Shown here piece after piece: positions 1 through 64,000 of a stretch of 64,000 nucleotides of DNA. A program made the translations under genes and the position numbers. The notes under the pieces were generated by a model that was not told where the DNA came from, searched no databases, and saw only the letters and a program-made list of their open reading frames with translations. This DNA comes from Candidatus Ozemibacter sibiricus. GTDB taxonomy: Bacteria; Muiribacteriota; Ozemobacteria; Ozemobacterales; Ozemobacteraceae. Within the stretch, counting starts at the first letter, position 1, and each line of letters begins with the position of its first letter. The stretch lies in NCBI GenBank assembly GCA_003327425.1, contig QOQW01000003.1, forward strand, positions 186,001-250,000, in the 5' to 3' direction.

Positions 1-701
1 GTCGGCGAGATGTCGCCCAGCAGGCCGAGCAGCAGATCGAGCGAGCGCTCCTCTTTCACGATGCCCAGAATGTAGGCGACCGACGCCCGTTTGCGCGGAT
101 TGGGCGAACGCAGCTCGTCGGGCAGGGTGTTGAGCCCGAACCGGATGCCCCGCTCCCACAGGGCTTTGATGGCATTGGCCCGCACCCGATTGTTGCGGTC
201 GGAGACCAGCGCCTTGAGGATCTCAGGCACCTCGGGATGGTCGATCTCACCCAGGGCCTCGACGGCATTGGCCCGCACCCGTTCATCTTCGAACGTGAGG
301 AAGGCCTTCAGCATCGGAATGAACTCGGCCGAGCGATAGGTCCCGATGATGCGGATGCCGGAAGCCAGAAGATTGGCATCCTCCTCGCGCTTGAGGAACT
401 CGCACAACGCTCCTTTGACCTGGGCCGAGCGCTTCCCTTCGAGGGCGAACAGGGCCTCGGTGCGCAACAGGAGATTGGGCGACTCGAGGTAAGTGAGGAC
501 CATGCCGTTGATCTCGGCATCGTCGACGCGGCGCGCCCCCTTGAGCGCGGCAGCCACCACATCGGGCCGCTCGTCCCGCAAGCCTTCCTTCAAGAACTCT
601 TCGAGGCCGGGCACGTTGTCGCGCAGGGCCGTCTTCAGACAGAACAGGCGGACCATCTTGTCGCGGTCCTTGAACAGCTTCTTGAGAGTTGCGTAATCCA
701 T
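1..701 (-). CDS. HEAT-repeat protein, C-terminus cut by window edge
   Basis: Reading leftwards from the ATG at 701 the frame stays open to the window edge, giving 233 residues of an incomplete protein. It is built of tandem helical HEAT repeats of about 30 residues. Several carry the signature R-V-R-A-N-A followed by E-A-L or K-A-L, for example around residues 135-145 and 167-176. HEAT repeats are scaffolds for protein contacts, so no enzymatic activity is implied. The start codon overlaps the stop of the upstream PilP-like gene in a TGATG, which suggests translational coupling and co-expression with the pilus operon. The total length and C-terminal domain cannot be known from this window. 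The HEAT assignment is firm; a link to pili is inferred from position only. Confidence 0.8.
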   Translation of the reverse strand, partial: MDYATLKKLFKDRDKMVRLFCLKTALRDNVPGLEEFLKEGLRDERPDVVAAALKGARRVDDAEINGMVLTYLESPNLLLRTEALFALEGKRSAQVKGALCEFLKREEDANLLASGIRIIGTYRSAEFIPMLKAFLTFEDERVRANAVEALGEIDHPEVPEILKALVSDRNNRVRANAIKALWERGIRFGLNTLPDELRSPNPRKRASVAYILGIVKEERSLDLLLGLLGDISP

Positions 702-1492
702 CACCGGGAACTCCCCTTTCGAGCCAAACTCCGACCCGGGGGAAAATACACGCCATACGCGCCTAGGGTGGCTTGGGTGTCGCGCAACGTGATCCAATGA
801 TCTTCGACACTATCACGATTACGTTGGGTAGCCGCCTGCTCTTTCGCTGCTTGCTCCCGAAGGATTTGGGCAAGCTCCACCCGTTTCTCGGCATCGCTCA
901 ATAGCACTTCGAATTCCTGCCCCGACTCGGTGGTATCTCTCAGCAGGATCCGATCGAGAGCAATGGCGGAAAGCAGGTAGGGGGTACCCGGCAGGCGAGA
1001 TCCCGCTGGACGCAGCAAGACACGCTGATTTTGCTTCAGGATGGCCACCCGTTCTTCGCCGATGACGAAGAATCCATGATAGGAGACCTCGGGCCGCTGC
1101 ACGACCTCGGGCGCGAGCGGCTTTTCCGACGAGGTGGGGGCGATCACCACCGGTCCTTCGGCTTTGACCGGCGGCAGGAAGATGTTCTTGGTGGCTGGAT
1201 AGGGATAGGTGTCGACGGCCAGGAATCGGCGTTCGACCTCGGCTTTGAGCGGCGGAATCACCGGCACGTTCAAGGGTGCCGGCGGGGCGAGCGGATCAGC
1301 CGCCGGCCCTCCCGCCACCGGGGCCACCTCGGCGGTCGTGGTGGTGACGGCCGGCTGGGTGCCTTCGGTCTTCTTGCGGCGCCCGGGCTTCAACACCAGC
1401 ATGTCGAGCAGCAGGATCCCGATGATGATGGGCACCCCGATCACGGCGACCTTGTTCTTCTTGTAGAATTCCTGGAATTCCTGGTTGGTCAC
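701..1492 (-). CDS. PilP-like type IV pilus alignment protein
   Basis: This 263-residue protein has a short cytoplasmic N-terminus, one membrane segment at about residues 15-36, a Pro/Ala/Thr-rich linker to about residue 100 and a small beta-rich domain at about 125-200. The C-terminal 60 residues are charged and probably helical. In T4P systems PilP follows PilO and links the PilMNO inner-membrane platform to the secretin. Here the gene lies directly after pilO (10-nt gap) in a pilB-pilM-pilN-pilO series, and its beta domain looks like the PilP/GspC homology region. It has no lipobox and uses a transmembrane anchor instead, as GspC does. The call rests on order and architecture more than on sequence identity. 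Confidence 0.6.
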   Translation of the reverse strand: MTNQEFQEFYKKNKVAVIGVPIIIGILLLDMLVLKPGRRKKTEGTQPAVTTTTAEVAPVAGGPAADPLAPPAPLNVPVIPPLKAEVERRFLAVDTYPYPATKNIFLPPVKAEGPVVIAPTSSEKPLAPEVVQRPEVSYHGFFVIGEERVAILKQNQRVLLRPAGSRLPGTPYLLSAIALDRILLRDTTESGQEFEVLLSDAEKRVELAQILREQAAKEQAATQRNRDSVEDHWITLRDTQATLGAYGVYFPPGRSLARKGSSR

Positions 1493-1502
1493 AAGGCCCT
1501 CG

Positions 1503-2081
1503 CTATTGAATGAAGTAGGTCTTCAAGGTGAGGGTGAGGTTCATCTTCCCTTCCTTGTCGCAGATCGGCGGCTTGATGACGAGATTGGCGACCTTGGTCA
1601 GCCGACCCATCGAGTTCTCCAATTCCCACAGGAAATGCTTCATCTGCTCATAGGCGCCGGTCACGTTCATGGTGAACCCGAACTCGAGGTAGGTGGGCGG
1701 CGCGTTGGGGACCGGCGCCGGCCGCGAGCATTGGAAATTCAGGATGGCGATGCCGAAATTCTGCGCCTTGCGCTGCACCTGATCGATGAACTGCGTGTAG
1801 TTGGCCGTCTTGCCCAACCGTCGCTCGAAGCTCTCGAGTTCGGCCTGCCGCGCCTGGACCGTCTTCATGATCCCCTCGATCTGTTTCTGCCGCTCGGCGA
1901 ACTGCTTCTGTCCCTCTTCGATCCGAGCCTTGAGCTGCGCAAGATCATTGGCCTTCTTGGCCAGGGCCGCCTTCTGGTTCTTGTCGACCGACCCCTGGAA
2001 ATACATGAACCCGATGAGAGCCGCGACGATCAGGCCATAGCTGATGACCCGCTCCAGGATGGACCGCATCCGGGTTTTCAT
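1503..2081 (-). CDS. pilO: PilO-like T4P inner-membrane platform protein
   Basis: The 192-residue product has one N-terminal membrane segment at about residues 13-29. A coiled coil rich in K, Q, E and A follows at about 30-95, then a ferredoxin-like beta/alpha domain ending in alternating hydrophobic strands. This is the standard PilO layout; PilO dimerises with PilN and bridges PilM to PilP. It lies 25 nt after pilN and 10 nt before the PilP-like gene, in the canonical order. A purine-rich Shine-Dalgarno stretch (GGAGGGAGG) precedes the ATG. The size is normal for the family. Confidence 0.82.
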   Translation of the reverse strand: MKTRMRSILERVISYGLIVAALIGFMYFQGSVDKNQKAALAKKANDLAQLKARIEEGQKQFAERQKQIEGIMKTVQARQAELESFERRLGKTANYTQFIDQVQRKAQNFGIAILNFQCSRPAPVPNAPPTYLEFGFTMNVTGAYEQMKHFLWELENSMGRLTKVANLVIKPPICDKEGKMNLTLTLKTYFIQ

Positions 2082-2106
2082 GCGCGTTCCTCCCTCCGTC
2101 GCAGCC

Positions 2107-2673
2107 TCACTGGCGCCCTTTGTATGTCAGGGACAGGGTGAAGGCCACCACCACCCGGTCCTCCAGGATCTTGTTGGCCGTCTGGACCAGGTGGACATCC
2201 TGCCCGAACCGCCCCGAACTCTGCAGCCGCCCGATGAACTCGAGCACGTCATTGATGGTGATCGCCTCGCCTTCGAGCGTGAACTGGCCGCCTTGCGCCG
2301 AGAAATCCTTGGGGTTGAAGTCCTTCACCGACACCCGTTCCGGCACGGTGCTTTCCAGCGTGAACAGGAAATCGACCCACGATGAGGCCGGAGTGTCGAG
2401 GTTGGCATTCAGGAAGTCGATGCGTGCCTTGAGGGAATTGATGACGGCCAGAGGGGGCTGCAGATCGCCGATCCGCTTGTTGAGGTCGCGCAGCTCGTTC
2501 TCGGCTTTGTCGATCTCATCCTGGGCCTTCTTGAGCTGGTAGGCGTTGGAAACGCTCATCGAGCTGATCCAGGAGACGCACAGCACGATGGCCGCTACGG
2601 CCAGCACGATGCCCACCACATCGCGCGGCAAGCTTTTGTATTCCGGAGGGAGCAGATCGAAATGGAAGCGCAT
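2107..2673 (-). CDS. pilN: PilN-like T4P inner-membrane platform protein
   Basis: This 188-residue bitopic membrane protein begins with a short cytoplasmic peptide containing F-D-L-L-P, equivalent to the conserved PilN N-terminus (often I-N-L-L-P) that binds the PilM groove. A membrane segment at about residues 20-42, a coiled coil at about 45-95 and a periplasmic beta/alpha domain follow. PilN pairs with PilO and connects the cytoplasmic actin-like PilM to the periplasmic part of the machine. It starts 3 nt after the pilM stop, so the two are almost certainly co-translated. The F-D-L-L-P motif plus its position next to pilM make the call solid. Confidence 0.85.
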   Translation of the reverse strand: MRFHFDLLPPEYKSLPRDVVGIVLAVAAIVLCVSWISSMSVSNAYQLKKAQDEIDKAENELRDLNKRIGDLQPPLAVINSLKARIDFLNANLDTPASSWVDFLFTLESTVPERVSVKDFNPKDFSAQGGQFTLEGEAITINDVLEFIGRLQSSGRFGQDVHLVQTANKILEDRVVVAFTLSLTYKGRQ

Positions 2674-2676
2674 GGT

Positions 2677-3747
2677 CTACTCCCGGAAGAAAGCGCCGCA
2701 GGCCGGGGCCAGCGAGTTGCGCTCGTGCGCCTCGACCGCGGTGCCGTTGACGTAGAGCTGGTAGAAATCTGCCACCGGCCGGACCTTGGTATTGAAGTTG
2801 GCGCCCAGAATGACCCCGATGTTCTGGAAGTTGGCGCCCCCGCCCGACAGGATGATCTCGTGGATGCTGAACTCGCGGAACCGCGTCAGGAAATTCTCGA
2901 TGGCGCTGAAGATCTCCCGGGTCAGCATCGCGAAGACGTTCTTGATCACGGTGAAGTTGTACAGGCCTTCCTGTTCCGGAGAGGATTCGGGCAGGAAGAA
3001 GATCTCATTCCGTTTGAATTGATCGGCCTCGGCCTCTGGCACATGGAAATGCTTGCTGATCTGCTTGGTGAAATCATAGCCGCCGATCGGACGGTTGAGG
3101 AAGCCGCGGATCTGCCCATCGCGGAACACCCCGATCGAAGTGGTCTCGTTGCCGAGATGGACCAGAACGATGTTCTTGCCTTTGCATTCCTCGGAGGTCA
3201 GATAGGATTCGACCAGGTTGGCGACATTGAAGAAGTTGGTATCGATGATCTGGGGATTGACCCCGGCTTTCTGCAGCAGGCCGCCCAGTTCGATGATATT
3301 GTTGCGCAACACCGCCACCGCGACGATGATCTCTTCTTCCTCCCAGGGTCCGACGATGGTGTGGTCGATGTACCAGTTCTCGAGGGGGAGGGGCATGATG
3401 GGCGCGAAATCTTCCCGGATGGCATCCTCGGTCTCTTTCTTCGAATAGCGGGGGGGGCCCACCATCAGGTTGATCAACGCGCCATGGTCGGGAATCAAGA
3501 CCAAGGCGTTCTCATAGTCGACCCGCCCCTCGGCCACCAGGGTCTTGAAGGCTTTGCTGACCGGGGCGGAGTCCATGATCGGGTATTCGATGAACGTGGA
3601 CGCCACGAACTCGCGAGGGGACGGCACCGCCAGGCATTTGGCAAGACGGATCTCTCCCGGACTCGCCGATTCGAGACGCAGCAGGCGCATCTCGAACGTG
3701 CCGAGATCCAGGACCAGGTCGTAGCTGTATTTCCGTCCGCGCGCCAT
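2677..3747 (-). CDS. pilM: PilM, actin-like T4P assembly ATPase
   Basis: The product is 356 residues, the normal PilM length. It has an actin/FtsA-type fold with phosphate-1 motif L-D-L-G-T near residues 13-17, phosphate-2 motif H-L-G-N-E-T-T-S near 195-202 and an adenosine-type motif L-S-G-G-G-A near 300. PilM sits on the cytoplasmic face, binds the N-terminal peptide of PilN and couples the extension and retraction motors to the PilNOP platform. The gene starts 3 nt after the pilB stop and ends 3 nt before pilN, so the block reads as one operon. No key residue appears missing. Confidence 0.9.
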   Translation of the reverse strand: MARGRKYSYDLVLDLGTFEMRLLRLESASPGEIRLAKCLAVPSPREFVASTFIEYPIMDSAPVSKAFKTLVAEGRVDYENALVLIPDHGALINLMVGPPRYSKKETEDAIREDFAPIMPLPLENWYIDHTIVGPWEEEEIIVAVAVLRNNIIELGGLLQKAGVNPQIIDTNFFNVANLVESYLTSEECKGKNIVLVHLGNETTSIGVFRDGQIRGFLNRPIGGYDFTKQISKHFHVPEAEADQFKRNEIFFLPESSPEQEGLYNFTVIKNVFAMLTREIFSAIENFLTRFREFSIHEIILSGGGANFQNIGVILGANFNTKVRPVADFYQLYVNGTAVEAHERNSLAPACGAFFRE

Positions 3748-3750
3748 CGC

Positions 3751-5526
3751 TCAACCCATGTTGACCATGATGTATTCTTCGATCGGCACTTCGCCGGCCA
3801 GCACCTTGGTCAGACAGGCCTCGGCGATGGTCGGCACCTTCTGCTCATGGAGGTATTTGATCAGGGTCACCGACGACTGCCGTTGGCTGATCAACTCCTT
3901 CAGCGCCTGATTGACCTCGATGACCTCGAACAAGCCGGTCCGATCGCGGAATCCGCTGTTGTTGCAGGCCTTGCACCCGGCCCCTTTGTAGAAGGGGTGG
4001 TTCTTGTACCGTTCGAAATCGAGGCCGAGGGTGGCCAGGATATAGGGGGTGGTCTCGACCTGCACCTTGCAATCGGGGCAGATCTTGCGGACCAGGCGCT
4101 GCCCGACCAGCACGCAGAGGGCGCTGGCGAACAGGTAGGGATCGACGCCGATGTTCTCGAGACGGCTGACCGTTTCGATAGCGCTGTTGGCATGGATGGT
4201 CGAGAAGACCATGTGACCGGTGAGCGCCGCCTTGACCGTGATCTCGGCCGTCTCGAAGTCGCGGATCTCGCCGACGAGAATGACGTCGGGGTCGAGACGC
4301 AGGATCGAACGCAGACCCTTGGCGAAGGTCAACGACCGATTGGGATCGACCTTGTTCTCGAAGACCTGCATCTGATGGACGCCGGGAATCTTGTACTCGA
4401 CCGGATCCTCGATGGTGATGATCTTGACCTGCCGACTGTTGATCAGCGAAATGGCCGAATACAAGGTGGTCGTCTTACCGGACCCGGTCGGGCCGGCGAT
4501 CAGGCAAAGCCCCCACGGCCGACCGATGTTGTATTCGAAGATCTTCAGCTCGTTCTCGTGGAAGCCGAGCGTCTTCAGTTCGAGATTGACGCGTCCCGAA
4601 TCGAGAATGCGGATCGTGCAGTTCTGGCCGTAGATCGAGGGCAGAATGGCCACGCGGAACTCGATCTGCTGGTTCTTGACCCGCAGTTTGAAGCTGCCGT
4701 CCTGCGGCATGTACCGCTCGGTGATGTCGAGGTTCGACATGATCTTGACGCGGGAGATCAGGGCTAGATGGGCCGCCTTCTCGATCGGCATGATGTCGTA
4801 GAGGATGCCGTCGATGCGGTAGCGGACCTGGATGTAGTTCTCGAACGCCTCGATGTGGATGTCGGACGCCCGCATCTTGACGGCATCGAGAATGAGCTTG
4901 TTGACCAGGGTAACGATCGCGGTCTGGTCGGATTCCCGCTTCAGCTCTTCGAGGTTGACCTCGGTGAGGGCGGCGGTGGGGCCATAATAGGTCGCCCCCG
5001 TCGCGCTCTCATCTTTGGCGAATTCGAGCTTGACATCGCGCAGCAGCTCTTCCACCGGCACGTTCTCGAGGACGTTCTGCGGCCGGTAGATGACGTCGTT
5101 GATGATGTGCAGGATCTGGCTCTTCATGGCCAGAACCCATTTGATGAACATGTAGCCGGTCGCCAGCTTGATGCTGTCGAACATCTTGGTGTTCGAGGGG
5201 TCGAACACCGCGATGGTCAGTGATTTCGGCTCCTTGCGCAGCGGGATGAAATGGTAGGTCTTGATCAGGTTCTCGGGAATCTGGCGGATCAGTTCCCGGT
5301 TCAATTCGATCGCGTCGAGATTGACGAACTCGATACCATGCTGGGTCGACAGGGCCCGGAACAAGGTCTCTTCGGTCAAGGCCTTGGCTTCGATGAGCAG
5401 TTCACCGACCTTCTTGCGCACCGAGGCCTGCCGCTTGAGGGCCGCCTCGAGCTGGGCCGGAGTGATGGCCTTCATCTCGATGAGGATCTCGCCGATCCGT
5501 TTGCGTTTCAGGAAATCTTGGGCCAT
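3751..5526 (-). CDS. pilB: PilB/GspE-family pilus extension ATPase
   Basis: This 591-residue secretion ATPase has the full PilB/GspE architecture: an N1D/GspE-II N-terminal domain (about residues 1-150), an N2D domain with R-A-S-D-I-H near 220, and Walker A G-P-T-G-S-G-K-T near 345. The Asp box (I-T-I-E-D-P-V-E), Walker B (D-V-I-L-V-G-E-I-R-D), His box (T-I-H-A-N) and a zinc-binding C-P-D-C ... C-K-A-C module near 490-535 follow. ATP hydrolysis powers pilin polymerisation. It sits upstream of pilM and downstream of three prepilin genes. It is the only extension-type ATPase in the window; the PilT-like motors are in a separate plus-strand operon. No PilC, PilD or PilQ gene is seen here. Confidence 0.92.
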   Translation of the reverse strand: MAQDFLKRKRIGEILIEMKAITPAQLEAALKRQASVRKKVGELLIEAKALTEETLFRALSTQHGIEFVNLDAIELNRELIRQIPENLIKTYHFIPLRKEPKSLTIAVFDPSNTKMFDSIKLATGYMFIKWVLAMKSQILHIINDVIYRPQNVLENVPVEELLRDVKLEFAKDESATGATYYGPTAALTEVNLEELKRESDQTAIVTLVNKLILDAVKMRASDIHIEAFENYIQVRYRIDGILYDIMPIEKAAHLALISRVKIMSNLDITERYMPQDGSFKLRVKNQQIEFRVAILPSIYGQNCTIRILDSGRVNLELKTLGFHENELKIFEYNIGRPWGLCLIAGPTGSGKTTTLYSAISLINSRQVKIITIEDPVEYKIPGVHQMQVFENKVDPNRSLTFAKGLRSILRLDPDVILVGEIRDFETAEITVKAALTGHMVFSTIHANSAIETVSRLENIGVDPYLFASALCVLVGQRLVRKICPDCKVQVETTPYILATLGLDFERYKNHPFYKGAGCKACNNSGFRDRTGLFEVIEVNQALKELISQRQSSVTLIKYLHEQKVPTIAEACLTKVLAGEVPIEEYIMVNMG

Positions 5527-5657
5527 GGCTGAAATGGATCCTTCCTAGAGGCTATCGGCATCGCCGAACGGTTTCATGATGGAAAAATTCACTGTCCCCA
5601 CCCTGGCCAATCAAACCTCTGGCTGGCGGTTTCTCTCATCCATCTTGCCTCCACTCC

Positions 5658-6344
5658 TCAATAGGGAACCCCAGAGAGGTCGGTCACCGTCACATCGATG
5701 TAATCGAGAGGGGTCCAGGTGCCGGTGAAGGTGCCATCCTCAAAGAAGCTCAGCGGCCGATCAGTGTCTCCAAAATCGACGCGTTTGTGGGACATGACCC
5801 GGTCTTTGGCCGATGTGAACTTCCCGTTCCGGTCTTCGTCGATGAACCAGAACTCGTCCATGATATCGAACTTTCCAAGAGTGCCGTCGTCGAAGAAATA
5901 GGCGGACGGCGAGCCATACCCCCAGGTCAGGGGCTGCCCGGTGTCGGGATCTTCCAGAATTGGCAGCTTGGGGAGATATTGCAGATTCTTGCGCCGCCAC
6001 GGCACGATCGGATTCTGCGTCTGATCGTATTGGATGGGCCCGCCAACCAGTTCAGAACCGGAGGCAGGATCGTTCGATTTCGGGTCGACCAGCAGCTCGA
6101 CCGTGCCGCTCACCACCGGGACGCAGAACGGCCCGCGCCCCTGGTCGCCCTTGAAATCGTTGAGCACCTTGCGGAAATTGGCCATGTTCTGCCGCAACAC
6201 GGAGCGCCGCGAATCGCTGATGCTGTCGAGGTAGTAGGGCACGCCGATGCCGGCCAGGATGGCGATGATGGCCACCACCACGATGAGTTCGATCAAGGAG
6301 AAGCCCTGCCGGTCCACGGTTCGGTCGATCATCCTGCGCGACAT
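5658..6344 (-). CDS. Type IV prepilin-like protein (third of three)
   Basis: The N-terminus holds a class-III (prepilin) signal: basic residues, then Q-G cut before F-S-L-I-E-L-I, with Glu at mature position +5 and a roughly 20-residue hydrophobic helix. PilD-type peptidase would cut after the Gly. The mature domain (about 200 residues) contains short Asp/Asn/Gly-rich turns near the C-terminus, including D-E-D-R-N-G-K, reminiscent of calcium-binding pseudopilins but not proof of it. Two adjacent ATG codons (6347 and 6344) follow a GGAGG. The second was chosen because its 7-nt spacing is better; the first would add one Met. The open frame extends further upstream but overlaps the preceding gene and lacks coding character there. 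It could be a major or minor pilin or a pseudopilin. Confidence 0.8.
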   Translation of the reverse strand: MSRRMIDRTVDRQGFSLIELIVVVAIIAILAGIGVPYYLDSISDSRRSVLRQNMANFRKVLNDFKGDQGRGPFCVPVVSGTVELLVDPKSNDPASGSELVGGPIQYDQTQNPIVPWRRKNLQYLPKLPILEDPDTGQPLTWGYGSPSAYFFDDGTLGKFDIMDEFWFIDEDRNGKFTSAKDRVMSHKRVDFGDTDRPLSFFEDGTFTGTWTPLDYIDVTVTDLSGVPY

Positions 6345-6360
6345 CATGCGTCCTCCGATG

Positions 6361-6993
6361 CTACCAGTCACGATAGTAGGTCCCGTCGAGGGCCTGCACG
6401 AACCCCCGCATGTCCGCCGAAGAAGTCGGCACCCCGACATCGAACACGCCGATCCCTGGCGAACCCTTGATGATTCCCCCCTCCCAGAGCGTGGCCGAGG
6501 CGGGGTTATTGGCATAGTACTGCACCCAGACCGGGCCCTGTACGAACGGATTGACGGGAATCGCCGACAGATAGGCCCGGTGGTTGAAAAGGGCGGTGTG
6601 AGAGGTCCAGGTGGTGGGAGATTCGAAATTATCGGGGAGGAGGTAGGTCACCGAAAACACCCCTGCCCGGGTCAGCATCCCGATATCGGTCGGGTAGAAC
6701 AGATGATCGGGTATGGCTAGCACCACCTCGCGCGTTTTCTCGGGCCGGCGCGGCGGCCCGTAGGAGTGCGTCAGATAGTCATGCACTTCTTTTTCGACCG
6801 CGGCTTCGCAGTCTTCGCGCCAGGTGCGGATGGCCCGGCGGATGGCCTTGAGGTTCTCTTGCATCTGGGTCTCGAGCAGGCGCACGGTGATCAGCTCGGC
6901 GGTCGGCACCAACGACAGCGAGACGATGGCCAGAATGGTCACCACGACCAGCAGTTCGATCAGGGTCAGGCCCTGGCGCCACTTACCAGTCAT
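6361..6993 (-). CDS. Type IV prepilin-like protein (second of three)
   Basis: This 210-residue protein has a very short basic leader and the prepilin cleavage site Q-G before L-T-L-I-E-L-L, with conserved Glu at +5 and a long hydrophobic N-terminal helix. The rest is a soluble globular head of about 180 residues with an extended alpha-1 helix rich in R, E and Q. The gene overlaps the end of the previous prepilin gene by 11 nt and precedes the third by 14-17 nt, so all three are likely co-translated. Its head is unlike those of its neighbours, so they are probably different minor pilins or pseudopilins rather than copies. Confidence 0.8.
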   Translation of the reverse strand: MTGKWRQGLTLIELLVVVTILAIVSLSLVPTAELITVRLLETQMQENLKAIRRAIRTWREDCEAAVEKEVHDYLTHSYGPPRRPEKTREVVLAIPDHLFYPTDIGMLTRAGVFSVTYLLPDNFESPTTWTSHTALFNHRAYLSAIPVNPFVQGPVWVQYYANNPASATLWEGGIIKGSPGIGVFDVGVPTSSADMRGFVQALDGTYYRDW

Positions 6994-7642
6994 CGGTGTT
7001 CGTCCCGTCGATGGCGAGGCCCGCCCCGACCGAGCGGATATCCATCACCCCGACCATGCTAGAAGTCCAGGCTTCGGAAGCGACTCTTCCACTGCCGCCG
7101 GCGGCCGGCACGAATTCCCATCTGGCATAGGGACTCCAGCTCGTGAACGGATGGGGCGGAATGCGGCGCAGGAACAGCCGATTCACGCTGACCGAGACAC
7201 CTTCCGCCGGATCGTCAGAGGGAGTGACCGGATCGGTCGCCACCGTGAACGAAGCCCCGGGCGCATGGATAGGGTTCGTGAAGCTGCTCGGGTTGAGGGG
7301 ATACAGGTAGCCGAGCTGCGAGGCCGAGGCCAACGCCTGCTTGAAGGCTTTCTGCCGCACCCCCTGATTGGTATTGGCGGCTTCGATCTTGGCCCACATC
7401 TGCCGCGAGACGTACGACTTGTACGCATCGCGGGCGGCTCGCACGTCCGTCAGGATTTCGCGCAGCCGGTTTTCGCGATCGCGCTGCTGCATCAACCGAT
7501 AGGTCGGGAACATCAGCGCCGCCATCAACGACAGAATGGTGGTGACCACCAGCAGCTCGATGATCGTCAGCCCTCGCCAACCGCTCGACCACCGTGGTCG
7601 GCAGCGAGCCCGCTGGTGGGGCACCCCTCTGGTTCGCATCAT
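6983..7642 (-). CDS. Type IV prepilin-like protein (first of three)
   Basis: The 219-residue product has a basic leader of about 24 residues ending R-G before L-T-I-I-E-L-L, again with Glu at +5. The hydrophobic helix is followed by an Arg/Glu-rich amphipathic helix typical of the pilin spine. The leader is longer than usual. Two in-frame ATG codons (7642 and 7639) follow GGAGGG very closely, and an internal GTG would give a leader about 5 residues shorter, so the precise start is uncertain. It lies 79 nt after ctpA and heads the pilus part of this minus-strand run. No separate strong promoter was seen in the gap. Confidence 0.78.
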   Translation of the reverse strand: MMRTRGVPHQRARCRPRWSSGWRGLTIIELLVVTTILSLMAALMFPTYRLMQQRDRENRLREILTDVRAARDAYKSYVSRQMWAKIEAANTNQGVRQKAFKQALASASQLGYLYPLNPSSFTNPIHAPGASFTVATDPVTPSDDPAEGVSVSVNRLFLRRIPPHPFTSWSPYARWEFVPAAGGSGRVASEAWTSSMVGVMDIRSVGAGLAIDGTNTDDW

Positions 7643-7721
7643 CCCTCCATCGATTTGGACACCACCTTCCCGAGGAAAAGTTCCAGGGGCGGCGGCGCGA
7701 TCGAACGCACCGACGGCTCGG

Positions 7722-9134
7722 TCAGTTCTCCCGTTTCAGGAGGGGCAGGAAGAGGTCGGCCGACCGGAGGATGTCGACAGCGCGCTGCATCTGCGTGTCG
7801 TATTTGTTGATCACGTACTCCTGCAAGCTGCCTTTGGTGAAGCTGTCGGGAGGTTCGATCAGACCGCTCGGCTGATAGGTCGAGGTGGCCACCGGCGTCG
7901 TTTCCGTCGCCGTCGCCGGGCCCGAGGCGGTGGCGTCGGCCGGGGCGGCGAGGGCGGCGGTGCGCGAGGCTTCGGCCGCTTTGGCCAGCTTTTCTTCTTC
8001 TTCGATCTGTTTCTGGATCTCTTTCCGTTCTTCGTCGGAGAGCTTGGGCAGATCGACCTCGATGTCGGGCTCGATGCCCCGCTTGTGGATGTTGATGCCA
8101 GAAGGAGTGTAGTAGAGGGCGGTGGTCAGGGCCAGGGCCGAGCCGTCGTTGAGGCTGATGACCGTCTGCACCGAGCCCTTGCCGAACGTCTTCTTGCCCA
8201 GCAGCAGGCCCCGCTTGTTGTCCTTGATGGCGCCGGCCACGATCTCGGAGGCGGAGGCCGACCCTTCATTGATCAGCACGATCAGCGGAATGAGCGGATG
8301 CGACTGGAAGAAGGAGCTGTAGGTGTTCTTCTCGCCGTCGCGCCCTTTGATCGAGACGATGTCGCCCTTGGGGATGAACTTGCGACCGACTTCGACCGCG
8401 GCCGTCAGCAGTCCGCCGGGGTTGTTGCGCAGGTCGAGGATGATCGAGGAAACCTTGGCCTTTTCGAGGGCCAGCAGGGCTTTCTCGAGATCTTCAGCGC
8501 TGGTCTGGATGAACTGGGTCAAGCGGATGTACCCGATATTGGGTTTGATCACCCAGTATTTCACGCTGGGGATCTTGATGATCTCGCGGATGAGGGTGTA
8601 ATCCTTCGGTTCCTTCTCCCCTTCCCGCAGGACGGAAATGGTCACTTTCGAGCCTTCAGGGCCGCGCAGGAGCTTGACGGCATCGTGCAGGGCGATGTCG
8701 ATGACATCCTTCCCGTCGATCTTGAGGATCATGTCGCCGGCCTTGATGCCGGCGCGCCAGGCCGGGGTGTCTTCGATCGGCGAAATGACGGTCAGCATGC
8801 GCCCTTTGATCGTGATGACGATGCCCAGGCCCCCGAACTCGCCCTGGGTCTCGACCTGCATCTCTTTGAAGGCCTTCGGCTCCATGAATCGGGTGTAGGG
8901 GTCGTCGAGCACCTTGAGCATCCCCTCGATGGCGCCGTAGATGAGCTTCTGATCGTCGGTGTTCTCATCGACGTAATCGGATTTGATGATCTCCATCACC
9001 TTGCGGATCAGGTCGAGCGACTTGAAGTAGGTGATGTTGGTACTGGTCGCCGACAGCGAGCCGGCGAGCACGACGACAAGCAGCACAGCCAGAACGGGGC
9101 GGAAACCACACAGGGAGGGGATGAACCGCTTCAT
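7722..9134 (-). CDS. ctpA: C-terminal processing protease, S41 family
   Basis: This 470-residue exported serine protease has a signal anchor at about residues 10-30, a helical N-terminal region, a PDZ domain at about 95-175 and an S41 catalytic domain at about 195-350. The Ser/Lys dyad is visible as S-A-S-A-S-E near 292-297 (probable Ser294) and F-G-K-G near 317-320 (Lys319); the 25-residue spacing matches the family. CtpA/Prc enzymes trim or degrade periplasmic proteins, including cell-wall hydrolases and their activators. The ATG at 9134 was chosen over an upstream one because AAGGAG lies 7 nt before it. It follows the EnvC-like gene, a common ftsE-ftsX-envC-ctp order. The last 80 residues are Ala/Thr-rich. 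Confidence 0.92.
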   Translation of the reverse strand: MKRFIPSLCGFRPVLAVLLVVVLAGSLSATSTNITYFKSLDLIRKVMEIIKSDYVDENTDDQKLIYGAIEGMLKVLDDPYTRFMEPKAFKEMQVETQGEFGGLGIVITIKGRMLTVISPIEDTPAWRAGIKAGDMILKIDGKDVIDIALHDAVKLLRGPEGSKVTISVLREGEKEPKDYTLIREIIKIPSVKYWVIKPNIGYIRLTQFIQTSAEDLEKALLALEKAKVSSIILDLRNNPGGLLTAAVEVGRKFIPKGDIVSIKGRDGEKNTYSSFFQSHPLIPLIVLINEGSASASEIVAGAIKDNKRGLLLGKKTFGKGSVQTVISLNDGSALALTTALYYTPSGINIHKRGIEPDIEVDLPKLSDEERKEIQKQIEEEEKLAKAAEASRTAALAAPADATASGPATATETTPVATSTYQPSGLIEPPDSFTKGSLQEYVINKYDTQMQRAVDILRSADLFLPLLKREN

Positions 9135-9191
9135 GAGCAACTCCTTGGATCGATGGCCGACCTTAGGCACGGCGGTGGTCTACCGGGTCAG

Positions 9192-9219
9192 TGTATCACA
9201 GGCCGTCTCAGCGTGCCAG
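9192..9219 (-). promoter_or_regulatory. Probable promoter upstream of ctpA
   Basis: On the minus strand CTGGCA (9219-9214) and GATACA (9197-9192) are separated by 16 nt, giving a start about 50 nt before the ctpA ATG. An overlapping TACACT with an 18-nt spacer is also possible. It would let ctpA and the pilus genes be expressed apart from ftsEX. Confidence 0.4.
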
Positions 9220-9250
9220 TGCAGCCCGGCCGGGCGCTCGGCTTGGGCCG

Positions 9251-10558
9251 TCAGGGCAGGCGGGGCAGGAAGGGCAAGGGCTCTTCATGCCGCCCGGCGA
9301 ACCGGATTTCGAAGTGGAGGCGGGTCTGGCGGGTGCCCAGCAGGCGACCGATCACCTCGCCCGCTTCGACCACCTGGCCCAGGCCGACCCACACGTCGTC
9401 GAGGTTCCCGTAGACAGTCGAAAACCCCTGCTTGTGGCCGAGAATCACCAGGTTGCCGAACTGGCCGAGGGGGCCTTTGAACAGTACCTTGCCCCGCGCC
9501 GCCGCCAGCACCTCGGTCTCGCCCTGGATGGCGATCTCGAGCCCGGGGGGATGCCCGGGGGGCGTGGGCTCATAGCCACGGGGCAGCACCTGACGGACCG
9601 GCCAGCGGAAGGGAAGGCGACCGGGATTGGCCGCGACCGAACCGGACGCCGGCGGCACCTGCGACGGAGGGGGCGGACCGGTGCTGGGGGCGGGGTCGGG
9701 GGCGGCCTCGGGCCCGCCCGCGGGCTCGACTTCGGCGGGACGCCGAGCGCGGGCGGCTTCCACGCGGGCGATCTCCTGCTCGAGGGCAGCCCGGGTCTGC
9801 TTCAATTTCTCCTGGCGGGCCTGGAAGACCCGGCGTTCCAGCAGGAGGGTCTCGAGCATGGCCGACAGCGAGTTCATTTCGACGGTCAGCTCTTCCTGCT
9901 TGCGGCGGTTGAGCTCGACCAGCTCGGCCTGCCGGCTCTGCCTGGCCTGGAGGGTGCGCGCATCGGCCGCCAGCTGGGCGGCCTGGGCGCCCAGGGCCTC
10001 CAGCAACTGGCGATCGCTCTGCAACAGGTATCGCACCATCTGGAAGCGGTTGAGGAAGGTATTGAGGTCCCGGGCGGAGAAGATGCTGGTCACCAGCGTC
10101 CCCTGCCGAATCTTGTGCAGGTGGACGAGCCGGGCCAGGAACCGTTGCCGGATGGCCGCCATGCGCCGCCGGCCCTCCTGCAAGGCGACGCCCAGATCGA
10201 GGATCTGCTGCTCGAGCCGAGCCGTTTCGCTGGCCAGGGCGGCCGTTTCGGCCTGCAGGGCGGCGATCTTCTCCTGTTGGCGGGCGATCTGCGCTTCCAG
10301 CTTGCGGACATGGGCCCGAGTGTCCTTGACCTTGAGGTCGAGGAATTCGCCCTGGAGGCGGAGGGCCTCGAGCTGCTCCTGGAGGCGCGCCAGCCGTTCG
10401 GCCGGCCCGGCGCTCCCCCCGACCTCGGCCATCAGGCCGAAGCCGAGGGCGAGCAGCCAGACGACGAGCCGCCCCCCGCATGGCCGGAAGGGCGGGAGCG
10501 GGGAGGGGCGACCGCAGGATCGCCGGCGGGGCAGCATGGCCGGACGCGGCCTCGTCAC
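9251..10558 (-). CDS. EnvC-like murein hydrolase activator (coiled coil + LytM)
   Basis: The 435-residue product has an N-terminal membrane or signal segment (about residues 28-45) and a long coiled coil (about 50-255) rich in L, E, A, R and Q. A Pro/Ala linker (about 260-305) and a C-terminal LytM/M23 domain (about 310-430) follow. The LytM domain is degenerate: where active enzymes have H-x(n)-D the sequence reads G-L-E-I-A-I, although L-H-F-E-I-R is kept. This fits EnvC, which activates amidases rather than cutting peptidoglycan and is controlled by FtsEX. Its start overlaps the ftsX stop by 4 nt (ATGA). A true M23 hydrolase is less likely because metal ligands are missing. Confidence 0.82.
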   Translation of the reverse strand: MTRPRPAMLPRRRSCGRPSPLPPFRPCGGRLVVWLLALGFGLMAEVGGSAGPAERLARLQEQLEALRLQGEFLDLKVKDTRAHVRKLEAQIARQQEKIAALQAETAALASETARLEQQILDLGVALQEGRRRMAAIRQRFLARLVHLHKIRQGTLVTSIFSARDLNTFLNRFQMVRYLLQSDRQLLEALGAQAAQLAADARTLQARQSRQAELVELNRRKQEELTVEMNSLSAMLETLLLERRVFQARQEKLKQTRAALEQEIARVEAARARRPAEVEPAGGPEAAPDPAPSTGPPPPSQVPPASGSVAANPGRLPFRWPVRQVLPRGYEPTPPGHPPGLEIAIQGETEVLAAARGKVLFKGPLGQFGNLVILGHKQGFSTVYGNLDDVWVGLGQVVEAGEVIGRLLGTRQTRLHFEIRFAGRHEEPLPFLPRLP

Positions 10559-11475
10559 AGCTCGCGGCCGAACGCGTTGAGATCGCGCAGGCAGAGAAGG
10601 CTTCCGGAGATGCCGAGGACGACGCCCATCAGGCAGAGCTTGACCGAAAGCTTGACCAGCGCTACGGCGCCCGGTTCGAACCGGAAGAAGGGCACCAGGG
10701 CGGCGAGCCGAGCCATGATGAAGGGCGTGCCGAAGGCCAGGATCACGAGGGCGATGGCGGCGCCGAGCAGCCCGTGCAGGAAGCCTTCGATGACGAAGGG
10801 CCAGCGGATGAACCAGTTGGTGGCTCCGACCAGCCGCATGATGGTCACTTCTTCGCGGCGCATGAACAGGGTGAGCCGGACCGTGTTGTAGACGATGAAG
10901 AGAGAGGCCAGGCCCAGCAGGATGATGACCAGCAGGCTGCCGATCCAGAGCAGGTTGGACAGACCCTGGAACTGACGGAAGGCTTCCTCGCCATAGCTCA
11001 CGCTCTCGACCTGGGGCAGGCCCTTCACCTTCTCGATCAGCGCGGGCAGGTCGTGACTGCTGCGCACTTTCATGCGAATGGTATAGGGCAGGGGGTTGGT
11101 GCCCTCGCCCAGGCCGACCTCCAGGAGTTTCTGGTCGGCCGGGTCGGAGAACAGCTCGCGAGCGGCGGCCTCGGGGGTGACCACGGTGACGTCGGTCACC
11201 TCCTCGAACGCGGTGATCTGCAGCTTGAGCGCACTGACACGGTCGGAGGCGGTGCCGGGGACCAGGAAGGCGGTGACCATGGCTTCTTCTTGAAGGCGGG
11301 CGAGGAACGACTCCATGTTCATGCTGGCGAGCAGGAAGGTGCCCATCAGCAGCAGGGCGACCGCGATGGTCGAGACGGTGACGAAGGTCATCATCCCGGC
11401 CCGGCGCAGGTTGGTGAGCGCTTCGGAGAAGAAGAAGACCAGACTATCGAACCCCATGCCTGCCGCCTCGCTCAT
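10555..11475 (-). CDS. ftsX: Cell-division membrane protein FtsX
   Basis: This 306-residue ABC-type membrane protein has four predicted membrane segments (about residues 28-50, 175-200, 220-245 and 270-295) and a large extracytoplasmic loop between the first two. That is the FtsX topology. FtsX with the ATPase FtsE transmits a cytoplasmic ATP signal to a periplasmic hydrolase activator, here plausibly the EnvC-like protein encoded next. It overlaps ftsE by 4 nt and the envC-like gene by 4 nt, consistent with stoichiometric co-translation. Nothing unusual in length. Confidence 0.9.
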   Translation of the reverse strand: MSEAAGMGFDSLVFFFSEALTNLRRAGMMTFVTVSTIAVALLLMGTFLLASMNMESFLARLQEEAMVTAFLVPGTASDRVSALKLQITAFEEVTDVTVVTPEAAARELFSDPADQKLLEVGLGEGTNPLPYTIRMKVRSSHDLPALIEKVKGLPQVESVSYGEEAFRQFQGLSNLLWIGSLLVIILLGLASLFIVYNTVRLTLFMRREEVTIMRLVGATNWFIRWPFVIEGFLHGLLGAAIALVILAFGTPFIMARLAALVPFFRFEPGAVALVKLSVKLCLMGVVLGISGSLLCLRDLNAFGREL

Positions 11476-12155
11476 TCATAGGCATAGGTGCCGCCCGGTT
11501 CATCCTTGATGATGCGGCCTTCGACCAGGGCGATCACCCGTTTGCGCAGCTTGTTGACCAGATGATGGTTGTGGGTGGCCATGATGACCGTGGTGCCGCG
11601 GGCGTTGATCTCGAGGAAGAGCTGCACGATCTCGAGCGAGATCATCGGATCGAGGTTGCCGGTGGGCTCGTCGGTGATCAGGATCAGCGGATTGTTGACC
11701 ACGGCCCGGGCGATGCAGACCCGCTGCTGCTCACCGCCTGACAGTTCGTCGGGATACATGCGCCGCTTATGGGAGAGGCCGACCTGTTCGAGCGCCTCCT
11801 GCACCCGGGCATTGATGACATTCTCGGGGGCGCCGATGACCCGCAGGCCGAAGGCCACGTTCTCGGCCACGGTCCGGCGTTTCAGCAACTGGAAATCCTG
11901 CAGCACGATGCCCAGGTTGCGACGCAGGTAGGGCACCCGGCCTTCTGGCATGGTCACGATATCCTTGCCGTCGACGATGACCTGCCCTTCGGTGGGCAGT
12001 TCCTCGCGGAACAGGAGGCGCAGGAAGGTGCTCTTGCCGGCGCCGCTGGGACCGACGAGGAACACGAAATCGCCCGCCGGGATGGTCAGGCTGACGTTAT
12101 TGAGCGCCCGCACCCCATTGGGGTAGATCTTGGTGACGTTCTGCAATTCGATCAT
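11472..12155 (-). CDS. ftsE: Cell-division ABC ATPase FtsE
   Basis: The 227-residue ABC ATPase has Walker A G-P-S-G-A-G-K-S-T (residues 35-43), a Q-loop, signature L-S-G-G-E-Q-Q-R, Walker B L-I-L-I-T-D-E-P and a switch His in A-T-H-N-H. The start at 12155 (M-I-E-L-Q) was preferred over an ATG 72 nt upstream because it matches the normal FtsE N-terminus and lies about 37 nt after a plausible promoter. No strong Shine-Dalgarno sequence precedes it. It forms the FtsEX complex with the next gene. It is the first gene of the minus-strand run that also carries the pilus assembly genes. Confidence 0.93.
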   Translation of the reverse strand: MIELQNVTKIYPNGVRALNNVSLTIPAGDFVFLVGPSGAGKSTFLRLLFREELPTEGQVIVDGKDIVTMPEGRVPYLRRNLGIVLQDFQLLKRRTVAENVAFGLRVIGAPENVINARVQEALEQVGLSHKRRMYPDELSGGEQQRVCIARAVVNNPLILITDEPTGNLDPMISLEIVQLFLEINARGTTVIMATHNHHLVNKLRKRVIALVEGRIIKDEPGGTYAYE

Positions 12156-12198
12156 GGCGAAGAGCGATAACCGGACGAGACCGGGCCGATCGAGGGGG

Positions 12199-12227
12199 AG
12201 TATAGCCAGGAACCGCGGGAAAAGCAA
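12199..12227 (-). promoter_or_regulatory. Probable sigma70-type promoter for ftsE
   Basis: On the minus strand TTGCTT (12227-12222) and TATACT (12204-12199) are 17 nt apart. The predicted start near 12192 gives a leader of about 37 nt to the ftsE ATG. It is divergent from the pilT promoter. Confidence 0.55.
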
Positions 12228-12254
12228 TCGGTCGCCCTTCCCTCTTCGATCTGG

Positions 12255-12283
12255 TTGGCAATCACCCGATCCTAATATATATT
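12255..12283 (+). promoter_or_regulatory. Probable sigma70-type promoter for pilT operon
   Basis: TTGGCA (12255-12260) and TATATT (12278-12283) are separated by 17 nt in a locally AT-rich patch. The predicted start near 12290 gives a leader of about 55 nt to the PilT-like gene, whose GGAGG lies 7 nt before its ATG. Confidence 0.6.
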
Positions 12284-12344
12284 GGGTGCATTCTGGCAGG
12301 CGCCCCCTGCCCGTCGACTCCTCGTCATCGCTGGAGGATCCCGG

Positions 12345-13424
12345 ATGATCTTCGAACTGCTGAAGACCTGCCTGGAAAAGGGCGCTTCAGATCTCCATTT
12401 CAAGGTGGGGTATCCCCCCATCCTGCGCATCGACGGCGCGATGGTACCGCTCAAGATGCAGGAGATCACGGCCTCCGACTACGAGAACATGCTCGAGGCC
12501 ATCCTCGACGATTACCAGATGACCAAATTCATCGAGCACAAGAAGCTCGACCTCGGCATCAGCTTCGCCAATGCCCGTTTCCGGGTCAATCTCTTCCATG
12601 ACTACCACGGGGGCAGCTCAGTTTTCCGGGTCATCCCGTTCATGCAGCTGACGTTCGATGACATCGCCCTGCCCAAAGCGGCGCGCGCCCTCATCAACCG
12701 GCCTTTCGGGCTGATCCTGGTCACCGGCGCCACCGGGGCGGGCAAGTCGACGACGCTCTCCTGCTTCATCTCGCACATCCTGCAGTCGATGCCCAAGACG
12801 ATCGTCACCATCGAGGATCCCATCGAATACATCTTCGAAGATGGGGTGGGGCTGGTCAATCAGCGCCAGGTCGGCGTCGACTGCCGCTCCTTCGAAGAGG
12901 GCATCCGGGGCGCCATGCAGACCGACTGCGACATCATCATGGTCGGCGAGCTGCGCGAGCCCGAGGCGGTCAGCATCACCCTCACCGCGGCCGAGACCGG
13001 CAAACTGGTCTTCGCCACCCTGCACAGCAACACCTCGCTGCAGGCCATCGACCGATTCGTCAACCTGTTCCCCCAATCGCAGCACCAGCAGATCCTGGCC
13101 CGCCTGTCCACCACCCTGCTGGGCATCATCACGCAGACCTTGATTCCCAAGAAGAGCGGCAAGGGACGCCTCGCCGCCTTCGAACTGCTGCTGGCCTTGC
13201 CCATGATCCGTTCGCTGATCGCCGACAACCGTCTGCACCTGATCACCTCCTACCAGGAGACCGGGGTCGAGACGGGCATGATCACCATGGATCAGGCTCT
13301 GGCCGCCTTGGTTCTGCAAGAGAAGATCAGCATGGCCGAGGCCATGGCCAAGGCCAACAACCCGACCACGCTGAAGAAGCTGGTCGAACAGGGGGCGCCC
13401 GTCCCCGAGGGGAAACCCGCATGA
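12345..13424 (+). CDS. pilT: PilT-like pilus retraction ATPase
   Basis: This 359-residue PilT/PilU-family ATPase has the N-terminal A-S-D-L-H-F motif, Walker A G-A-T-G-A-G-K-S-T (residues 128-136), an Asp box (T-I-E-D-P-I-E), Walker B (I-I-M-V-G-E-L-R-E) and His box (T-L-H-S-N-T). PilT depolymerises the pilus and drives twitching. The start at 12345 is supported by GGAGG with a 7-nt spacer; an ATG 63 nt upstream is unlikely. Where most PilT proteins read R-x-D-P-D before Walker B, this one reads Q-T-D-C-D. It overlaps the following ATPase gene by 4 nt. PilU is the alternative assignment. Confidence 0.88.
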   Translation: MIFELLKTCLEKGASDLHFKVGYPPILRIDGAMVPLKMQEITASDYENMLEAILDDYQMTKFIEHKKLDLGISFANARFRVNLFHDYHGGSSVFRVIPFMQLTFDDIALPKAARALINRPFGLILVTGATGAGKSTTLSCFISHILQSMPKTIVTIEDPIEYIFEDGVGLVNQRQVGVDCRSFEEGIRGAMQTDCDIIMVGELREPEAVSITLTAAETGKLVFATLHSNTSLQAIDRFVNLFPQSQHQQILARLSTTLLGIITQTLIPKKSGKGRLAAFELLLALPMIRSLIADNRLHLITSYQETGVETGMITMDQALAALVLQEKISMAEAMAKANNPTTLKKLVEQGAPVPEGKPA

Positions 13425-14464
13425 AACCGAAGATCTTCACGTTCTTCGACATGGCCCTGGCCATGAAGGCCAGCGATCTGCTTTTGAAACCCGGCGCCCC
13501 GCCGACCTTCCGCCAGAACCGGCACCTCATCATCTCGGAAGAAGAACCGCTGGCGCCCCAGGAGATGTACGATCTGTTCCTGCCCGTCCTCGATTCCCGG
13601 CAGCAGAGCCGGTTGAACTCGACCTTCGAGGCGCATGGCATGTATCCCTACAAGCGCAAGGCCCGCGTGCGCTACTACATCTTCCAGCAACGCGAAGGCT
13701 TCGCCGGCAGCTTCCGGTTCATCCCCACCCATGTCCCCACGATCCAGGAGCTCCAGCTGCCCGAGGTCCTGATCGAGGTCGCCTGCCGCCCCCGTGGTCT
13801 CTTCCTGGTCACCGGGCCGGCCGGCGCCGGCAAGAGCCATACGATGGCGGCGATGGTCAATGCCATCAACAAACGGTTCGCCCGCCATATCATCACGATG
13901 GAGAACCCCATCGAGTTCCTGTTCCAGCGGCAACAGTCGGTCTTCACCCAGATCGAGGTGGGCACCATGATCCCCACCTACCAGGACGCCCTGGCCAACG
14001 CGCTTCGCGAAGACCCCGATGTCATGCTGATCGGCGAGATGCGCGACCAGAAGACCGTCGAAATGGCCCTGGTCGCCTCGGAGACGGGCCACTTCGTGCT
14101 CTCGACCCTGCCCACCCTGGGGGCGGCGCCGACCATCGAACGCATCGTCAGCTTCTTCTCGCCCGAGAAGCAGGATGAAGTGCGACTCCAGATCTCGGTC
14201 AACCTGGTCGGCATCTTCTCGCAGCTCCTCCTGCCCCGCATCGCTCCCGAGCAGCCGCCCACGGTCGCCTATGAGCTGCTGATCGCCAATTCGGGCATCC
14301 GCACCATGATCCGCGACAAGAAATACTCCCAGCTGCAATCGGCCATGCTGATGGCCCGCCGCGAAGGGTGCGTCACCCTCAAGGATTCGTTGACCCGGTT
14401 GTTGCGCGACGAGACCGCCAACATCGAACTGGTCAAGGCCATGCTCCAGGAGATCGTCGAATGA
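13421..14464 (+). CDS. PilT/PilU-like ATPase with altered His box
   Basis: The second PilT-family protein (347 residues) has A-S-D-L-L-L near the N-terminus, Walker A G-P-A-G-A-G-K-S (132-139), R-E-D-P-D-V and Walker B M-L-I-G-E-M-R-D. The His box, normally T-L-H-T-N, reads T-L-P-T-L, so the conserved His and Asn are absent. The Asp box is also changed (T-M-E-N-P-I-E; Asp to Asn). PilU often depends on PilT and assists retraction; the altered boxes suggest a regulatory or weak ATPase partner. It overlaps pilT by 4 nt and the next gene by 4 nt, so all three are translationally coupled. Confidence 0.82.
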   Translation: MKPKIFTFFDMALAMKASDLLLKPGAPPTFRQNRHLIISEEEPLAPQEMYDLFLPVLDSRQQSRLNSTFEAHGMYPYKRKARVRYYIFQQREGFAGSFRFIPTHVPTIQELQLPEVLIEVACRPRGLFLVTGPAGAGKSHTMAAMVNAINKRFARHIITMENPIEFLFQRQQSVFTQIEVGTMIPTYQDALANALREDPDVMLIGEMRDQKTVEMALVASETGHFVLSTLPTLGAAPTIERIVSFFSPEKQDEVRLQISVNLVGIFSQLLLPRIAPEQPPTVAYELLIANSGIRTMIRDKKYSQLQSAMLMARREGCVTLKDSLTRLLRDETANIELVKAMLQEIVE

Positions 14465-17430
14465 GCCAGACCATCATCGATACCCGCATCCAGAGCATCT
14501 GCGCCGAGGCGGCGGCCCGGCTGGCCCCCATCATCGGTTCCAAGGCTTCTCTCGCCGTGCAGGCCCAGACCGTCAAGATCCTGGCCAAGACCCATGCGCC
14601 GACGGTGACCGAGACCGTCGCCACCTTCTTCCAGACCCATCCCGATCTCGAAGACTCGATCCTCGCCGTGGCCGAACTGCCTGCCGATCTCGCGGTCGGG
14701 CTGCTCACCACCCGGGTTCGCGAGAAACGGGCCGAGAATCGCGATATCATCGCCGAGCAGCTGGGGCGGTTCCGCCACCCGGTCGTCTTCGAGACCCTCA
14801 AAGACCTGCTGGAAGACGAAGACCGGCATGTCCGCTTCCAGGCGGCGCAGAGCCTGTACGCCCTGGGCGGCCGCGACGCGGCCCTGGCCTTGTGCCGCTT
14901 CATCTCGGATCCCGATGAGTGGATCTCGATGACCATTTTGAAGATGCTCTGCCGGCTCAAAGAGCACGAATCGATCCCGTTCCTGGCCGAGCAGTTCACC
15001 AAAGACACCGATCTGCGGCGCAAGGCGCAGATGGTCAGCTTCCTCTCGATGTTCCGCAGCGTCACGCTGGTGAACATCTTCGACGAAGGGTTGAAGGGCA
15101 AAGACGCCCGCTTGAAGGCCAACTCGATCGAGGCCATCGGCGAGCTCGAACTGCCGCAACGCGAAATCAAGCAACGGATCGAGCCCTTCCTGCAGGACCC
15201 CAACAACCGCATCCGGGCCAACGCCATCCTGGCGCTCGCCAAGACCGAACCCGAAGTCGTCCGGCCCGAGATCGTGAAAATGGTGATGTCGAGCGATGTC
15301 CAGTTGCGGCGCAGCGCTGCCTACATCCTCGGGCAGATCAACCCGGCCGGCAACGAGGAGCTGGTCGAGCGGTTGATCGCCGACCCCTCGGCCGATGTGC
15401 GCAAACGCATGGTGCTCTCCCTGCGCCCCTTCCCCCGCGAATTCGTCCAGAAGCAACTGGAGCGCACGATCACCGACGAGAACAAATGGATCCGGAAATT
15501 CTCGATCGAGCAGGCCGCCACCTTTCCTCAGTTTCCGAAGGCCCTCATCATCAAGCAACTGCGGACCGAGACCACCTATCCCAATCTGGTGGCCTGCATG
15601 GAATTCTTCGCCCGCCACCCCGACGAAGAGGCGGCGCGTCTGATCCGGCAGCGGGTCAAGGATAAGCGCGATCAGGTGGTGGCCGGCGTCATCCGGTCGA
15701 TCGGCGCGATGTTCGGCCTCAAAGGGCTGCAGGCCATCGCCCCGCAGATCAACTACAAAGATCCCAAGATCCTCAAGAGCTTCGTGGTCACCCATTTCAG
15801 CCTGGGCGGCATCGAAATCCTCACCTCCATCCTCGAAAAAGCGAGTCAGCTCAAGGGCACCGCGATCGACAACCCCTATCTCGACTCGATCGAAGGCTGC
15901 ATCGACCTGCTCAATCTGAAAGCCAAGATGCCCAAGGAACTGGCGGCCGAGCTGGCCAGGCCGTTGGCCCCCGAGCCACCCCCCGCCGTGGCGGCACCCC
16001 CGCGGCCCGCGCCGCGCCCCACCACGGCGCCGGCGGCCCCAGCGCCGGGACCGGCGCCCGCCCCGTCCGGGACCGGTCTGCCGGCCGAACCGCCGCTGAC
16101 CGTGCCGTCCCTCGCCGAGGGCCTGCCCGAGATGCCCGCCGCTGGCGAAGGCGAAGGCGCCGAGGCGCCGGGCCCCCTGCCGGCGGCCGCCGGCCCCCGG
16201 CCCAGAGAGAAGGCCAAGCCCAAGCTCCCGGCCGAATTCCAGGCCGGGTTGAAATACTTCAATCTGGGGAAATACGCCAAAGCCAAGAAGGCCTTCCAGG
16301 CCGCCCTCGACGCCCACCCCGATCTGGTCAAGGCCTGCCTCTACCTGGGGTTGATCGCCTACGAAGAAAAGGATTTCGACAACGCCCGGATGTACCTGCA
16401 GCGCTTCCTGGCCACCGATCCGCACCACAAGAAAGCGGTCACGGTGATGGCGAAGGTGTTGAAGAACCTGCGGGAATGGCCGGCGCTGGTGGAAACCCTC
16501 GAGGGCCTGCTCGGCCCCGATTTCACCTGCAACGAAGGCAATCTGAAGCTGGCCAAGGAGCTGGGCAGCGCTTATATCTTCTGCCATGCGTTCGAAAAGG
16601 CCCAGGCCGTCCTCGAGAAGGTCTTCCGGCTGGATCCCACCGATCCGCAGTCCAACTACCATCTGGCCATGTGCTGCTTCCACCTGAAGGAGTTCACCAA
16701 AGCCGAATCGCTGCTGCGCGACATCCTCCGCCAGGTCCCCAAAGGAGACCGGCTGAACATGATGGCGGAATCGCTCATGGACAAGATCCGGCAGTCGCTG
16801 ACCACCGGCCTCGGCGGGGACAGCTCGGGCCAGGCGGCTCCCGTCCCGCCTGGAGCGCCGACCGTTCCGACCGCCGCCCCGGCCCCCCGCGTCTCGCCGC
16901 CGCCGGCCTTCCAGGCGCCGCCCCCCTCGCCCGCGCCTGGCCTGCCGCCCCTCGACCTCGGCGAGGATCTGAACCTGCCGCCCGCTCCCTCCGAACCAGG
17001 CAGCCCCGCGGCTTCAGGCAAGCCGTTCCTCGACCTCAGCGAACTCGACGTCGATGCCCTGGAGGAAGGCACAGAACCGGCCCCGCCGCCCGCCCCCGAA
17101 CCGCTCGACCTGGACGCCCCCCTGTTCGGCACGCCCGCCCCCGGCCCCGCCAGTCCCGCCAGCCCTGGCCCGAGCGCGCCGGCCGCCCCGCCGCCCGAAC
17201 CACCCACGCTCACCTTCCTGGGGGACGTCCCTGCCGAGACCGGCGACACCGAGAGCCTCCCCGCCATCACCATGCCAGGCACGCTCGACGAGCTGCCCGA
17301 GCTGCCGCCAGCGCCGCCCAAGCCGGCCTCCCCCTTCCCGCCCAGACCGGTGGCTCCCAAGAAACCGACCGGGGAGCCCCCCGCCGGCGAGGGCGATGAC
17401 GGCGGCGGGTTCAACCTGCCGCCGATCTGA
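14461..17430 (+). CDS. HEAT/TPR scaffold protein coupled to pilT-pilU
   Basis: This 989-residue protein has no evident signal peptide. An N-terminal region (about residues 1-500) consists of HEAT repeats, with R-I-R-A-N-A and R-L-K-A-N-S-I-E-A variants of the local signature. A Pro/Ala linker covers about 500-585, a TPR region about 590-780, and the long C-terminus is Pro-rich with short acidic motifs such as F-L-D-L and L-D-L-D. The chosen ATG overlaps the ATPase stop (ATGA); a longer upstream reading runs antiparallel to good coding sequence and is rejected. HEAT and TPR repeats mediate protein contacts, so a cytoplasmic adaptor for the retraction motors is the natural inference. No family name can be given. 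Confidence 0.8.
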   Translation: MSQTIIDTRIQSICAEAAARLAPIIGSKASLAVQAQTVKILAKTHAPTVTETVATFFQTHPDLEDSILAVAELPADLAVGLLTTRVREKRAENRDIIAEQLGRFRHPVVFETLKDLLEDEDRHVRFQAAQSLYALGGRDAALALCRFISDPDEWISMTILKMLCRLKEHESIPFLAEQFTKDTDLRRKAQMVSFLSMFRSVTLVNIFDEGLKGKDARLKANSIEAIGELELPQREIKQRIEPFLQDPNNRIRANAILALAKTEPEVVRPEIVKMVMSSDVQLRRSAAYILGQINPAGNEELVERLIADPSADVRKRMVLSLRPFPREFVQKQLERTITDENKWIRKFSIEQAATFPQFPKALIIKQLRTETTYPNLVACMEFFARHPDEEAARLIRQRVKDKRDQVVAGVIRSIGAMFGLKGLQAIAPQINYKDPKILKSFVVTHFSLGGIEILTSILEKASQLKGTAIDNPYLDSIEGCIDLLNLKAKMPKELAAELARPLAPEPPPAVAAPPRPAPRPTTAPAAPAPGPAPAPSGTGLPAEPPLTVPSLAEGLPEMPAAGEGEGAEAPGPLPAAAGPRPREKAKPKLPAEFQAGLKYFNLGKYAKAKKAFQAALDAHPDLVKACLYLGLIAYEEKDFDNARMYLQRFLATDPHHKKAVTVMAKVLKNLREWPALVETLEGLLGPDFTCNEGNLKLAKELGSAYIFCHAFEKAQAVLEKVFRLDPTDPQSNYHLAMCCFHLKEFTKAESLLRDILRQVPKGDRLNMMAESLMDKIRQSLTTGLGGDSSGQAAPVPPGAPTVPTAAPAPRVSPPPAFQAPPPSPAPGLPPLDLGEDLNLPPAPSEPGSPAASGKPFLDLSELDVDALEEGTEPAPPPAPEPLDLDAPLFGTPAPGPASPASPGPSAPAAPPPEPPTLTFLGDVPAETGDTESLPAITMPGTLDELPELPPAPPKPASPFPPRPVAPKKPTGEPPAGEGDDGGGFNLPPI

Positions 17431-17535
17431 CGATCGGCTCCCCTCGCCCGCTCCTCGCGCCGGTCGAACGTCCCACCAACGCCGACGTCGCCCCGCGCGA
17501 GCCGGTTCATTGCGCCTCGAGACGGCCTCTGCAGC

Positions 17536-17564
17536 TTGACAGGGCCGGGCCCCGCCTCTATAAT
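17536..17564 (+). promoter_or_regulatory. Perfect-consensus sigma70 promoter for proS
   Basis: TTGACA (17536-17541) and TATAAT (17559-17564) are separated by exactly 17 nt. The predicted start near 17571 gives a leader of about 41 nt. It is the best promoter match found in the window and indicates a housekeeping sigma factor of the usual type. Confidence 0.85.
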
Positions 17565-17611
17565 TCGGCCGAGACCGACGATTCCATTCCCCGAAAGGCC
17601 GCCGCACACCC

Positions 17612-19060
17612 ATGGACAAACCCTCCACCGACAAGAAGACGCTCGACGCCATCACTCCGAAATCGCAGGACATCTCGCGCTGGTACACCGACGTGGTGCT
17701 GAAGGCGCGACTCGCCGACTATTCCCCGGTCAAGGGCTGCATGATCATCCGGCCCTACGGCTACGCCATCTGGGAGAATATCCAACGGCTGCTCGACGCC
17801 GAGTTCAAGAAGACCGGCCACGTCAATGCCTATTTTCCGATGTTCATTCCCGAGAGCTTCCTGACCAAAGAGGCCGAGCATGTCGAAGGGTTCGCCCCCG
17901 AAGTCGCCTGGGTCACCCAGGGCGGCAAGGAGCAGCTCGAGGAACGGCTGGCCATCCGCCCGACCTCCGAGGCGATCATCGGACACATGTATGCCAAGTG
18001 GGTCGAGAGCTACCGCGACCTGCCGATCTTGATCAATCAGTGGGCCAACGTCGTACGCTGGGAGAAGGTGACCCGCCCCTTCCTGCGCACCACCGAGTTC
18101 CTCTGGCAGGAAGGCCACACCGCGCACCGCACCCATGAAGAAGCCAAAGAAGAAGTGGCCCGCATGCTCGAGGTCTACCGGCGGTTCGTCGAGGAAGATC
18201 TCGCCATCGCCCTGGTCACGGGCGAGAAGAGCCAGAAAGAGAAGTTCGCCGGCGCCCTCAACACCTTCACCATCGAAGCCCTGATGCCCGACGGCCAGGC
18301 CCTGCAGTCGGGCACCTCGCACGACCTCGGCCAGAACTTCGCCAAGGCGTTCGACATCAAGTTCCTCGATGCCGACGGCGAGCGCAAGTACGTCTGGACG
18401 ACCTCCTGGGGCATGTCGACCCGCATCATCGGCGCCATCATCATGACCCATGGCGACGACAAGGGCCTGCGGCTGCCGCCGCGCATCGCTCCTACGCAAA
18501 CGGTGGTCATCCCCATCGTCTACAAAGACGCCGCCCCGGTGCTCGACAAGGCGCGGCAGTTGCGGCAGCGCCTGCTCGACCGCGGCTGGCGCGTCCACCT
18601 CGACGACCGCGACGGGTTCAAACCCGGCTGGAAGTATGCGGAGTATGAGATGATGGGCGTGCCGCTGCGCATCGAGATCGGCCAGAAAGACATGGAGAAA
18701 GGCCAGGTCTGCCTGGTCCGTCGCGATACCGGCGAGAAGGCCTTCGTGGCCGATGCCGCCTTCGAGGCCGAGGTCGAGCGTCTGCTCGGCGAGATCCAGA
18801 AGAATCTGTACGTGCAAGCCAAGGAGATCCTGCGCAGCCGCACCTTCACGGCCACCAGCTTCGCCGAGTTCGTCGAGGTGATCAAGGAGCGGCACGGCAT
18901 GGCCGACGTCGCCTGGTGCGGCCAGCCCGCCTGCGAAGACCGCTTCAAAGCAGAAGTGGGCGCGACCATCCGCTGCCTGCGCGACGTGGCTCCTCGGCAT
19001 CCCTGCGTGGTCTGTCAGGCCCCGGCCACCCGCCAGGTCTACGTGGCGCGCGCCTACTGA
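17612..19060 (+). CDS. proS: Prolyl-tRNA synthetase, short (ProS type 3) form
   Basis: The product is 482 residues. It attaches proline to tRNA-Pro. It is the compact archaeal/eukaryote-like ProRS without the bacterial editing insertion. Class-II motif 2 is visible as V-V-R-W-E-K and motif 3 near the middle as S-W-G-M-S-T-R. The substrate-pocket signatures R-P-T-S-E and G-T-S-H are present. A C-terminal zinc-type domain contains C-G ... C-E and C-V-V-C. It is driven by its own consensus promoter and followed by a HEAT gene 56 nt later. Lack of the editing domain means Ala-tRNA-Pro would need trans editing; no such gene is in the window. Confidence 0.95.
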   Translation: MDKPSTDKKTLDAITPKSQDISRWYTDVVLKARLADYSPVKGCMIIRPYGYAIWENIQRLLDAEFKKTGHVNAYFPMFIPESFLTKEAEHVEGFAPEVAWVTQGGKEQLEERLAIRPTSEAIIGHMYAKWVESYRDLPILINQWANVVRWEKVTRPFLRTTEFLWQEGHTAHRTHEEAKEEVARMLEVYRRFVEEDLAIALVTGEKSQKEKFAGALNTFTIEALMPDGQALQSGTSHDLGQNFAKAFDIKFLDADGERKYVWTTSWGMSTRIIGAIIMTHGDDKGLRLPPRIAPTQTVVIPIVYKDAAPVLDKARQLRQRLLDRGWRVHLDDRDGFKPGWKYAEYEMMGVPLRIEIGQKDMEKGQVCLVRRDTGEKAFVADAAFEAEVERLLGEIQKNLYVQAKEILRSRTFTATSFAEFVEVIKERHGMADVAWCGQPACEDRFKAEVGATIRCLRDVAPRHPCVVCQAPATRQVYVARAY

Positions 19061-19116
19061 GCGGCGGGGAGGCGGCACCGCTCCCTGTATCTCCTCGAGA
19101 GGACCCCGAGAGCGAC

Positions 19117-20619
19117 ATGGAACTGAACCTCAAACGGCTTCTGAAAGACCTGGCCAATCCGGATGACGACCTGCGCGCCCTCTCGGCCATGACCTTGATC
19201 AAGATCGAGCTGCCCGACCGCAAGACGCGCGACGAGGTCATCGGTCTGTTGATGAAGGCCACCAAGGACAAGAACGTCGCCGTGCGGTTCTTCGCGCGCA
19301 AGGCCATCGACAAGCTCCGGCAGGCCAACCTCAGCGAGGAGGGGCTGGCGCCGCGCCTCACGCCCGACAAAGGGCTCGATTCGGAATTCTACGAGGAACG
19401 GGTGGCGGCGGTGATGCAGATCGCCCGCGAGAACCGGTCCGAGTTCAAGGAACGCCTGATCGCCATGCTCAAGACCGAACGCCACGATTTCGTCAAGGCG
19501 ACCCTGATCAGCGCGCTGAAGCTGTTCCTGACCAAAGAGGAAGCCGGCCTGCTGAGTCCGTTCCTGACCGATCCCGACAGCCGGGTCCGCTCGAACACGA
19601 TCGAGGCCCTCGAGCGGCTGAAGGCCGACGATGCGATTCCCTCGCTGTTCGCCTCCCTCCAAGACCCCGACAACCGGATCCGGGCGGTCGCCGCCAAGGC
19701 GCTGCAATCGTTCGGCGAAGAGAAGGTCTTCGCCGAGCTGAAGAAGATGCTGCGTTCGAACGAGGACTGGCTGAAGGGGAGCGCCATCTACGCCCTCTCG
19801 CACATCAACGCCGGGGAAGCGATCACCCTGCTGATCGACGCCGCCAAGGCGCCGGCCAGTCCCCAGGAAACCCGGGTCAAGGCCATCATCGCCCTCGCCA
19901 ACTACCAGGACACCACTTCCTACGGGTTCCTGCGGTTCCTGGCCTCCACCGGCGAAGAGCCCTACAAAGCGACCGCCGCCCGCGCCCTGAAACTGTACGA
20001 AGAGAAGTTCGGCAGCGCTCCTCCCACCACCACCCTGGTCGTGACGCCCGCCGAAGAGGCCCCCAGCAAGAGCGAACCGACGCCCGGGGGCAAAGCCCCG
20101 CCGTCGCAGGATCTCGCCAGCACCGTGTCCCAATTCTTCCGCAAAGGGAAGGAAGAAGCCATCGGACTATCGCAGAAGGCGGCCATCAGCTTCGTGGTGG
20201 GCGACATCCAGAAGGAGCAGGTCGAACTCCAGAAAGAGGCGGGCCGGGTGGTGTTCGAAATGTACCAGGCCGGCGACCTGCAGATTCCCGAACTGCTGAC
20301 CATCAGCCACGAGATTCTGCGCATGAACTACTTCATCCAGAAATACACCGAGGAAGAGGAGAAAGAGAAACCAGCCAAACCCGAGGGGTTCTTCGCCCAG
20401 TTGAAAAGCCTCTTTACCAAGAGCGAACCCAAGAATCCCAAAGCGCAGCAGGCCGAGCGGTTCACCCAGAAGCGCGAAGAGCTGTTCCAGAAACTGGGCA
20501 GCGCGGCCTTCCGCAAATTCGCCGCCAAAGAGCTGACGTCATCGGCGCTCGAGGGGTATTACACCTCGTACATCAAACTCGAGGAGAAGCTGCAGAAGGA
20601 GAAGCAGCGCCTGTCCTGA
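19117..20619 (+). CDS. HEAT-repeat protein with helical C-terminus
   Basis: This 500-residue cytoplasmic protein has HEAT repeats over about residues 1-290, including R-V-R-S-N-T-I-E-A-L and R-I-R-A-V-A-A-K-A-L. A Pro/Ser-rich linker near 300-340 and a charged, Lys/Glu-rich helical region to the end follow. The ATG at 19117 was chosen because coding character and the repeat register begin there; the Shine-Dalgarno is weak (GAGAGG some distance upstream). It follows proS and precedes apt in the same direction. The shared R-V-R-x-N signature links it to the other three HEAT proteins here. Function unknown. Confidence 0.78.
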   Translation: MELNLKRLLKDLANPDDDLRALSAMTLIKIELPDRKTRDEVIGLLMKATKDKNVAVRFFARKAIDKLRQANLSEEGLAPRLTPDKGLDSEFYEERVAAVMQIARENRSEFKERLIAMLKTERHDFVKATLISALKLFLTKEEAGLLSPFLTDPDSRVRSNTIEALERLKADDAIPSLFASLQDPDNRIRAVAAKALQSFGEEKVFAELKKMLRSNEDWLKGSAIYALSHINAGEAITLLIDAAKAPASPQETRVKAIIALANYQDTTSYGFLRFLASTGEEPYKATAARALKLYEEKFGSAPPTTTLVVTPAEEAPSKSEPTPGGKAPPSQDLASTVSQFFRKGKEEAIGLSQKAAISFVVGDIQKEQVELQKEAGRVVFEMYQAGDLQIPELLTISHEILRMNYFIQKYTEEEEKEKPAKPEGFFAQLKSLFTKSEPKNPKAQQAERFTQKREELFQKLGSAAFRKFAAKELTSSALEGYYTSYIKLEEKLQKEKQRLS

Positions 20620-20679
20620 GGCGGCCGCGCCTCGCGTGCGGCCGGGGCCGACCGAACCATTCACTGTTGGAGGCCAGCC

Positions 20680-21192
20680 ATGGATCTGAAGAAGTTCATT
20701 CGCGACATTCCCGATTTTCCCAAGCCCGGCATCATCTTCAAGGATCTGACCCCTCTCCTGAAGGATCGTGACGCCTTCGCCACCGCCATCGACCATCTGG
20801 CCCGCCATTACCAGGGCACCCGGCTGACCGCCATCGCCGGCATCGAATCGCGGGGGTTCATCATCGGTTCGGCCCTGGCCCTGACGCTGCGCACCGGGTT
20901 CCTCCCCTTGCGCAAGCCCGGCAAGCTTCCCTACAAGACCATCCGGCAGGAATACAGCCTGGAATACGGCACCGACGCCATCGAAATCCACCAGGACGCC
21001 ATCGCCCCCGGCGACCGCATCCTGCTGGTCGACGACCTGCTGGCCACGGGCGGCACCGCCCGCGCCGGCGCCGAGCTGATCCGCCGTCTCGGCGGCGAGC
21101 TGGCCGGCATCGCCTTCCTCATCGAACTGGCCTTCCTGAAGGGCCGGGAACGCCTGGCCGGCGAGCAGGTCTTCAGCCTGCTGACCTTCTGA
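20680..21192 (+). CDS. apt: Adenine phosphoribosyltransferase
   Basis: The 170-residue enzyme matches Apt throughout: the N-terminal I-P-D-F-P-K-P-G-I-I-F-K-D, the hood motif G-I-E-S-R-G-F, R-K-P-G-K-L-P and the PRPP loop L-L-V-D-D-L-L-A-T-G-G-T. It converts adenine and PRPP to AMP in purine salvage. GGAGG lies 6 nt before the ATG. It sits between two HEAT-repeat genes and shares their direction. Length and all key residues are normal. Confidence 0.96.
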   Translation: MDLKKFIRDIPDFPKPGIIFKDLTPLLKDRDAFATAIDHLARHYQGTRLTAIAGIESRGFIIGSALALTLRTGFLPLRKPGKLPYKTIRQEYSLEYGTDAIEIHQDAIAPGDRILLVDDLLATGGTARAGAELIRRLGGELAGIAFLIELAFLKGRERLAGEQVFSLLTF

Positions 21193-21200
21193 GCGCCCCG

Positions 21201-22193
21201 ATGGCCCCGCGCGCTGCTCGCCCCCGCCCCCGCCTCCTGACCGCCCTGGCCAACCCTGCCTGGGAACAACGGTTCCTGGCCTGCAAGCGCCTGACCGGCG
21301 AGGCCGGGCGGGCCGAATTCCTGGCCCTGGGCAAAGCCCAGCAGAAGCAGGTGGCCGAGGCTCTGCTGCACCTGCTCGACGATCCCACCCCGCAGGTGCG
21401 GTCGCAGGCGGCGGCGGCCCTCGGCCGCCTCGCCTGGCGACCGGCCGCCGAACGCCTGGTCACCGCCCTGGCCGATCCCCATGAATGGGTCCGCATCCAG
21501 GTCGCCGAGGCCCTCGGCCTGCTCGGCACGCCAGCGCTCGCCCCGATGATCGCTCGCCAGCTCGAAGCCGAAGAAGATCCCCACGTGCGGGCCACGCTGG
21601 TCAAGACCCTGGGCCTGATCGGCGACGCCAAGATGCTGCCGGTGCTCGCCCTTCATTTGGAGGACAAAGACAGCCGCGTCCGCGCCAACAGCATCGAGGC
21701 CATCAGCCAGCTGAAGGTCTCCAAGGCCGATCGTCAGAAGCTGCTGGCCCGGGTGGCCAATGACCCCAACAACCGGGTGCGGGCCAACCTGGCGATCAGC
21801 CTGCTCGAGATCGGCGTGGCCAAGGGGCGCGAGATCCTCGACGAGATGCTGACCTCGCCCGACGAATACATGCGGGCGTCCGCCACCTACGCCCTGGGCC
21901 ACCTCGGCCGGCCGGCCGATCTGCCCCGGCTGATCGAGCGCCTGGAGGACCCCAGCTGGCTGGTGCGCAAGAATGCCGTGCGGGCCCTGGTCAAGCAAGG
22001 CGCGCGGGCCCTGCCTCGGGTGACCGCCGCGCTGTCCTCCCCCGATCCCCATGTCCGGATCGGCGCCCTCGAAGTCATCGGGCAATGGCGCGAGGCATCC
22101 GCCCGTCAGGCGGTCATCGCCCTCCTGGAGGACGAGCTGGGCGAGGTGCGCAGCAAGGCCGAGGAGGTCCTCGACCTCCTCGACGGGTACTGA
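21201..22193 (+). CDS. HEAT-repeat protein (PBS-lyase-type repeats)
   Basis: The 330-residue product consists almost wholly of about nine HEAT/PBS-lyase-like repeats. It shows repeated R-V-R-A-N motifs (near residues 155-160 and 190-195) and several A-L-x-x-L-G patterns. There is no signal peptide, membrane segment or enzymatic domain. It begins 9 nt after apt without a clear Shine-Dalgarno, so it probably relies on coupling with apt. It is followed 14 nt later by the NeuA-like gene. Similar repeats occur in phycobilin lyases and in generic scaffolds; nothing suggests pigment chemistry here. Confidence 0.8.
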   Translation: MAPRAARPRPRLLTALANPAWEQRFLACKRLTGEAGRAEFLALGKAQQKQVAEALLHLLDDPTPQVRSQAAAALGRLAWRPAAERLVTALADPHEWVRIQVAEALGLLGTPALAPMIARQLEAEEDPHVRATLVKTLGLIGDAKMLPVLALHLEDKDSRVRANSIEAISQLKVSKADRQKLLARVANDPNNRVRANLAISLLEIGVAKGREILDEMLTSPDEYMRASATYALGHLGRPADLPRLIERLEDPSWLVRKNAVRALVKQGARALPRVTAALSSPDPHVRIGALEVIGQWREASARQAVIALLEDELGEVRSKAEEVLDLLDGY

Positions 22194-22206
22194 GCGCACC
22201 GCCGCC

Positions 22207-22980
22207 ATGCACGGCGCCCCTCGCCGGCTCGCCGTCATCCCCGCCCGTCGCGGCTCGCGGCGCCTCCCCGACAAGCTCCTGCGGTCGCTGGCCGGTCGGC
22301 CGCTGATCGGCTGGGTGGTTCAGGCCACGCAGGAAGCCGGGATCTTCGACGACATCCTGGTCTCGACCGAATGCCCGCATCTGGCCGAGATCGCCCAGAT
22401 CTGGGGCGGCTGGGTCCCCTTCCTGCGCCCAGCCGGTCTGGCCGAACCCGACACCCCCCTGCTGGACGTCTTCCAGCATGCCGTGGCGTGGGCCATGACC
22501 CACCGCCAACCGCAGGCCTATTCCCTGGTGGCCCTGATCCGGCCGACGTTCCCCTTCCTCCGGCCTCGCCATCTGCGCGCCGCGGTTCGTTTGTGCGAAG
22601 GCCGCCGCTTCACCAGCCTGTCCTCGATGACGCCGATCCGCGAGCCTCCCGCCTGGATGTTCCGAGTCGATGCCCTGGGGCGCGCCCAGGCGCTCGACCC
22701 CGCCGGCCTGGACCGACCGCTCACCGCGCTCCCGCAGCTGTATCGGGAAACCCATGCCATCCATCTGGTCCAGCCCGGGTATCTGACCCGCACCGGCTCT
22801 CTGTACGACCACGCCAACCACGGAGGCTTCCTCATGACCGCCGAGGATTCGCTGGAAATCGCCACTCCCGATGACTGGGCCCTGGCGGAATGGCTGGCCG
22901 ACCGGCGGGAGCGGGAAGGCGAGACCTCACCGACAGCCCGGGCAGGCGAGGCCGACGCCATCACAAGAACCGAACGCTGA
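22207..22980 (+). CDS. Acylneuraminate cytidylyltransferase-family protein (NeuA-like)
   Basis: This 257-residue protein begins with I-P-A-R-R-G-S-R-R-L-P-D-K, the nucleotide-binding motif of CMP-sugar synthetases (NeuA, KdsB, PseF). It continues with L-I-R-P-T-F-P-F and the late G-G-F-L-M motif of this family. It should activate a nonulosonic or related acid sugar with CTP. No sugar-acid synthase (NeuB/PseI) or transferase is nearby, so its substrate is unknown. The first ATG in good coding context (22207) was chosen. Its 3' end overlaps the convergent gene by 20 nt. The second Gly of the usual R-G-G-S loop is Arg-Gly here, which may or may not affect activity. Confidence 0.75.
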   Translation: MHGAPRRLAVIPARRGSRRLPDKLLRSLAGRPLIGWVVQATQEAGIFDDILVSTECPHLAEIAQIWGGWVPFLRPAGLAEPDTPLLDVFQHAVAWAMTHRQPQAYSLVALIRPTFPFLRPRHLRAAVRLCEGRRFTSLSSMTPIREPPAWMFRVDALGRAQALDPAGLDRPLTALPQLYRETHAIHLVQPGYLTRTGSLYDHANHGGFLMTAEDSLEIATPDDWALAEWLADRREREGETSPTARAGEADAITRTER

Positions 22981-23596
22981 TCTCCCGCCCGTAGAGGGCG
23001 CTCAGTTCGCGCTGGATATCGTCCTGATCGACAGTGGCCGGATCGATGCCCGGTTCGAACGTCACGAACAGGATGCAGATCCGGTCTTCCGGCTGGCCGG
23101 TCGAACCGGAGCCGAACGCCTTCATCGAGGCGATGCCGAACCGGCGGCAGACGGCGGCCACCTGTTCCGGGGGGGCGACCGGCAGCGGCAACGAGGAGGC
23201 GGTGGGCGACGCCCGCAGGGACTGCGGCAGGAGATCGCGCCGGCGCAGGGCGGCCAGCTCCTGACAGAGGTTCTCGATCAGCCGAGTCAAGCGTTCCAGA
23301 TCTTGCCGGACCGGTTCGGGGGTCGCCGCCAGCCAGTCGGCCCACGCGGGGGGCCGGGGCGGCTCGGGTTCGTCTTCGGGAAACGGCCCCGTGGCGGCCG
23401 AGGCCGCCGGGTGGCTCTGGCCAGGCTCGGGCACGCCAGCGCGCCGCAACGCCGCGATCTCGCGCTCCAGCCGGAGCATGCGGCGCTGCAAGCGTTCGTG
23501 TTCGGCCCGCACCGGCTCTGGCGTGGCAGCTAGGAGCATGGGCCAATCGGAGAACCGGAGGTAGTAGTCGGGGCGGTCGGAGGAATCGTCGGTCAT
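22961..23596 (-). CDS. Duplicated-helix protein with degenerate nucleotidyltransferase-like C-terminus
   Basis: This 211-residue protein is not a recognised family as a whole. Its N-terminal two-thirds contain a duplication: D-W-P-M-L-L-A-A-T-P-E-P-V-R near residue 17 and A-D-W-L-A-A-T-P-E-P-V-R near 85, each followed by an Arg/Leu/Glu coiled coil. The last 65 residues resemble a minimal nucleotidyltransferase (MNT) fold, with F-G-I ... K-A-F-G-S-G-S-T-G and F-V-T-F-E-P-G. The catalytic D-x-D position reads R-I-C, so activity seems lost. It overlaps the diguanylate cyclase stop by 4 nt and is probably the last gene of that operon. The function is unknown; protein binding is the most that can be inferred. 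Confidence 0.6.
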   Translation of the reverse strand: MTDDSSDRPDYYLRFSDWPMLLAATPEPVRAEHERLQRRMLRLEREIAALRRAGVPEPGQSHPAASAATGPFPEDEPEPPRPPAWADWLAATPEPVRQDLERLTRLIENLCQELAALRRRDLLPQSLRASPTASSLPLPVAPPEQVAAVCRRFGIASMKAFGSGSTGQPEDRICILFVTFEPGIDPATVDQDDIQRELSALYGREISVRFL

Positions 23597-25755
23597 TGGC
23601 CTTCCTTCTCCTGGGCCTTCTTCTTGGCGGCTTTCCTGGCCAGGACCTCTTCGGTCCGCATCGAGGGCGAATAGATGGTGGCCCGGTTCCGGCCAGATTC
23701 TTTGGAAGTGTACAAGGCGGTGTCGGCGAACAGGATCAGGTCGAACTTGTTGCGGGCCTGGTCGGGGTAGCAGGCGACGCCCAGCGAGACGGTGAGCGGC
23801 ACCCGCACCCCGTTGATGCGGAAGTCGTAGGTCTCGATGGCGGTGCGGATGCGCTGCGCCGGCACCATGGTGCCCTCGGCATCCTTCTCGGGGCAGATGA
23901 CGACGAACTCCTCGCCCCCGTAGCGGGCGGGGATGTCGACCTCGCGGATGCTCTTCTCGAGCAGGCGGCTGACCGTCTTGAGGACGCGGTCGCCCTCCTG
24001 GTGGCCGTAGGTGTCGTTGAATTTCTTGAAATGGTCGACGTCGAGCAGGATGAGCGAGACCTTGCTGTCATAGCGGTCGGCACGCTGCAGTTCTTCGTCG
24101 AGGCGTTGCTGGAAGTAGCGGTGATTGTAGAGCCGCGTCATCTCATCGGTGACCGCGTAGCGGTAGAGCCGGGCGTTCTCGATGGCGATCGAGGCCTGGG
24201 TGGCCAGGCTCTGGAACAGGTGGAAGTCGCGCTCGGTGAAGGAGTTGGGTTCGGAGCGAGAGACGTTGAGCACCCCGAGCATCTTGTCCTTGGCCCGCAA
24301 CGGCACGCACATCAGGGTGCCGCGGGTGATGTTGGTCCGTTTGATGGCCAGGAAGGCCTGGTCGCGCTCGACATCCTCGACGAACAGCGGCTGCTGGGTC
24401 TCCATGACGTAGCCGGCCACGGGTTCGCCCAGACCGACCCTCGCTTCGCGCTGGATCTCTTCGGTCAGCCCGACCGCCACGCCGATGGTCAGAACCTTTT
24501 CGGTCTCGTCCAGGAGCATCAGCGACCCGCGTTCGGCCCGGACCACCTTCACCACCTTCTCCAGGATGCTGTTCTGGAGCTGGGTGAAGTCGAGGATGGA
24601 GCTGATGTCCTTCCCGACCTTGTACAAGGTATCAAGCTCGTTGATCCGACGGTCGAGATCCTCGCGCGCGGTCCGCAGACTGGTGCGCATCTCTTCGAAG
24701 GTCCGGGTCAGTTCGCCGATCTCGTCATGGGAGGTGGGCTGGATCTCGCGGGTGAAATCGCCGGCCGCGATGAAGCGGGCGCCGGCGATGAGGTTGAGCA
24801 GCGGCCCGATGAACGAATTGGCCATCAACACGGCCAGGGTCAGCGAAACCAGGGCGGTGGCGATGAGGAGGGAGAGGATCCGCTGCCGCAGCTCAAAGGC
24901 GGCCTGGAAGGCCTGCTTCTCGGGGATCTGCAGCACGATCGTCCAGTTGGGGGCCTGGTAGAAGTCGAATTTCTTGAGGGAGACCGCGGTGATCAGGTAG
25001 CGCTCGCCATCGATGTCCCGGACCGTGGTGACATCGCTGTCCAGCAATTCGGCGCCCGCGATGCGGAAGGTCTTGACCTCGGGCGAGGACTGGGCGATGA
25101 TGGCGCCCGTCTCATCGAGCACCAGGCCCTGCGACTTGGACCGTTTGAGGGCGTTCTTCAGCAGATCTCGGATGTAGTTGAGATCGACCTCGGCCACCAG
25201 CACGCCGATCACCCCTTTGTCGGGGCTCTTGATGATCGATTCGAGGGTCATGTAGGGGCTGCCCTCAGGCGTTTTGAAGACATCGGACAGCGAGCCCTGG
25301 TAGCTCCGCTTGACGGCGTTGGTGAAGCTCCAGTCGGCGGGCAGGGCGACGCGGGGGTCGGTGGTGACCATGATGCGGCGGCTGCTGTCGACCAGGTAGA
25401 TGAGCTTGAAGATGGGATAGTTCTTCAGCAGCGACTGGAGGAAATCCTCGGCGGCGACCGGGTTGAGCGCCTTGATGAGATCGAGGTCGGTGATGGCCGA
25501 CATCAGCCGGCGGGTCGCCTCGAGGTTCTCGTAGATCCCGTGGGCGAGCAGGTTGGACAGCTCCTGGTGGCTGCGGGTCACTTCTTCGCTGATGACCCGT
25601 TTCTGCTCGTTGAAGGCCTGCCACCCCAGGAACCCCAGGGGGATGATGGTCAACAACAGGATGGTGACCAGCAGCTTGGCGCGAATGCCGAGATGGAAGG
25701 GTGCCCGGACGGGGCTGGCAGCCGGGGCAGGGGCGACGGCAGGGGAAGCAGTCAT
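23593..25755 (-). CDS. Membrane diguanylate cyclase (dCache-HAMP-GAF-GGDEF)
   Basis: This 720-residue sensor makes cyclic di-GMP. It has a membrane segment at about residues 27-48, a large periplasmic dCache-type domain to about 295, a second membrane segment near 300-318 and HAMP to about 370. A short coiled coil, a GAF domain at about 385-540 and a GGDEF domain at about 550-700 follow. The active site reads G-G-E-E-F (613-617), and an inhibitory I-site R-E-V-D lies at 604-607, five residues upstream, so product inhibition is expected. The C-terminal tail is Lys/Ala-rich. It overlaps the TPR gene upstream and the next gene by 4 nt each. Cyclic di-GMP often controls T4P and motility, which fits the neighbourhood. 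Confidence 0.92.
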   Translation of the reverse strand: MTASPAVAPAPAASPVRAPFHLGIRAKLLVTILLLTIIPLGFLGWQAFNEQKRVISEEVTRSHQELSNLLAHGIYENLEATRRLMSAITDLDLIKALNPVAAEDFLQSLLKNYPIFKLIYLVDSSRRIMVTTDPRVALPADWSFTNAVKRSYQGSLSDVFKTPEGSPYMTLESIIKSPDKGVIGVLVAEVDLNYIRDLLKNALKRSKSQGLVLDETGAIIAQSSPEVKTFRIAGAELLDSDVTTVRDIDGERYLITAVSLKKFDFYQAPNWTIVLQIPEKQAFQAAFELRQRILSLLIATALVSLTLAVLMANSFIGPLLNLIAGARFIAAGDFTREIQPTSHDEIGELTRTFEEMRTSLRTAREDLDRRINELDTLYKVGKDISSILDFTQLQNSILEKVVKVVRAERGSLMLLDETEKVLTIGVAVGLTEEIQREARVGLGEPVAGYVMETQQPLFVEDVERDQAFLAIKRTNITRGTLMCVPLRAKDKMLGVLNVSRSEPNSFTERDFHLFQSLATQASIAIENARLYRYAVTDEMTRLYNHRYFQQRLDEELQRADRYDSKVSLILLDVDHFKKFNDTYGHQEGDRVLKTVSRLLEKSIREVDIPARYGGEEFVVICPEKDAEGTMVPAQRIRTAIETYDFRINGVRVPLTVSLGVACYPDQARNKFDLILFADTALYTSKESGRNRATIYSPSMRTEEVLARKAAKKKAQEKEGQ

Positions 25756-26780
25756 CGGTTGCGCAGTTTTTCCTCGATGCTGGCGATGTTGTCCTCGATC
25801 AAGGGATAGGTCGGTTCGAGCCGGGCCACCCGCTGGAAGTTCTCGAGCGCCGCTTCGAGTTCCCCGAGGGCGAGGTAGACGGTGCCCAGGTGGAAGAAGG
25901 CTTCGGCGCTGTCAGGATGGGCCTGGGCGACGGCCTGGAAATCGGCGATGGCGTCTTGGTGCTGGCCCAGCCGGAAACGGGCCTGACCGCGGAGGAGGAG
26001 GGCCTGGCTGTCATCAGGAGCGGCGGCCAGCGCCTGCTCGGCCAAGCGCAGGGCTTCCCCGAAATCCTCGTTGATGAGGGCCACCAGGGCGGCCGCCACC
26101 GGACCGCCGCTGTCGGGGGCGCCGGCGCCCGCCTTTCCCGCCGCCCCGCCGGCGACCTCCCGGGCGATCCGGCCCAGGTTGTCCTGGGACAGGCGGGCGA
26201 GGAACTCCTGCTCGTCGCACCGGGCGATCTCGGTGCTGACCACCTCGGAATAGGTCGAATCGAGTTCCCGCAGACGGCGCAGGTGGTGCCGGGCTTTGTC
26301 GAACTGGTGCTCGTCGCGGTAGATGATGCCGAGGTTCTGATGGGCCTGGACGTGCTCCGGCTTGAGCTGCAGCACCTTCTCGAAGAAGGGGATGGCCTCG
26401 CGACGGCGGCCGGTCTGCGCCAGGGCCACCGCGATATTGAAGATGGCATCGACATCGCGGGGATTGATCCGGATCACCGCTTCCCATTCGTTGATGGCCT
26501 CGGTGATCTTGCCCAGCTTCATCAGGATGAGCCCGAGGTTGAAATGGGCGAAGGTGTGCTGGGGGTTGATCTGGATGGCCTCGCGATAGGCCTCGATGGC
26601 CCCGGCGAGGTCGTTCATCTTGTGCAGGAAGACCCCTTTGGTGGACACGTAGTCGGCATTGCTCGGCGCCTTGGCGATGGCCTTCTGGATGTGATCGAGC
26701 GCTTTGGCATATTGTCCGCTTTCGAAGAACTCCAATGCCGCTTCATAGAAGCGCTGGGCATAGGTGTTCCTTGGCGCCAT
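25752..26780 (-). CDS. TPR-repeat protein, first gene of diguanylate cyclase operon
   Basis: The 342-residue product has tandem tetratricopeptide repeats in two blocks (about residues 1-165 and 230-342), separated by a Gly/Ala-rich stretch near 185-210. There is no signal peptide, so it is probably cytoplasmic. The start at 26780 is supported by GGAGGAG about 7 nt upstream and by a near-consensus promoter. Its stop overlaps the diguanylate cyclase start by 4 nt, so the two proteins are probably made together, and a direct contact is a reasonable inference. The promoter's -10 lies inside a perfect inverted repeat. Confidence 0.85.
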   Translation of the reverse strand: MAPRNTYAQRFYEAALEFFESGQYAKALDHIQKAIAKAPSNADYVSTKGVFLHKMNDLAGAIEAYREAIQINPQHTFAHFNLGLILMKLGKITEAINEWEAVIRINPRDVDAIFNIAVALAQTGRRREAIPFFEKVLQLKPEHVQAHQNLGIIYRDEHQFDKARHHLRRLRELDSTYSEVVSTEIARCDEQEFLARLSQDNLGRIAREVAGGAAGKAGAGAPDSGGPVAAALVALINEDFGEALRLAEQALAAAPDDSQALLLRGQARFRLGQHQDAIADFQAVAQAHPDSAEAFFHLGTVYLALGELEAALENFQRVARLEPTYPLIEDNIASIEEKLRNR

Positions 26781-26796
26781 GACGAGCTCCTCCCCG

Positions 26797-26821
26797 GGTG
26801 GCTCATTATAACAGAGCCACC
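26797..26821. repeat. Perfect 8-bp inverted repeat around the TPR-gene -10
   Basis: GGTGGCTC (26797-26804) and GAGCCACC (26814-26821) form a perfect inverted repeat with a 9-nt centre that contains the -10 box of the minus-strand promoter. The geometry suits an operator for a dimeric repressor, or a hairpin. Confidence 0.6.
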
Positions 26822-26833
26822 GACTCCTGCCAA
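26805..26833 (-). promoter_or_regulatory. Strong promoter for TPR / diguanylate cyclase operon
   Basis: On the minus strand TTGGCA (26833-26828) and TATAAT (26810-26805) are 17 nt apart, and the -10 is preceded by TGT (extended -10). The leader to the ATG at 26780 is about 18 nt. Confidence 0.75.
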
Positions 26834-26877
26834 TCATCCAAAGGAGCGTCTGGTCCACGGGAAGGCCTCCTGGGAAC

Positions 26878-26906
26878 TTGCGACAAGCGACCATGGGGAG
26901 TATACT
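26878..26906 (+). promoter_or_regulatory. Promoter for a predicted leaderless mRNA
   Basis: TTGCGA (26878-26883) and TATACT (26901-26906) are 17 nt apart. The ATG at 26914 begins 7 nt after the -10, where transcription should start, so the transcript would have little or no leader. Confidence 0.6.
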
Positions 26907-26913
26907 GCCCGCC

Positions 26914-27273
26914 ATGGACATCCCTCCGGCCTCTCATCCCCAGGCCGCCGCGAAGGCCGAAGAAGCCACCGCCGCGGCGCCGCCGGCGCGCGAGACCAGC
27001 GCCAGCTGGCTGTCGGGGTGGGTGTGCCTGCTCGTCACCGTGTTCCTGGCCGGGGCCACCCTGAACTGCCTGCTGCGCTGGCTCCCCTACGCCTACCCCT
27101 GGGATCTGGGCGGCACCATCCTGTCAGGGCTGCTCACCTGGCTGGCCTACGCCTGGACCCTGTCGGACCGCTCGACGATCCCTGGCGAAAAACGGGGCAC
27201 CGTGGCGCTCACCCTCTGGGTGTTGTGGGCCGTCACCTTCCCGGCCGTGCTCTGGAGCCTGGGGTTCAAATAG
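26914..27273 (+). CDS. Small membrane protein, unknown function
   Basis: This 119-residue protein has an Ala/Pro/Glu-rich N-terminus of about 30 residues and three hydrophobic segments (about residues 33-53, 62-82 and 93-113). No family is recognised. The ATG at 26914 was chosen over one 36 nt upstream because the upstream codon lies between or within the promoter boxes. The gene diverges from the TPR / diguanylate cyclase operon with 133 nt between the starts. It faces the chemoreceptor gene tail to tail. A role with either neighbour is possible but not shown. Confidence 0.6.
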   Translation: MDIPPASHPQAAAKAEEATAAAPPARETSASWLSGWVCLLVTVFLAGATLNCLLRWLPYAYPWDLGGTILSGLLTWLAYAWTLSDRSTIPGEKRGTVALTLWVLWAVTFPAVLWSLGFK

Positions 27274-27321
27274 CCAGCGACCCCGCCCTTGCGGCGAAGC
27301 CGCCATCGCCGGCCGCCACTG

Positions 27322-27357
27322 ACCGCAGGGCCTGACCGGGCGGTACGGGTTTGTTTT
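27322..27357 (+). terminator. Weak terminator-like element between convergent genes
   Basis: ACCGC (27322-27326) pairs with GCGGT (27340-27344) and is followed by a T-rich tract at 27350-27357. The stem is only 5 bp with a 13-nt loop. A small GCGGC/GCCGC hairpin lies just upstream at 27291-27303. The rest of the 194-nt gap shows nothing. Confidence 0.25.
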
Positions 27358-27467
27358 CCCCTGTTCGCCGCGGGAGTGAACGCCGAACCCACTGGGCACC
27401 GACCACGGGAGCGCCAGGATGGGCGGAGGCCCGACCAGGCGGCGGCTGCCGTTCCGCGCGGGGCGGT

Positions 27468-29204
27468 TCAGCGGGAGGGGCCGCTCCCTTTCTTGCTGAT
27501 CGTGAAGCGGGAGACCAGCGACTGCAGTTCATCGGCCAGGCTGGCCAGATCTTCGGTCGAGCTGGAGATCTGCGACACGGTGGTCGTCTGCTGTTCGACC
27601 GCCGTCGCCACCACGGCGGTCCGTTCGGAGGTCTGCTTGGTCAGCTTGGTGATGTCTTCGATGGTCCGGGACATGACCATCGACCCGTGGGACTGCTCGG
27701 CCGAGATCTTGCTGATGTCCTTGATCTTCTGGTTGACGTTCTCGATGTTGGAAATGATGTTGTCGAGGCCGTTGCTGACCTCGCGGATGATCCGGATGCC
27801 TTCGTCGACGCGGGAGCGCCCCATCTGCATCGAATCGACGGCATTCTGGGTCTTGGTCAGGATGTTCTCGATGCGGGTGCCGATGGCCTCGGCGGCTTCG
27901 GCCGATTCCTCGGCGAGCTTGCGCACCTCATCGGCGACGACGGTGAAGCCCTTGCCCTGCTCGCCGGCGCGCGCCGCCTCGATGGCGGCGTTCAGGGCCA
28001 GCAGGTTGGTCTGACTGGCGATCGCGGTGATCGTGTTGACGATCTCGTTGATCTGCATCGAGGCGGAACTGAGGTCGACGATGACCTGGGTGGCCATGTC
28101 GACCGACTCCTTGATCTTGCCGATCATCTCGACCGATTTCTTGACGGTCTTGCCGCCGGCCGCCGCCGCCTCGGAAGTGGTATTGGCCGCGACGACGGCG
28201 GTTTCGGCGAGCGAGGCCACCTTCTGGGCCGAGACGGCGAACGCCTCGACCGAATTCGAGGTCTTTTCGAGATTGTTCGAAACTTCATTGGCCGAGGCGT
28301 TGATCTCATTGACGTTCTTGGAGATGTCGAGGAGGGTGGCCGCCGACTGGACCGAGGCGGAACTGAGCTGCTGCGAGCTGGTGGCCAGATCATGGCTGGT
28401 GGTGATGACCTTGGCAATCATCTGGCAGATGCCGGAGAGCATGCGATTGAAGCTCTCGGCGAGGCGGCCGAACTCGTCTTCGGTGGCCAGCTCGATGCGC
28501 GTCTCCAGCATGCCCCGTTCGGCCTCGCTCATCGATTGGGTGATCTTCTCGAGGGGCCCGGAGATGCCGGTCGAGATGAACCAGGTGAAGCCGATGCCGA
28601 ACAGGATGACGCCGACGGGCAGGACTTTCATGACCGTGCCCAGCACCGCGAACATCGATTTCAGGTCGTTCTCGATCCGGCGGCCCTCGGTGTTCTTGAA
28701 GTATTCCCCCACGCTCTGGGCGGTGCCCTGCAGGCTCTCGAGCTTCTCACGGATGCTGGTGGCGGCTTCGGCGAACTGGGCGGGGGTCGGCGCGACCTCT
28801 TTTTTGAGGAGCCCGTCGCACAGGGAGAACAGCTCCTCCATGGCGGCCTCGCCCGCCTCGACGACCTGCAGGACCGGCCGTCCCCTGGTCGCCATCCGCT
28901 TGTTGATCTCGTCACGGATGCCGGCCAGATTGGCCCCGGCGCGGTCCCGGGCATCGTCGTAGGCTTTCTGGAGGTCGTCGTTCTTGCCCTGGATGGCCAG
29001 TTGCAGAGCGGTCAGGCCCACCGTGTTGACATCCGATGACCATTGCTGGACCTTGTTCAGGATGGGCAGCTGGGCTTCCTGCAGGAAGTCGATCTCGGTC
29101 TTGAGGCGGTTCAGCAGATAGCCGGCGACGCCGACCACCGCCAGGCAGATGACCAGGATGGCGAAAAAGCCAGCCATGATCTTCTTGCTGATCGACAGTT
29201 TCAT
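27468..29204 (-). CDS. Methyl-accepting chemotaxis protein
   Basis: The 578-residue chemoreceptor has a membrane segment at about residues 10-32, a helical periplasmic sensor of about 150 residues (probably a four-helix bundle), a second membrane segment near 195-215, HAMP to about 265 and a long signalling coiled coil. The hairpin tip is clear around residues 400-440 (I-A-S-Q-T-N-L-L-A-L-N-A-A-I-E-A-A-R-A-G-E). It would signal to CheA/CheW, which are not in this window. The ATG at 29204 has AGGAG 8 nt upstream and overlaps the dGTPase stop by 4 nt. The target may be flagella or T4P. Confidence 0.93.
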   Translation of the reverse strand: MKLSISKKIMAGFFAILVICLAVVGVAGYLLNRLKTEIDFLQEAQLPILNKVQQWSSDVNTVGLTALQLAIQGKNDDLQKAYDDARDRAGANLAGIRDEINKRMATRGRPVLQVVEAGEAAMEELFSLCDGLLKKEVAPTPAQFAEAATSIREKLESLQGTAQSVGEYFKNTEGRRIENDLKSMFAVLGTVMKVLPVGVILFGIGFTWFISTGISGPLEKITQSMSEAERGMLETRIELATEDEFGRLAESFNRMLSGICQMIAKVITTSHDLATSSQQLSSASVQSAATLLDISKNVNEINASANEVSNNLEKTSNSVEAFAVSAQKVASLAETAVVAANTTSEAAAAGGKTVKKSVEMIGKIKESVDMATQVIVDLSSASMQINEIVNTITAIASQTNLLALNAAIEAARAGEQGKGFTVVADEVRKLAEESAEAAEAIGTRIENILTKTQNAVDSMQMGRSRVDEGIRIIREVSNGLDNIISNIENVNQKIKDISKISAEQSHGSMVMSRTIEDITKLTKQTSERTAVVATAVEQQTTTVSQISSSTEDLASLADELQSLVSRFTISKKGSGPSR

Positions 29205-30304
29205 GCCGAGCGCTCCTGGGAGCGGCCGCAAGTTCCGGGGAGTTCGGGGGCGAAATGCGGGACGAACAGTTCCTTGAAGACCCGGATGGCGTATTCATCG
29301 GTCATCGAGGCGAGATAATCGACCAGGGTCCGCCGCAGGGACTGGCCGGCCGGCGGCGGATGATGCAGGCGGGCCAGCAGATCGTCGGGATGGTCGAGGA
29401 ACCAGCGCGCCAGCTGGCGCAGCAGCGCTTTCGCCTTGCCGGTCGCCCCATCGCCTTCGGCCCGGGGATAGACCTGACCGTAGAGGAAGTCGCGCAGCTC
29501 TTCCGTAGCTTCCTGCACGGGCGGGCTCATGACGATGCCGGGGGCCTCGGCACTGGCGGTCACGATGTCCATGACCATGTGGTGGATGCGTTGGGAGTGC
29601 CGCTCCCCCAGCAACCGCACCGGCCCGGCCGGCAGGTCGGCGAGGGCGATGACCCCGGCCCGGATGGCATCGTCGATGTCATGGTTGATGTAGGCCACCA
29701 GATCGGCCAGCCGGACGACCTGCCCCTCGAGCGTGGCCGGGGCGTCGGGGCCGCCGGTGGCCGCGCCCTTCCGGCCCTTGCTGTGCCGGGCGATGCCGTC
29801 GAGGACCTCGGCGGTGAGGTTCAGGCCTTTCCCCCCTTTTTCGAGGCAGGTCACCACCCGGACGCTGTGCTGGGCATGGTGGAAGCCTTCTTCGGCGATC
29901 TCAGCCAGGACCTCCTCGCCGGCGTGGCCGAACGGGGTGTGCCCCAGATCGTGGCCGAGGGCGATGGCTTCGGTCAGGTCCTCGTTGAGGCGCAGGCAGC
30001 GGGCGATGCTGCGCGCGATGCCGACCACCTCGAGGGTGTGGGTGAGGCGGGTGCGGAAATGGTCGTTGGTCGGCGAGAGGAAGACCTGGGTCTTGTGCTT
30101 GAGACGGCGGAAGGCCTCGCTGTGGAGGATCCTGTCCATGTCGCGCTGGAAGCAGGTGCGGATGAAGCACTCCTGCTCGGGCACCGCGCGGCCGCGACTC
30201 TGGCTGGCCCGACAGGCCCGGGGACTGAGACGGCGATCTTCCTCGGCCTCGAAGGCCTTCCGGAGCGTGGCGTCGGTGATGGAATGATGGACAGGATGCG
30301 TCAC
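29201..30304 (-). CDS. dgt: dGTP triphosphohydrolase-like HD protein
   Basis: This 367-residue HD-domain enzyme has F-R-R-L-K-H-K-T-Q-V near residues 65-74, R-L-T-H-T (His89) and G-H-D-L-G-H-T-P-F-G-H (His118/Asp119), the hallmarks of deoxyguanosinetriphosphate triphosphohydrolase (Dgt). It cleaves dNTPs to nucleoside and triphosphate. The start is taken as GTG at 30304, which overlaps the preceding stop codon in GTGA; the longer open frame upstream is antiparallel noise. Translational coupling to the nucleoside phosphorylase makes a joint deoxynucleotide-degradation step likely. An insertion rich in Lys/Gly near 165-180 is unremarkable. Confidence 0.88.
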   Translation of the reverse strand: MTHPVHHSITDATLRKAFEAEEDRRLSPRACRASQSRGRAVPEQECFIRTCFQRDMDRILHSEAFRRLKHKTQVFLSPTNDHFRTRLTHTLEVVGIARSIARCLRLNEDLTEAIALGHDLGHTPFGHAGEEVLAEIAEEGFHHAQHSVRVVTCLEKGGKGLNLTAEVLDGIARHSKGRKGAATGGPDAPATLEGQVVRLADLVAYINHDIDDAIRAGVIALADLPAGPVRLLGERHSQRIHHMVMDIVTASAEAPGIVMSPPVQEATEELRDFLYGQVYPRAEGDGATGKAKALLRQLARWFLDHPDDLLARLHHPPPAGQSLRRTLVDYLASMTDEYAIRVFKELFVPHFAPELPGTCGRSQERSA

Positions 30305-31605
30305 GAAACGATATCGAGGATCAACGGCTGCGCCGCCACCGGCTGGTCGGACAAGCGGTAGGCGGCCTGGAGTCGACGCATGGCCGCTGCGTTGTCCCGG
30401 GCGGGGTCGACATGGACCTCGGCCAGGACCTCTCCGGCCTGCACGGCATCGCCGACCTTCTTGAGCAGGTGGAACCCGACGGCGGGGTCGATGACCGCCT
30501 CTTTGGTCTCGCGGCCGGCCCCCAGCATCATGGCCGCCAGCCCCACCTCTTCGCATTCGATCCGGGCAACGTAGCCGGAACGATCAGCGACCAGGGGCAG
30601 GACGGCCTTGGCGGTCGGCAACCGCGCGGGATTCTCGACCAGAGCGGGGTCGCCGCCCTGGTTCCGGACCATGGCGACGAAGACCTCCCAGGCCTTCCCG
30701 GAGCGGATCGCCTGCTCGACCCGGCTGGCCGCTTCGGCCTGGGGCAGGCGGCGGTCCTGGGCGAGGAGGGCTTCCTGGGCCAGGGCCTTGACCAGGGCGA
30801 CCAGATCGGCCGGGCCTTCCCCGCGCAGGGTGGCGATGGCCTCCTTGACCTCGAGGGCGTTGCCGATCATGCGGCCGAGCGGTTCATCCATGTTGGAGAG
30901 GACGGCCGCCACCTGGCGACCGGCCTGCTTCCCGATCTTGACCATGAGCCGGGCCAGTTCGCGCGCTTCGGCCAGGGTCTTCATGAACGCCCCCGACCCC
31001 ACCTTGACATCGAGGATGAGCGCCTTGTTCTGGACGGCCAGTTTCTTGGACATGATCGACGCCGCGATCAAGGGGATGGAATCGACGGTGGCGGTCACAT
31101 CGCGCAGGGCGTAGATCTTCTTGTCGGCCGGCACGAGGGTGGGCGTCTGGCCGATGATGGCGATCCCGATGCGGTTGACCGCCTCGACGAAGGCGGCCGG
31201 GCTCAGATCGCACGAGAACCCGGCGATGCTCTCGAGCTTGTCGATGGTGCCGCCGGTGTGGCCGAGGCCTCGGCCCGACAGCTTGGCCACCTTGAGCCCG
31301 AGCGCCGCCAGGACGGGCCCCAGCACGAGGCTGGTCTTGTCGCCCACCCCGCCGGTCGAGTGCTTGTCGACGGTGAAGCCCTCGATGCCGCGCAGCTCGA
31401 CCTGATCGCCGCTGAGGCGCATGGCATCGGTCAGCCAGAAGGTCTCCTGCTCGTCCATGCCTCGCAGGAAGACGGCCATCAGGAAGGCGGCCATCTGGTA
31501 ATCGGGCAGGGTTCCGGCCACGAAGGCATCGATGACGTAGCGAACCTCGGCCTCTTGCAGTTTCAGCCCGTCGCGTTTCCGTTTGATGATCTCATACGCT
31601 CGCAT
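30301..31605 (-). CDS. pdp: Pyrimidine-nucleoside (thymidine) phosphorylase
   Basis: The 434-residue enzyme carries the family signature K-H-S-T-G-G-V-G-D-K-T-S near residue 80 and K-L-S-G-R-G-L-G-H-T-G-G-T near 108-120. A C-terminal PYNP domain with G-Y-V follows. It cleaves thymidine, uridine or deoxyuridine with phosphate. The length fits the broad-specificity Pdp group of bacteria such as Bacillus as well as DeoA, so substrate choice is uncertain. It is followed by dgt with a 4-nt GTGA overlap and then by a chemoreceptor gene, giving a nucleoside-linked operon. Confidence 0.92.
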   Translation of the reverse strand: MRAYEIIKRKRDGLKLQEAEVRYVIDAFVAGTLPDYQMAAFLMAVFLRGMDEQETFWLTDAMRLSGDQVELRGIEGFTVDKHSTGGVGDKTSLVLGPVLAALGLKVAKLSGRGLGHTGGTIDKLESIAGFSCDLSPAAFVEAVNRIGIAIIGQTPTLVPADKKIYALRDVTATVDSIPLIAASIMSKKLAVQNKALILDVKVGSGAFMKTLAEARELARLMVKIGKQAGRQVAAVLSNMDEPLGRMIGNALEVKEAIATLRGEGPADLVALVKALAQEALLAQDRRLPQAEAASRVEQAIRSGKAWEVFVAMVRNQGGDPALVENPARLPTAKAVLPLVADRSGYVARIECEEVGLAAMMLGAGRETKEAVIDPAVGFHLLKKVGDAVQAGEVLAEVHVDPARDNAAAMRRLQAAYRLSDQPVAAQPLILDIVS

Positions 31606-31644
31606 CGATGCACCTCCTGCCGGTCGAGGCCGGGTAGTCGTCGG

Positions 31645-31842
31645 TCAGCGCTTGATGCGCAGGAGCCGGATGTTGTTGACCATGTAGCACTTCTCGTGCA
31701 CCGGGCAGTCGAAGCATTTCTGCTGCTGCTCGGGCCGGTCGATCTTCATCGATTCGAACGTCATGCCCGTGGTGGCCCACTTTCCGTAGTAGTCGGTACC
31801 GAAGCACTTGGGCATGGAAACCTGGGGAGTGGGAAGGGACAT
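31645..31842 (-). CDS. 65-residue cysteine-containing protein
   Basis: This short protein of unknown function contains Cys13 and a C-F-D-C-P-V-H-E-K-C cluster (Cys43, Cys46, Cys52). The spacing could bind zinc or an Fe-S cluster. A good Shine-Dalgarno, AGGAG 8 nt before the ATG, supports expression. It lies between the pdp-dgt-chemoreceptor operon and the divergent radical SAM cluster, about 195 nt from the first radical SAM start. Whether it belongs to either is unknown. The spaced cysteines and the Shine-Dalgarno argue against a chance reading frame. Confidence 0.6.
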   Translation of the reverse strand: MSLPTPQVSMPKCFGTDYYGKWATTGMTFESMKIDRPEQQQKCFDCPVHEKCYMVNNIRLLRIKR

Positions 31843-32036
31843 GGTGGTATCTCCTGAATCGTTGGCGTTGAAGATATCGTGACTGGGGGGCCGACCGGCG
31901 GGCCGGACCGGCGGCCGGCGGTTGGCATCCCCGGTCGCCTACTATACACCAGATTCCCTCCCCAGGAAAAGTGCCGCCGGCAGGATTCCTGGTGTATCAT
32001 GCCTCCGAACCGCACTGCGGTTGGGAGAATGTCCCC
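31843..32036. promoter_or_regulatory. Divergent intergenic region with -10-like boxes on both strands
   Basis: A minus-strand TATAGT (31946-31941), with a poor -35 (TTTCCT) 17 nt upstream, could serve the 65-residue gene. A plus-strand TATCAT (31995-32000) lies about 37 nt before the radical SAM start and has no recognisable -35. This may point to an activator-dependent promoter for the cluster. Purine- and pyrimidine-rich tracts at 31880-31935 show no clear symmetry. Confidence 0.35.
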
Positions 32037-33467
32037 GTGCGACCCGATCGGCCCTACACCTACCTATCCACGACCACCGGCATGTGCCGGGCCTGCCGTG
32101 ATCTCGTCACCGCGCGGCTGATCGAGCGCGGGGGCGCGGTCTTCCAGCAGAACCTGTGCCCGCGGTGTGGGCTCTCCGAGGCCCTGGTCGCCGAGGACTT
32201 CGCGTGGTATGCCCGGACGCTGGCCACCGTCGTCCGGCTGCATCCGCCCCGCCAGGAAGGCCATCCCGTCCAGCTGGGCTGTCCACACGACTGCGGCCCC
32301 TGCGCCTTCCACGCCGGCACCTGCCACCTGCCCGTGTTTTCCATCACCAACGCCTGCGAACTGGCCTGCCCGATTTGCTTCACCTTCAACCGTCCCGACC
32401 GGCTCTACCACATGGAACGAGAGGAACTGGCCGTCCTGCTCGACCGGCTGCTGGCCCGCACCGGACCGGTCGACCTGATCAACCTCACCGGCGGCGAACC
32501 ATTCCTGCATCCGCGCCTGTTCGACCTCATCGCCGAGGCGACCGCCCGCCCGGAGATCGGTCGCATCACCGTCAATACCAACGGCCTCCGCCTGGCTCGG
32601 GAACCGGACCTGGCCAGGCGTCTGGCCGACCTGGGAGCCTATGTCATCCTGTCGTTCGACACCTTCGAGCCGGCCACCTCGATCCGGATTCATGGGCGCG
32701 ACCTCGTGGCCGCGAAACGGCAGGCCCTCGACGCCCTGCAGGCGGCCGGCGTGGGCGTGACCCTGCTGCACGTCCTGATTCCCGGGCTCAACGAGCGGGA
32801 GTTCGGGCCCCTGCTCGACCTGGCCCTGGCCACTCCCGTGGTCCGCAGCATCACGGTCCAGACCATGACCTACACGGGAGCCGGCGGGGGCGCCTTCGCG
32901 CCGCGCACCCATCTACCCCTCGACCGCGCCGCCCGCCTCATCGAAGAGGCCACCGGCGGCCGCCTCCGCCGCGCCTTCTTCCGGCCCCTGCCGACGGCGC
33001 ATCCCCTGTGCTACCAGATCGCCTATGCCTTCAAAGCCGGCGACCGTCTGTTCGATTTCGGCGAGGTCTTTTCGCCCGATGAGTTCGAGCGTCTCCTGGG
33101 TCCGGGCTACCTGATGCGCCCGACCGACGACACCGCCGATCTCTTCCAGGACGCGCTCAACCGGCTCTGGGCCAGGAACGGCGATCCGGCCCTGCTGGCC
33201 AGCTTCCGTCGGACCATCGACGCTCTCTTCCCCCCGAGCGGCCCCCGCCTGACGCCGGCCCAACGGCAGAAGATCGGGGAAGCCCAGGTGCTGACCGTCT
33301 ATCTGCACGCCCATATGGACGAAGACAATTTCGATGTGGCGCGGGTCTCGACCTGCCCCGACCAGGTTCCCGACTCGGCCGGCCGCTTGATTCCCGCCTG
33401 TGCGTACAACCTCTTCTATCGCCGGCAGGATCCCCGGTTCTGGCATGGAAAGGATGCCCCCTCATGA
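32037..33467 (+). CDS. Radical SAM protein, Tes/GDGT-MAS-like family, copy 1
   Basis: The product is about 476 residues. Its layout matches that of archaeal tetraether synthase-type radical SAM enzymes: an N-terminal metal-binding C-R-A-C ... C-P-R-C pair, a C-P-H-D-C-G-P-C motif, the radical SAM C-x3-C-x2-C (C-E-L-A-C-P-I-C), G-G-E-P, and a C-terminal H-M-D ... F-D-V-A-R-V ... C ... P-A-C-A-Y-N signature. In the P-L-P-C-S-H-P motif of its neighbour it reads P-L-P-T-A-H-P, so one probable cluster ligand is missing. The GTG at 32037 is preferred (GGGAG 9 nt upstream); an in-frame GTG at 31971 is possible. It overlaps copy 2 by 4 nt. Family members join or methylate unactivated sp3 carbons of lipids; the substrate here is inferred only. 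Confidence 0.75.
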   Translation: MRPDRPYTYLSTTTGMCRACRDLVTARLIERGGAVFQQNLCPRCGLSEALVAEDFAWYARTLATVVRLHPPRQEGHPVQLGCPHDCGPCAFHAGTCHLPVFSITNACELACPICFTFNRPDRLYHMEREELAVLLDRLLARTGPVDLINLTGGEPFLHPRLFDLIAEATARPEIGRITVNTNGLRLAREPDLARRLADLGAYVILSFDTFEPATSIRIHGRDLVAAKRQALDALQAAGVGVTLLHVLIPGLNEREFGPLLDLALATPVVRSITVQTMTYTGAGGGAFAPRTHLPLDRAARLIEEATGGRLRRAFFRPLPTAHPLCYQIAYAFKAGDRLFDFGEVFSPDEFERLLGPGYLMRPTDDTADLFQDALNRLWARNGDPALLASFRRTIDALFPPSGPRLTPAQRQKIGEAQVLTVYLHAHMDEDNFDVARVSTCPDQVPDSAGRLIPACAYNLFYRRQDPRFWHGKDAPS

Positions 33468-34885
33468 CCGGCCCGTCCCTCCCCCCGCTCGGTCAGTTGA
33501 CCGTCACCCGTTCGGTCTGCGCGACCTGCCGCCGTCTCGTCCAGGCCCGAGTCGTGCGACGCGTCGATGGCATCTGGTTCGAAAAGTTCTGCCCCGACCA
33601 CGGCCGGCAGGACGTCAAAGTCGCCGATGATGCCGAAGCCTACCTCGACGCCCACCGGTACCATCGCGTGGCCTCGCGCCCGCTGGAGTTCGCCACCGCC
33701 TGGCGCGGCCGATGTCCTGACGATTGCGGGCTCTGTCCCGAGCATGAACAGCATGTCTGCATGCCGATCATCGAAATCACCGATCACTGCGACATGCACT
33801 GCCCCATTTGCCTGGTACAGAACGCCAACTCATGGCACATGACCCGGGCCGAGCTCGAACGGCTCCTCGACCGCCTCATCGCGGCCGAGGAACGCATCGA
33901 TGTCGTCAACCTCTCCGGCGGCGAACCCACCTGTCATCCGCAGTTCCGAGAGATGGTCGAAGCCTGCCTGGCCCGCCCCGAGATCTTGCGGGTCAGCGTC
34001 TCGACCAACGGCCGCCATCTGGTCGGCGACGACGCGCTGCTGCGCTTCCTGGCCGAGCGCCGGGTGGTGGTCAGCCTGCAGTTCGACGGGACGGAACCAG
34101 GCTACCGGCAGGCGCTGCGCGGCTGCCGCGACGCTCGCCTCGACCTGCTCGACCGCCTGACCGCGCTCGAGGCCCCTTGCTCGCTCACCTTCACCCTGGC
34201 CCCGGCCGCCCCCGAGGCCGCCCTGGCCGAAGCGGTCGAAGCCCTGTTCACCCGCCCCAACGTGCTCAGCCTGATGATCCAGCCGGCGGCCTATGTCGGC
34301 CGCGGCCAGCGCTTCGGCGCCACCCAGAGCCGACGGATCTTCATGCCTGAGGCGATCGACCGGGTGGCTCGCGCCTCGCGCGGCCGCGTTCGGCCGGGCA
34401 ATTTCTCGCCCCTGCCGTGCAGCCACCCGAACTGTTTCTCGCTGTCGTTCTTCCTGCGAGCCCCTGATGGCACCTTCGTCTCTCTGAAGGAGCTGTTCGC
34501 GATGGAAACCTACCTCGATCTCATCCGCAATCGCACGCTGTTCGGCACCGACCCCGAGAATTTCGGGAAGATCGAAGCGGCGGTCTACGACCTGTGGTCG
34601 GGCCCGGCCGCGCTCGCCCCCGATTCCGAAAAGGCCCTGGGCGCGGTCCGCCGGCTGCTGCGCCAGGTCCAGTCCTCCTGCCCTGGTGGCTGCTTCGAGC
34701 CGGCTCATCTGCTGGCGGTCGCCGAACGCCAGGTCAAATCCATCTTCGTCCATGCCTTCATGGACCCAGGGACCTTCGATCTGACGCGGGTCCGGAAATG
34801 CTGCCAGGTCTACCCGTTGCGAGACGGCCGATTCGTCCCCGCCTGCGTCTACAACGTGCGCGGCCGGTCCGCCCCGGCCGCCTGA
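33464..34885 (+). CDS. Radical SAM protein, Tes/GDGT-MAS-like family, copy 2
   Basis: This 473-residue paralogue of the preceding protein shares the same order of motifs. An N-terminal C-A-T-C ... C-P-D-H-G pair is followed by C-P-D-D-C-G-L-C-P-E-H and the radical SAM motif C-D-M-H-C-P-I-C. G-G-E-P, P-L-P-C-S-H-P-N-C and a C-terminal F-M-D-P-G-T-F-D-L-T-R-V ... C ... P-A-C-V-Y-N complete the series. All expected cysteines of the family look present, so it may carry several Fe-S clusters. In archaea such enzymes couple two lipid tails; bacterial relatives include proposed membrane-spanning-lipid synthases. It starts inside the previous stop (ATGA). The family resemblance is from motif memory, not from a search. 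Confidence 0.78.
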   Translation: MTGPSLPPLGQLTVTRSVCATCRRLVQARVVRRVDGIWFEKFCPDHGRQDVKVADDAEAYLDAHRYHRVASRPLEFATAWRGRCPDDCGLCPEHEQHVCMPIIEITDHCDMHCPICLVQNANSWHMTRAELERLLDRLIAAEERIDVVNLSGGEPTCHPQFREMVEACLARPEILRVSVSTNGRHLVGDDALLRFLAERRVVVSLQFDGTEPGYRQALRGCRDARLDLLDRLTALEAPCSLTFTLAPAAPEAALAEAVEALFTRPNVLSLMIQPAAYVGRGQRFGATQSRRIFMPEAIDRVARASRGRVRPGNFSPLPCSHPNCFSLSFFLRAPDGTFVSLKELFAMETYLDLIRNRTLFGTDPENFGKIEAAVYDLWSGPAALAPDSEKALGAVRRLLRQVQSSCPGGCFEPAHLLAVAERQVKSIFVHAFMDPGTFDLTRVRKCCQVYPLRDGRFVPACVYNVRGRSAPAA

Positions 34886-34908
34886 GTCCACACGCCAGCC
34901 AGGCACGC

Positions 34909-34938
34909 TGGGCAGGGCCGCGTCGGTTCGGGTATACT
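34909..34938 (+). promoter_or_regulatory. Possible internal promoter before the FabG-like gene
   Basis: TATACT (34933-34938) has TGGGCA (34909-34914) 18 nt upstream. The leader to the ATG at 34969 is about 24 nt and includes AGGAGG (34956-34961). Confidence 0.45.
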
Positions 34939-34968
34939 CTCCCCTGAATCCAGCCAGGAGGCGCCAGG

Positions 34969-35706
34969 ATGCTGTTGCAGGATCGGACCGCGTTCGTCAC
35001 CGGGGGCAGCGGGGCGGTGGGCAGCGCCATCGTTCGCACCTTCGTCAAGGAAGGGGCGCGCGTGGCGTTCAGCTACCGCGATCACGCAGACCGAGCGCAG
35101 GCCCTGGTCGCCGAACTGGAGGCCGGAGGCGCGACGGTGCGGGCATACCCCCTCGACGTGCTCGATGGCCAGGCGGCTCAGGCTCTCGACCGCCAGATCG
35201 AACAGGAGATCGGACCGGTCGACATCCTGGTCAACAATGCCGGCCTGACCCAGGTGATGCCCTTCGCCCTGATCGAAGAAGAAGATTGGGACCAGGTCAT
35301 GGACATCAACGTCAAAGGCACCTTCCTGGTGACCAAGGCGTTCCTGCGGGGGATGATCCGACGGCAGCGCGGCGCCATCATCAATCTGGGCTCGCTGGCC
35401 GGCATGCGCATTCTCGAGGTGCCTGTCCATTACGCCACCGCCAAGAGCGCGATCATGGGGTTCACCCTGTCGCTGGCCCGCGAGGTGGCGCGCTACCAGA
35501 TCCGGGTCAACGCGGTCATTCCCGGCATGCTGAGCGCCGGCGTCGGGCTGAATGTGCCAGACAGGCAGAAAGAAGAGTACAAGCGGTACTGCACCCTGGG
35601 GCGGGTCGGCACCCCCGAGGAGGTCGCCGATCTCGTCGTCTTCCTGGCCAGCGAGCGGTCGAGCTACATCAACGCGCAGGGCATCTACATCGATGGCGGC
35701 ATCTGA
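34969..35706 (+). CDS. FabG-like 3-oxoacyl-ACP reductase (SDR)
   Basis: The 245-residue short-chain dehydrogenase has T-G-G-S-G-A-V-G (residues 11-18), N-N-A-G, a catalytic Ser in L-G-S-L-A-G and Y-A-T-A-K. The C-terminus carries the Y-I-D-G-G-I ending typical of FabG. It would reduce a 3-ketoacyl-ACP to the 3-hydroxy form with NAD(P)H, matching the ketosynthase and dehydratase encoded 7 kb downstream. AGGAGG lies 7 nt before the ATG. General SDR alternatives cannot be excluded, but the setting favours a ketoreductase for the cluster. Confidence 0.82.
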   Translation: MLLQDRTAFVTGGSGAVGSAIVRTFVKEGARVAFSYRDHADRAQALVAELEAGGATVRAYPLDVLDGQAAQALDRQIEQEIGPVDILVNNAGLTQVMPFALIEEEDWDQVMDINVKGTFLVTKAFLRGMIRRQRGAIINLGSLAGMRILEVPVHYATAKSAIMGFTLSLAREVARYQIRVNAVIPGMLSAGVGLNVPDRQKEEYKRYCTLGRVGTPEEVADLVVFLASERSSYINAQGIYIDGGI

Positions 35707-35848
35707 CCACGCGGCCGGGAACCGCCTTAACAGCGAGCTTTCGTCACCGACGGCCAGCACCGAGCCGGGCGAGGCCGGCCGGAGAGACACCGGACCGGCG
35801 ACTGCGCGACCGGCCGACGCAGAGGGCGCCCCGGTGGCCGCTGCTGCC

Positions 35849-36415
35849 ATGACCCTGGCGGCGCAGCGGGCCGCGTGGGCCGCCTGGCGGGCCGGGCCGC
35901 AGGATCGCCCCTTCCATCTCGAGCGGCGGCCCGAATGGTGCGTGTGCGACGTGCTCTTCCCCGGCCGCCGGCATGAACTGTGGCGGGCGCTGGTCGGCCT
36001 GGGGGTGTTCGTGGCCATGTGGCTGCCGGCCTCCACCTTGCGCGTCATGCTCCTGCGTTGGCTGGGAGTACGAATCGGGCGGGGCGTCTACATCGCGCCC
36101 GGGGTCTTGTTCGATCCGCTCTTCCCCGAGTTGATCGAGCTCGAAAACGGTGTCTTCCTCGGCATGGGCTGCCGACTGCTGACCCACGAGTACACCACCA
36201 CCCACCTGCGGATCGGCCGGGTGAAAGTCGGGCGGGGCGCCGTCATCGGCGGCTGGGCCACCATCCGGTCGGGGGTCACGCTCGGAGCCCGGGCCATGGT
36301 GGGCTTCCACAGCTTCGTCAACCGCGATGTCCCCCCCGACACCACGGTCGTCGGCACGCCGGCCCGTCCCCTGCCACCCCGGACCCCGGCCGGGTCGGGG
36401 AAAAACTGTCGGTAA
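35849..36415 (+). CDS. Left-handed beta-helix (hexapeptide) acyltransferase, copy 1
   Basis: This product of about 188 residues has one hydrophobic segment near residues 40-60 and then hexapeptide repeats forming a left-handed beta-helix, with V-G-R-G-A-V-I-G and a terminal V-V-G-T-P-A-R. Such proteins usually move acetyl or longer acyl groups from CoA or ACP. The start is uncertain. An ATG at 35693 overlaps the reductase gene but the intervening residues look noncoding, and 35849 lacks a clear Shine-Dalgarno. It shares D-P-L-F-P and other motifs with the beta-helix protein that ends the cluster, so the two are paralogues. Confidence 0.7.
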   Translation: MTLAAQRAAWAAWRAGPQDRPFHLERRPEWCVCDVLFPGRRHELWRALVGLGVFVAMWLPASTLRVMLLRWLGVRIGRGVYIAPGVLFDPLFPELIELENGVFLGMGCRLLTHEYTTTHLRIGRVKVGRGAVIGGWATIRSGVTLGARAMVGFHSFVNRDVPPDTTVVGTPARPLPPRTPAGSGKNCR

Positions 36416-36430
36416 GGCCCGGCGAGGCCA

Positions 36431-36459
36431 TTGGTTGAGGGCCTGAGATCGGGTATCAT
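36431..36459 (+). promoter_or_regulatory. Internal promoter for a predicted leaderless mRNA
   Basis: TTGGTT (36431-36436) and TATCAT (36454-36459) are 17 nt apart. The ATG at 36467 follows 7 nt after the -10, the same geometry as at 26878-26914. An ATG overlapping the -10 itself (36458) is therefore unlikely to be the start. Confidence 0.55.
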
Positions 36460-36466
36460 GACGGGC

Positions 36467-37579
36467 ATGGGATTCGTCGGGAATTACCTGCGCAATCTGG
36501 GGGCGATCGCCATCGGACGGACGCCGGCGGCGCCGCTGATGTTCTCGTGGTATGTGACGCATCGCTGCGGGCTGAACTGCGCCTATTGCTGCGACGGAGA
36601 CGGGAAGCGGTTCGCCGAGGAACGGATTCCCGAACTGACCACCGCCGAGGCCCGCCAGTTGATCGACCGACTGGCGGCCGCCACCGACACGCTCGATCTC
36701 ACCGGCGGCGAGCCGCTGCTGCGCCCCGACCTCGAGGACCTGCTCGCCCACGCCCGGCAGCGGGGCATGCGCACGGTGCTCAATACCAAGGGCATCGGCC
36801 TGGCCGACCGGCCTGACCTGTGGCGCTTCACCGATGTCCTGGTCCTCAGCCTCGACACGCTCGATCCGGGGCGGCTGGCCAGCCTGATCGGCCGCGATCG
36901 GGCCACGGCGCAGGCGGTGCTGGACGGGCTGACCTGCGCGCTGGCCCAGCGGGGAAGGCCGCTCCCCGACGAGGGGAAGGGCGAGACCGCCGTCGCCGGA
37001 CCGCCGAGCCTGGTAGGCCTGCTCCGCCGGCGGCCCGGCCGCAGGGCAAGGCGCCACGGCCCTCTGCTCGTCCTCAGCGTGGTGGCTACCCCTACCAACC
37101 TCGATGATCTCGCCGCGGTGCTCGCCCTGGCCCAGCGAGAACGCCTGGGCTTCCAGATCTCGCCCGAGATCGTCGGCACCCATCCCAACCCGGCCCTGCG
37201 CGGTCACCTCGGCTATCGGGCCCTGTTGCGCCGGGTGCGCGCCGCCAAGGCCGCGGGCGCCGGGGTGCTGGGAGTCGAGGCCTACCTGCGCGGCATCCGC
37301 GACTTCCGGCGGTTCCATTGTCACCCGCTGCTGATGCCGGTCATCCGCCCCGACGGCCGCCTGTACTACCCCTGCCTGGAAAGCAAGAACGCCACGGTCA
37401 ACCTGCTCGACCACCGCACCTACGGGGAGGCCCTGGCGGCGGCCCGCCGCCTGACGCCCCGACGGCCGACCTGCGGCGACTGCTGCCACATCTTCTGCCA
37501 CATGGCCCTGTCGCTTCTGCAGCGGCATCCGCTGCAGGCCGCCCGGGAACTCCGCCTCTGGAGGCACCTCGATGCTTGA
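36467..37579 (+). CDS. Radical SAM enzyme with C-terminal cysteine cluster (third in run)
   Basis: The 370-residue product has the radical SAM motif C-G-L-N-C-A-Y-C near residues 35-42, G-G-E-P near 71-74, and a C-terminal cysteine-rich part (F-H-C-H, Y-P-C, C-G-D-C-C-H-I-F-C-H) that could hold an auxiliary Fe-S cluster as in SPASM/twitch enzymes. An Arg/Gly/Pro-rich insertion sits near residues 155-195. It differs from the two Tes-like proteins. The start at 36467 follows the leaderless promoter; no Shine-Dalgarno is needed. It overlaps the next radical SAM gene by 8 nt. The substrate is unknown; HpnH-like and peptide-modifying relatives are possible alternatives. Confidence 0.78.
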   Translation: MGFVGNYLRNLGAIAIGRTPAAPLMFSWYVTHRCGLNCAYCCDGDGKRFAEERIPELTTAEARQLIDRLAAATDTLDLTGGEPLLRPDLEDLLAHARQRGMRTVLNTKGIGLADRPDLWRFTDVLVLSLDTLDPGRLASLIGRDRATAQAVLDGLTCALAQRGRPLPDEGKGETAVAGPPSLVGLLRRRPGRRARRHGPLLVLSVVATPTNLDDLAAVLALAQRERLGFQISPEIVGTHPNPALRGHLGYRALLRRVRAAKAAGAGVLGVEAYLRGIRDFRRFHCHPLLMPVIRPDGRLYYPCLESKNATVNLLDHRTYGEALAAARRLTPRRPTCGDCCHIFCHMALSLLQRHPLQAARELRLWRHLDA

Positions 37580-38597
37580 GACGCTCGCCCGCGAACTGCA
37601 CTACCAGTACCGCTGCCTGCGGCTGGGGTGGGGGTTTCTGACGAAACGGTTCATCCACTGCAACCTGCAGGTCACCTATCGCTGCAACTTCGCCTGTCAG
37701 ATCTGCGACTTCTGGAAGACGCCGCCCGACCCCGCCGATGAACTGACCCTCGACGAGGTGCGGGTGATCGGCGAGAAGCTCCATCGGCTCGGCACGCTGA
37801 TCATCTCGCTGGCCGGAGGCGAGCCGTTGATCCGACGCGATCTCTTCGACATCATCCGCATTTTGAACGACTGGCACCATTTCCCGATCCTGATCACCAA
37901 CGGCTGGTTCGTCGAGGAAACGGTGGCGAAGGAGATTCTGCGGGCGGGTCTGCAGGAGATTTCGGTGTCGCTCGACTATGCCGATCCGGCCCGTCACGAT
38001 GCCCAGCGTGGCCGACCGGGATCGTGGGAGCGCGCCGTCCGCGCGCTCGAGCTGCTCAACCGGCACCGCCCCGACCGCCGGCACCGGGTCCACATGATCA
38101 CCGTGCTGATGGACGACAACCTCGATGAGATCGAGCCGCTGATCAAGCTTGCCCGCGACCTCGGCGTGACCTACATGGTCAATCTCTACTCCTGGAACCG
38201 CGGGACCAAGACGCGCCGACTGCCCACCGCGCCGGTGACGGCCCGCCTGCTGGCGCTGAAGCGTCGTTACCCCGAATTCATCACCCTCACCACCTACCTC
38301 GAACACCTCGATGAGGCCATCGCCGAGGGCGGCATCGGTCAGTGCCAGACCGGCCGTCTGCTGCTGAACATCGACCCGCGCGGACAGGTCGCCCGCTGCA
38401 CCGAAACCCTCGACCAGCCGGTCGGCAATATCCTGACCGACGATATCATGGACCTGCGAGCTCGCCTGCGCCGGGTGCAGCGCCGCCGCCCCTGCTCCCA
38501 GTGCTGGACCTCCTGCCGCGGGTTCGCCGAGAGCATGTACCGGCCTCCGCGGTGGCGGCAGTTCGTCGAGTTCTACCACTCGGTCAAACCGCACTGA
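37572..38597 (+). CDS. Radical SAM/SPASM-like enzyme (fourth in run)
   Basis: This 341-residue protein has C-N-F-A-C-Q-I-C near residues 38-45, G-G-E-P, and a C-terminal set C-Q-T-G ... V-A-R-C ... C-S-Q-C-W-T-S-C typical of a SPASM-type auxiliary cluster. It starts within the end of the previous gene (8-nt overlap), so the two radical SAM enzymes are likely made together. The next gene encodes an ICMT-like methyltransferase 6 nt later. The reaction is unknown. SPASM enzymes often act on peptides, but no precursor peptide is visible here, and small-molecule or lipid substrates are also known for related families. Confidence 0.8.
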   Translation: MLETLARELHYQYRCLRLGWGFLTKRFIHCNLQVTYRCNFACQICDFWKTPPDPADELTLDEVRVIGEKLHRLGTLIISLAGGEPLIRRDLFDIIRILNDWHHFPILITNGWFVEETVAKEILRAGLQEISVSLDYADPARHDAQRGRPGSWERAVRALELLNRHRPDRRHRVHMITVLMDDNLDEIEPLIKLARDLGVTYMVNLYSWNRGTKTRRLPTAPVTARLLALKRRYPEFITLTTYLEHLDEAIAEGGIGQCQTGRLLLNIDPRGQVARCTETLDQPVGNILTDDIMDLRARLRRVQRRRPCSQCWTSCRGFAESMYRPPRWRQFVEFYHSVKPH

Positions 38598-38603
38598 GCC
38601 GCC

Positions 38604-39293
38604 ATGAACGAGTTCATCCATCGCTACTGGCAGACCGCCGTCAACTTCGTGCTCGTCTTCGTGTTCCTGGATTACGGGTTCGGCATGAACCGGTGGCTCA
38701 TCACCACCTTCGGCGGTCCCGACTTCCTCTGGCTGGCCGACTACTTCCCCCGGCGACCCCACCTGGGAGTCGGCGCGGCGGCCGATTTCGTCGAGGTGGC
38801 GTTCTTTCTGCACAATCTCGTCTTCCTCGGCGTGATCCTGTTCCGGCAGGACCACCGGGCCATCGAGACCCGGGCCGGCCCCCAACTGGTGGCCTTGTTC
38901 GCCTTCTTCTCGGGCATGTGGTTCGTGCAGACCCCGGCGACCAGCCCGGCTCTGCTGCTGGCCTCCGATCTGGTCACCCTCGTCGCCCTGGTCTTCGGCA
39001 TGGGATGCCTGGTCAATCTGGGCCGCAGCTTCGGCATCCTGATCGCGGCGCGCACCATCAAGACCACCGGTCTGTACGGGATGATCCGGCATCCCATGTA
39101 TCTGTCCGACATCGTCTGGCGAATCGCCTACCTCCTGAAGAACCCCTGCCCGCGCAATCTCGTCCTGTTCGTGATCTCCAGTCTCTGCTATGTGGCGCGG
39201 GCGATCATGGAGGAGAACTTCCTCTCGCAGTTCCCCGAGTACCGGGAATACAAGGAACGCGTCCGGTACCGCTTCGTTCCTGGTGTCTTCTGA
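38604..39293 (+). CDS. ICMT/PEMT-like integral membrane methyltransferase
   Basis: The 229-residue membrane protein has about five hydrophobic segments. The C-terminal signature of isoprenylcysteine carboxyl methyltransferase-like proteins is clear: G-L-Y-G-M-I-R-H-P-M-Y (about residues 160-170), then E-E-N-F-L and F-P-E-Y-R-E-Y. Such enzymes use S-adenosylmethionine to methylate lipophilic carboxylates or phospholipid headgroups in the membrane. In this setting it may cap a lipid-like product or intermediate. It lies 6 nt after a radical SAM gene and 7 nt before the cysteine desulfurase gene, in one transcription unit. Confidence 0.85.
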   Translation: MNEFIHRYWQTAVNFVLVFVFLDYGFGMNRWLITTFGGPDFLWLADYFPRRPHLGVGAAADFVEVAFFLHNLVFLGVILFRQDHRAIETRAGPQLVALFAFFSGMWFVQTPATSPALLLASDLVTLVALVFGMGCLVNLGRSFGILIAARTIKTTGLYGMIRHPMYLSDIVWRIAYLLKNPCPRNLVLFVISSLCYVARAIMEENFLSQFPEYREYKERVRYRFVPGVF

Positions 39294-39300
39294 GGTCGGC

Positions 39301-40827
39301 ATGAGCGGGTGGTTCGATTGGCGGGAATGGCTTCAGCAGCTGAACTACCAGCCTCTGCTCTACTTCGATCATAACGCCACCACGCCGGTGGCGCCCGCGG
39401 TACGACGGGCCATGGCCGACGCTCTGGCCGGTGCTTTCGGCAACGCTTCCAGCCTGCACACCCTGGGCCGGACCTCGCGCGGCCTGGTCGAAACCGCCCG
39501 GCGAGCCGTGGCCGCCGAGTTGCGGGCACCCCCGGAACGGGTCTTCTTCACCAGCGGCGGGACGGAAGGCAACAACACCGTCATCAAGGGGGTGTTCGCC
39601 GCCCGGGGCGGCGGCCATGTCATCACGACCAAGATCGAGCACGAGTCGGTGCTCGGCGCCTGCCATCAGCTCGAGGCGCTGGGCGGGCGGGTCACCTACC
39701 TGCCAGCTGGCCCCGACGGCCGGGTGCGTTCCGATGACGTGCGGGCCGCCCTGCGCTCCGATACCATTCTGGTATCGGTCATGCACGCCAACAACGAGAC
39801 GGGCGTGATCCAGCCGCTCGAAGAGATCGCCGCCGTGACGCGAGCGGCGGGGGTGCCTTTGCACACCGATGCGGTCCAGACCTTCGGCAAGATTCCCACC
39901 GATGTCGAGCGTCTCGGCGTCGAGTTCCTGACGTTGACCGCCCACAAGATCAACGGCCCCAAAGGGGTGGGCGCCATCTACTGGCGGGGCACCGTTCCCT
40001 GCGTGCCGTTGATCTACGGTGGAGACCAGGAACAGAAGCAGCGGGCAGGCACCGAGGGGGTCCACCAACTGGTCGGTCTGGGCGTGGCGGCGCGGCTCGC
40101 CGGCGCCTGCCGCCCGACCGAGTTCGTCCGGCTGCGCGCCCTGCGCCGGCGGCTGGTGGCCGGCATCCGTCGTTTGTATCCGGCGGCGGTGATCAACGAA
40201 GCGGCACCCGACCATCAGCTGCCGGGCACCATCAACGTCACCTTCCCCGGCAAAAGCGGGTTGAGGCTGCTGGCCGGTCTCGATTGCTACGAGATCGCCG
40301 TCTCGATCGGCTCGGCCTGCACGGCCGACCGCATCGAGCCTTCGCACGTGCTGCTCGGCATGGGGATCAGCGAAGAACGCGCCCTGTCGACCATTCGCAT
40401 CAGTCTGGGCCGCACCACCCGCCGCCTTTCCGTCCTGTTCTTCCTGTGGGCGCTGGAACGGGTGCTGCGGAGCGACCCGCCCGGGTTCGCCTACCTCGAT
40501 CCCGCTCACCTGACCGCTGACGTGATCCGCTCGCCGCACACCTTCCTGATCGATCTGCGGTTCCCGCACGAGCGGCTGCTGGCGCCCAGCCTGCCGGGAG
40601 CCCGCGAATGGTCGCCCTTCGGGTTCGAGCGGCACCATGAAGAGATTCCGCGAGACCGGCGCGTCATCCTGATGTGCGCCACCGGCGCGTTGTCGACCGG
40701 AGCGGGCTATCGCCTGGCCATGGCGGGCCACCCCGACGTGCGGGTCGTCTTCGGCGGCTACAGCGCCTGGCGTGGTCTGTATCCCGATCTGCTCGATCAC
40801 CTCCTCAAGGAAAGGTCATCCGCATGA
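39301..40827 (+). CDS. Cysteine desulfurase-rhodanese fusion
   Basis: This 508-residue two-domain protein joins a class-V PLP-dependent desulfurase (about residues 1-390) to a rhodanese domain (about 410-505). The desulfurase shows Y-F-D-H-N-A-T-T, N-N-E-T-G, H-T-D-A-V-Q, the PLP lysine in T-A-H-K (Lys216) and the catalytic cysteine in S-A-C-T (Cys340). The rhodanese loop reads M-C-A-T-G-A (Cys459). It takes sulfur from cysteine and could relay it to the rhodanese cysteine. Placed after four radical SAM genes, a role in Fe-S cluster supply is likely, though sulfur insertion into a product is also conceivable. GAGG lies just upstream of the ATG. Confidence 0.88.
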   Translation: MSGWFDWREWLQQLNYQPLLYFDHNATTPVAPAVRRAMADALAGAFGNASSLHTLGRTSRGLVETARRAVAAELRAPPERVFFTSGGTEGNNTVIKGVFAARGGGHVITTKIEHESVLGACHQLEALGGRVTYLPAGPDGRVRSDDVRAALRSDTILVSVMHANNETGVIQPLEEIAAVTRAAGVPLHTDAVQTFGKIPTDVERLGVEFLTLTAHKINGPKGVGAIYWRGTVPCVPLIYGGDQEQKQRAGTEGVHQLVGLGVAARLAGACRPTEFVRLRALRRRLVAGIRRLYPAAVINEAAPDHQLPGTINVTFPGKSGLRLLAGLDCYEIAVSIGSACTADRIEPSHVLLGMGISEERALSTIRISLGRTTRRLSVLFFLWALERVLRSDPPGFAYLDPAHLTADVIRSPHTFLIDLRFPHERLLAPSLPGAREWSPFGFERHHEEIPRDRRVILMCATGALSTGAGYRLAMAGHPDVRVVFGGYSAWRGLYPDLLDHLLKERSSA

Positions 40828-41789
40828 ACCAGCCCTCGCCGACTTCTCTGGCCCGCACCGTGCCCAAAGCCGAACTCCATTGCCATGCCGATGCGGTGAT
40901 CGATGCCGCCATGCTGCGAACCCTCGATCCTGCCTTCCTCCGCACGCCGCTGGCGCCCGAAGAGCTGGAAGCGCTCTGCCCGGCCCGCTCCTGGGAAGAC
41001 TGGCTCAATGGCTATGCCGCCCGCATCGATGCCGTGATGACGCGTGAACTGTTCCTGGCCAGCGTGCAGGCGCACGTTCGGCGATGGCGGGAGCAGCAGG
41101 TGGTCTATGCCGAGCTGATGATCAGCGGCTGGCTGCAGGTCCATCAGCCTGAAGAAACGACCATCGCCTTCTTCCGCGACCTGCGACGAGCCATCGACGA
41201 GGCCGCCGAAGGACGCCTGCCAGTCAACCTGCTCGTCGCCCTCAGTCGCGGCCCGCGCGCCGCCCTCGAGCGACGGATCGAGCGGGTCCTGGCCCTGCGA
41301 CGGGCCGGCCTGATCACCGGCCTGGGCCTGGCCGGCGACGAGGGCGCCTGCACCGTCGCTTCGATCCATGATCTGCTCGACCGGGCCCGCGAGGCCGGGC
41401 TGGGCATCGAGATCCACGCCGGGGAACGTCTGGGCCCGGACAGCGTGCGGGAAGCCCTCGAGTGGGGCCGCCCCGACCGCCTCGGCCATGGTCTGGCGGC
41501 GTTCGAAGACCCCCGGCTGCTCGACGAGATCCAGAGGCGGGGCATCCACCTCGAGTTCTGTCCCACCTCCAACCGGCTGCTGACCCCGTATGTCGATATC
41601 CGCTCGCACCCCCTGGTGCGGGCGCACAGCCTGGGATTGTCATACAGCGTCAATACCGATGATCCAGCGCCCTTCGGCTGTTCCCTGACCTCCGAGTTCG
41701 AACTGCTCGAACGCGATCTCGGGTTCACCGAGGCCGACTTCGGCCGGATTCTGCAGAACACCCGCCGAGCCGCCTTCGATCGCCGGTGA
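40824..41789 (+). CDS. add: Adenosine deaminase-family protein
   Basis: The 321-residue zinc amidohydrolase shows the ADA order of metal and catalytic residues: E-L-H-C-H-A (His19, His21), H-A-G-E near 205, G-H-G-L near 228, F-C-P-T-S-N and N-T-D-D-P near 285. It deaminates adenosine or a related nucleoside. It overlaps the desulfurase gene by 4 nt. Because radical SAM enzymes release 5'-deoxyadenosine, a byproduct that inhibits them, a 5'-deoxyadenosine deaminase role is attractive, but this is an inference from position. Ordinary adenosine salvage is the alternative. Confidence 0.85.
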   Translation: MNQPSPTSLARTVPKAELHCHADAVIDAAMLRTLDPAFLRTPLAPEELEALCPARSWEDWLNGYAARIDAVMTRELFLASVQAHVRRWREQQVVYAELMISGWLQVHQPEETTIAFFRDLRRAIDEAAEGRLPVNLLVALSRGPRAALERRIERVLALRRAGLITGLGLAGDEGACTVASIHDLLDRAREAGLGIEIHAGERLGPDSVREALEWGRPDRLGHGLAAFEDPRLLDEIQRRGIHLEFCPTSNRLLTPYVDIRSHPLVRAHSLGLSYSVNTDDPAPFGCSLTSEFELLERDLGFTEADFGRILQNTRRAAFDRR

Positions 41790-41970
41790 TTCTGTTGCGC
41801 CCTGGAACGAAGCCGCCGCCCGAGGTTGAGCCACCGGGCCCGGCGATCGGCGATCGAACCCCCGGGCTGATGACGACGGAAGCGGCCGCTGACGGAGAGT
41901 CCGCCGCACCTGCCCTTCGCCACCTGCGTTCGACCGCGGCGAGAGAATGGCTTGGCCAAGCCGACCTGCC

Positions 41971-41999
41971 TTGCGCAGGGTCAGGGGTTCGGCTAGGAT
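41971..41999 (+). promoter_or_regulatory. Probable promoter for the FabZ-KS-ACP segment
   Basis: TTGCGC (41971-41976) and TAGGAT (41994-41999) are 17 nt apart. The leader to the GTG at 42033 is about 27 nt and includes AGGAGG. The preceding 180 nt after the deaminase stop show no gene and no clear terminator. Confidence 0.5.
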
Positions 42000-42032
42000 G
42001 AGGCCGACCCGAATCGGACGAGGAGGGAGCCG

Positions 42033-42494
42033 GTGCGATTCTTCCTGATCGACCGCATCACCCGCTGGGATGTGGGAAAAACCGCGGAAGCCCGCAAGAA
42101 TGTGGCACTGAGTGAAGATTTCTTCGATGACCACTTCCCGCGGCGGCCGGTCATGCCCGGGGTGCTGATCATCGAAGGCATGGCCCAGCTGGCGGGCCTG
42201 TTGCTCGAAGCCAGCCTGCGCGCCCAGTTCCAGCGCGAGGCCAAGGCGATCCTGACCATCCTGGACAAAGTCAAGTTCCGCGACATGGTCAAACCCGGCG
42301 ACACGCTGATCTATACCACCGACGTGCTCTCGTTGAACGAAGTCAGCGGCAAGGCGGCCGTGCGCGCCACCCGCGAGGGCCGGCTGATCGCCGCGACCGA
42401 GATGATCTTCTCCTTCCGGACCGTCGACGATCCCACCCTCGAGCGACGGCGACAGGTTCTGCTCGATCTGTGGCGGGGAACCCCGGATGACTGA
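42033..42494 (+). CDS. FabZ-like 3-hydroxyacyl-ACP dehydratase
   Basis: The 153-residue hotdog-fold protein has the FabZ active-site layout: D-H-F-P-x3-P-V-M-P-G-V with His34 and I-E-G-M-A-Q with Glu48. It would dehydrate 3-hydroxyacyl-ACP. The start is GTG at 42033, supported by AGGAGGGAG about 6 nt upstream. It overlaps the ketosynthase gene by 8 nt. It is likely pathway-specific rather than the general FabZ, given its fused neighbours. Confidence 0.88.
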   Translation: MRFFLIDRITRWDVGKTAEARKNVALSEDFFDDHFPRRPVMPGVLIIEGMAQLAGLLLEASLRAQFQREAKAILTILDKVKFRDMVKPGDTLIYTTDVLSLNEVSGKAAVRATREGRLIAATEMIFSFRTVDDPTLERRRQVLLDLWRGTPDD

Positions 42495-45381
42495 TCCCAT
42501 CGTCATCACCGGCCTCGGGCTGGTCACCCCGCTGGGTCATGAGCCAGGAGAGGTGCTGACCCGGCTGCGGCGGGGCGAGACCGCCGCCTGCCCGCCCGCG
42601 CGGTTCGACCCGACCGGCTTCGCCTGCCCGCGGTACGCGCCGGTGACCACGCTGGAGGCGGAGCCCCTGCTCGGCGACGTCAAAACGCTGCGCCTGATGA
42701 ACCATGACGCGATCTTCGCGGCGGTGGCCGCCCGGCTGGCCTTGCGCGATGCCAACCTCACCCCCGGCAGGGATTACCCTCCCGAAATGATCGCCCTCTA
42801 CGGGGCCACCGGCCTGGCCGGCATCGCCCTGCCTGAAGTGGCCCCGCTCATTCAGCATTCGGCGGGAGAGGACGGCACGTTCGATCCGCTCCGGTTCGGG
42901 CGCCATGCCCTGCACCGGGTGCGCCCGACGCTCAGTTTCAAGATCCTGAGCAACATGCCGATCTGCTTCATCTCGATCTTCGAGCATCTGCAGGGTCCCA
43001 ACGCCGTCTACAACCCGTGGGAAGGGCAGGGCGCCCAGGCGATCCTGGCCGGTTGGGAAGCACTGCGCGAGGGGCGAGCCGACGCGGCCCTGGTCGGCGG
43101 ATGCGACGTCAAGGCCCACGAACTGGCCTTCATCAGCCTGCAACAGCAGGGCGTCTTCGAGAGCTGGACGACCGTGGGAACCGGCATCGTACCGGGCGAA
43201 GGCGCGGCGTTCCTGGTGCTCGAACGCGAAGCCCGGGCCCGCGCGCGCGGGGCCAGACCGTATGCCCGCCTGGCGGCAGGCGCCCTGGGCACGGTCCATC
43301 TGCCGCCGGTGTGGGCGGCGCCGCCGGCGGCCAGGGCGTCCGACCACCGCTCCGGCGCGACCGCAGCGGCATTCCCCCCTCGAAGCGAGCCCCACGGGGC
43401 GACGAAGACCAGCTCCCTCGCAACGCCTGAACGCTGCCCGGCGGCTCGTTCTGGACGCGAGAACGAACCAGGCGAGGAAGGGGGGGCCGGGGCGGCCATC
43501 GCTCGCCGCCTGGGCGGCCTCGTGCAGGCCGCTCTGGCCGACAGCGTCCACCCGCCCGGCGCGCTGATGTCGTCCGCCGATGGCGATCCCCGCTTCCAGC
43601 ATTGGGAAGAGGAGGCCCTGATTTTGGCCGGCCCTGGCGCGGCGCCGGCGCTGAGCTCGGCGGCCATCCGTCTGGCGCCCAAACCTGGGCTGGGCAATCT
43701 CTTCGCGGCGGCGACCCCGGTGCAGCTGGCCATCGGCGCGCTCGTGGTCCGCGAAGGGGCAGGTCCGGCCCTGGTCACGAGCTTCGGCTTCGGCTCGCAA
43801 CAGGCGGTCTTCCGCCTCGACCCCGCCTTGGCCGCCGCGCGCGCGCCGACCACCCGAGCGACCGCCGCCGCGACCGCACCGCCTCCTGGCACCGACGTCG
43901 CTGCGGCCTCGACCGCCCGCCCCGCCCCGCGCGCCGCACGGTCGGGGGAGGCCGAGCCTGCCGCCGACGGCACGGCCACCGCGGTCCACCACCCGGTCGC
44001 CCACCAGGATTCGCCGCAGGCAGAGCCGCTCCTTTTCCACCAGCCGACCGGTTCAGCCAGATCGACCGCGCCGACCGGCTCTTCCCCGATCGCGCGGCGG
44101 CGGGTCGTGGTCACCGGGCTCGGCCTCGTCGGGCCGCTCGGCAACGACCTGCCCACCTTCTGGGCCAATCTGGCGGCCGGCCGTTCCGGCACGGGCCCCC
44201 TCACCCTGTTCGACGCCTCTGGACTGCTGGTGAGCATCGGGGCCGAGGTGAAGGACTTCCCCGTCGAGCAGGTGCGGCAGTGGTTTCCAGCCGCGGCCCA
44301 GGACCGCGACCGCAAGGTGCTGCTCGGTCTGGCCGCCGCCCGTGAGGCCCTGCAGCAAGCCGGGCTCGCCGGCCCCGACGCCCGCTCGCGCCTGGCGCGC
44401 GCCGCGCTCCATGTCGGCGTCAGCCTCGAGGTGTTCTTCCTGGAGGATGTCACACCCCTGGCCCGACACGGGCCTGCCGACGGGGATCTGGGCCGCCGGC
44501 TGCTGAGCGGGCCGGCTGGTCGGTCGCCCTGGCAGACCCCGCTCGATCGGCTGGCCGAGGTGATCGGCGAGACCTATGGGGTGGGCGGACCGCGAGTGAC
44601 CAACTGTTCGGCCTGTGCCGCCGGCGCCATGGTCATCGGCGAAGCCTGCCTCGCCTTGCGGGCCGGCCGCGCCGACCTCGCCCTGGCCGGCGCCGCCGAC
44701 AGCATGCTCAATCCGCTGGGTCTGGGCGGGTTCAGCCTGCTGCGCGCCCTGTCAATGAACCACGAACGCCCCGCGGCGGCCTGTCGCCCGTTCGACGCCG
44801 CCCGCGACGGCACGGTGCTGGGCGAGGGCGCCGCCTTCCTCGTGCTGGAAACCCTCGACCACGCGCGGGCCCGCGGCGCCTCCATCCTGGCCGAGGTCCT
44901 GGGCTACGGCGCCAGCCTCGATGCCTTCCGGGTTTCCGATCCCGATCCCACCGGGCGCGGAGCCGTGCTGTGCATGCGGGCCGCCCTCGCCGACGCCGGC
45001 CTGTCCTCCGCCGGCATCGACGTGGTCAATGCGCACGGCACCGGCACTCCCAAAAACGACATCACCGAGACCCTGGCCCTCAAGGAAGTGCTCGGCCCGC
45101 ATGCCTACCGGATTCCCGTCCATGCGGTGAAGTCGATGACCGGCCACCTGATCGCCGCCAGCGGTGCCGTGGAAGCCGTCGTCGCCGTCCAGACCCTTCG
45201 CCATGGGCTCGTCCCGCCCACCATCAACCTCGAGATCCCCGACCCCGAGTGCGACCTCGACTATGTGCCGGGCCAGGCCCGTCGCGTGCAGGCGCGCACC
45301 GTCCTGTCCAACTCGTTCGCGTTCGGGGGTCAGAATGCCACCCTCATCTTCGGCGCCGCCCCGAAAGGAGATTCGCCATGA
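42487..45381 (+). CDS. Fused chain-length-factor-like / ketosynthase (964 aa)
   Basis: Two ketosynthase folds are joined in one reading frame. The N-terminal unit (about residues 1-455) lacks the catalytic triad: the nucleophile position in G-P-N-A-V-Y-N-P-W-E is Glu179, and G-L-G-N replaces the usual T-G-H. It also has a roughly 60-residue Ala/Ser/Arg-rich insertion near 275-340. After a Pro/Ala linker (about 455-535), the C-terminal unit is a complete FabF-type synthase with Cys710 (C-S-A-C), His850 (N-A-H-G-T-G-T) and His887 (M-T-G-H). This mimics the KSbeta/KSalpha pair of type II polyketide and aryl-polyene systems, but fused and in reverse order. It should condense malonyl-ACP onto an acyl chain, with the first unit setting chain length or structure. 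Confidence 0.87.
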   Translation: MTDPIVITGLGLVTPLGHEPGEVLTRLRRGETAACPPARFDPTGFACPRYAPVTTLEAEPLLGDVKTLRLMNHDAIFAAVAARLALRDANLTPGRDYPPEMIALYGATGLAGIALPEVAPLIQHSAGEDGTFDPLRFGRHALHRVRPTLSFKILSNMPICFISIFEHLQGPNAVYNPWEGQGAQAILAGWEALREGRADAALVGGCDVKAHELAFISLQQQGVFESWTTVGTGIVPGEGAAFLVLEREARARARGARPYARLAAGALGTVHLPPVWAAPPAARASDHRSGATAAAFPPRSEPHGATKTSSLATPERCPAARSGRENEPGEEGGAGAAIARRLGGLVQAALADSVHPPGALMSSADGDPRFQHWEEEALILAGPGAAPALSSAAIRLAPKPGLGNLFAAATPVQLAIGALVVREGAGPALVTSFGFGSQQAVFRLDPALAAARAPTTRATAAATAPPPGTDVAAASTARPAPRAARSGEAEPAADGTATAVHHPVAHQDSPQAEPLLFHQPTGSARSTAPTGSSPIARRRVVVTGLGLVGPLGNDLPTFWANLAAGRSGTGPLTLFDASGLLVSIGAEVKDFPVEQVRQWFPAAAQDRDRKVLLGLAAAREALQQAGLAGPDARSRLARAALHVGVSLEVFFLEDVTPLARHGPADGDLGRRLLSGPAGRSPWQTPLDRLAEVIGETYGVGGPRVTNCSACAAGAMVIGEACLALRAGRADLALAGAADSMLNPLGLGGFSLLRALSMNHERPAAACRPFDAARDGTVLGEGAAFLVLETLDHARARGASILAEVLGYGASLDAFRVSDPDPTGRGAVLCMRAALADAGLSSAGIDVVNAHGTGTPKNDITETLALKEVLGPHAYRIPVHAVKSMTGHLIAASGAVEAVVAVQTLRHGLVPPTINLEIPDPECDLDYVPGQARRVQARTVLSNSFAFGGQNATLIFGAAPKGDSP

Positions 45382-45782
45382 CCGACTCCGAGATCTTCGA
45401 GAAACTGCAGGGCCTGTTGCAGAGCGTGCTCGGCGTCAAGGCCGATCAGATCAAGCCCGAGAGCGTCCTGGTGAAGGATCTGGGCGCCGAGTCGATCGAT
45501 CTGCTCGATCTGAGCTTCCTCATCGAGGACACCTTCGGCATCACCATCGAGCCCAACGAGTTCGAGAAGGAAGTGAAGGCCCGCCTGCCCGGCGGGGTGT
45601 TCGAGAAGGAAGGGTTCCTCACCGACGAGGCCCTGGCCGAATTGCGGCAGGCTTTGCCCGAGGTCGATCAGAGTCGCCTGGTACCGGGCTTCCGCAAGGC
45701 CGAGATTCCCTCGCTGCTCACGGTTTCGGTCTTCGTGCGGCTCATTCGGCGCAAGCTCGACGCCAAGGCCAATCAGCCGTGA
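45378..45782 (+). CDS. Dedicated acyl carrier protein with C-terminal extension
   Basis: This 134-residue carrier protein has the 4'-phosphopantetheine site Ser39 in L-G-A-E-S-I-D-L (standard D-S-L is E-S-I here), flanked by helices typical of ACPs. A normal ACP ends near residue 80; this one has about 50 additional residues, mostly helical and basic near the end. AAGGAG lies 8 nt upstream, and the ATG overlaps the synthase stop by 4 nt. It probably carries the chain made by the fused synthase. It may also present it to the radical SAM enzymes. Confidence 0.88.
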   Translation: MTDSEIFEKLQGLLQSVLGVKADQIKPESVLVKDLGAESIDLLDLSFLIEDTFGITIEPNEFEKEVKARLPGGVFEKEGFLTDEALAELRQALPEVDQSRLVPGFRKAEIPSLLTVSVFVRLIRRKLDAKANQP

Positions 45783-45846
45783 GGGAGCGCGCCGCCACCG
45801 TCCGCGATCCCGCCCCTGCCACAGGCCGCCGGAGGAAGACAAGCCC

Positions 45847-46407
45847 ATGAAATTCCGTGGACTCGACCGACTCACGGCCTGGGAAGCCTGGCGGACCGCC
45901 GTCGGCCGTAAGGCGGTCTCGTTCGAGGAATACTGCCTCCGGCAAGGGCTGGGGGAGCCCGAACGCCTGCCCGAATCGCTGGTGCTGCAGGCCGCGTTCG
46001 ATCTGGCCAATTGGCTGGTCATGCTGTCGAGCGACTACCGGCTGGCCGGCCGCCCGATCGGAGCGGAACAAGTATGCTTCCACCGGTTCCTCGGGCCCGG
46101 CCAGGCGATGACCGTGGCGGTCGCGGTACGCGAGAGGGCCGCCGACCGCCTCATCTTCGACGCCGTCGGCCGCGACGGCTCCCGCGAGATCTTCCATTGC
46201 GAGGCCGGGGAAATGGAACTCCTTCCCCTGCCCGATCTGGAAGACCCCGACGACCGCCGCACGCTGTTTTCCGAGATCTTCCACCCGGAGGGCGAGGCGG
46301 GGGCTTGCCCGGCTCCTCGCATCCAGCCAGGCAGCTCTCGCGCCACCACGGGTGAAGGCTCAGGACGAAGGACGACCTCCCCACTCCCCGAAGACCGCTC
46401 GCCATGA
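45847..46407 (+). CDS. Degenerate hotdog-fold dehydratase-like protein
   Basis: The 186-residue product aligns by eye with the FabZ-like protein 3.8 kb upstream. The motif order runs from E-E-Y through L-P-E-S-L-V-L-Q-A to a C-terminal strand set. The His of H-F-P is not seen and the Glu of I-E-G-M-A-Q is replaced by Gln (L-Q-A-A-F), so dehydration seems unlikely. It may be a binding or structural partner, or a thioester-binding protein. About 50 Pro/Ser/Arg-rich residues end the protein. GGAGGA precedes the ATG by about 10 nt. It overlaps the next gene by 4 nt. Degenerate DH subunits are known in aryl-polyene and polyketide clusters. Confidence 0.65.
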   Translation: MKFRGLDRLTAWEAWRTAVGRKAVSFEEYCLRQGLGEPERLPESLVLQAAFDLANWLVMLSSDYRLAGRPIGAEQVCFHRFLGPGQAMTVAVAVRERAADRLIFDAVGRDGSREIFHCEAGEMELLPLPDLEDPDDRRTLFSEIFHPEGEAGACPAPRIQPGSSRATTGEGSGRRTTSPLPEDRSP

Positions 46408-47120
46408 CCGAGACTTCTGTGCCCCCCGCCCCTCTTTCCGCCTCAGCAGAGGCTGCCCCTGGCCTGCCCCCTCCTCCCAGCGAAGTGGCAGAGGAACCGA
46501 GCGGCCGGTCCTCTTCTCTACCGCCGAGGGCGCCACGACGACGTCCGCCCGACGTCGTCTGCCGGGGCGACCCCGGCCCGGCTGGCCTCGCCCTGGCACG
46601 CTTCGTACGGCCCGGCTGCCCCGACCGCCTGTTCGAATATCACAGCGACATCCCCGAACCGGCCGACAACTGCCTGTGCTTTTTCGAATACGGCACGGCG
46701 GCCGGGATCGTCTACGCCTCTCTGCGCTATGCGCTGCTGTCAGCGGCTTTCGCCCAGCCGTTCTCGACCCCCAAACATCTCGCGCTGCGGCTGTTCGGAG
46801 CATCCATCCATCCCACGGCCTACCTGTCGCCAGACGTCGTCATCGATCCGTTGTTCCCCTCGCTGCTGACCGTCGAGGCGGGGGCCCTGCTGGGGTTCGG
46901 GGTGCGAATCGCCCTCCACGAGCATGGCGGCGCCCGGTTTCGCGCGGGGCGGGTCATCATCCGGCGCGGGGCCACGATTGGCGCCGAGGCCAGGATCGGG
47001 TGCGGGGTCGAGATCGGGGAGTTCGCCCAGGTGGCGGTCGGCGCCGTCGTCCTGCGCGACGTGCCCGCCCGGTCCATCGCCGTCGGCAACCCCGCCCGGG
47101 TCGTCGGCCATGTCGCATGA
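46404..47120 (+). CDS. Left-handed beta-helix (hexapeptide) acyltransferase, copy 2
   Basis: This 238-residue protein has a Pro/Ser/Ala-rich N-terminus of about 55 residues, a middle region with a hydrophobic segment near 100-120, and hexapeptide repeats in the last 110 residues (I-R-R-G-A-T-I-G, I-G-E-F-A-Q, V-G-N-P-A-R). It shares D-P-L-F-P and the following helix register with the acyltransferase at 35849-36415. It would transfer an acyl group, perhaps releasing the product from ACP. It is the last gene of the plus-strand cluster and starts inside the preceding stop (ATGA). Confidence 0.78.
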   Translation: MTETSVPPAPLSASAEAAPGLPPPPSEVAEEPSGRSSSLPPRAPRRRPPDVVCRGDPGPAGLALARFVRPGCPDRLFEYHSDIPEPADNCLCFFEYGTAAGIVYASLRYALLSAAFAQPFSTPKHLALRLFGASIHPTAYLSPDVVIDPLFPSLLTVEAGALLGFGVRIALHEHGGARFRAGRVIIRRGATIGAEARIGCGVEIGEFAQVAVGAVVLRDVPARSIAVGNPARVVGHVA

Positions 47121-47236
47121 ACCCGCCCCACAAGCGTTGCAGGCGCCCCTGGCCAGCCCATCACCATCGTGGTTTGTCGAACGACCCCGTTTGCGATACA
47201 GTTTTTGTTGCCATCTCATCGAGACAGGAGGAACCT

Positions 47237-47725
47237 ATGAACCGTTTGTCTGTTGCATTGGGTCTGCTCATAGTGGTTGGAGCGTTGTGGACCGGAGCGG
47301 TCGGGGCCCAGACCGGGCCTGGGGACATCAAGATCAACATTCCCCAGATCAACATCAACGTTCCTGGTCTCACCGTCAACGAGGATGGCACCACCCATTC
47401 AGTCGTGCAGAACCATCAGACCATCACCATTGAATGCAAGAAAGAAGCGGTCTCGATCATGGGCAACCACAACGAGGTCACCGTCAAAGGCGATTGCACC
47501 AACGTCTCGGTCCTGGGCAATCACAATAAGGTCATCATCGAGAGCGTTCCCACCATCTCGGTGGCCGGCAATCACAACACCATCACGGTCACCGCGGTGG
47601 ACAACGCCTCGTTGCTGGGCAACTACAACTCCCTCACCTGGACCAAAGGCCTCACCGGCGAAGCCAACATCTCCAACCTCGGTCGCGACAACACGGTCAC
47701 CAAAGCGACGCCGAAGGACAAGTAA
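47237..47725 (+). CDS. Secreted DUF3060-like beta-repeat protein
   Basis: This 162-residue protein has a clear signal peptide (about residues 1-24, ending V-G-A-Q). The mature protein has a Thr/Asn/Val-rich pattern with repeated G-N-H-N or G-N-Y-N every 20-30 residues, as in DUF3060 proteins, which are predicted to form a small parallel beta-solenoid. AGGAGG lies 6 nt before the ATG. A possible promoter (TTTGTC with GATACA, 16-nt spacer) sits at 47173-47200. Codon use is less GC-rich than in its neighbours. The function is unknown; it may be exported independently of the preceding cluster. Confidence 0.78.
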   Translation: MNRLSVALGLLIVVGALWTGAVGAQTGPGDIKINIPQININVPGLTVNEDGTTHSVVQNHQTITIECKKEAVSIMGNHNEVTVKGDCTNVSVLGNHNKVIIESVPTISVAGNHNTITVTAVDNASLLGNYNSLTWTKGLTGEANISNLGRDNTVTKATPKDK

Positions 47726-47991
47726 CCGCTTTCCCTTCTGACAGGCTCGCCCGGCTTTCGGAGGGTCAGGGCGTGCCGGTGGTTCTGCTTTTCGGCCTAC
47801 CCCTCGCCCGGGCCCTGTCGCCTCCCCGCGTCAGGGGCGAGGGAACTGCCTGGCGGGGGCGGCGCGGGCCAGGTCTTGCACCGAAGGCAGGGTGACGGCT
47901 CGAAATGCCGCGAGTCGACGAGACGGCCAGGTGGTCGAGGCATCCCTCGACCGCGCGCGGTGACAAGCGCCAGGCCGGCGAGGGCGCCGAG
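47726..47991. other. Intergenic stretch without recognised features
   Basis: This 266-nt gap lies between two convergent genes. I see no open frame with coding character, no hairpin with a T-tract and no repeat. Confidence 0.5.
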
Positions 47992-49509
47992 TCATCGGAG
48001 TCGGTTCAACTGGCGAATGAGCCCCGCCACCGGGATCTCGAGCCAGTCCGGGCGATGATCGATCTCATACCGGCACTCGTAGAGGACTTTTTCCAGGCAG
48101 AACAGGTCGAGGCAGGCCAGCCAGCTCCGGTGATCCACCGGCTCGGCCCGCGCTCGCTGGTATCCCGCCAGGAATCGCGCCACGGCCTGCCGTTCCCAGG
48201 CCGCGGCCCGGGCCGCCCGGCCCGGCCCCGGCCAGCGCCGCCGCGCCATCCGCGCGGCATAGCCGAACGAGCGCACCATTCCCGCCACGTCCCGCAGCGG
48301 CAGGTGCTTGCGGCGTCGCTCGGCCAGCGGGCGTCCCGGTTCTCCTTCGAAGTCGATGAAGACGACATCATCCTGACGGGTGCAGAGCACTTGCCCCAGG
48401 TGCAGATCGCCATGGATGCGGATCTTCGCGAGCGACGGAGGCGTTTGGCCGGCCGCCCGCACGAACGCCAGCAACTGCGGCCCTCGCGCCCAGGCCTGCC
48501 GCCAGGCGCTGGCCAACGGCGGCGGCAGATGGCGTCGCTCGCCCTCGATCCGGTCGGCGGTGGTTTGCAAGGCATGGGCCAGCTCCTGGCACCAGGCACC
48601 CCACTCCGGGCCGGACAATGGCTCGGGCGCGAAGGCCGGCTCATCTTTTGCCGTGGCCAGGCAGGCATGCAGTTCGCCGACGCGCTGCCCCAGCCGCTCG
48701 ACGCCGGCCAGCGCGCGGGTCAGGAAGTTCCGACGGCCGGCGTCGTCCTGCCAGCGCCCCGTCAGATACCGCTCGAGAAACTCCAAGGTGCGGGTCCAGG
48801 CATCCCCCGTGGCATCGATCCGCTCTTGCAGAATGCCCAGAGCGACCACCCCGCCGCCCGCGCCGTCTTCATAGGTCAGTGATCCTGCCAGACGGGCGAC
48901 ATGAGGAAACTCCCGCCGAATGCTCAGATATTCCCCCATTTCCACTTCGGGATTGGTACCACGCTGGACCTGTCGATAGACCTTGAGGAGCAGGCGATCT
49001 CCCAGCTCGACCGACGTGTGGCTCTGTTCATGGCCCGGATAGGTCACCGCGACCGGCCCTCGTGGCCACAGCCCCGAAAGCATGGAGGTCGGCCGGCCGA
49101 CCAGGCGCCCTGGCCCGACGGGCAGATCGCCGGCGCTGGCCACCTGCTCGAGCAGCGTCCGACAGAAATCGTCCTCGGCGACGGCATCGACCAGAAAGCC
49201 CCCGCCAGCGCCGCCATCATGCAGGGTCCAGCGGCCGGCGGCCGGTTGGCGGCGAAGGAACAACGCATACGACTGGGCCGCCCCCTCGGCGAACTGGGCG
49301 GTGAACAAGAGCAGCCAGGTGGCCAGCCCCCCGTTGGGAAAAGGCACCAGATCGACCACGTCGAGATCGAGCCGCACCAATCGACGCCCATGGCCGCTGA
49401 ACCACCGGCGTCCCGTCACATAGGCGGGCAGGATCTCCTGCGCCAGGCGTTCCCGGGTCAGGCCTAGACCCGCCACGCCACCTTCTTCCTTCTGGTTGTT
49501 CGTCCCCAT
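47992..49509 (-). CDS. mak: Maltokinase-like protein
   Basis: The 505-residue product has the maltokinase/aminoglycoside-kinase-like fold. Signatures are A-Y-V-T-G-R-R-W-F near the N-terminus, I-H-G-D-L-H-L-G-Q near residue 365 and F-I-D-F-E-G-E-P-x-R-P-L-x-E-R-R near 385-400, the family's catalytic and metal motifs. It phosphorylates maltose to maltose-1-phosphate, feeding the GlgE alpha-glucan route. TreS, usually fused or adjacent, and GlgE are not in the window. The start at 49509 was selected because the family N-terminus begins there; an ATG 144 nt upstream adds low-complexity residues. Confidence 0.87.
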   Translation of the reverse strand: MGTNNQKEEGGVAGLGLTRERLAQEILPAYVTGRRWFSGHGRRLVRLDLDVVDLVPFPNGGLATWLLLFTAQFAEGAAQSYALFLRRQPAAGRWTLHDGGAGGGFLVDAVAEDDFCRTLLEQVASAGDLPVGPGRLVGRPTSMLSGLWPRGPVAVTYPGHEQSHTSVELGDRLLLKVYRQVQRGTNPEVEMGEYLSIRREFPHVARLAGSLTYEDGAGGGVVALGILQERIDATGDAWTRTLEFLERYLTGRWQDDAGRRNFLTRALAGVERLGQRVGELHACLATAKDEPAFAPEPLSGPEWGAWCQELAHALQTTADRIEGERRHLPPPLASAWRQAWARGPQLLAFVRAAGQTPPSLAKIRIHGDLHLGQVLCTRQDDVVFIDFEGEPGRPLAERRRKHLPLRDVAGMVRSFGYAARMARRRWPGPGRAARAAAWERQAVARFLAGYQRARAEPVDHRSWLACLDLFCLEKVLYECRYEIDHRPDWLEIPVAGLIRQLNRLR

Positions 49510-49887
49510 CCTACCCCTTCCTTCCGAGCAACGAGTCCGCCCCGGTTCGACCGCTTCGCCCCCGCCTCCCTGGCTCACCGACCGCGCTCGATCGGCAGCC
49601 TGGTGGCTCGACTTCGACGCCCCGTTGAGCCCGCTTGGTGTGATCGCCTGCACCGTCGAGCAGTGCTCAGACCCATAGACATGCCGCGGTGCCTGGCCAC
49701 GCGCCCATTATGGCCCACCCCAGCCCGTGAAGCCAACTCCCTACCCGCCGACGCCATGGGAATCAATCGCCAGGGCCCGACCTGTCTCGTCGCGCGGCGC
49801 GGCACAAGCGGCCCGCGATCTCGCCCCGTCGAACGACGAGCCAGCTTCGGAGCAGGATGGAGTATGGTAGAATGCCGCAGGAAGCGC
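49510..49887. promoter_or_regulatory. Divergent intergenic region, mak / zf-HC2 gene
   Basis: The gap is 378 nt. On the minus strand CATAAT (49712-49707) with TTGGCT (49736-49731) 18 nt upstream could be the mak promoter, implying a leader near 190 nt. On the plus strand TAGAAT (49868-49873) lies just before the zf-HC2 start without a clear -35. I found no riboswitch-like fold by eye. Confidence 0.35.
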
Positions 49888-50574
49888 ATGGACTGTCGAG
49901 AGACCGCCCATCTGATGGATCTGGCCCGCGCCGGCCGTTTGCCGCCGGAACGGGAGGCCGCTCTGCAGGCGCATCTGGCGCATTGCGAGCGCTGCCGCCA
50001 GCATGGCTCGGCAGGGGGGGGCGGGCTGCGCCCCATCCTCGAAGAGGCGACCGCCGCCCCGTCGGGCGAGGCACCCCCGGCTTCCACCGCGGCAGCCGAC
50101 CCGCCTGATTCCTCGCCCCGGCCGGGACGTCTCGCCCCACCGCTGCACGGCGCTGCCCACCCGCCGCCGGAAGCCGACCCCCGCGATTTCGCGTCCCCCA
50201 TCGACACCCTGGGCTGGCTGCTCGTCGCCGCCCTGACCGTCTGGGTCATCTGCGGAGGAACCCCGGCCCACCAGCCCTCCGACCGCCGCCCGCCCGCAGC
50301 CCCGCCCCTCGTCGCCAAGGACGCCGGTCCGTCGCGCGAGGGCCGGGTCTACCCCGCCGGGGAAGCCCAGGTGCTGGTCGAAGGCGAGGCCGTCGTCAGC
50401 CCCGACGAAGACGCGCTGGTCATCCTCGGCGGGCGCGGGCGCGCGTTCCTGGTCACCGGGCGGCGCGCCGTGCTCCGGATCGGCTCGGCCACCCGCATCC
50501 TGCGCGACCAGCCGTTCGAGTTCGACCTGCCCCTCCCGGCCGCGACCGCGGTCTCCTCGGCCGCCGCGCCCTGA
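49888..50574 (+). CDS. zf-HC2-type membrane protein (anti-sigma-like)
   Basis: This 228-residue protein starts M-D-C-R-E-T-A-H and has H-L-A-H-C-E-R-C near residue 32, the His/Cys pattern of the zf-HC2 domain found in anti-sigma factors. A Pro/Ala-rich linker, one membrane segment near residues 110-128 and a Gly/Val/Ala-rich extracytoplasmic region follow. No sigma factor gene lies next to it, so a regulatory target is unknown. An ATG 24 nt upstream (49864) is an alternative start. It is isolated between divergent mak and a convergent nucleotidyltransferase gene. Confidence 0.68.
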   Translation: MDCRETAHLMDLARAGRLPPEREAALQAHLAHCERCRQHGSAGGGGLRPILEEATAAPSGEAPPASTAAADPPDSSPRPGRLAPPLHGAAHPPPEADPRDFASPIDTLGWLLVAALTVWVICGGTPAHQPSDRRPPAAPPLVAKDAGPSREGRVYPAGEAQVLVEGEAVVSPDEDALVILGGRGRAFLVTGRRAVLRIGSATRILRDQPFEFDLPLPAATAVSSAAAP

Positions 50575-50657
50575 GGCCCCGACCTCCGCCCGCGGTGTCG
50601 GGAAGCAGGAGGAGCGGACAGCCGCGGGCGCGACCCTGCGGCCGCCGAGGCGGCGGC

Positions 50658-51290
50658 TCAACGATCGCGCGGCCGGGCGGCCAGCCAGCGTTCGGCCGCG
50701 GCGACCAGCTCGGGGGTGTTGAGATTGGTGCGAACCCAGGGATCATCGACCTCGACGTGGACGATCCGTTCGGGGTGCCGCTGGAAGACCCAGCGCGCCC
50801 CTTCGTCGAGCGGGGCCTGGTGCAGGTCGGCCACCGCCCAGGCCGGGAACACCACAGGATGCCCGCGCTGCCGATCGACCGACGGCACCGTCAGCGCCGT
50901 GGGGTGCGCGGCCGCCGCGGCCATCAAGGCCGTCAGGGTCGCCGGCCGGACCAGAGGGTGATCGATCGGCCACAGCAGGAAGCCCCAACCGGCCGGCAGA
51001 TGCGGGAGCGCCACGCGAATGGAGCTGAGCGGGCCATCTTCGGGGCGCGGGTTCACCAGCCAGACGCCGCCGGCGGCCGCCACCCGCTCGCGGCCGGCCG
51101 CATCGCCGTCCTGCCCGACGAACAGCCAGGGCGGGCTCACCTGCGCCCGCACCGCGGCCAGCCCGTGCAGCACATGCTCGAGGAAGGTCTTCCCCCCCAC
51201 CGCGACATGCTGCTTGGGGCGACCCATCCGGCGGCTCTGCCCCGCCAACAGAATCACCGCAGCCCACGCTCGCGTCGTGTCATGATGCAT
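50658..51290 (-). CDS. MobA/MocA-like nucleotidyltransferase
   Basis: The 210-residue protein has the NTP-transferase signature L-A-G-Q-S-R-R-M-G-R-P-K near residues 15-26 and a metal-site D-H-P near 110. This places it with the molybdenum-cofactor cytidylyl/guanylyltransferases (MocA, MobA) and relatives. It would attach a nucleotide to a phosphorylated small molecule. No other molybdenum-cofactor gene is nearby. The start is uncertain: 51290 puts the motif at the usual place, while an ATG at 51326 would add 12 residues. No strong Shine-Dalgarno precedes either. Confidence 0.78.
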   Translation of the reverse strand: MHHDTTRAWAAVILLAGQSRRMGRPKQHVAVGGKTFLEHVLHGLAAVRAQVSPPWLFVGQDGDAAGRERVAAAGGVWLVNPRPEDGPLSSIRVALPHLPAGWGFLLWPIDHPLVRPATLTALMAAAAAHPTALTVPSVDRQRGHPVVFPAWAVADLHQAPLDEGARWVFQRHPERIVHVEVDDPWVRTNLNTPELVAAAERWLAARPRDR

Positions 51291-51367
51291 CGCTTCGTCG
51301 CGCCTCGCCTCGTCAGGATAGCCCATTCTGCCGCGCCTCGCCACCCCCGCCCCGTCGATCGCTTCCC

Positions 51368-51396
51368 TTGAAATGACCGGGGAAATCAAGTACCAT
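51368..51396 (+). promoter_or_regulatory. Probable promoter for the AAA / FHA / STAS operon
   Basis: TTGAAA (51368-51373) and TACCAT (51391-51396) are 17 nt apart. The leader to the ATG at 51468 is about 65 nt and contains AGAGGAGAG just before the start. Confidence 0.55.
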
Positions 51397-51467
51397 GCGG
51401 CAGGACATAGACGGCGGGGAGCGCCCGGGCGGCCTCCCTCCGAACCCACCAGCAGAGGAGAGCAGAC

Positions 51468-52754
51468 ATGGGCGTCGATCTGAGACAGTACATCCCCAAG
51501 CAGCCTGACCAACCCATCGACCTGAAAGTCGACCTGGAGATCATCACCAACCAGGTCATGAAGGAGCTCTACGTCCACGGCAAGAAGGTGCCGCGCCACC
51601 TCAGCAAGAGCCTGAAGGTGCATGTCGACATCATCCAGAAGATCATCAACGAACTCAAGCAGGCCGAACTGGTCGGCATGGTCGGCGGGTCCGGCATGGG
51701 GTCCGACTACCAGTACGGGCTCTACCCGAAAGGCACCGAACGGGCCAAGGCCATCCTGGAGCGCGACGCCTATCTCGGGCCCGCCCCCGTCGGTTTCGAA
51801 GAGTACATCCGGGTCACCAAGGCCGTCCTCGAAGCCAACAAGAAGGGCTTCACCATCAACATGAAGACCCTGCAGGAGAAGTTCGCCCATGCGCTCGGCT
51901 ACAAGGACGTCCTGATGCAGATCGGACAGGCGGTCTGCGCCCGCAAGCCGGCCTTCGTCTTCGGCTTCCCCGGCAACGGCAAGACCTTCCTGTGCAGTTC
52001 GGTCGTGCGTCTGCTGCCGCCGATGGTCGTGCCGTACGCCGTCAACATCGGCGGGCAGCTGGTGCGCATCTATGACCCGAGCTGCCACGTCGCGGTCGAG
52101 AATTTCGACATGGACGGACTCGACGAGCGGTGGGTCGTGGTGCAGCCGCCCTTGATCATCGCCGGCGGCGAACTGACCCTGGAAGACCTCGAAGTCGTCT
52201 ACAACAAGAAATACGGGTGCTTCGACGCGCCGCCCCAGGTCAAGGCCACCGGCGGCGTGCTGCTCATCGACGATTTAGGCCGGCAGCGCTGCTCGGTCGA
52301 GGAATTGTTCAACCGGTTCATCATCCCCCTCGAGAACAAGGTCGACTTCCTCGTCCTGGGCGGTCAGCGCATGGAGGTGCCGACCGACGAGATCGTCCTG
52401 TTCAGCACCAACCTCGACCCCATGAAGATCGTCGACGACGCGTTCCTGCGCCGTCTGCCCTACAAGATCAACGTCCGCAACCCGACTCGCGAGGAGTACC
52501 TCGAGATCTGGAAGGCGGGGGCGACCAAGCTCGGCCTCAAATACGACCAGGCGGTCATGGACCACCTGTTCAGCCTGTACAAGAAAGACCGTCGGGGCCT
52601 GCGCGCCGTCCATCCCCGCGACATCCTCAACATCATCTACGACCGCAAGCGGTTCATGGAAGTGGCCGACACCGCCATCAGCCAGGCCGAGATCGAAGAC
52701 GCCTACAAGATCTACTTCGTGTCCGGCATGACGCTCATCGAAACCTTCGAGTGA
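51468..52754 (+). CDS. AAA-type ATPase with winged-helix-like N-terminus
   Basis: This 428-residue protein has an N-terminal region (about 20-120) that resembles a winged-helix fold. An AAA ATPase core carries Walker A G-F-P-G-N-G-K-T near residue 165 and Walker B L-L-I-D-D-L-G near 267. S-T-N-L (sensor 1-like) and an R-R-L-P segment near 330 follow. Members of this group have no assigned role that I can name. It is the first gene of a four-gene plus-strand run with an FHA-like membrane protein, a STAS protein and a very large secreted protein. It is probably a cytoplasmic chaperone or regulator. Confidence 0.8.
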   Translation: MGVDLRQYIPKQPDQPIDLKVDLEIITNQVMKELYVHGKKVPRHLSKSLKVHVDIIQKIINELKQAELVGMVGGSGMGSDYQYGLYPKGTERAKAILERDAYLGPAPVGFEEYIRVTKAVLEANKKGFTINMKTLQEKFAHALGYKDVLMQIGQAVCARKPAFVFGFPGNGKTFLCSSVVRLLPPMVVPYAVNIGGQLVRIYDPSCHVAVENFDMDGLDERWVVVQPPLIIAGGELTLEDLEVVYNKKYGCFDAPPQVKATGGVLLIDDLGRQRCSVEELFNRFIIPLENKVDFLVLGGQRMEVPTDEIVLFSTNLDPMKIVDDAFLRRLPYKINVRNPTREEYLEIWKAGATKLGLKYDQAVMDHLFSLYKKDRRGLRAVHPRDILNIIYDRKRFMEVADTAISQAEIEDAYKIYFVSGMTLIETFE

Positions 52755-52839
52755 TGGCCATCCCCGCGGACGCCCGCTCCGCCGGCGGGGCCGGCCCTCG
52801 CCCGCGACGGGGCCCGAGCGGGCGTGGCGCCGCTCGCCC

Positions 52840-53718
52840 ATGAATCCGCGCTTCTGGCTGCAGCACACGATGAGCGGTCTGCTGGCCGGGTACGCCGCCT
52901 GGCTCACCTTCCGCGAGACCGACCCCTGGACCTTCGGCGACGGCTTCCTGGCCACCCTGTTCACCACGGGCGTGTTCGGGGCGGTCCTGCTCGGCCTGGG
53001 CGCCGCCCTGCCTCCGCTCGTCAACGACTGGCAGGCGCGCCAGGCCGGCCGCCTCCTCCTGGCCCATGCCCTGCCGGCGCTGGCCTTCGCCATGCCGACC
53101 GCCGTCCTGTTCGCCCTGCTGGGCGGATCGACCGGACTGGCCCGCATGGCCCCCGTCCTCGTCGTCCGCACCTTGTGGTGGTCGCTGCTCGCCGCCGCGC
53201 TCGGGGCCTGCCGAGGGTTCGTCACCGGCAGCTGCCGGACCGCCGCCCATACGATGGCCGGGCTGCTGCCCGGGCTGGTCGCGGGCGGGCTGCTGCTCGA
53301 CCGGTTCTTCGTGCCGCGCGGTCTCTGGCTGGTCGGCTCGCTGTTCTTCGGGGCCGTGATCGGGGCGTGCCTCGCCCTCGCCCTCGACCTGCTGAAGGAG
53401 GCCTGGCTGGAAGATCTGGGTCACGGCGGACGCTGGCGGCCCCAGCACCTCCTCGAGAGCGAAGAATTCGTGGCCGGCAGCGACGAGGATTGCGACCTCA
53501 TCCTGCCCGAGGCGCCCCCCCAGGCCTTTTCCATCACCGAGAAAGATGAAGGGCACGTGCTCGAATCGCTCGACGAATCGCCGATCAAGGTGACCGGCGG
53601 CCGGTTCCGCTGCCGGCTCCTGGTCGACGGCGATGTCTTCGAGGTGGCGGGCCGCACCTTCGTCTACCACAACCGTCTCGCCCGCACCCGCGACACCGCG
53701 CCGCAACCGGCCGCCTGA
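52840..53718 (+). CDS. Polytopic membrane protein with C-terminal FHA-like domain
   Basis: The 292-residue product has about six hydrophobic segments over residues 10-190. A soluble C-terminal domain of about 85 residues follows, with the strand pattern and S-D-E-D-C-D, L-I-L and V-F-E-V features of FHA-like modules. FHA domains bind phosphothreonine; the conserved binding residues are not clear by eye and no Ser/Thr kinase is present in the window. It lies 85 nt after the ATPase gene and 42 nt before the STAS gene. It may anchor the ATPase or a phosphorylated partner at the membrane. Confidence 0.65.
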   Translation: MNPRFWLQHTMSGLLAGYAAWLTFRETDPWTFGDGFLATLFTTGVFGAVLLGLGAALPPLVNDWQARQAGRLLLAHALPALAFAMPTAVLFALLGGSTGLARMAPVLVVRTLWWSLLAAALGACRGFVTGSCRTAAHTMAGLLPGLVAGGLLLDRFFVPRGLWLVGSLFFGAVIGACLALALDLLKEAWLEDLGHGGRWRPQHLLESEEFVAGSDEDCDLILPEAPPQAFSITEKDEGHVLESLDESPIKVTGGRFRCRLLVDGDVFEVAGRTFVYHNRLARTRDTAPQPAA

Positions 53719-53760
53719 CCGTGCGGCAAACCGGCCGGCGGGCCGAAAGGAAGGAGACTT

Positions 53761-54120
53761 ATGCGTTTCACGGTCGAAATCCGCGACGGGGTGCTGCTCG
53801 TTTCCCTGCTGGCCGACCTCACCTTCGACTGGTTCATGGAATTCGACGAACAGATCCGCCAGGCGCTGGCCCCCCAGGTGACCCACGGCATCCTCGATCT
53901 GAGCCGGGCCCACCACCTCGACAGTTCCGGGCTCGGCGTCATCGCCCGTCTCCACCGCGACCTGAAGGCCCGCGGCGGAGGTCTCATCCTGGCCGGCGTC
54001 GTCCCCCCCATCGACAACCTGCTCCAGATGGTGGGCTTCCACCATCACCTGCGGATGTATCCCACTCTCGAAGAAGCCCTGGCCACCCTGCGGCTCGCTC
54101 CCCGGACCCCCCAGAACTAG
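53761..54120 (+). CDS. STAS-domain anti-sigma-antagonist-like protein
   Basis: This 119-residue single-domain STAS protein has the phosphorylation-site motif H-L-D-S-S-G-L-G-V (residues 52-60), as in SpoIIAA/RsbV. Such proteins bind a kinase/anti-sigma partner or act in phosphate-controlled complexes. No RsbW-like kinase or sigma factor is adjacent. GGAAGGAG precedes the ATG. AGGAGG overlapping its stop codon serves the next gene, so the two are probably tightly coupled. Confidence 0.88.
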   Translation: MRFTVEIRDGVLLVSLLADLTFDWFMEFDEQIRQALAPQVTHGILDLSRAHHLDSSGLGVIARLHRDLKARGGGLILAGVVPPIDNLLQMVGFHHHLRMYPTLEEALATLRLAPRTPQN

Positions 54121-54128
54121 GAGGACGT

Positions 54129-57100
54129 ATGCGCATGAAAACCCTGGTCGTGATCTGCTTTATTCTGCTGCCTCTGGTCGCGGCGCGGGCCGCCGAGATC
54201 GGGTTCGACGAGGCGTTCAGCCTGGCGCCCGACCGTGCCGTTCCGCTGCGACAGCTGATTCCTGGCACGGAAGACTACTACTACTATCACTGCCTCCATG
54301 CGCAGAATCAAGGCGATCTGGACAAGGCCCAGGAACTGCTCAACCAGTGGGTCGACCGCTCGGGCTACACCGCGCGCGCCCAGGAGATCCAGAACCGGCA
54401 GCGCCTGTTGAACTGGGAGGCCGACCCCGCGGGGGGACGCACCTACCTGCAGAACAAGCTCAACCTGCTGTTCAACCACCAGAAGAAGCTCCTCAAGCCG
54501 ATCAACAAGCATCCGACCGCGTTGTCGCCCCAGCTCCTGGCCTGGGAGACCCTCAAAACCCGGGCGTTCACCGAGTATCGCGACCTCAGCGGGTTCACCG
54601 CCGCGGCCTGGCCGCGGCTCCTGCAGGAGAACCTCGACCCCGAGCGCCGCCGCCATCTGCTGGCCCGGATGACCCGGCCCGAAGGCGGGACCTTGCTGGC
54701 CCAGCTCGTCGTCGCCGATCTCAAGCATCCCAACAGCGGCGGCTTCGGCTGCCATCCCATCCATGCCAACCTCCTCCTCTCGCAGCTCGAGGAATGCCGC
54801 CGGTTGATGCCCGAACTGCTCAACGATGCCACCTTCATCGAGGCGGTGGTCCGCAAGCTGCAGCCCAGCGCCGATGTCGACTGGCGCCACGATCGCGCCG
54901 AAAAGGAGGCCTACCTCGGCCGCCTGTGGAAGTTCGTGGCCGAGCTGCCCCCCGCCCACAACTCCTTGAAGGCGCATGTCCTCTACCATTGGCTGGCCCA
55001 CGAACGCGGCCTCGGGATCTATGACAAGGCCCGCTTCCTGTCCTATCTGAGGCTGCCGCGTCCCACCGCCTACATGAACCGCAAATACCTCGAACGGCGC
55101 GATCTGCGCGACTGGCCGGTCGATCTGCAGGCCGACTACCATCACCTGACCCAGCTGCCCGTCATCGGCGATGATGAGCCCCTCGTGCGGGACTTCCTGC
55201 GCGAGTTCCTGGCGGCCGCCGACGACACCCGCGAATTCGCCGAGCTGCTGGAGTCGGAATGGCTGAAGGACCTGTTCGCCGAAACCAAGATCGTGGGCGG
55301 CCTGGGCAATCTCGAACGCTGGTTCTCGCTGCTGTCGCCGCAGCGGGTCAAGGCGATCAAGGAACGGATCGAACTCGATTTCCTGCCCACCTGCCGCGAG
55401 GTCATAGCCGGCCAGGATCCCATCGCCTTCGACGTCGCCATCAAGAACGTCAAGCAACTGATCGTCAAGATCTATCGCATCAACACCCGCGCCTGGTACC
55501 GGGACCGCCTGCAGGAGATCGGCACCGACCTCGATCTCGACGGCCTGGTCGCCAATGAAGAGAAGGTCTACACCTATGACCAGCCCGAATACCGGCGGCA
55601 TGTCGAGCGGTTCGCCTTCCCCCAGCTCGACCAGCCGGGCGTCTACGTCATCGAACTGATCGGCAACGGCCGCAGCAGCCGCGCCCTCATCCGCAAGGGG
55701 CGGCTCGGCTTCATGCAGCGGCTCGGCGCCGCCGGCCACGTCTTCACCGTCTTCGACGAGAACAACGCCCAGGTCACCGACGCGACCCTGTGGCTGGGCG
55801 GCCAGGAATACCGCCCTGACGAGCGCGGCGAGATCACCGTCCCCTACTCGACCGCCCCCGGTCTCGCCAAGTTCGTCCTGACCCGCGGGGAATTCGCCTC
55901 CCTGCATCAGTTCGAGCACATGGGCGAGCAGTACGACCTGAGCGCCGGCTTCTTCCTCGACCGCGAGTCGCTGGTCGAAGGGGCCAAGGCCACGGTTCTC
56001 GTCCGGCCCTGGCTCACCGTCAACGGCGTGCCGATCGACCTCAAGCTCCTGCAGGAGCCGGCCCTGGTCATTTCCACGCTCGACCGCGACGGGGTGGCCG
56101 CTGCCAAGGAGATCCGCGATTTCCCGCTGCACAACGATCGCGAGACCCCCTACGAATTCAAGGTTCCCGAAAAACTTGCCCAGATCACCTTCACCTTGCG
56201 CGGCAAGGTCGAGAACCTCAGCCGCGGCAAGAAAGAGGAGTTCTCGACCAGCCGCACCATCAATCTCAACGGCATCCACCGCACCGACAAGATCGAGGAT
56301 CTGATGGTCCGCCATGTCGACGGGGAATACCTGATCGAACTGAACGGCAAGACCGGCGAACCCAAGGCCGACCGGCCGATCACCTTCGAGTGCAAGCACC
56401 GGGAGTTCACCCGCACCGTCGCCTTCACCTTGCAGACCGATGCGACCGGGCGCGTGCGGCTGGGCGCCCTGCCGGGCATCGAGTGGGTCAAGATGACCGG
56501 GCCGGAAGGCACCGCGCGCACCTGGTATCCGGTGCAGGAGGCGTGCGCCTACCCGCCGGTCATCCACGCCCTGGCCGGCACGCCGGTGCGCGTGCCCGTC
56601 TTCCCTGAGCTGGTGCCGGCCGGCCGGCCTCTGGCCGCGCTCTTCGAACTGCGCAACGGCACCTACGCCCATTCCTTCACCGAGCAGTTGAAGGTGGCCG
56701 ATGGCTTCCTCGTCCTCGATGACCTGCCGCCGGGCGATTTCGAGCTGGTCCTCTACCCCGGCCCGGTCGTCATCCCGATCCGGCTGACCAAAGGCACCCA
56801 GATCGGCTCCTGGCTGGTCTCGCGCGATCGCTTCCTGCAGACCCGGCCCGGACAGCCTCTGCACATCACCGGCATCGAGAAAGAGAAAGGCAACCTGCGC
56901 GTGCGCGTGGCCAACGCCACCGCCGGCACCCGGGTCCACGTGCTGGGCACCCGCTTCTTCAACCCGCCGACCCTCTGGCAATCGCTGGGCTTCTGCGACC
57001 AGCCCTCGCTGGCCCTCACCCGCCTGACCCGCCCCCTGAGCCGCTATCTGTCGGGCCGCGCCATCGGCGACGAGTATCGCTACATCCTCGAGCGCAAGTT

Positions 57101-60100
57101 CGCCCGCATCTTCCCGGGCAACATGCTGCCCCGGCCCAGCCTGCTGCTCAACCCCTGGAGCCTGCGCAAGACCGAAACCGGCACCCAGGAAGCCCAGAGC
57201 GGCGACACCTGGAGCCGTCTGGCCGAACCGATGCCGGAATCAGGCCTGGAGGGGGAAGGCGGCGGCCGCCCGCCCTCGCAGGTCGAGGGTGAGAATGAGT
57301 TCTCGCAGGTCGACTTCCTGCCCGAGCCGTCCCTGTTGCTGGCCAACCTGCGCCCCGACGCCGACGGTATCGTCGAGATCCCCCTCGACCAGCTGGGTGC
57401 CCGCCAGCAGGTGCAGGTGGTGGCTGTCGATCAGCGCGGGGCGGTCTTCCGAGAGATCTCCCTCCCGGCCGTGGCCGATACCTACAAAGATCTGCGCATG
57501 GCGCGCGCCCTCGATCCCGCCCAGCACTTCTCCGAACAGCGGTCCATCTCGCTCGTCACCAAGGGCCAGGGGTTCACCATCGAAGATGTCAGCACCACCC
57601 GGCTCGAGGTCTACGATTCGCTGGCGGCCGTCTACCGCCTGCTGACCACCCTCAACAACGACCCGGGGCTCGTCGAGTTCGGGTTCATCCTGAACTGGCC
57701 CAAGCTCAGCCCGGCCGAGAAACGGAGCCTGTATTCGAAGCATGCCTGCCATGAACTGAACTTCTTCCTCTACAAGAAAGATCCCGAGTTCTTCGCTGGC
57801 GTCATCAAGCCCTACCTGAGGAACAAGAAAGACAAGACCTTCCTCGATCACTGGCTCCTGGAGGACGACCTGCAGCCGTTCCTGCATCCCTGGGCCTATG
57901 GCCGGCTCAACATCGTCGAGCGGATCCTGCTGGCCCGCCGGCTCGGCAAAGCCGAAGAGGCGGCCACCGCCCGCCATGTCAAAGAGCTGTTCGATCTGCT
58001 CCCCCCTGATCCCGAGCGCTTCAACCGCCTGTTCGACACCGCCGTCAAAGGCAGCGCCCTGGAGACTGACGACCGGCTCGGCTTCACCAAGGCCCAGGAG
58101 GCCACCAAGCCCGCCCCCAAACCTTCGATGCGTCCGACCGCCCCGCCCCCGCCGCCGCCGCCGTCCATGGCTCCCCGGGGCGGGCGCCTGATGGCCCCGC
58201 CCGATCTGGCCGACGAGGGCTTCGCGGCGGCGCCTCCGGTGCCCCAGACGGCCCGCGCCATGGCCGGGCTGCGCAAAAAGGCCCGCAAGGATGAAGTCGT
58301 GCGGGAAGAGAAAGCCAAGGCGGCCGTCGACCTGGAGGAAGCGTTCACCGACGACTTCGACGGCGAGGAGCGGGCGGCCGACCTGGCCCGCCGCGAACGG
58401 GCCCGCCCGCTGTTCCGGCAGTTGGAAAAGACCGAAGAATGGGTCGAGAACAACTACCGGAACCTGCCGATCGAGCGGCAGACCGCCGATCTGGTCACCG
58501 TGAACGGGTTCTGGAACGATTTCGCCGCGGCCCCCGCCGATCGCCCCTTCCTCTCGACCCGCTTCCCCGAAGCGACCCGCACCTTCACCGAGATGATGTT
58601 CGTGCTGGCCGTGCTCGACCTGCCCTTCACCGCCGCCGATCACACCACGGTTTTCGAAGGGCCCCGGATGCGCCTGACCCCGTCGACCGATGTCATCGTC
58701 TTCCACAAGGAGATCAAGCCGGTCACCGACACCGAGAAGACCCAGACCATCCTCACCGGCCAGAATTTCTTCGCCTTCCACGACCGATACCGCTTCGAGA
58801 ACAACGAACGGTTCGACAAGTTCGTCACCGATGAGTTCCAGACCCACCGGGTCTATGGTTGCCAGGTGGTGCTGACCAACCCCACCTCGACCCGGCGCAA
58901 GGTCGACGTGCTGCTGCAGATCCCCGATGGCGCTTTGCCCGTGCTCGACGGCTTCTTCACTCGCAGCACCCATGTCTCGCTCGAGCCCTTCTCGACGAAG
59001 ACCGTCGAATATGCCTTCTACTTCCCGCAACCCGGCACCTTCAAGCACTACCCCGTGCACGTCGCCGAGAATGGCAAGCTGATCGCCGCCAACGATCCCT
59101 TCACCTTCACCGTGGTCGAGGAGCCGACCCGCTTCGACACCACTTCCTGGGAGTATGTCTCGCAGAACGGCACCGATGAAGAAGTGCTGAAGTTCCTCGA
59201 GACCAACAACATCGCCCGGCTCGATCTGGATCTGCTGGCCTTCCGGCTGCAGGACAAGACGATGTTCTTGAAGGTCACCGATCTGTTGCGGGCCCGCCAC
59301 GTCTACCATGACACCATCTGGTCCTACAGCGTGTTCCATGGCCACCTGCCCACCCTGCGCGAATACCTGCCCCACACCGCGTTCGCCATGCAGTGCGGCA
59401 CCAGCCTGGTCAGCCCGCCCCTCGTGCTCGATCCGGTGGCCCGGCACGCCTATCAGCACCGCGAATACTGGCCGCTGGTCAACGCCCGGGTCTACCAGCT
59501 CGGCCAGAAGCGGAAGATCCTCAATGAACAGTTCGCCGCCCAGTACCAGGCCTTGCTCGCCGACCTGCGCTATCGCAAGGCGCTGACCGATGTCGACCGC
59601 ATGGCCGTCGTCTACTATCTGCTGCTGCAGGACCGCGTCGAAGAGGCCGCCCGCTTCTTCGCCGAGGTCAAGGATGAAGCGGTGACCTCGACCTTGCAGT
59701 ATGCCTATTGCCAGGCCTACCTGGCCTTCTCGCTCGAGAAGGTCGAGGAGGCGGTGGCCATCGCCCAGGCCCACGCCGACGAGCCGGTCGACCGCTGGCG
59801 GAATCTGTTCCGCGAGATCCTGGCCCAGGCCGAGGAGATCAAGGGCAAAGGCCCGGTCGTCACCGACCAGGAGAGCCGCGACCAGAAGCAGAACCAGCTC
59901 GCGGCCGCCGAACCCGCCCTCGAGATGGCGGTCGAGAATCGGCAGATCACCATCCGGTACCAGAATCTGACGGCCTGTACCATCCGATTCTACCAGATGG
60001 ATCTCGAGCTGCTGTTCTCGCGCAATCCCTTCGTCAAGGAGGTGGGCAGCCAGTTCGCGATCATCCATCCCAATGCCACGCTGAGCGTGCCTCTGCCGGC

Positions 60101-60485
60101 CGGCAGCTCCAGCGTGGTCATCGATCTGCCGGAAGGGCTGCGCGACAGCAACATGATGATCGAAGTGAGCGCCGGCCCGCTGGTGCGCTCGCAGGCCTAT
60201 TACCCGCACTCGCTGGCGGTGCAGACGATCGAGACCTACGGGCAGGTGCGGGTCACCCATGCCACCACCGGCGAGCCGCTGCCCAAGGTCTACGTCAAGG
60301 TCTACGCCCGCCTCAAGGACGGCCAGATCGTCTTCTACAAGGACGGCTACACCGACCTGCGCGGCAAGTTCGACTACGCCTCGCTCAGCACCAACCAGCT
60401 CGACCAGACCGAACGGTTCGCCCTCCTGATCATGAGCGACAAGCACGGCTCCCTCGTCCGCGAAGCCGCGCCGCCGCCCCGCTGA
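54129..60485 (+). CDS. Giant secreted protein with macroglobulin-like segments (2,118 aa)
   Basis: A signal peptide (about residues 1-21, ending A-R-A-A) precedes one very long open frame. The N-terminal 450 residues are helical and Leu-rich. From about 450 to 1100 beta-sandwich modules appear, including G-V-Y-V-I-E-L and F-T-V-F-D-E-N-N-A-Q-V, which resemble the macroglobulin (MG) domains of bacterial alpha-2-macroglobulins. A Pro tract lies near residue 1335, helical segments follow to about 1930, and a final beta domain with T-G-E-P-L-P-K-V-Y-V-K-V-Y ends the protein. No thioester motif (C-G-E-Q) was seen. The start uses AGGAGG at 54119-54124; an ATG at 54135 is equally possible. A role in protease trapping is not supported. 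It may act with the preceding STAS, FHA-like and ATPase genes at the envelope. Confidence 0.75.
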   Translation: MRMKTLVVICFILLPLVAARAAEIGFDEAFSLAPDRAVPLRQLIPGTEDYYYYHCLHAQNQGDLDKAQELLNQWVDRSGYTARAQEIQNRQRLLNWEADPAGGRTYLQNKLNLLFNHQKKLLKPINKHPTALSPQLLAWETLKTRAFTEYRDLSGFTAAAWPRLLQENLDPERRRHLLARMTRPEGGTLLAQLVVADLKHPNSGGFGCHPIHANLLLSQLEECRRLMPELLNDATFIEAVVRKLQPSADVDWRHDRAEKEAYLGRLWKFVAELPPAHNSLKAHVLYHWLAHERGLGIYDKARFLSYLRLPRPTAYMNRKYLERRDLRDWPVDLQADYHHLTQLPVIGDDEPLVRDFLREFLAAADDTREFAELLESEWLKDLFAETKIVGGLGNLERWFSLLSPQRVKAIKERIELDFLPTCREVIAGQDPIAFDVAIKNVKQLIVKIYRINTRAWYRDRLQEIGTDLDLDGLVANEEKVYTYDQPEYRRHVERFAFPQLDQPGVYVIELIGNGRSSRALIRKGRLGFMQRLGAAGHVFTVFDENNAQVTDATLWLGGQEYRPDERGEITVPYSTAPGLAKFVLTRGEFASLHQFEHMGEQYDLSAGFFLDRESLVEGAKATVLVRPWLTVNGVPIDLKLLQEPALVISTLDRDGVAAAKEIRDFPLHNDRETPYEFKVPEKLAQITFTLRGKVENLSRGKKEEFSTSRTINLNGIHRTDKIEDLMVRHVDGEYLIELNGKTGEPKADRPITFECKHREFTRTVAFTLQTDATGRVRLGALPGIEWVKMTGPEGTARTWYPVQEACAYPPVIHALAGTPVRVPVFPELVPAGRPLAALFELRNGTYAHSFTEQLKVADGFLVLDDLPPGDFELVLYPGPVVIPIRLTKGTQIGSWLVSRDRFLQTRPGQPLHITGIEKEKGNLRVRVANATAGTRVHVLGTRFFNPPTLWQSLGFCDQPSLALTRLTRPLSRYLSGRAIGDEYRYILERKFARIFPGNMLPRPSLLLNPWSLRKTETGTQEAQSGDTWSRLAEPMPESGLEGEGGGRPPSQVEGENEFSQVDFLPEPSLLLANLRPDADGIVEIPLDQLGARQQVQVVAVDQRGAVFREISLPAVADTYKDLRMARALDPAQHFSEQRSISLVTKGQGFTIEDVSTTRLEVYDSLAAVYRLLTTLNNDPGLVEFGFILNWPKLSPAEKRSLYSKHACHELNFFLYKKDPEFFAGVIKPYLRNKKDKTFLDHWLLEDDLQPFLHPWAYGRLNIVERILLARRLGKAEEAATARHVKELFDLLPPDPERFNRLFDTAVKGSALETDDRLGFTKAQEATKPAPKPSMRPTAPPPPPPPSMAPRGGRLMAPPDLADEGFAAAPPVPQTARAMAGLRKKARKDEVVREEKAKAAVDLEEAFTDDFDGEERAADLARRERARPLFRQLEKTEEWVENNYRNLPIERQTADLVTVNGFWNDFAAAPADRPFLSTRFPEATRTFTEMMFVLAVLDLPFTAADHTTVFEGPRMRLTPSTDVIVFHKEIKPVTDTEKTQTILTGQNFFAFHDRYRFENNERFDKFVTDEFQTHRVYGCQVVLTNPTSTRRKVDVLLQIPDGALPVLDGFFTRSTHVSLEPFSTKTVEYAFYFPQPGTFKHYPVHVAENGKLIAANDPFTFTVVEEPTRFDTTSWEYVSQNGTDEEVLKFLETNNIARLDLDLLAFRLQDKTMFLKVTDLLRARHVYHDTIWSYSVFHGHLPTLREYLPHTAFAMQCGTSLVSPPLVLDPVARHAYQHREYWPLVNARVYQLGQKRKILNEQFAAQYQALLADLRYRKALTDVDRMAVVYYLLLQDRVEEAARFFAEVKDEAVTSTLQYAYCQAYLAFSLEKVEEAVAIAQAHADEPVDRWRNLFREILAQAEEIKGKGPVVTDQESRDQKQNQLAAAEPALEMAVENRQITIRYQNLTACTIRFYQMDLELLFSRNPFVKEVGSQFAIIHPNATLSVPLPAGSSSVVIDLPEGLRDSNMMIEVSAGPLVRSQAYYPHSLAVQTIETYGQVRVTHATTGEPLPKVYVKVYARLKDGQIVFYKDGYTDLRGKFDYASLSTNQLDQTERFALLIMSDKHGSLVREAAPPPR

Positions 60486-60863
60486 TCGCCTTTCCCTGCT
60501 CCCCGGGACGGCCCGCGCCCCCCGCGACCGCGGGGGGCGCCCCGTTCTGGAGCGCCAGGCCGCCAACGGGCCGGGCCGCGGAGCGGCCCCCCATCTCACG
60601 GCGCCGATCAGGGCCCCGACCTTCTTCGGCCCAGGCAGGCCGGGCGGCGGGGGCCCGAGGAGATCACCACAGGTCGCGAGAGCCGGATGACCAGTGAGCA
60701 GCGGCAGATCGCCGGGCAGTTCCTCACGCGGTGATGCCCCGCCGAGCGCCGGCGATACGCCCCAGCGCCGAAGGGGAAGAGCGGAACTTGACGGCCACCG
60801 GCCCGGGAGGTAGGGTTGGGAGCACCCGCCCCCCGGGGCGAGATCCGTCTCGAGGTCACTGGC
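60486..60863. other. Intergenic stretch with GC-rich hairpins
   Basis: This 378-nt gap holds two strong inverted repeats near its 5' end (60515-60540 and 60573-60589). I see no gene, no promoter of good quality and no repeat elsewhere in it. Confidence 0.55.
60515..60540 (+). terminator. Strong GC hairpin after the giant gene, no U-tract
   Basis: GCGCCCCCCGCG (60515-60526) and CGCGGGGGGCGC (60529-60540) form a perfect 12-bp inverted repeat with 2 nt between. It begins 30 nt after the stop codon. No T-run follows, so it may stabilise the mRNA 3' end or stop transcription only with help. Confidence 0.45.
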
Positions 60864-61676
60864 ATGTTCTCCTCCGAGGTCCTGTTCGCGTTTGGCGTCA
60901 CCCTGTTCGCCGGCCTGTCGACCGGCATCGGCAGTCTGCTGGCGCTGGTCACCCGTCGTACCAATGCCCGCTTCCTGTCGGGCGCCCTGGGGTTCTCGGC
61001 CGGCGTGATGCTGTATGTCTCGACCATCGAGATCTTCCCCAAGGCGCGACACGTCCTCGAAGGAGCGGTGGGCGAACCGCGCGCCTACTGGTACACCACG
61101 CTGGGCTTCTTCGCAGGCATGGCCGTGATCGCGGTCATCGACCTGCTGGTGCCGAGCTTCGAGAATCCGCACGAGATGCGCGACATCGCCGAGATGGAGG
61201 ACCAGCCCGACCTCGAGCGGTCGCAGCGCCTGCTGCGGATGGGTTGGTTCTCGGCCCTGGCCATCGCCATCCACAACTTCCCCGAGGGGCTGGCCACCTT
61301 CACCGCCGCCCTCAAGGACCCGCGGCTGGGCCTGGGCATCGCCATCGCCATCGCCATCCACAACATCCCCGAAGGGATCGCGGTCTCGGTTCCCCTCTAC
61401 TTCGCCACCGGCAGCCGCCGTCGAGCGTTCGGCCTGTCGTTCCTATCCGGGCTCGCCGAACCGGTCGGAGCGATGGTCGGCTACCTCGTACTGGCACCGT
61501 TTCTCGATGAGCGGGTGTTCGGGCTCATTTTCGCCGCCGTGGCCGGCATCATGGTCTACATCTCGCTCGACGAGCTGCTGCCCACCGCCGAGAAATACGG
61601 CGAACACCATCTCGCCATGTTCGGCGTGGTGGGCGGCATGGTGGTGATGGCGCTCAGCCTGCTGCTGTTCATCTGA
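60864..61676 (+). CDS. zupT: ZIP-family metal transporter (ZupT-like)
   Basis: The 270-residue membrane protein has eight hydrophobic segments and the ZIP metal-site motifs H-N-F-P-E-G and H-N-I-P-E-G about 35 residues apart. This is the ZupT subgroup, which imports zinc and other divalent metals. GAGG 8 nt upstream supports the ATG at 60864; an earlier in-frame codon would add 16 unlikely residues. A charged cytoplasmic loop of about 30 residues near 100-130 lacks the usual His repeats. It stands alone between the giant gene and the convergent minus-strand group. Confidence 0.92.
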   Translation: MFSSEVLFAFGVTLFAGLSTGIGSLLALVTRRTNARFLSGALGFSAGVMLYVSTIEIFPKARHVLEGAVGEPRAYWYTTLGFFAGMAVIAVIDLLVPSFENPHEMRDIAEMEDQPDLERSQRLLRMGWFSALAIAIHNFPEGLATFTAALKDPRLGLGIAIAIAIHNIPEGIAVSVPLYFATGSRRRAFGLSFLSGLAEPVGAMVGYLVLAPFLDERVFGLIFAAVAGIMVYISLDELLPTAEKYGEHHLAMFGVVGGMVVMALSLLLFI

Positions 61677-61680
61677 CCCC

Positions 61681-61716
61681 GAGGGCCGGCCGGCGGCGCC
61701 GGTCGAGGCGGCCCTC
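61681..61716. terminator. Hairpin between convergent genes
   Basis: GAGGGCC (61681-61687) pairs with GGCCCTC (61710-61716) around a GC-rich inner fold. It lies 4 nt after zupT and could serve either direction. No T-run is present. Confidence 0.35.
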
Positions 61717-61767
61717 AGCGATCCGAGGCGGAGAGGGCCCGGCGATCAGGGAGCAGGCCCCCGAACG

Positions 61768-62358
61768 TCACCGGAAGGGCTGGAAGAAGGCCTCGTCGGC
61801 CAGATCCAGCATCTCGCGGTCGCCGCGGCTGTCGCCATAGGCGTAGATGTAATCGTCTTCGCGCAGGTCGAACCGTTCCCGGATGCGCACCACCTTTTCG
61901 GGGCCGTGGCAGTTGGGCGAGAGGAACTCGCCGGTCACGCGTCCGTCGCGGATCTCGCACCGCGTTCCGATCAGATGGACCCCTTCGGCCTGGCACCACG
62001 CCTCGAGGTAGAATTCGAACGAGGCGGACACGATGGCCACGACATGGCCCTGGGCGCAATGCCAGGCCAGGCGTTGCCGGCCAGCCGGGCGGATCATTCC
62101 GGGTAGCACGGTGCAGGAGAAATCTCGCCCGGCCTGCAGCAAGCGATCGGCCGGCCAGCCGGCGAAGAATTCGCGGAAGATCGCCCGCTTGGCCGGGTCG
62201 TTCGACAGCAGGCCCGCTCCATAGCCGAGCAGCCAGGGCAGCCGCCGCACCGCGCCGATCGCCAGGCGGGGCCAGCCGACCGCTTCGACCAGGAACCGGA
62301 AGAAGCTGTCCTGGCTGGTCAGCGTCCCGTCGAGATCGAAGAAAGCGTAGGTGGTCAT
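61768..62358 (-). CDS. HAD-superfamily (IB-type) phosphatase
   Basis: The 196-residue enzyme has all four HAD motifs: D-L-D-G-T-L-T (Asp8 nucleophile), S-A-S near 113-115, a conserved Lys in G-P-E-K and G-D-S-R-G-D near 175. The SerB/PSPase-like subclass IB acts on phosphoserine, lysophospholipid phosphates and other small phosphoesters; the substrate cannot be told here. It is the last of three minus-strand genes, 9 nt after the DUF362 gene. It is somewhat shorter than typical SerB and lacks the regulatory ACT domain. Confidence 0.88.
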   Translation of the reverse strand: MTTYAFFDLDGTLTSQDSFFRFLVEAVGWPRLAIGAVRRLPWLLGYGAGLLSNDPAKRAIFREFFAGWPADRLLQAGRDFSCTVLPGMIRPAGRQRLAWHCAQGHVVAIVSASFEFYLEAWCQAEGVHLIGTRCEIRDGRVTGEFLSPNCHGPEKVVRIRERFDLREDDYIYAYGDSRGDREMLDLADEAFFQPFR

Positions 62359-62367
62359 GCGCCGGCC

Positions 62368-63468
62368 TCACCACCGCTTGGTCGGCGGATGCCGCAGGAA
62401 CTCGATGATCTCGGTGGCCAACGGTGGGCAGCCGGGCAGGTGGTGGGCGAACCCGGCCGTACAGGCCCCCACGCCAAAGCCTGACCGGGGCCGGCCCCGG
62501 AAGCCCTGACCCAGGCAGATGGGCTCGGCATCGGGAGCCCACGACCGGCCTTCCTCGGACAGCCGCTGCAGAGCGAACCGCAGACTGCCCAGGCAGGCCG
62601 AGCAGGCCTGGTCGGCGATGACGTTGGCGGGAAGAGGGGCGGGGGATGCGGTCAGGGCATGGGGCGCCACCGCCGGCTCGTTGATCTGCCGCAGGCGGGC
62701 AACCGCCAGATCGTTCGACCCCACGCCCAGTTCGGCCGCCAGATCGATATAGGGGATGTCCCCCGGCGCGAACCCCATCAGGGAGGCGACATAGGCATCG
62801 ACCAGCACGGGGTCGCGCCCGACGATGAGGCGGTCCATCCGGACGGGGGTGCCGCCTTCCTCGAAGGTGAGATCGCCGACGATGCCATCGACGATGACGA
62901 GGTCGGTGCGCACCAGCGTATTGAGGACCGCGATGGGTCGATGCAGACCCAGCGTATGGAAGCGACGCTTCTCGGCATCGGGGATGCAGCCCTTGAGGTT
63001 CTTGAGGGCGCAGGTCATCCGCGTCTGGCAGTGGGCCTTGAGCACCGGCAGATTGATGAGGAAGCCGATCTGCCGCGCCTGTCGACAGACTTCCAGGTGG
63101 AGGTCGTGCGCCAGGCAGGTCTCGGTCGCGTCGTGCTTGAGGTCGATGAGGGGAACATCGAACTCGCGGGCGATCTCCTCGTAGCCGCATTCCCGGAAGG
63201 CGCGCGGGGTGGCTTCGCCCAGCCAGGAACCTTCGAGAATGACGAGGTCGCGGCAGCCCAGCGCGCGCAGCCAGGCGATCAGGGCCCGCACCAGGCGCGG
63301 GTCGGTGGTCGCCCCGGTCGAACTGGGCCGGGCCACCACGAGGTTGGGCTTGAGGCCGATGCGGACGTCGCGCGGCAGCCAGGACGGCAGGTCGGCCGCG
63401 GCCAGCAGCCGCGGCAGCAAAACGTCGGGATCGTCGCCGTAGGCGATCAGGAGTTCATGGCGGTCCAT
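62368..63468 (-). CDS. DUF362 protein
   Basis: This 366-residue protein has the DUF362 core: K-P-N-L-V near residue 42, T-D-P-R-L-V-R-A near 56-63, V-I-L-E-G-S near 77-82 and L-K-N-L-K-G near 170. The C-terminal third contains C-S-A-C, then G-A-C-T-A-G and H-L-P-G-C-P-P, suggesting an Fe-S or metal-binding addition. DUF362 proteins are linked to iron-sulfur or redox functions, but none is assigned. The start at 63468 overlaps the TtcA-like gene by 14 nt. An open extension upstream is rejected as antiparallel noise. Confidence 0.82.
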   Translation of the reverse strand: MDRHELLIAYGDDPDVLLPRLLAAADLPSWLPRDVRIGLKPNLVVARPSSTGATTDPRLVRALIAWLRALGCRDLVILEGSWLGEATPRAFRECGYEEIAREFDVPLIDLKHDATETCLAHDLHLEVCRQARQIGFLINLPVLKAHCQTRMTCALKNLKGCIPDAEKRRFHTLGLHRPIAVLNTLVRTDLVIVDGIVGDLTFEEGGTPVRMDRLIVGRDPVLVDAYVASLMGFAPGDIPYIDLAAELGVGSNDLAVARLRQINEPAVAPHALTASPAPLPANVIADQACSACLGSLRFALQRLSEEGRSWAPDAEPICLGQGFRGRPRSGFGVGACTAGFAHHLPGCPPLATEIIEFLRHPPTKRW

Positions 63469-64000
63469 GGGGTGCAGCGGGGCGGCCGCCCCGATCCTTT
63501 CGCAGATTCGCCCAGAGAGAGGCGGGATCGGCCTGATCGAGGGCGTCGACCAGGCGCCGCGGCAGATCGCGCAAGCCCAGGCGGGCCGCCATGACGCCCA
63601 GGAGGGCCTTGTAGTCGGCCCGACGGTTGACCGGGGCATACCGGCAGCGGAAGCTGGTGACCGGCAGCCCCAGCCGCCGATGAGCGGCGGCGACGGTGCG
63701 TTCATCGAGGGCAATCAGGGGCCGGATGATCTGCACCGACCGGCCCGGCACCTCGACGCGGGGAGTGAAGCTGCTCAGCCGACGCGTCTCGCACAGGTTC
63801 ATCAGCAGGGTCTCGGCGGCATCGGTGGCGTGATGGCCGTAGGCGAGGCGGGCGATGCCCCGTGCTTCGCAGAGGGCCGCCATGGCACCGCGCTTGAGGC
63901 GAGCGCAGACCGAGCAGATCGCCCGGGTCGGTTCGTCGCCGAGGTCGCGGCGGGCGGGTTCCCAATCGAGAACCTCTTCGAGATACTCGACCTGCAGGTC
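63455..64000 (-). CDS. TtcA-like PP-loop tRNA thiolation protein, N-terminus cut
   Basis: The window holds only the C-terminal 181 residues. They include C-S-V-C (near the cut edge), K-R-G-A, L-A-Y-G-H-H-A-T-D-A-A-E-T and C-R-Y, resembling the second half of the tRNA 2-thiocytidine synthetase TtcA. TtcA is an Fe-S PP-loop enzyme that thiolates C32. The PP-loop itself (S-G-G-K-D-S) should lie beyond 64,000. TilS and other PP-loop proteins are alternatives, but the C-x2-C before the G-H-H motif favours TtcA. It is the first of three coupled minus-strand genes. Confidence 0.72.
   Translation of the reverse strand, partial: DLQVEYLEEVLDWEPARRDLGDEPTRAICSVCARLKRGAMAALCEARGIARLAYGHHATDAAETLLMNLCETRRLSSFTPRVEVPGRSVQIIRPLIALDERTVAAAHRRLGLPVTSFRCRYAPVNRRADYKALLGVMAARLGLRDLPRRLVDALDQADPASLWANLRKDRGGRPAAPHGPP

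Follow-up and report, generated by a model that had tools for sequence, protein, structure and literature searches.

Paired radical SAM proteins of the predicted tetraether synthase fold in a probable acyl-chain synthase cluster of Candidatus Ozemibacter sibiricus

Two adjacent genes of Candidatus Ozemibacter sibiricus, here called RS1 and RS2, encode radical SAM proteins that lie outside the tetraether synthase (Tes) clade and belong to a cluster of the FAS/PKS type, an arrangement found across several bacterial phyla. We give a probability of about one half to the reading that they are an ancient pair of Tes architecture within a type II FAS/PKS-like cluster, acting on the acyl chain of that cluster. 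The grounds are the predicted fold, the conserved residues, the family status, the pairing and the gene context, from which we infer the substrate, the product and the formation of a complex.

Results

The pair and its predicted fold

The window, i.e., the whole stretch of 64,000 nucleotides that was analysed (contig QOQW01000003.1, positions 186,001 to 250,000), contains both genes:

32037..33467, + strand: RS1 (copy 1), 476 aa, radical SAM protein with the predicted tetraether synthase fold
33464..34885, + strand: RS2 (copy 2), 473 aa, radical SAM protein with the predicted tetraether synthase fold

The initial annotation had described a tandem pair with a series of shared motifs, and this description was borne out, both reading frames being complete, with an overlap of 4 bases, and all the motifs being found. 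An alternative upstream start of RS1, a GTG at 31971, would give a protein of 498 aa, and the GTG at 32037, with GGGAG upstream, appears the likelier start. The N-terminal Cys pairs (Pfam Zn_ribbon_HMPTM) and the radical SAM domain scored above the Pfam cut-offs in both proteins. CxxxCxxC is present in both, while the other motifs read CPHDCGPC in RS1 versus CPDDCGLC in RS2, PLPTAHPLC versus PLPCSHPNC, and PACAYN versus PACVYN. The copies share 31% identity (214 bits, E 4e-63), and the nearest relative of the pair is in a Candidatus Riflebacteria MAG (75–77% identity). No in-frame TGA, which would specify the selenocysteine that is optional in TrsS, interrupts the RS1 or RS2 reading frame. Between a pyrimidine phosphorylase gene and the pair lies a 64-aa ORF on the - strand (31651-31842, containing CFDCPVHEKC) with no Pfam match.

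The best solved relative of both copies was MJ0619 (7tol), with E values of 2e-36 for RS1 and 4e-33 for RS2, well beyond a chance resemblance. AlphaFold models of the pair had mean pLDDT values of 84 and 88, and for both of them 7tol/7tom were the only structures that could be aligned across some 500 columns (TM 0.74–0.85; normalized by query length, 0.78 for RS2 and 0.83–0.85 for RS1). The Tes-like fold suggested by motifs in the initial annotation was upheld by these models, in which four domains are predicted over the full length of both copies.

Family status and phylogeny

With the NCBIfam model for Tes (NF045702), the pair scored 181.6 and 171.2 bits, below the curated cut-off of 450. 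The best-scoring NCBIfam model was that for TrsS (NF045646), with 200.7 and 215.6 bits, also below its curated cut-off of 490. The Tes cut-off was passed in 34 acidobacterial genomes. In a 49-sequence tree computed under a mixture model, RS1, RS1b, RS2, and RS2b each formed one side of a branch, with support of 100/100 for RS1, 98/95 for RS2, and 100/100 for Tes. The RS group was split from Tes and the TrsS-like proteins with 100/99, in a sampling of RS, Tes, and TrsS-like proteins, the last all below the TrsS cut-off, and a 138-sequence tree agreed in placing the pair outside the Tes clade (SH-aLRT 100). The assignment to the Tes family made earlier stands in part: the four-domain fold and the C-terminal Cys residues were confirmed, but the curated cut-off was missed and both copies fell outside the Tes clade at the 100/99 split.

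The idea that one product of a recent duplication has since decayed was ruled out, as RS1 and RS2 are two old orthologous families. Among 284 genomes from the phylum of L017, a Myxococcota MAG, none was found to encode a TrsS above the cut-off. No relatives were found on viral contigs, and a plasmid search returned distant relatives only.

Pairing and co-inheritance

Both RS1 and RS2 were found in 17 of the 40 genomes of the phylum, adjacent in 15 of them, and neither in a genome of the same genus (G017). No other full-length Tes-fold protein was found in the present genome, which also contains a 1554-aa DUF2229 frame (L250, G000:C50:40829-41467) that may be of the Ger/PlsA kind involved in ether lipids. 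Planctomycetota, Myxococcota, and a single Acidobacteriota MAG have related pairs. Among 26 RS1/RS2 pairs, the subclasses of the partners always matched and their distances were correlated (0.89; 0.96 for the 18 type-a pairs), a correlation that includes vertical descent and does not separate functional coupling from it. This co-inheritance shows signs of functional coupling and, going by the sequence comparisons, the two are an ancient pair of paralogous families, inherited jointly.

Two variants of the pair were observed. Around position 8365 of L017, an RS1-like remnant (59 bits) stands beside RS2, the partner having been lost or frameshifted. In L065 (7839-9778) and its relatives L063, L064, and L066, all of one genus, a B12-binding radical SAM protein and a methyltransferase adjoin the pair.

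The PLPC Cys and the C-terminal cluster

In the MJ0619 study (PMC9433317, Lloyd et al.), the rubredoxin-like site is formed by C9, C12, C33, and H36, the N-terminal cluster is bound by C73, C77, C80, and a His, the radical SAM motif is CX3CX2C, and the C-terminal cluster has a labile Met439. Candidates for the Cys ligands of the C-terminal cluster were taken from their conservation in the alignment: Cys338, Cys455, and Cys470 do not vary among 30 Tes-clade sequences, of which MJ0619 alone has a Cys at position 456. The corresponding codons are the following:

32994..32996, + strand: RS1 Thr codon at the place of the RS2 PLPC Cys (alignment)
33009..33011, + strand: RS1 Cys of HPLC, equivalent to MJ0619 Cys338, candidate ligand, kept (alignment)
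33354..33356, + strand: RS1 Cys equivalent to MJ0619 Cys455, kept; the next codon, at the Cys456 place, is Pro
33399..33401, + strand: RS1 Cys of PACAYN, equivalent to MJ0619 Cys470, kept
34418..34420, + strand: RS2 PLPC Cys319, without exception Cys in the RS2 family, with Ser at this place in MJ0619
34799..34804, + strand: RS2 Cys446-Cys447, equivalent to MJ0619 Cys455-Cys456

It had been proposed that, if the PLPC Cys ligates an auxiliary cluster, copy 1, with Thr at this place, may have lost a ligand and the pair may work as a complex. Such a loss was not supported. As far as the alignment shows, the PLPC Cys corresponds to a non-ligand Ser of the solved MJ0619, and the residue at that spacing is Ser or Thr in 30/30 Tes-clade sequences. 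The Cys338 equivalent is a different residue, five residues past the PLPC Cys (HPxC) and present in copy 1, and the full set of Cys338/455/470 equivalents was aligned in both RS1 and RS2 of this genome. In 23/30 Tes sequences a Cys directly precedes HP, one place nearer Cys338, but this position varies between Cys, Ala, and Ser, and it is therefore an unlikely ligand there. Loss of a Tes-type ligand was ruled out by the alignment with MJ0619 and 137 relatives, by which copy 1 is judged to have lost none. At the fourth rubredoxin position (His36), RS1 has Cys in place of His, as do 10/19 RS1 sequences.

Residue patterns were tabulated over 138 sequences, including RS1, RS1b, RS2, RS2b, Tes, and TrsS-like proteins. 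The PxPC Cys is present in all RS2 (23/23) and RS2b (12/12) and in none of the RS1 sequences (0/19), a difference whose direction, loss in RS1 or gain in RS2, is not given by the unrooted trees. Cys456 follows the same pattern (35/35 RS2/RS2b, 0/19 RS1), and residue 459 is Tyr throughout RS2 and Val in RS1. The triad Cys338/455/470 is complete in 23/23 RS2; in RS1, Cys338 is kept in 19/19 and Cys455/470 in 18/19, the exception (L014) ending in a disrupted frame. At the place of Met439, all 63 RS1/RS1b/RS2/RS2b sequences, this pair included, have His. Because this invariant His replaces a labile Met, the C-terminal cluster of RS1 and RS2 is probably held otherwise than in Tes.

PxPC and Cys456 occurred together in 77 of the 138 sequences; 54 had neither, seven had Cys456 alone, and none had PxPC alone. 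PxPC and the triad are separable, since 34 sequences hold the former without the latter and 60 the reverse, and TrsS-like relatives keep PxPC and Cys456 while having mostly lost the triad. As PxPC is never seen without Cys456 and both persist in TrsS-like proteins, they are probably a separate pair outside the Tes cluster set. A tree-aware test gave the same direction in 2–3 of five independent pairs and the opposite in 0, too few for significance; the pattern is one of clades, and RS2 or the TrsS-like proteins may use alternative ligation. The PxPC Cys of RS2 may ligate or react with something, because it is invariant in the RS2 family and accompanies a second Cys (C456).

The TrsS-like clade (e.g., L099, L104, and L185) keeps PxPC and Cys456 and has most or all of Cys338, Cys455, and Cys470 replaced, for which reason these proteins are probably without a Tes-type C-terminal cluster. 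Selenocysteine at the PxPC or CC place was also considered and rejected, the in-frame TGA of L090, the one such relative that was read, lying elsewhere. L090 (G158:C293:66267-67604), a planctomycete Tes-fold protein with a single in-frame TGA (CCAPGES*GPDE), is a candidate selenoprotein.

The gene cluster

The rest of the cluster follows the pair in the same orientation and reaches position 47120:

34969..35706, + strand: FabG-like short-chain dehydrogenase
35834..36415, + strand: hexapeptide-repeat acyltransferase
36431..37579, + strand: third radical SAM protein of the cluster
37572..38597, + strand: fourth radical SAM protein of the cluster
38604..39293, + strand: ICMT/PEMT-like membrane methyltransferase
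39298..40827, + strand: NifS-like cysteine desulfurase with a fused rhodanese domain
between the NifS-rhodanese and FabZ-like dehydratase genes, same strand: adenosine-deaminase-like gene
42033..42494, + strand: FabZ/FabA-like dehydratase
42487..45381, + strand: CLF-like half and canonical ketosynthase (KS) in a single fused protein, 964 aa
45378..45782, + strand: acyl carrier protein (ACP), 134 aa, with a conserved C-terminal extension
45847..46407, + strand: second, divergent FabZ-like dehydratase; its homologue in L054 matches FabA
46404..47120, + strand: second hexapeptide-repeat acyltransferase

A type II polyketide/aryl-polyene-like set (KS and CLF-like partner, ACP, reductase, dehydratase) is present in full, and none of the core cluster genes was recognised as an enoyl reductase. 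In the CLF-like first half of the fused protein, Glu replaces the active-site Cys; the fusion is split into separate genes in several relatives. The second FabZ-like dehydratase itself had no Pfam match. The C-terminal extension of the ACP, a feature untypical of plain ACPs, is conserved across 16 related loci. Outside the cluster, a 2254-aa ORF (53721-60485) has no Pfam family match in its first 1660 residues.

This gene set is seen again in Riflebacteria and Planctomycetota (L213, L226), often arranged as DH-KS-KS-SDR-nitroreductase-ACP-SDR-DH-RS1-HEX-(rSAM-rSAM)-RS2, and the b-type loci of Myxococcota have a similar gene set. Within 12 kb of the pair, a KS or ACP was found at 21/30 loci and some FAS-type gene at 28/30, as detected by HMMs whose training set consisted partly of these same loci and whose sensitivity for them is therefore inflated. 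Within the same distance, no FAS-type genes were found at 11 Tes and 12 TrsS-like control loci. Two of the pair loci, L048 and L053, lack FAS-type genes over the 12 kb, and in the genome of L048 the cluster resumes farther on (L049). The clusters of this phylum share a conserved NifS-rhodanese, and the NifS gene was not seen in most of the planctomycete and myxococcal clusters holding RS1/RS2.

Discussion

Each protein of the pair is predicted to have the Tes architecture of a rubredoxin-like site, an N-terminal [4Fe-4S] cluster, a radical SAM cluster, and a C-terminal [4Fe-4S] cluster. Judging from the neighbourhood, the KS/CLF, FabG, and FabZ-like enzymes would assemble an acyl chain, with the ACP of the cluster as its carrier. 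RS1 and RS2 would then hold this chain in a hydrophobic tunnel of the Tes type, where SAM-derived radicals could form a bond at unactivated carbons, either by C-C coupling or by cyclisation, via the C-terminal cluster as in Tes. Because of the Tes fold, the kept cluster set, and the acyl-synthase context, bond formation on the acyl chain, with the labour divided between RS1 and RS2, seems the most likely function. The division is suggested by the consistent differences around the C-terminal cluster (PxPC Cys, Cys456, and Tyr459), and most likely each protein would catalyse a half-reaction of its own, or the two would act one after the other. A more specific version, in which they act as an obligate hetero-complex that represents a divergent Tes-fold branch and makes radical C-C (or C-S) bonds on a chain built and carried by a dedicated type II KS/CLF-ACP synthase, is tentative and somewhat unlikely; if true, it would point to bacterial lipids of a class not yet described, spread over at least four phyla.

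Other explanations were weighed against bond formation by the pair on the chain of the cluster. It is unlikely that RS1 and RS2 make ordinary Tes/Mss-type membrane-spanning lipids (iso-diabolic acid, brGDGT-type) from bulk phospholipids, with the cluster being incidental. The Tes-type fold, the fact that the genome was found to encode no other full-length Tes-fold protein, and the DUF2229 frame, if it is of the Ger/PlsA kind, are in its favour, but the pair is outside the Tes clade, has His for Met439, is nearly always paired, and has a dedicated ACP/KS cluster, unseen around Tes loci. The proposal that the C-terminal auxiliary cluster has the PLPC Cys as a ligand, and that copy 1, having lost it, works only as the partner of copy 2, is quite improbable: although PxPC is invariant in RS2/RS2b and missing from RS1, and TrsS-like proteins keep PxPC and Cys456 as possible alternative ligands without the triad, Ser (MJ0619) or Thr stands there in 30/30 Tes sequences, the Tes-conserved Cys are complete in copy 1, and the 34 sequences with PxPC and no triad, like the 60 of the reverse kind, argue for separable features.

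Similarly doubtful is sulfur insertion, i.e., C-S bond formation resembling that of lipoyl synthase, with the auxiliary cluster being spent and the NifS-rhodanese supplying sulfur. This would agree with the substrate-carbon to cluster-sulfur bond through which Tes passes (PMC9433317), and with the conservation of NifS-rhodanese in the clusters of this phylum. However, NifS is unseen in most of the planctomycete and myxococcal clusters with the pair, and it may simply provide Fe-S clusters for four radical SAM proteins. Of equally low probability is an oxygen-independent desaturase or dehydrogenase system that yields a polyene chain with no C-C bond formation. In general radical SAM chemistry, an olefin would result from hydrogen abstraction if an electron then passes to an auxiliary cluster, and the core cluster resembles polyene synthases in having no recognised enoyl reductase. 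Nevertheless, a KR/DH pair gives double bonds without any radical enzyme, an SDR or the nitroreductase could be the enoyl reductase, and to our knowledge the Tes fold is so far associated with coupling chemistry.

The coupling of unactivated carbons is, as far as we know, among the hardest reactions of lipid biosynthesis, with few enzymes known for it. A second, paired branch of the Tes fold, tied to its own acyl-chain synthase, provides a concrete gene set for expression. It also calls for caution, since some of the bacterial "Tes homologues" tallied in GDGT-producer surveys may not be tetraether synthases.

Comparison with known systems

RS1 and RS2 resemble archaeal Tes (GDGT-MAS, MJ0619; 7tol, 7tom), which joins the chain ends of membrane lipids, and the bacterial proteins above the Tes cut-off in their full-length fold and in the conserved Cys of the rubredoxin-like site, the N-terminal cluster, the radical SAM motif, and the C-terminal cluster. 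Tes consumes two SAM for each C-C bond; the C-terminal cluster stores the first radical, and the reaction passes through a bond between substrate carbon and cluster sulfur (PMC9433317). Unlike Tes, the pair shows about 22% identity to it and forms a separate clade, with His for Met439 and, in RS1, no Tyr459; RS1 and RS2 are also usually paired, within an acyl-synthase cluster. RS2 shares PxPC and Cys456 with TrsS and TrsS-like proteins, but both RS1 and RS2 keep Cys338/455/470, and TrsS-like loci are without such cluster genes. The bacterial membrane-spanning lipid synthase Mss is said to share the catalytic architecture of Tes (PMC13274423).

With the type II synthases of aryl polyenes, the cluster has in common a KS-CLF pair, a FabG-type reductase, FabZ-type dehydratases, and an ACP and, in some relatives, an MMPL-type transporter. 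It differs from them in its four radical SAM genes and in its dehydratase, which matches FabA (E 1.5e-25) rather than ApeI (PF22818, E 0.26).

The "ladderane" FASII clusters of anammox bacteria (Kuste3335-3352 and Kuste3603-3608; PMC4790861, PMC2649909; Javidpour et al., Rattray et al.) are similar in combining ACP, FabG, FabZ, KS, and a non-canonical KS with adjoining paired radical SAM genes. Ten genomes, taken as anammox by their HZS-alpha-like proteins of about 810–830 aa, yielded no RS1 or RS2, weak matches being confined to the radical SAM core, and identity with the Kuste3342/3343 pair, which has a similar gene order, was ruled out in these ten. FabZ-KS-KS groups were present in three inferred-anammox genomes searched with the ketosynthase. 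A survey reported "ladderane" clusters in many non-anammox phyla (PMC9902471); some of those clusters may be of the RS1/RS2 kind.
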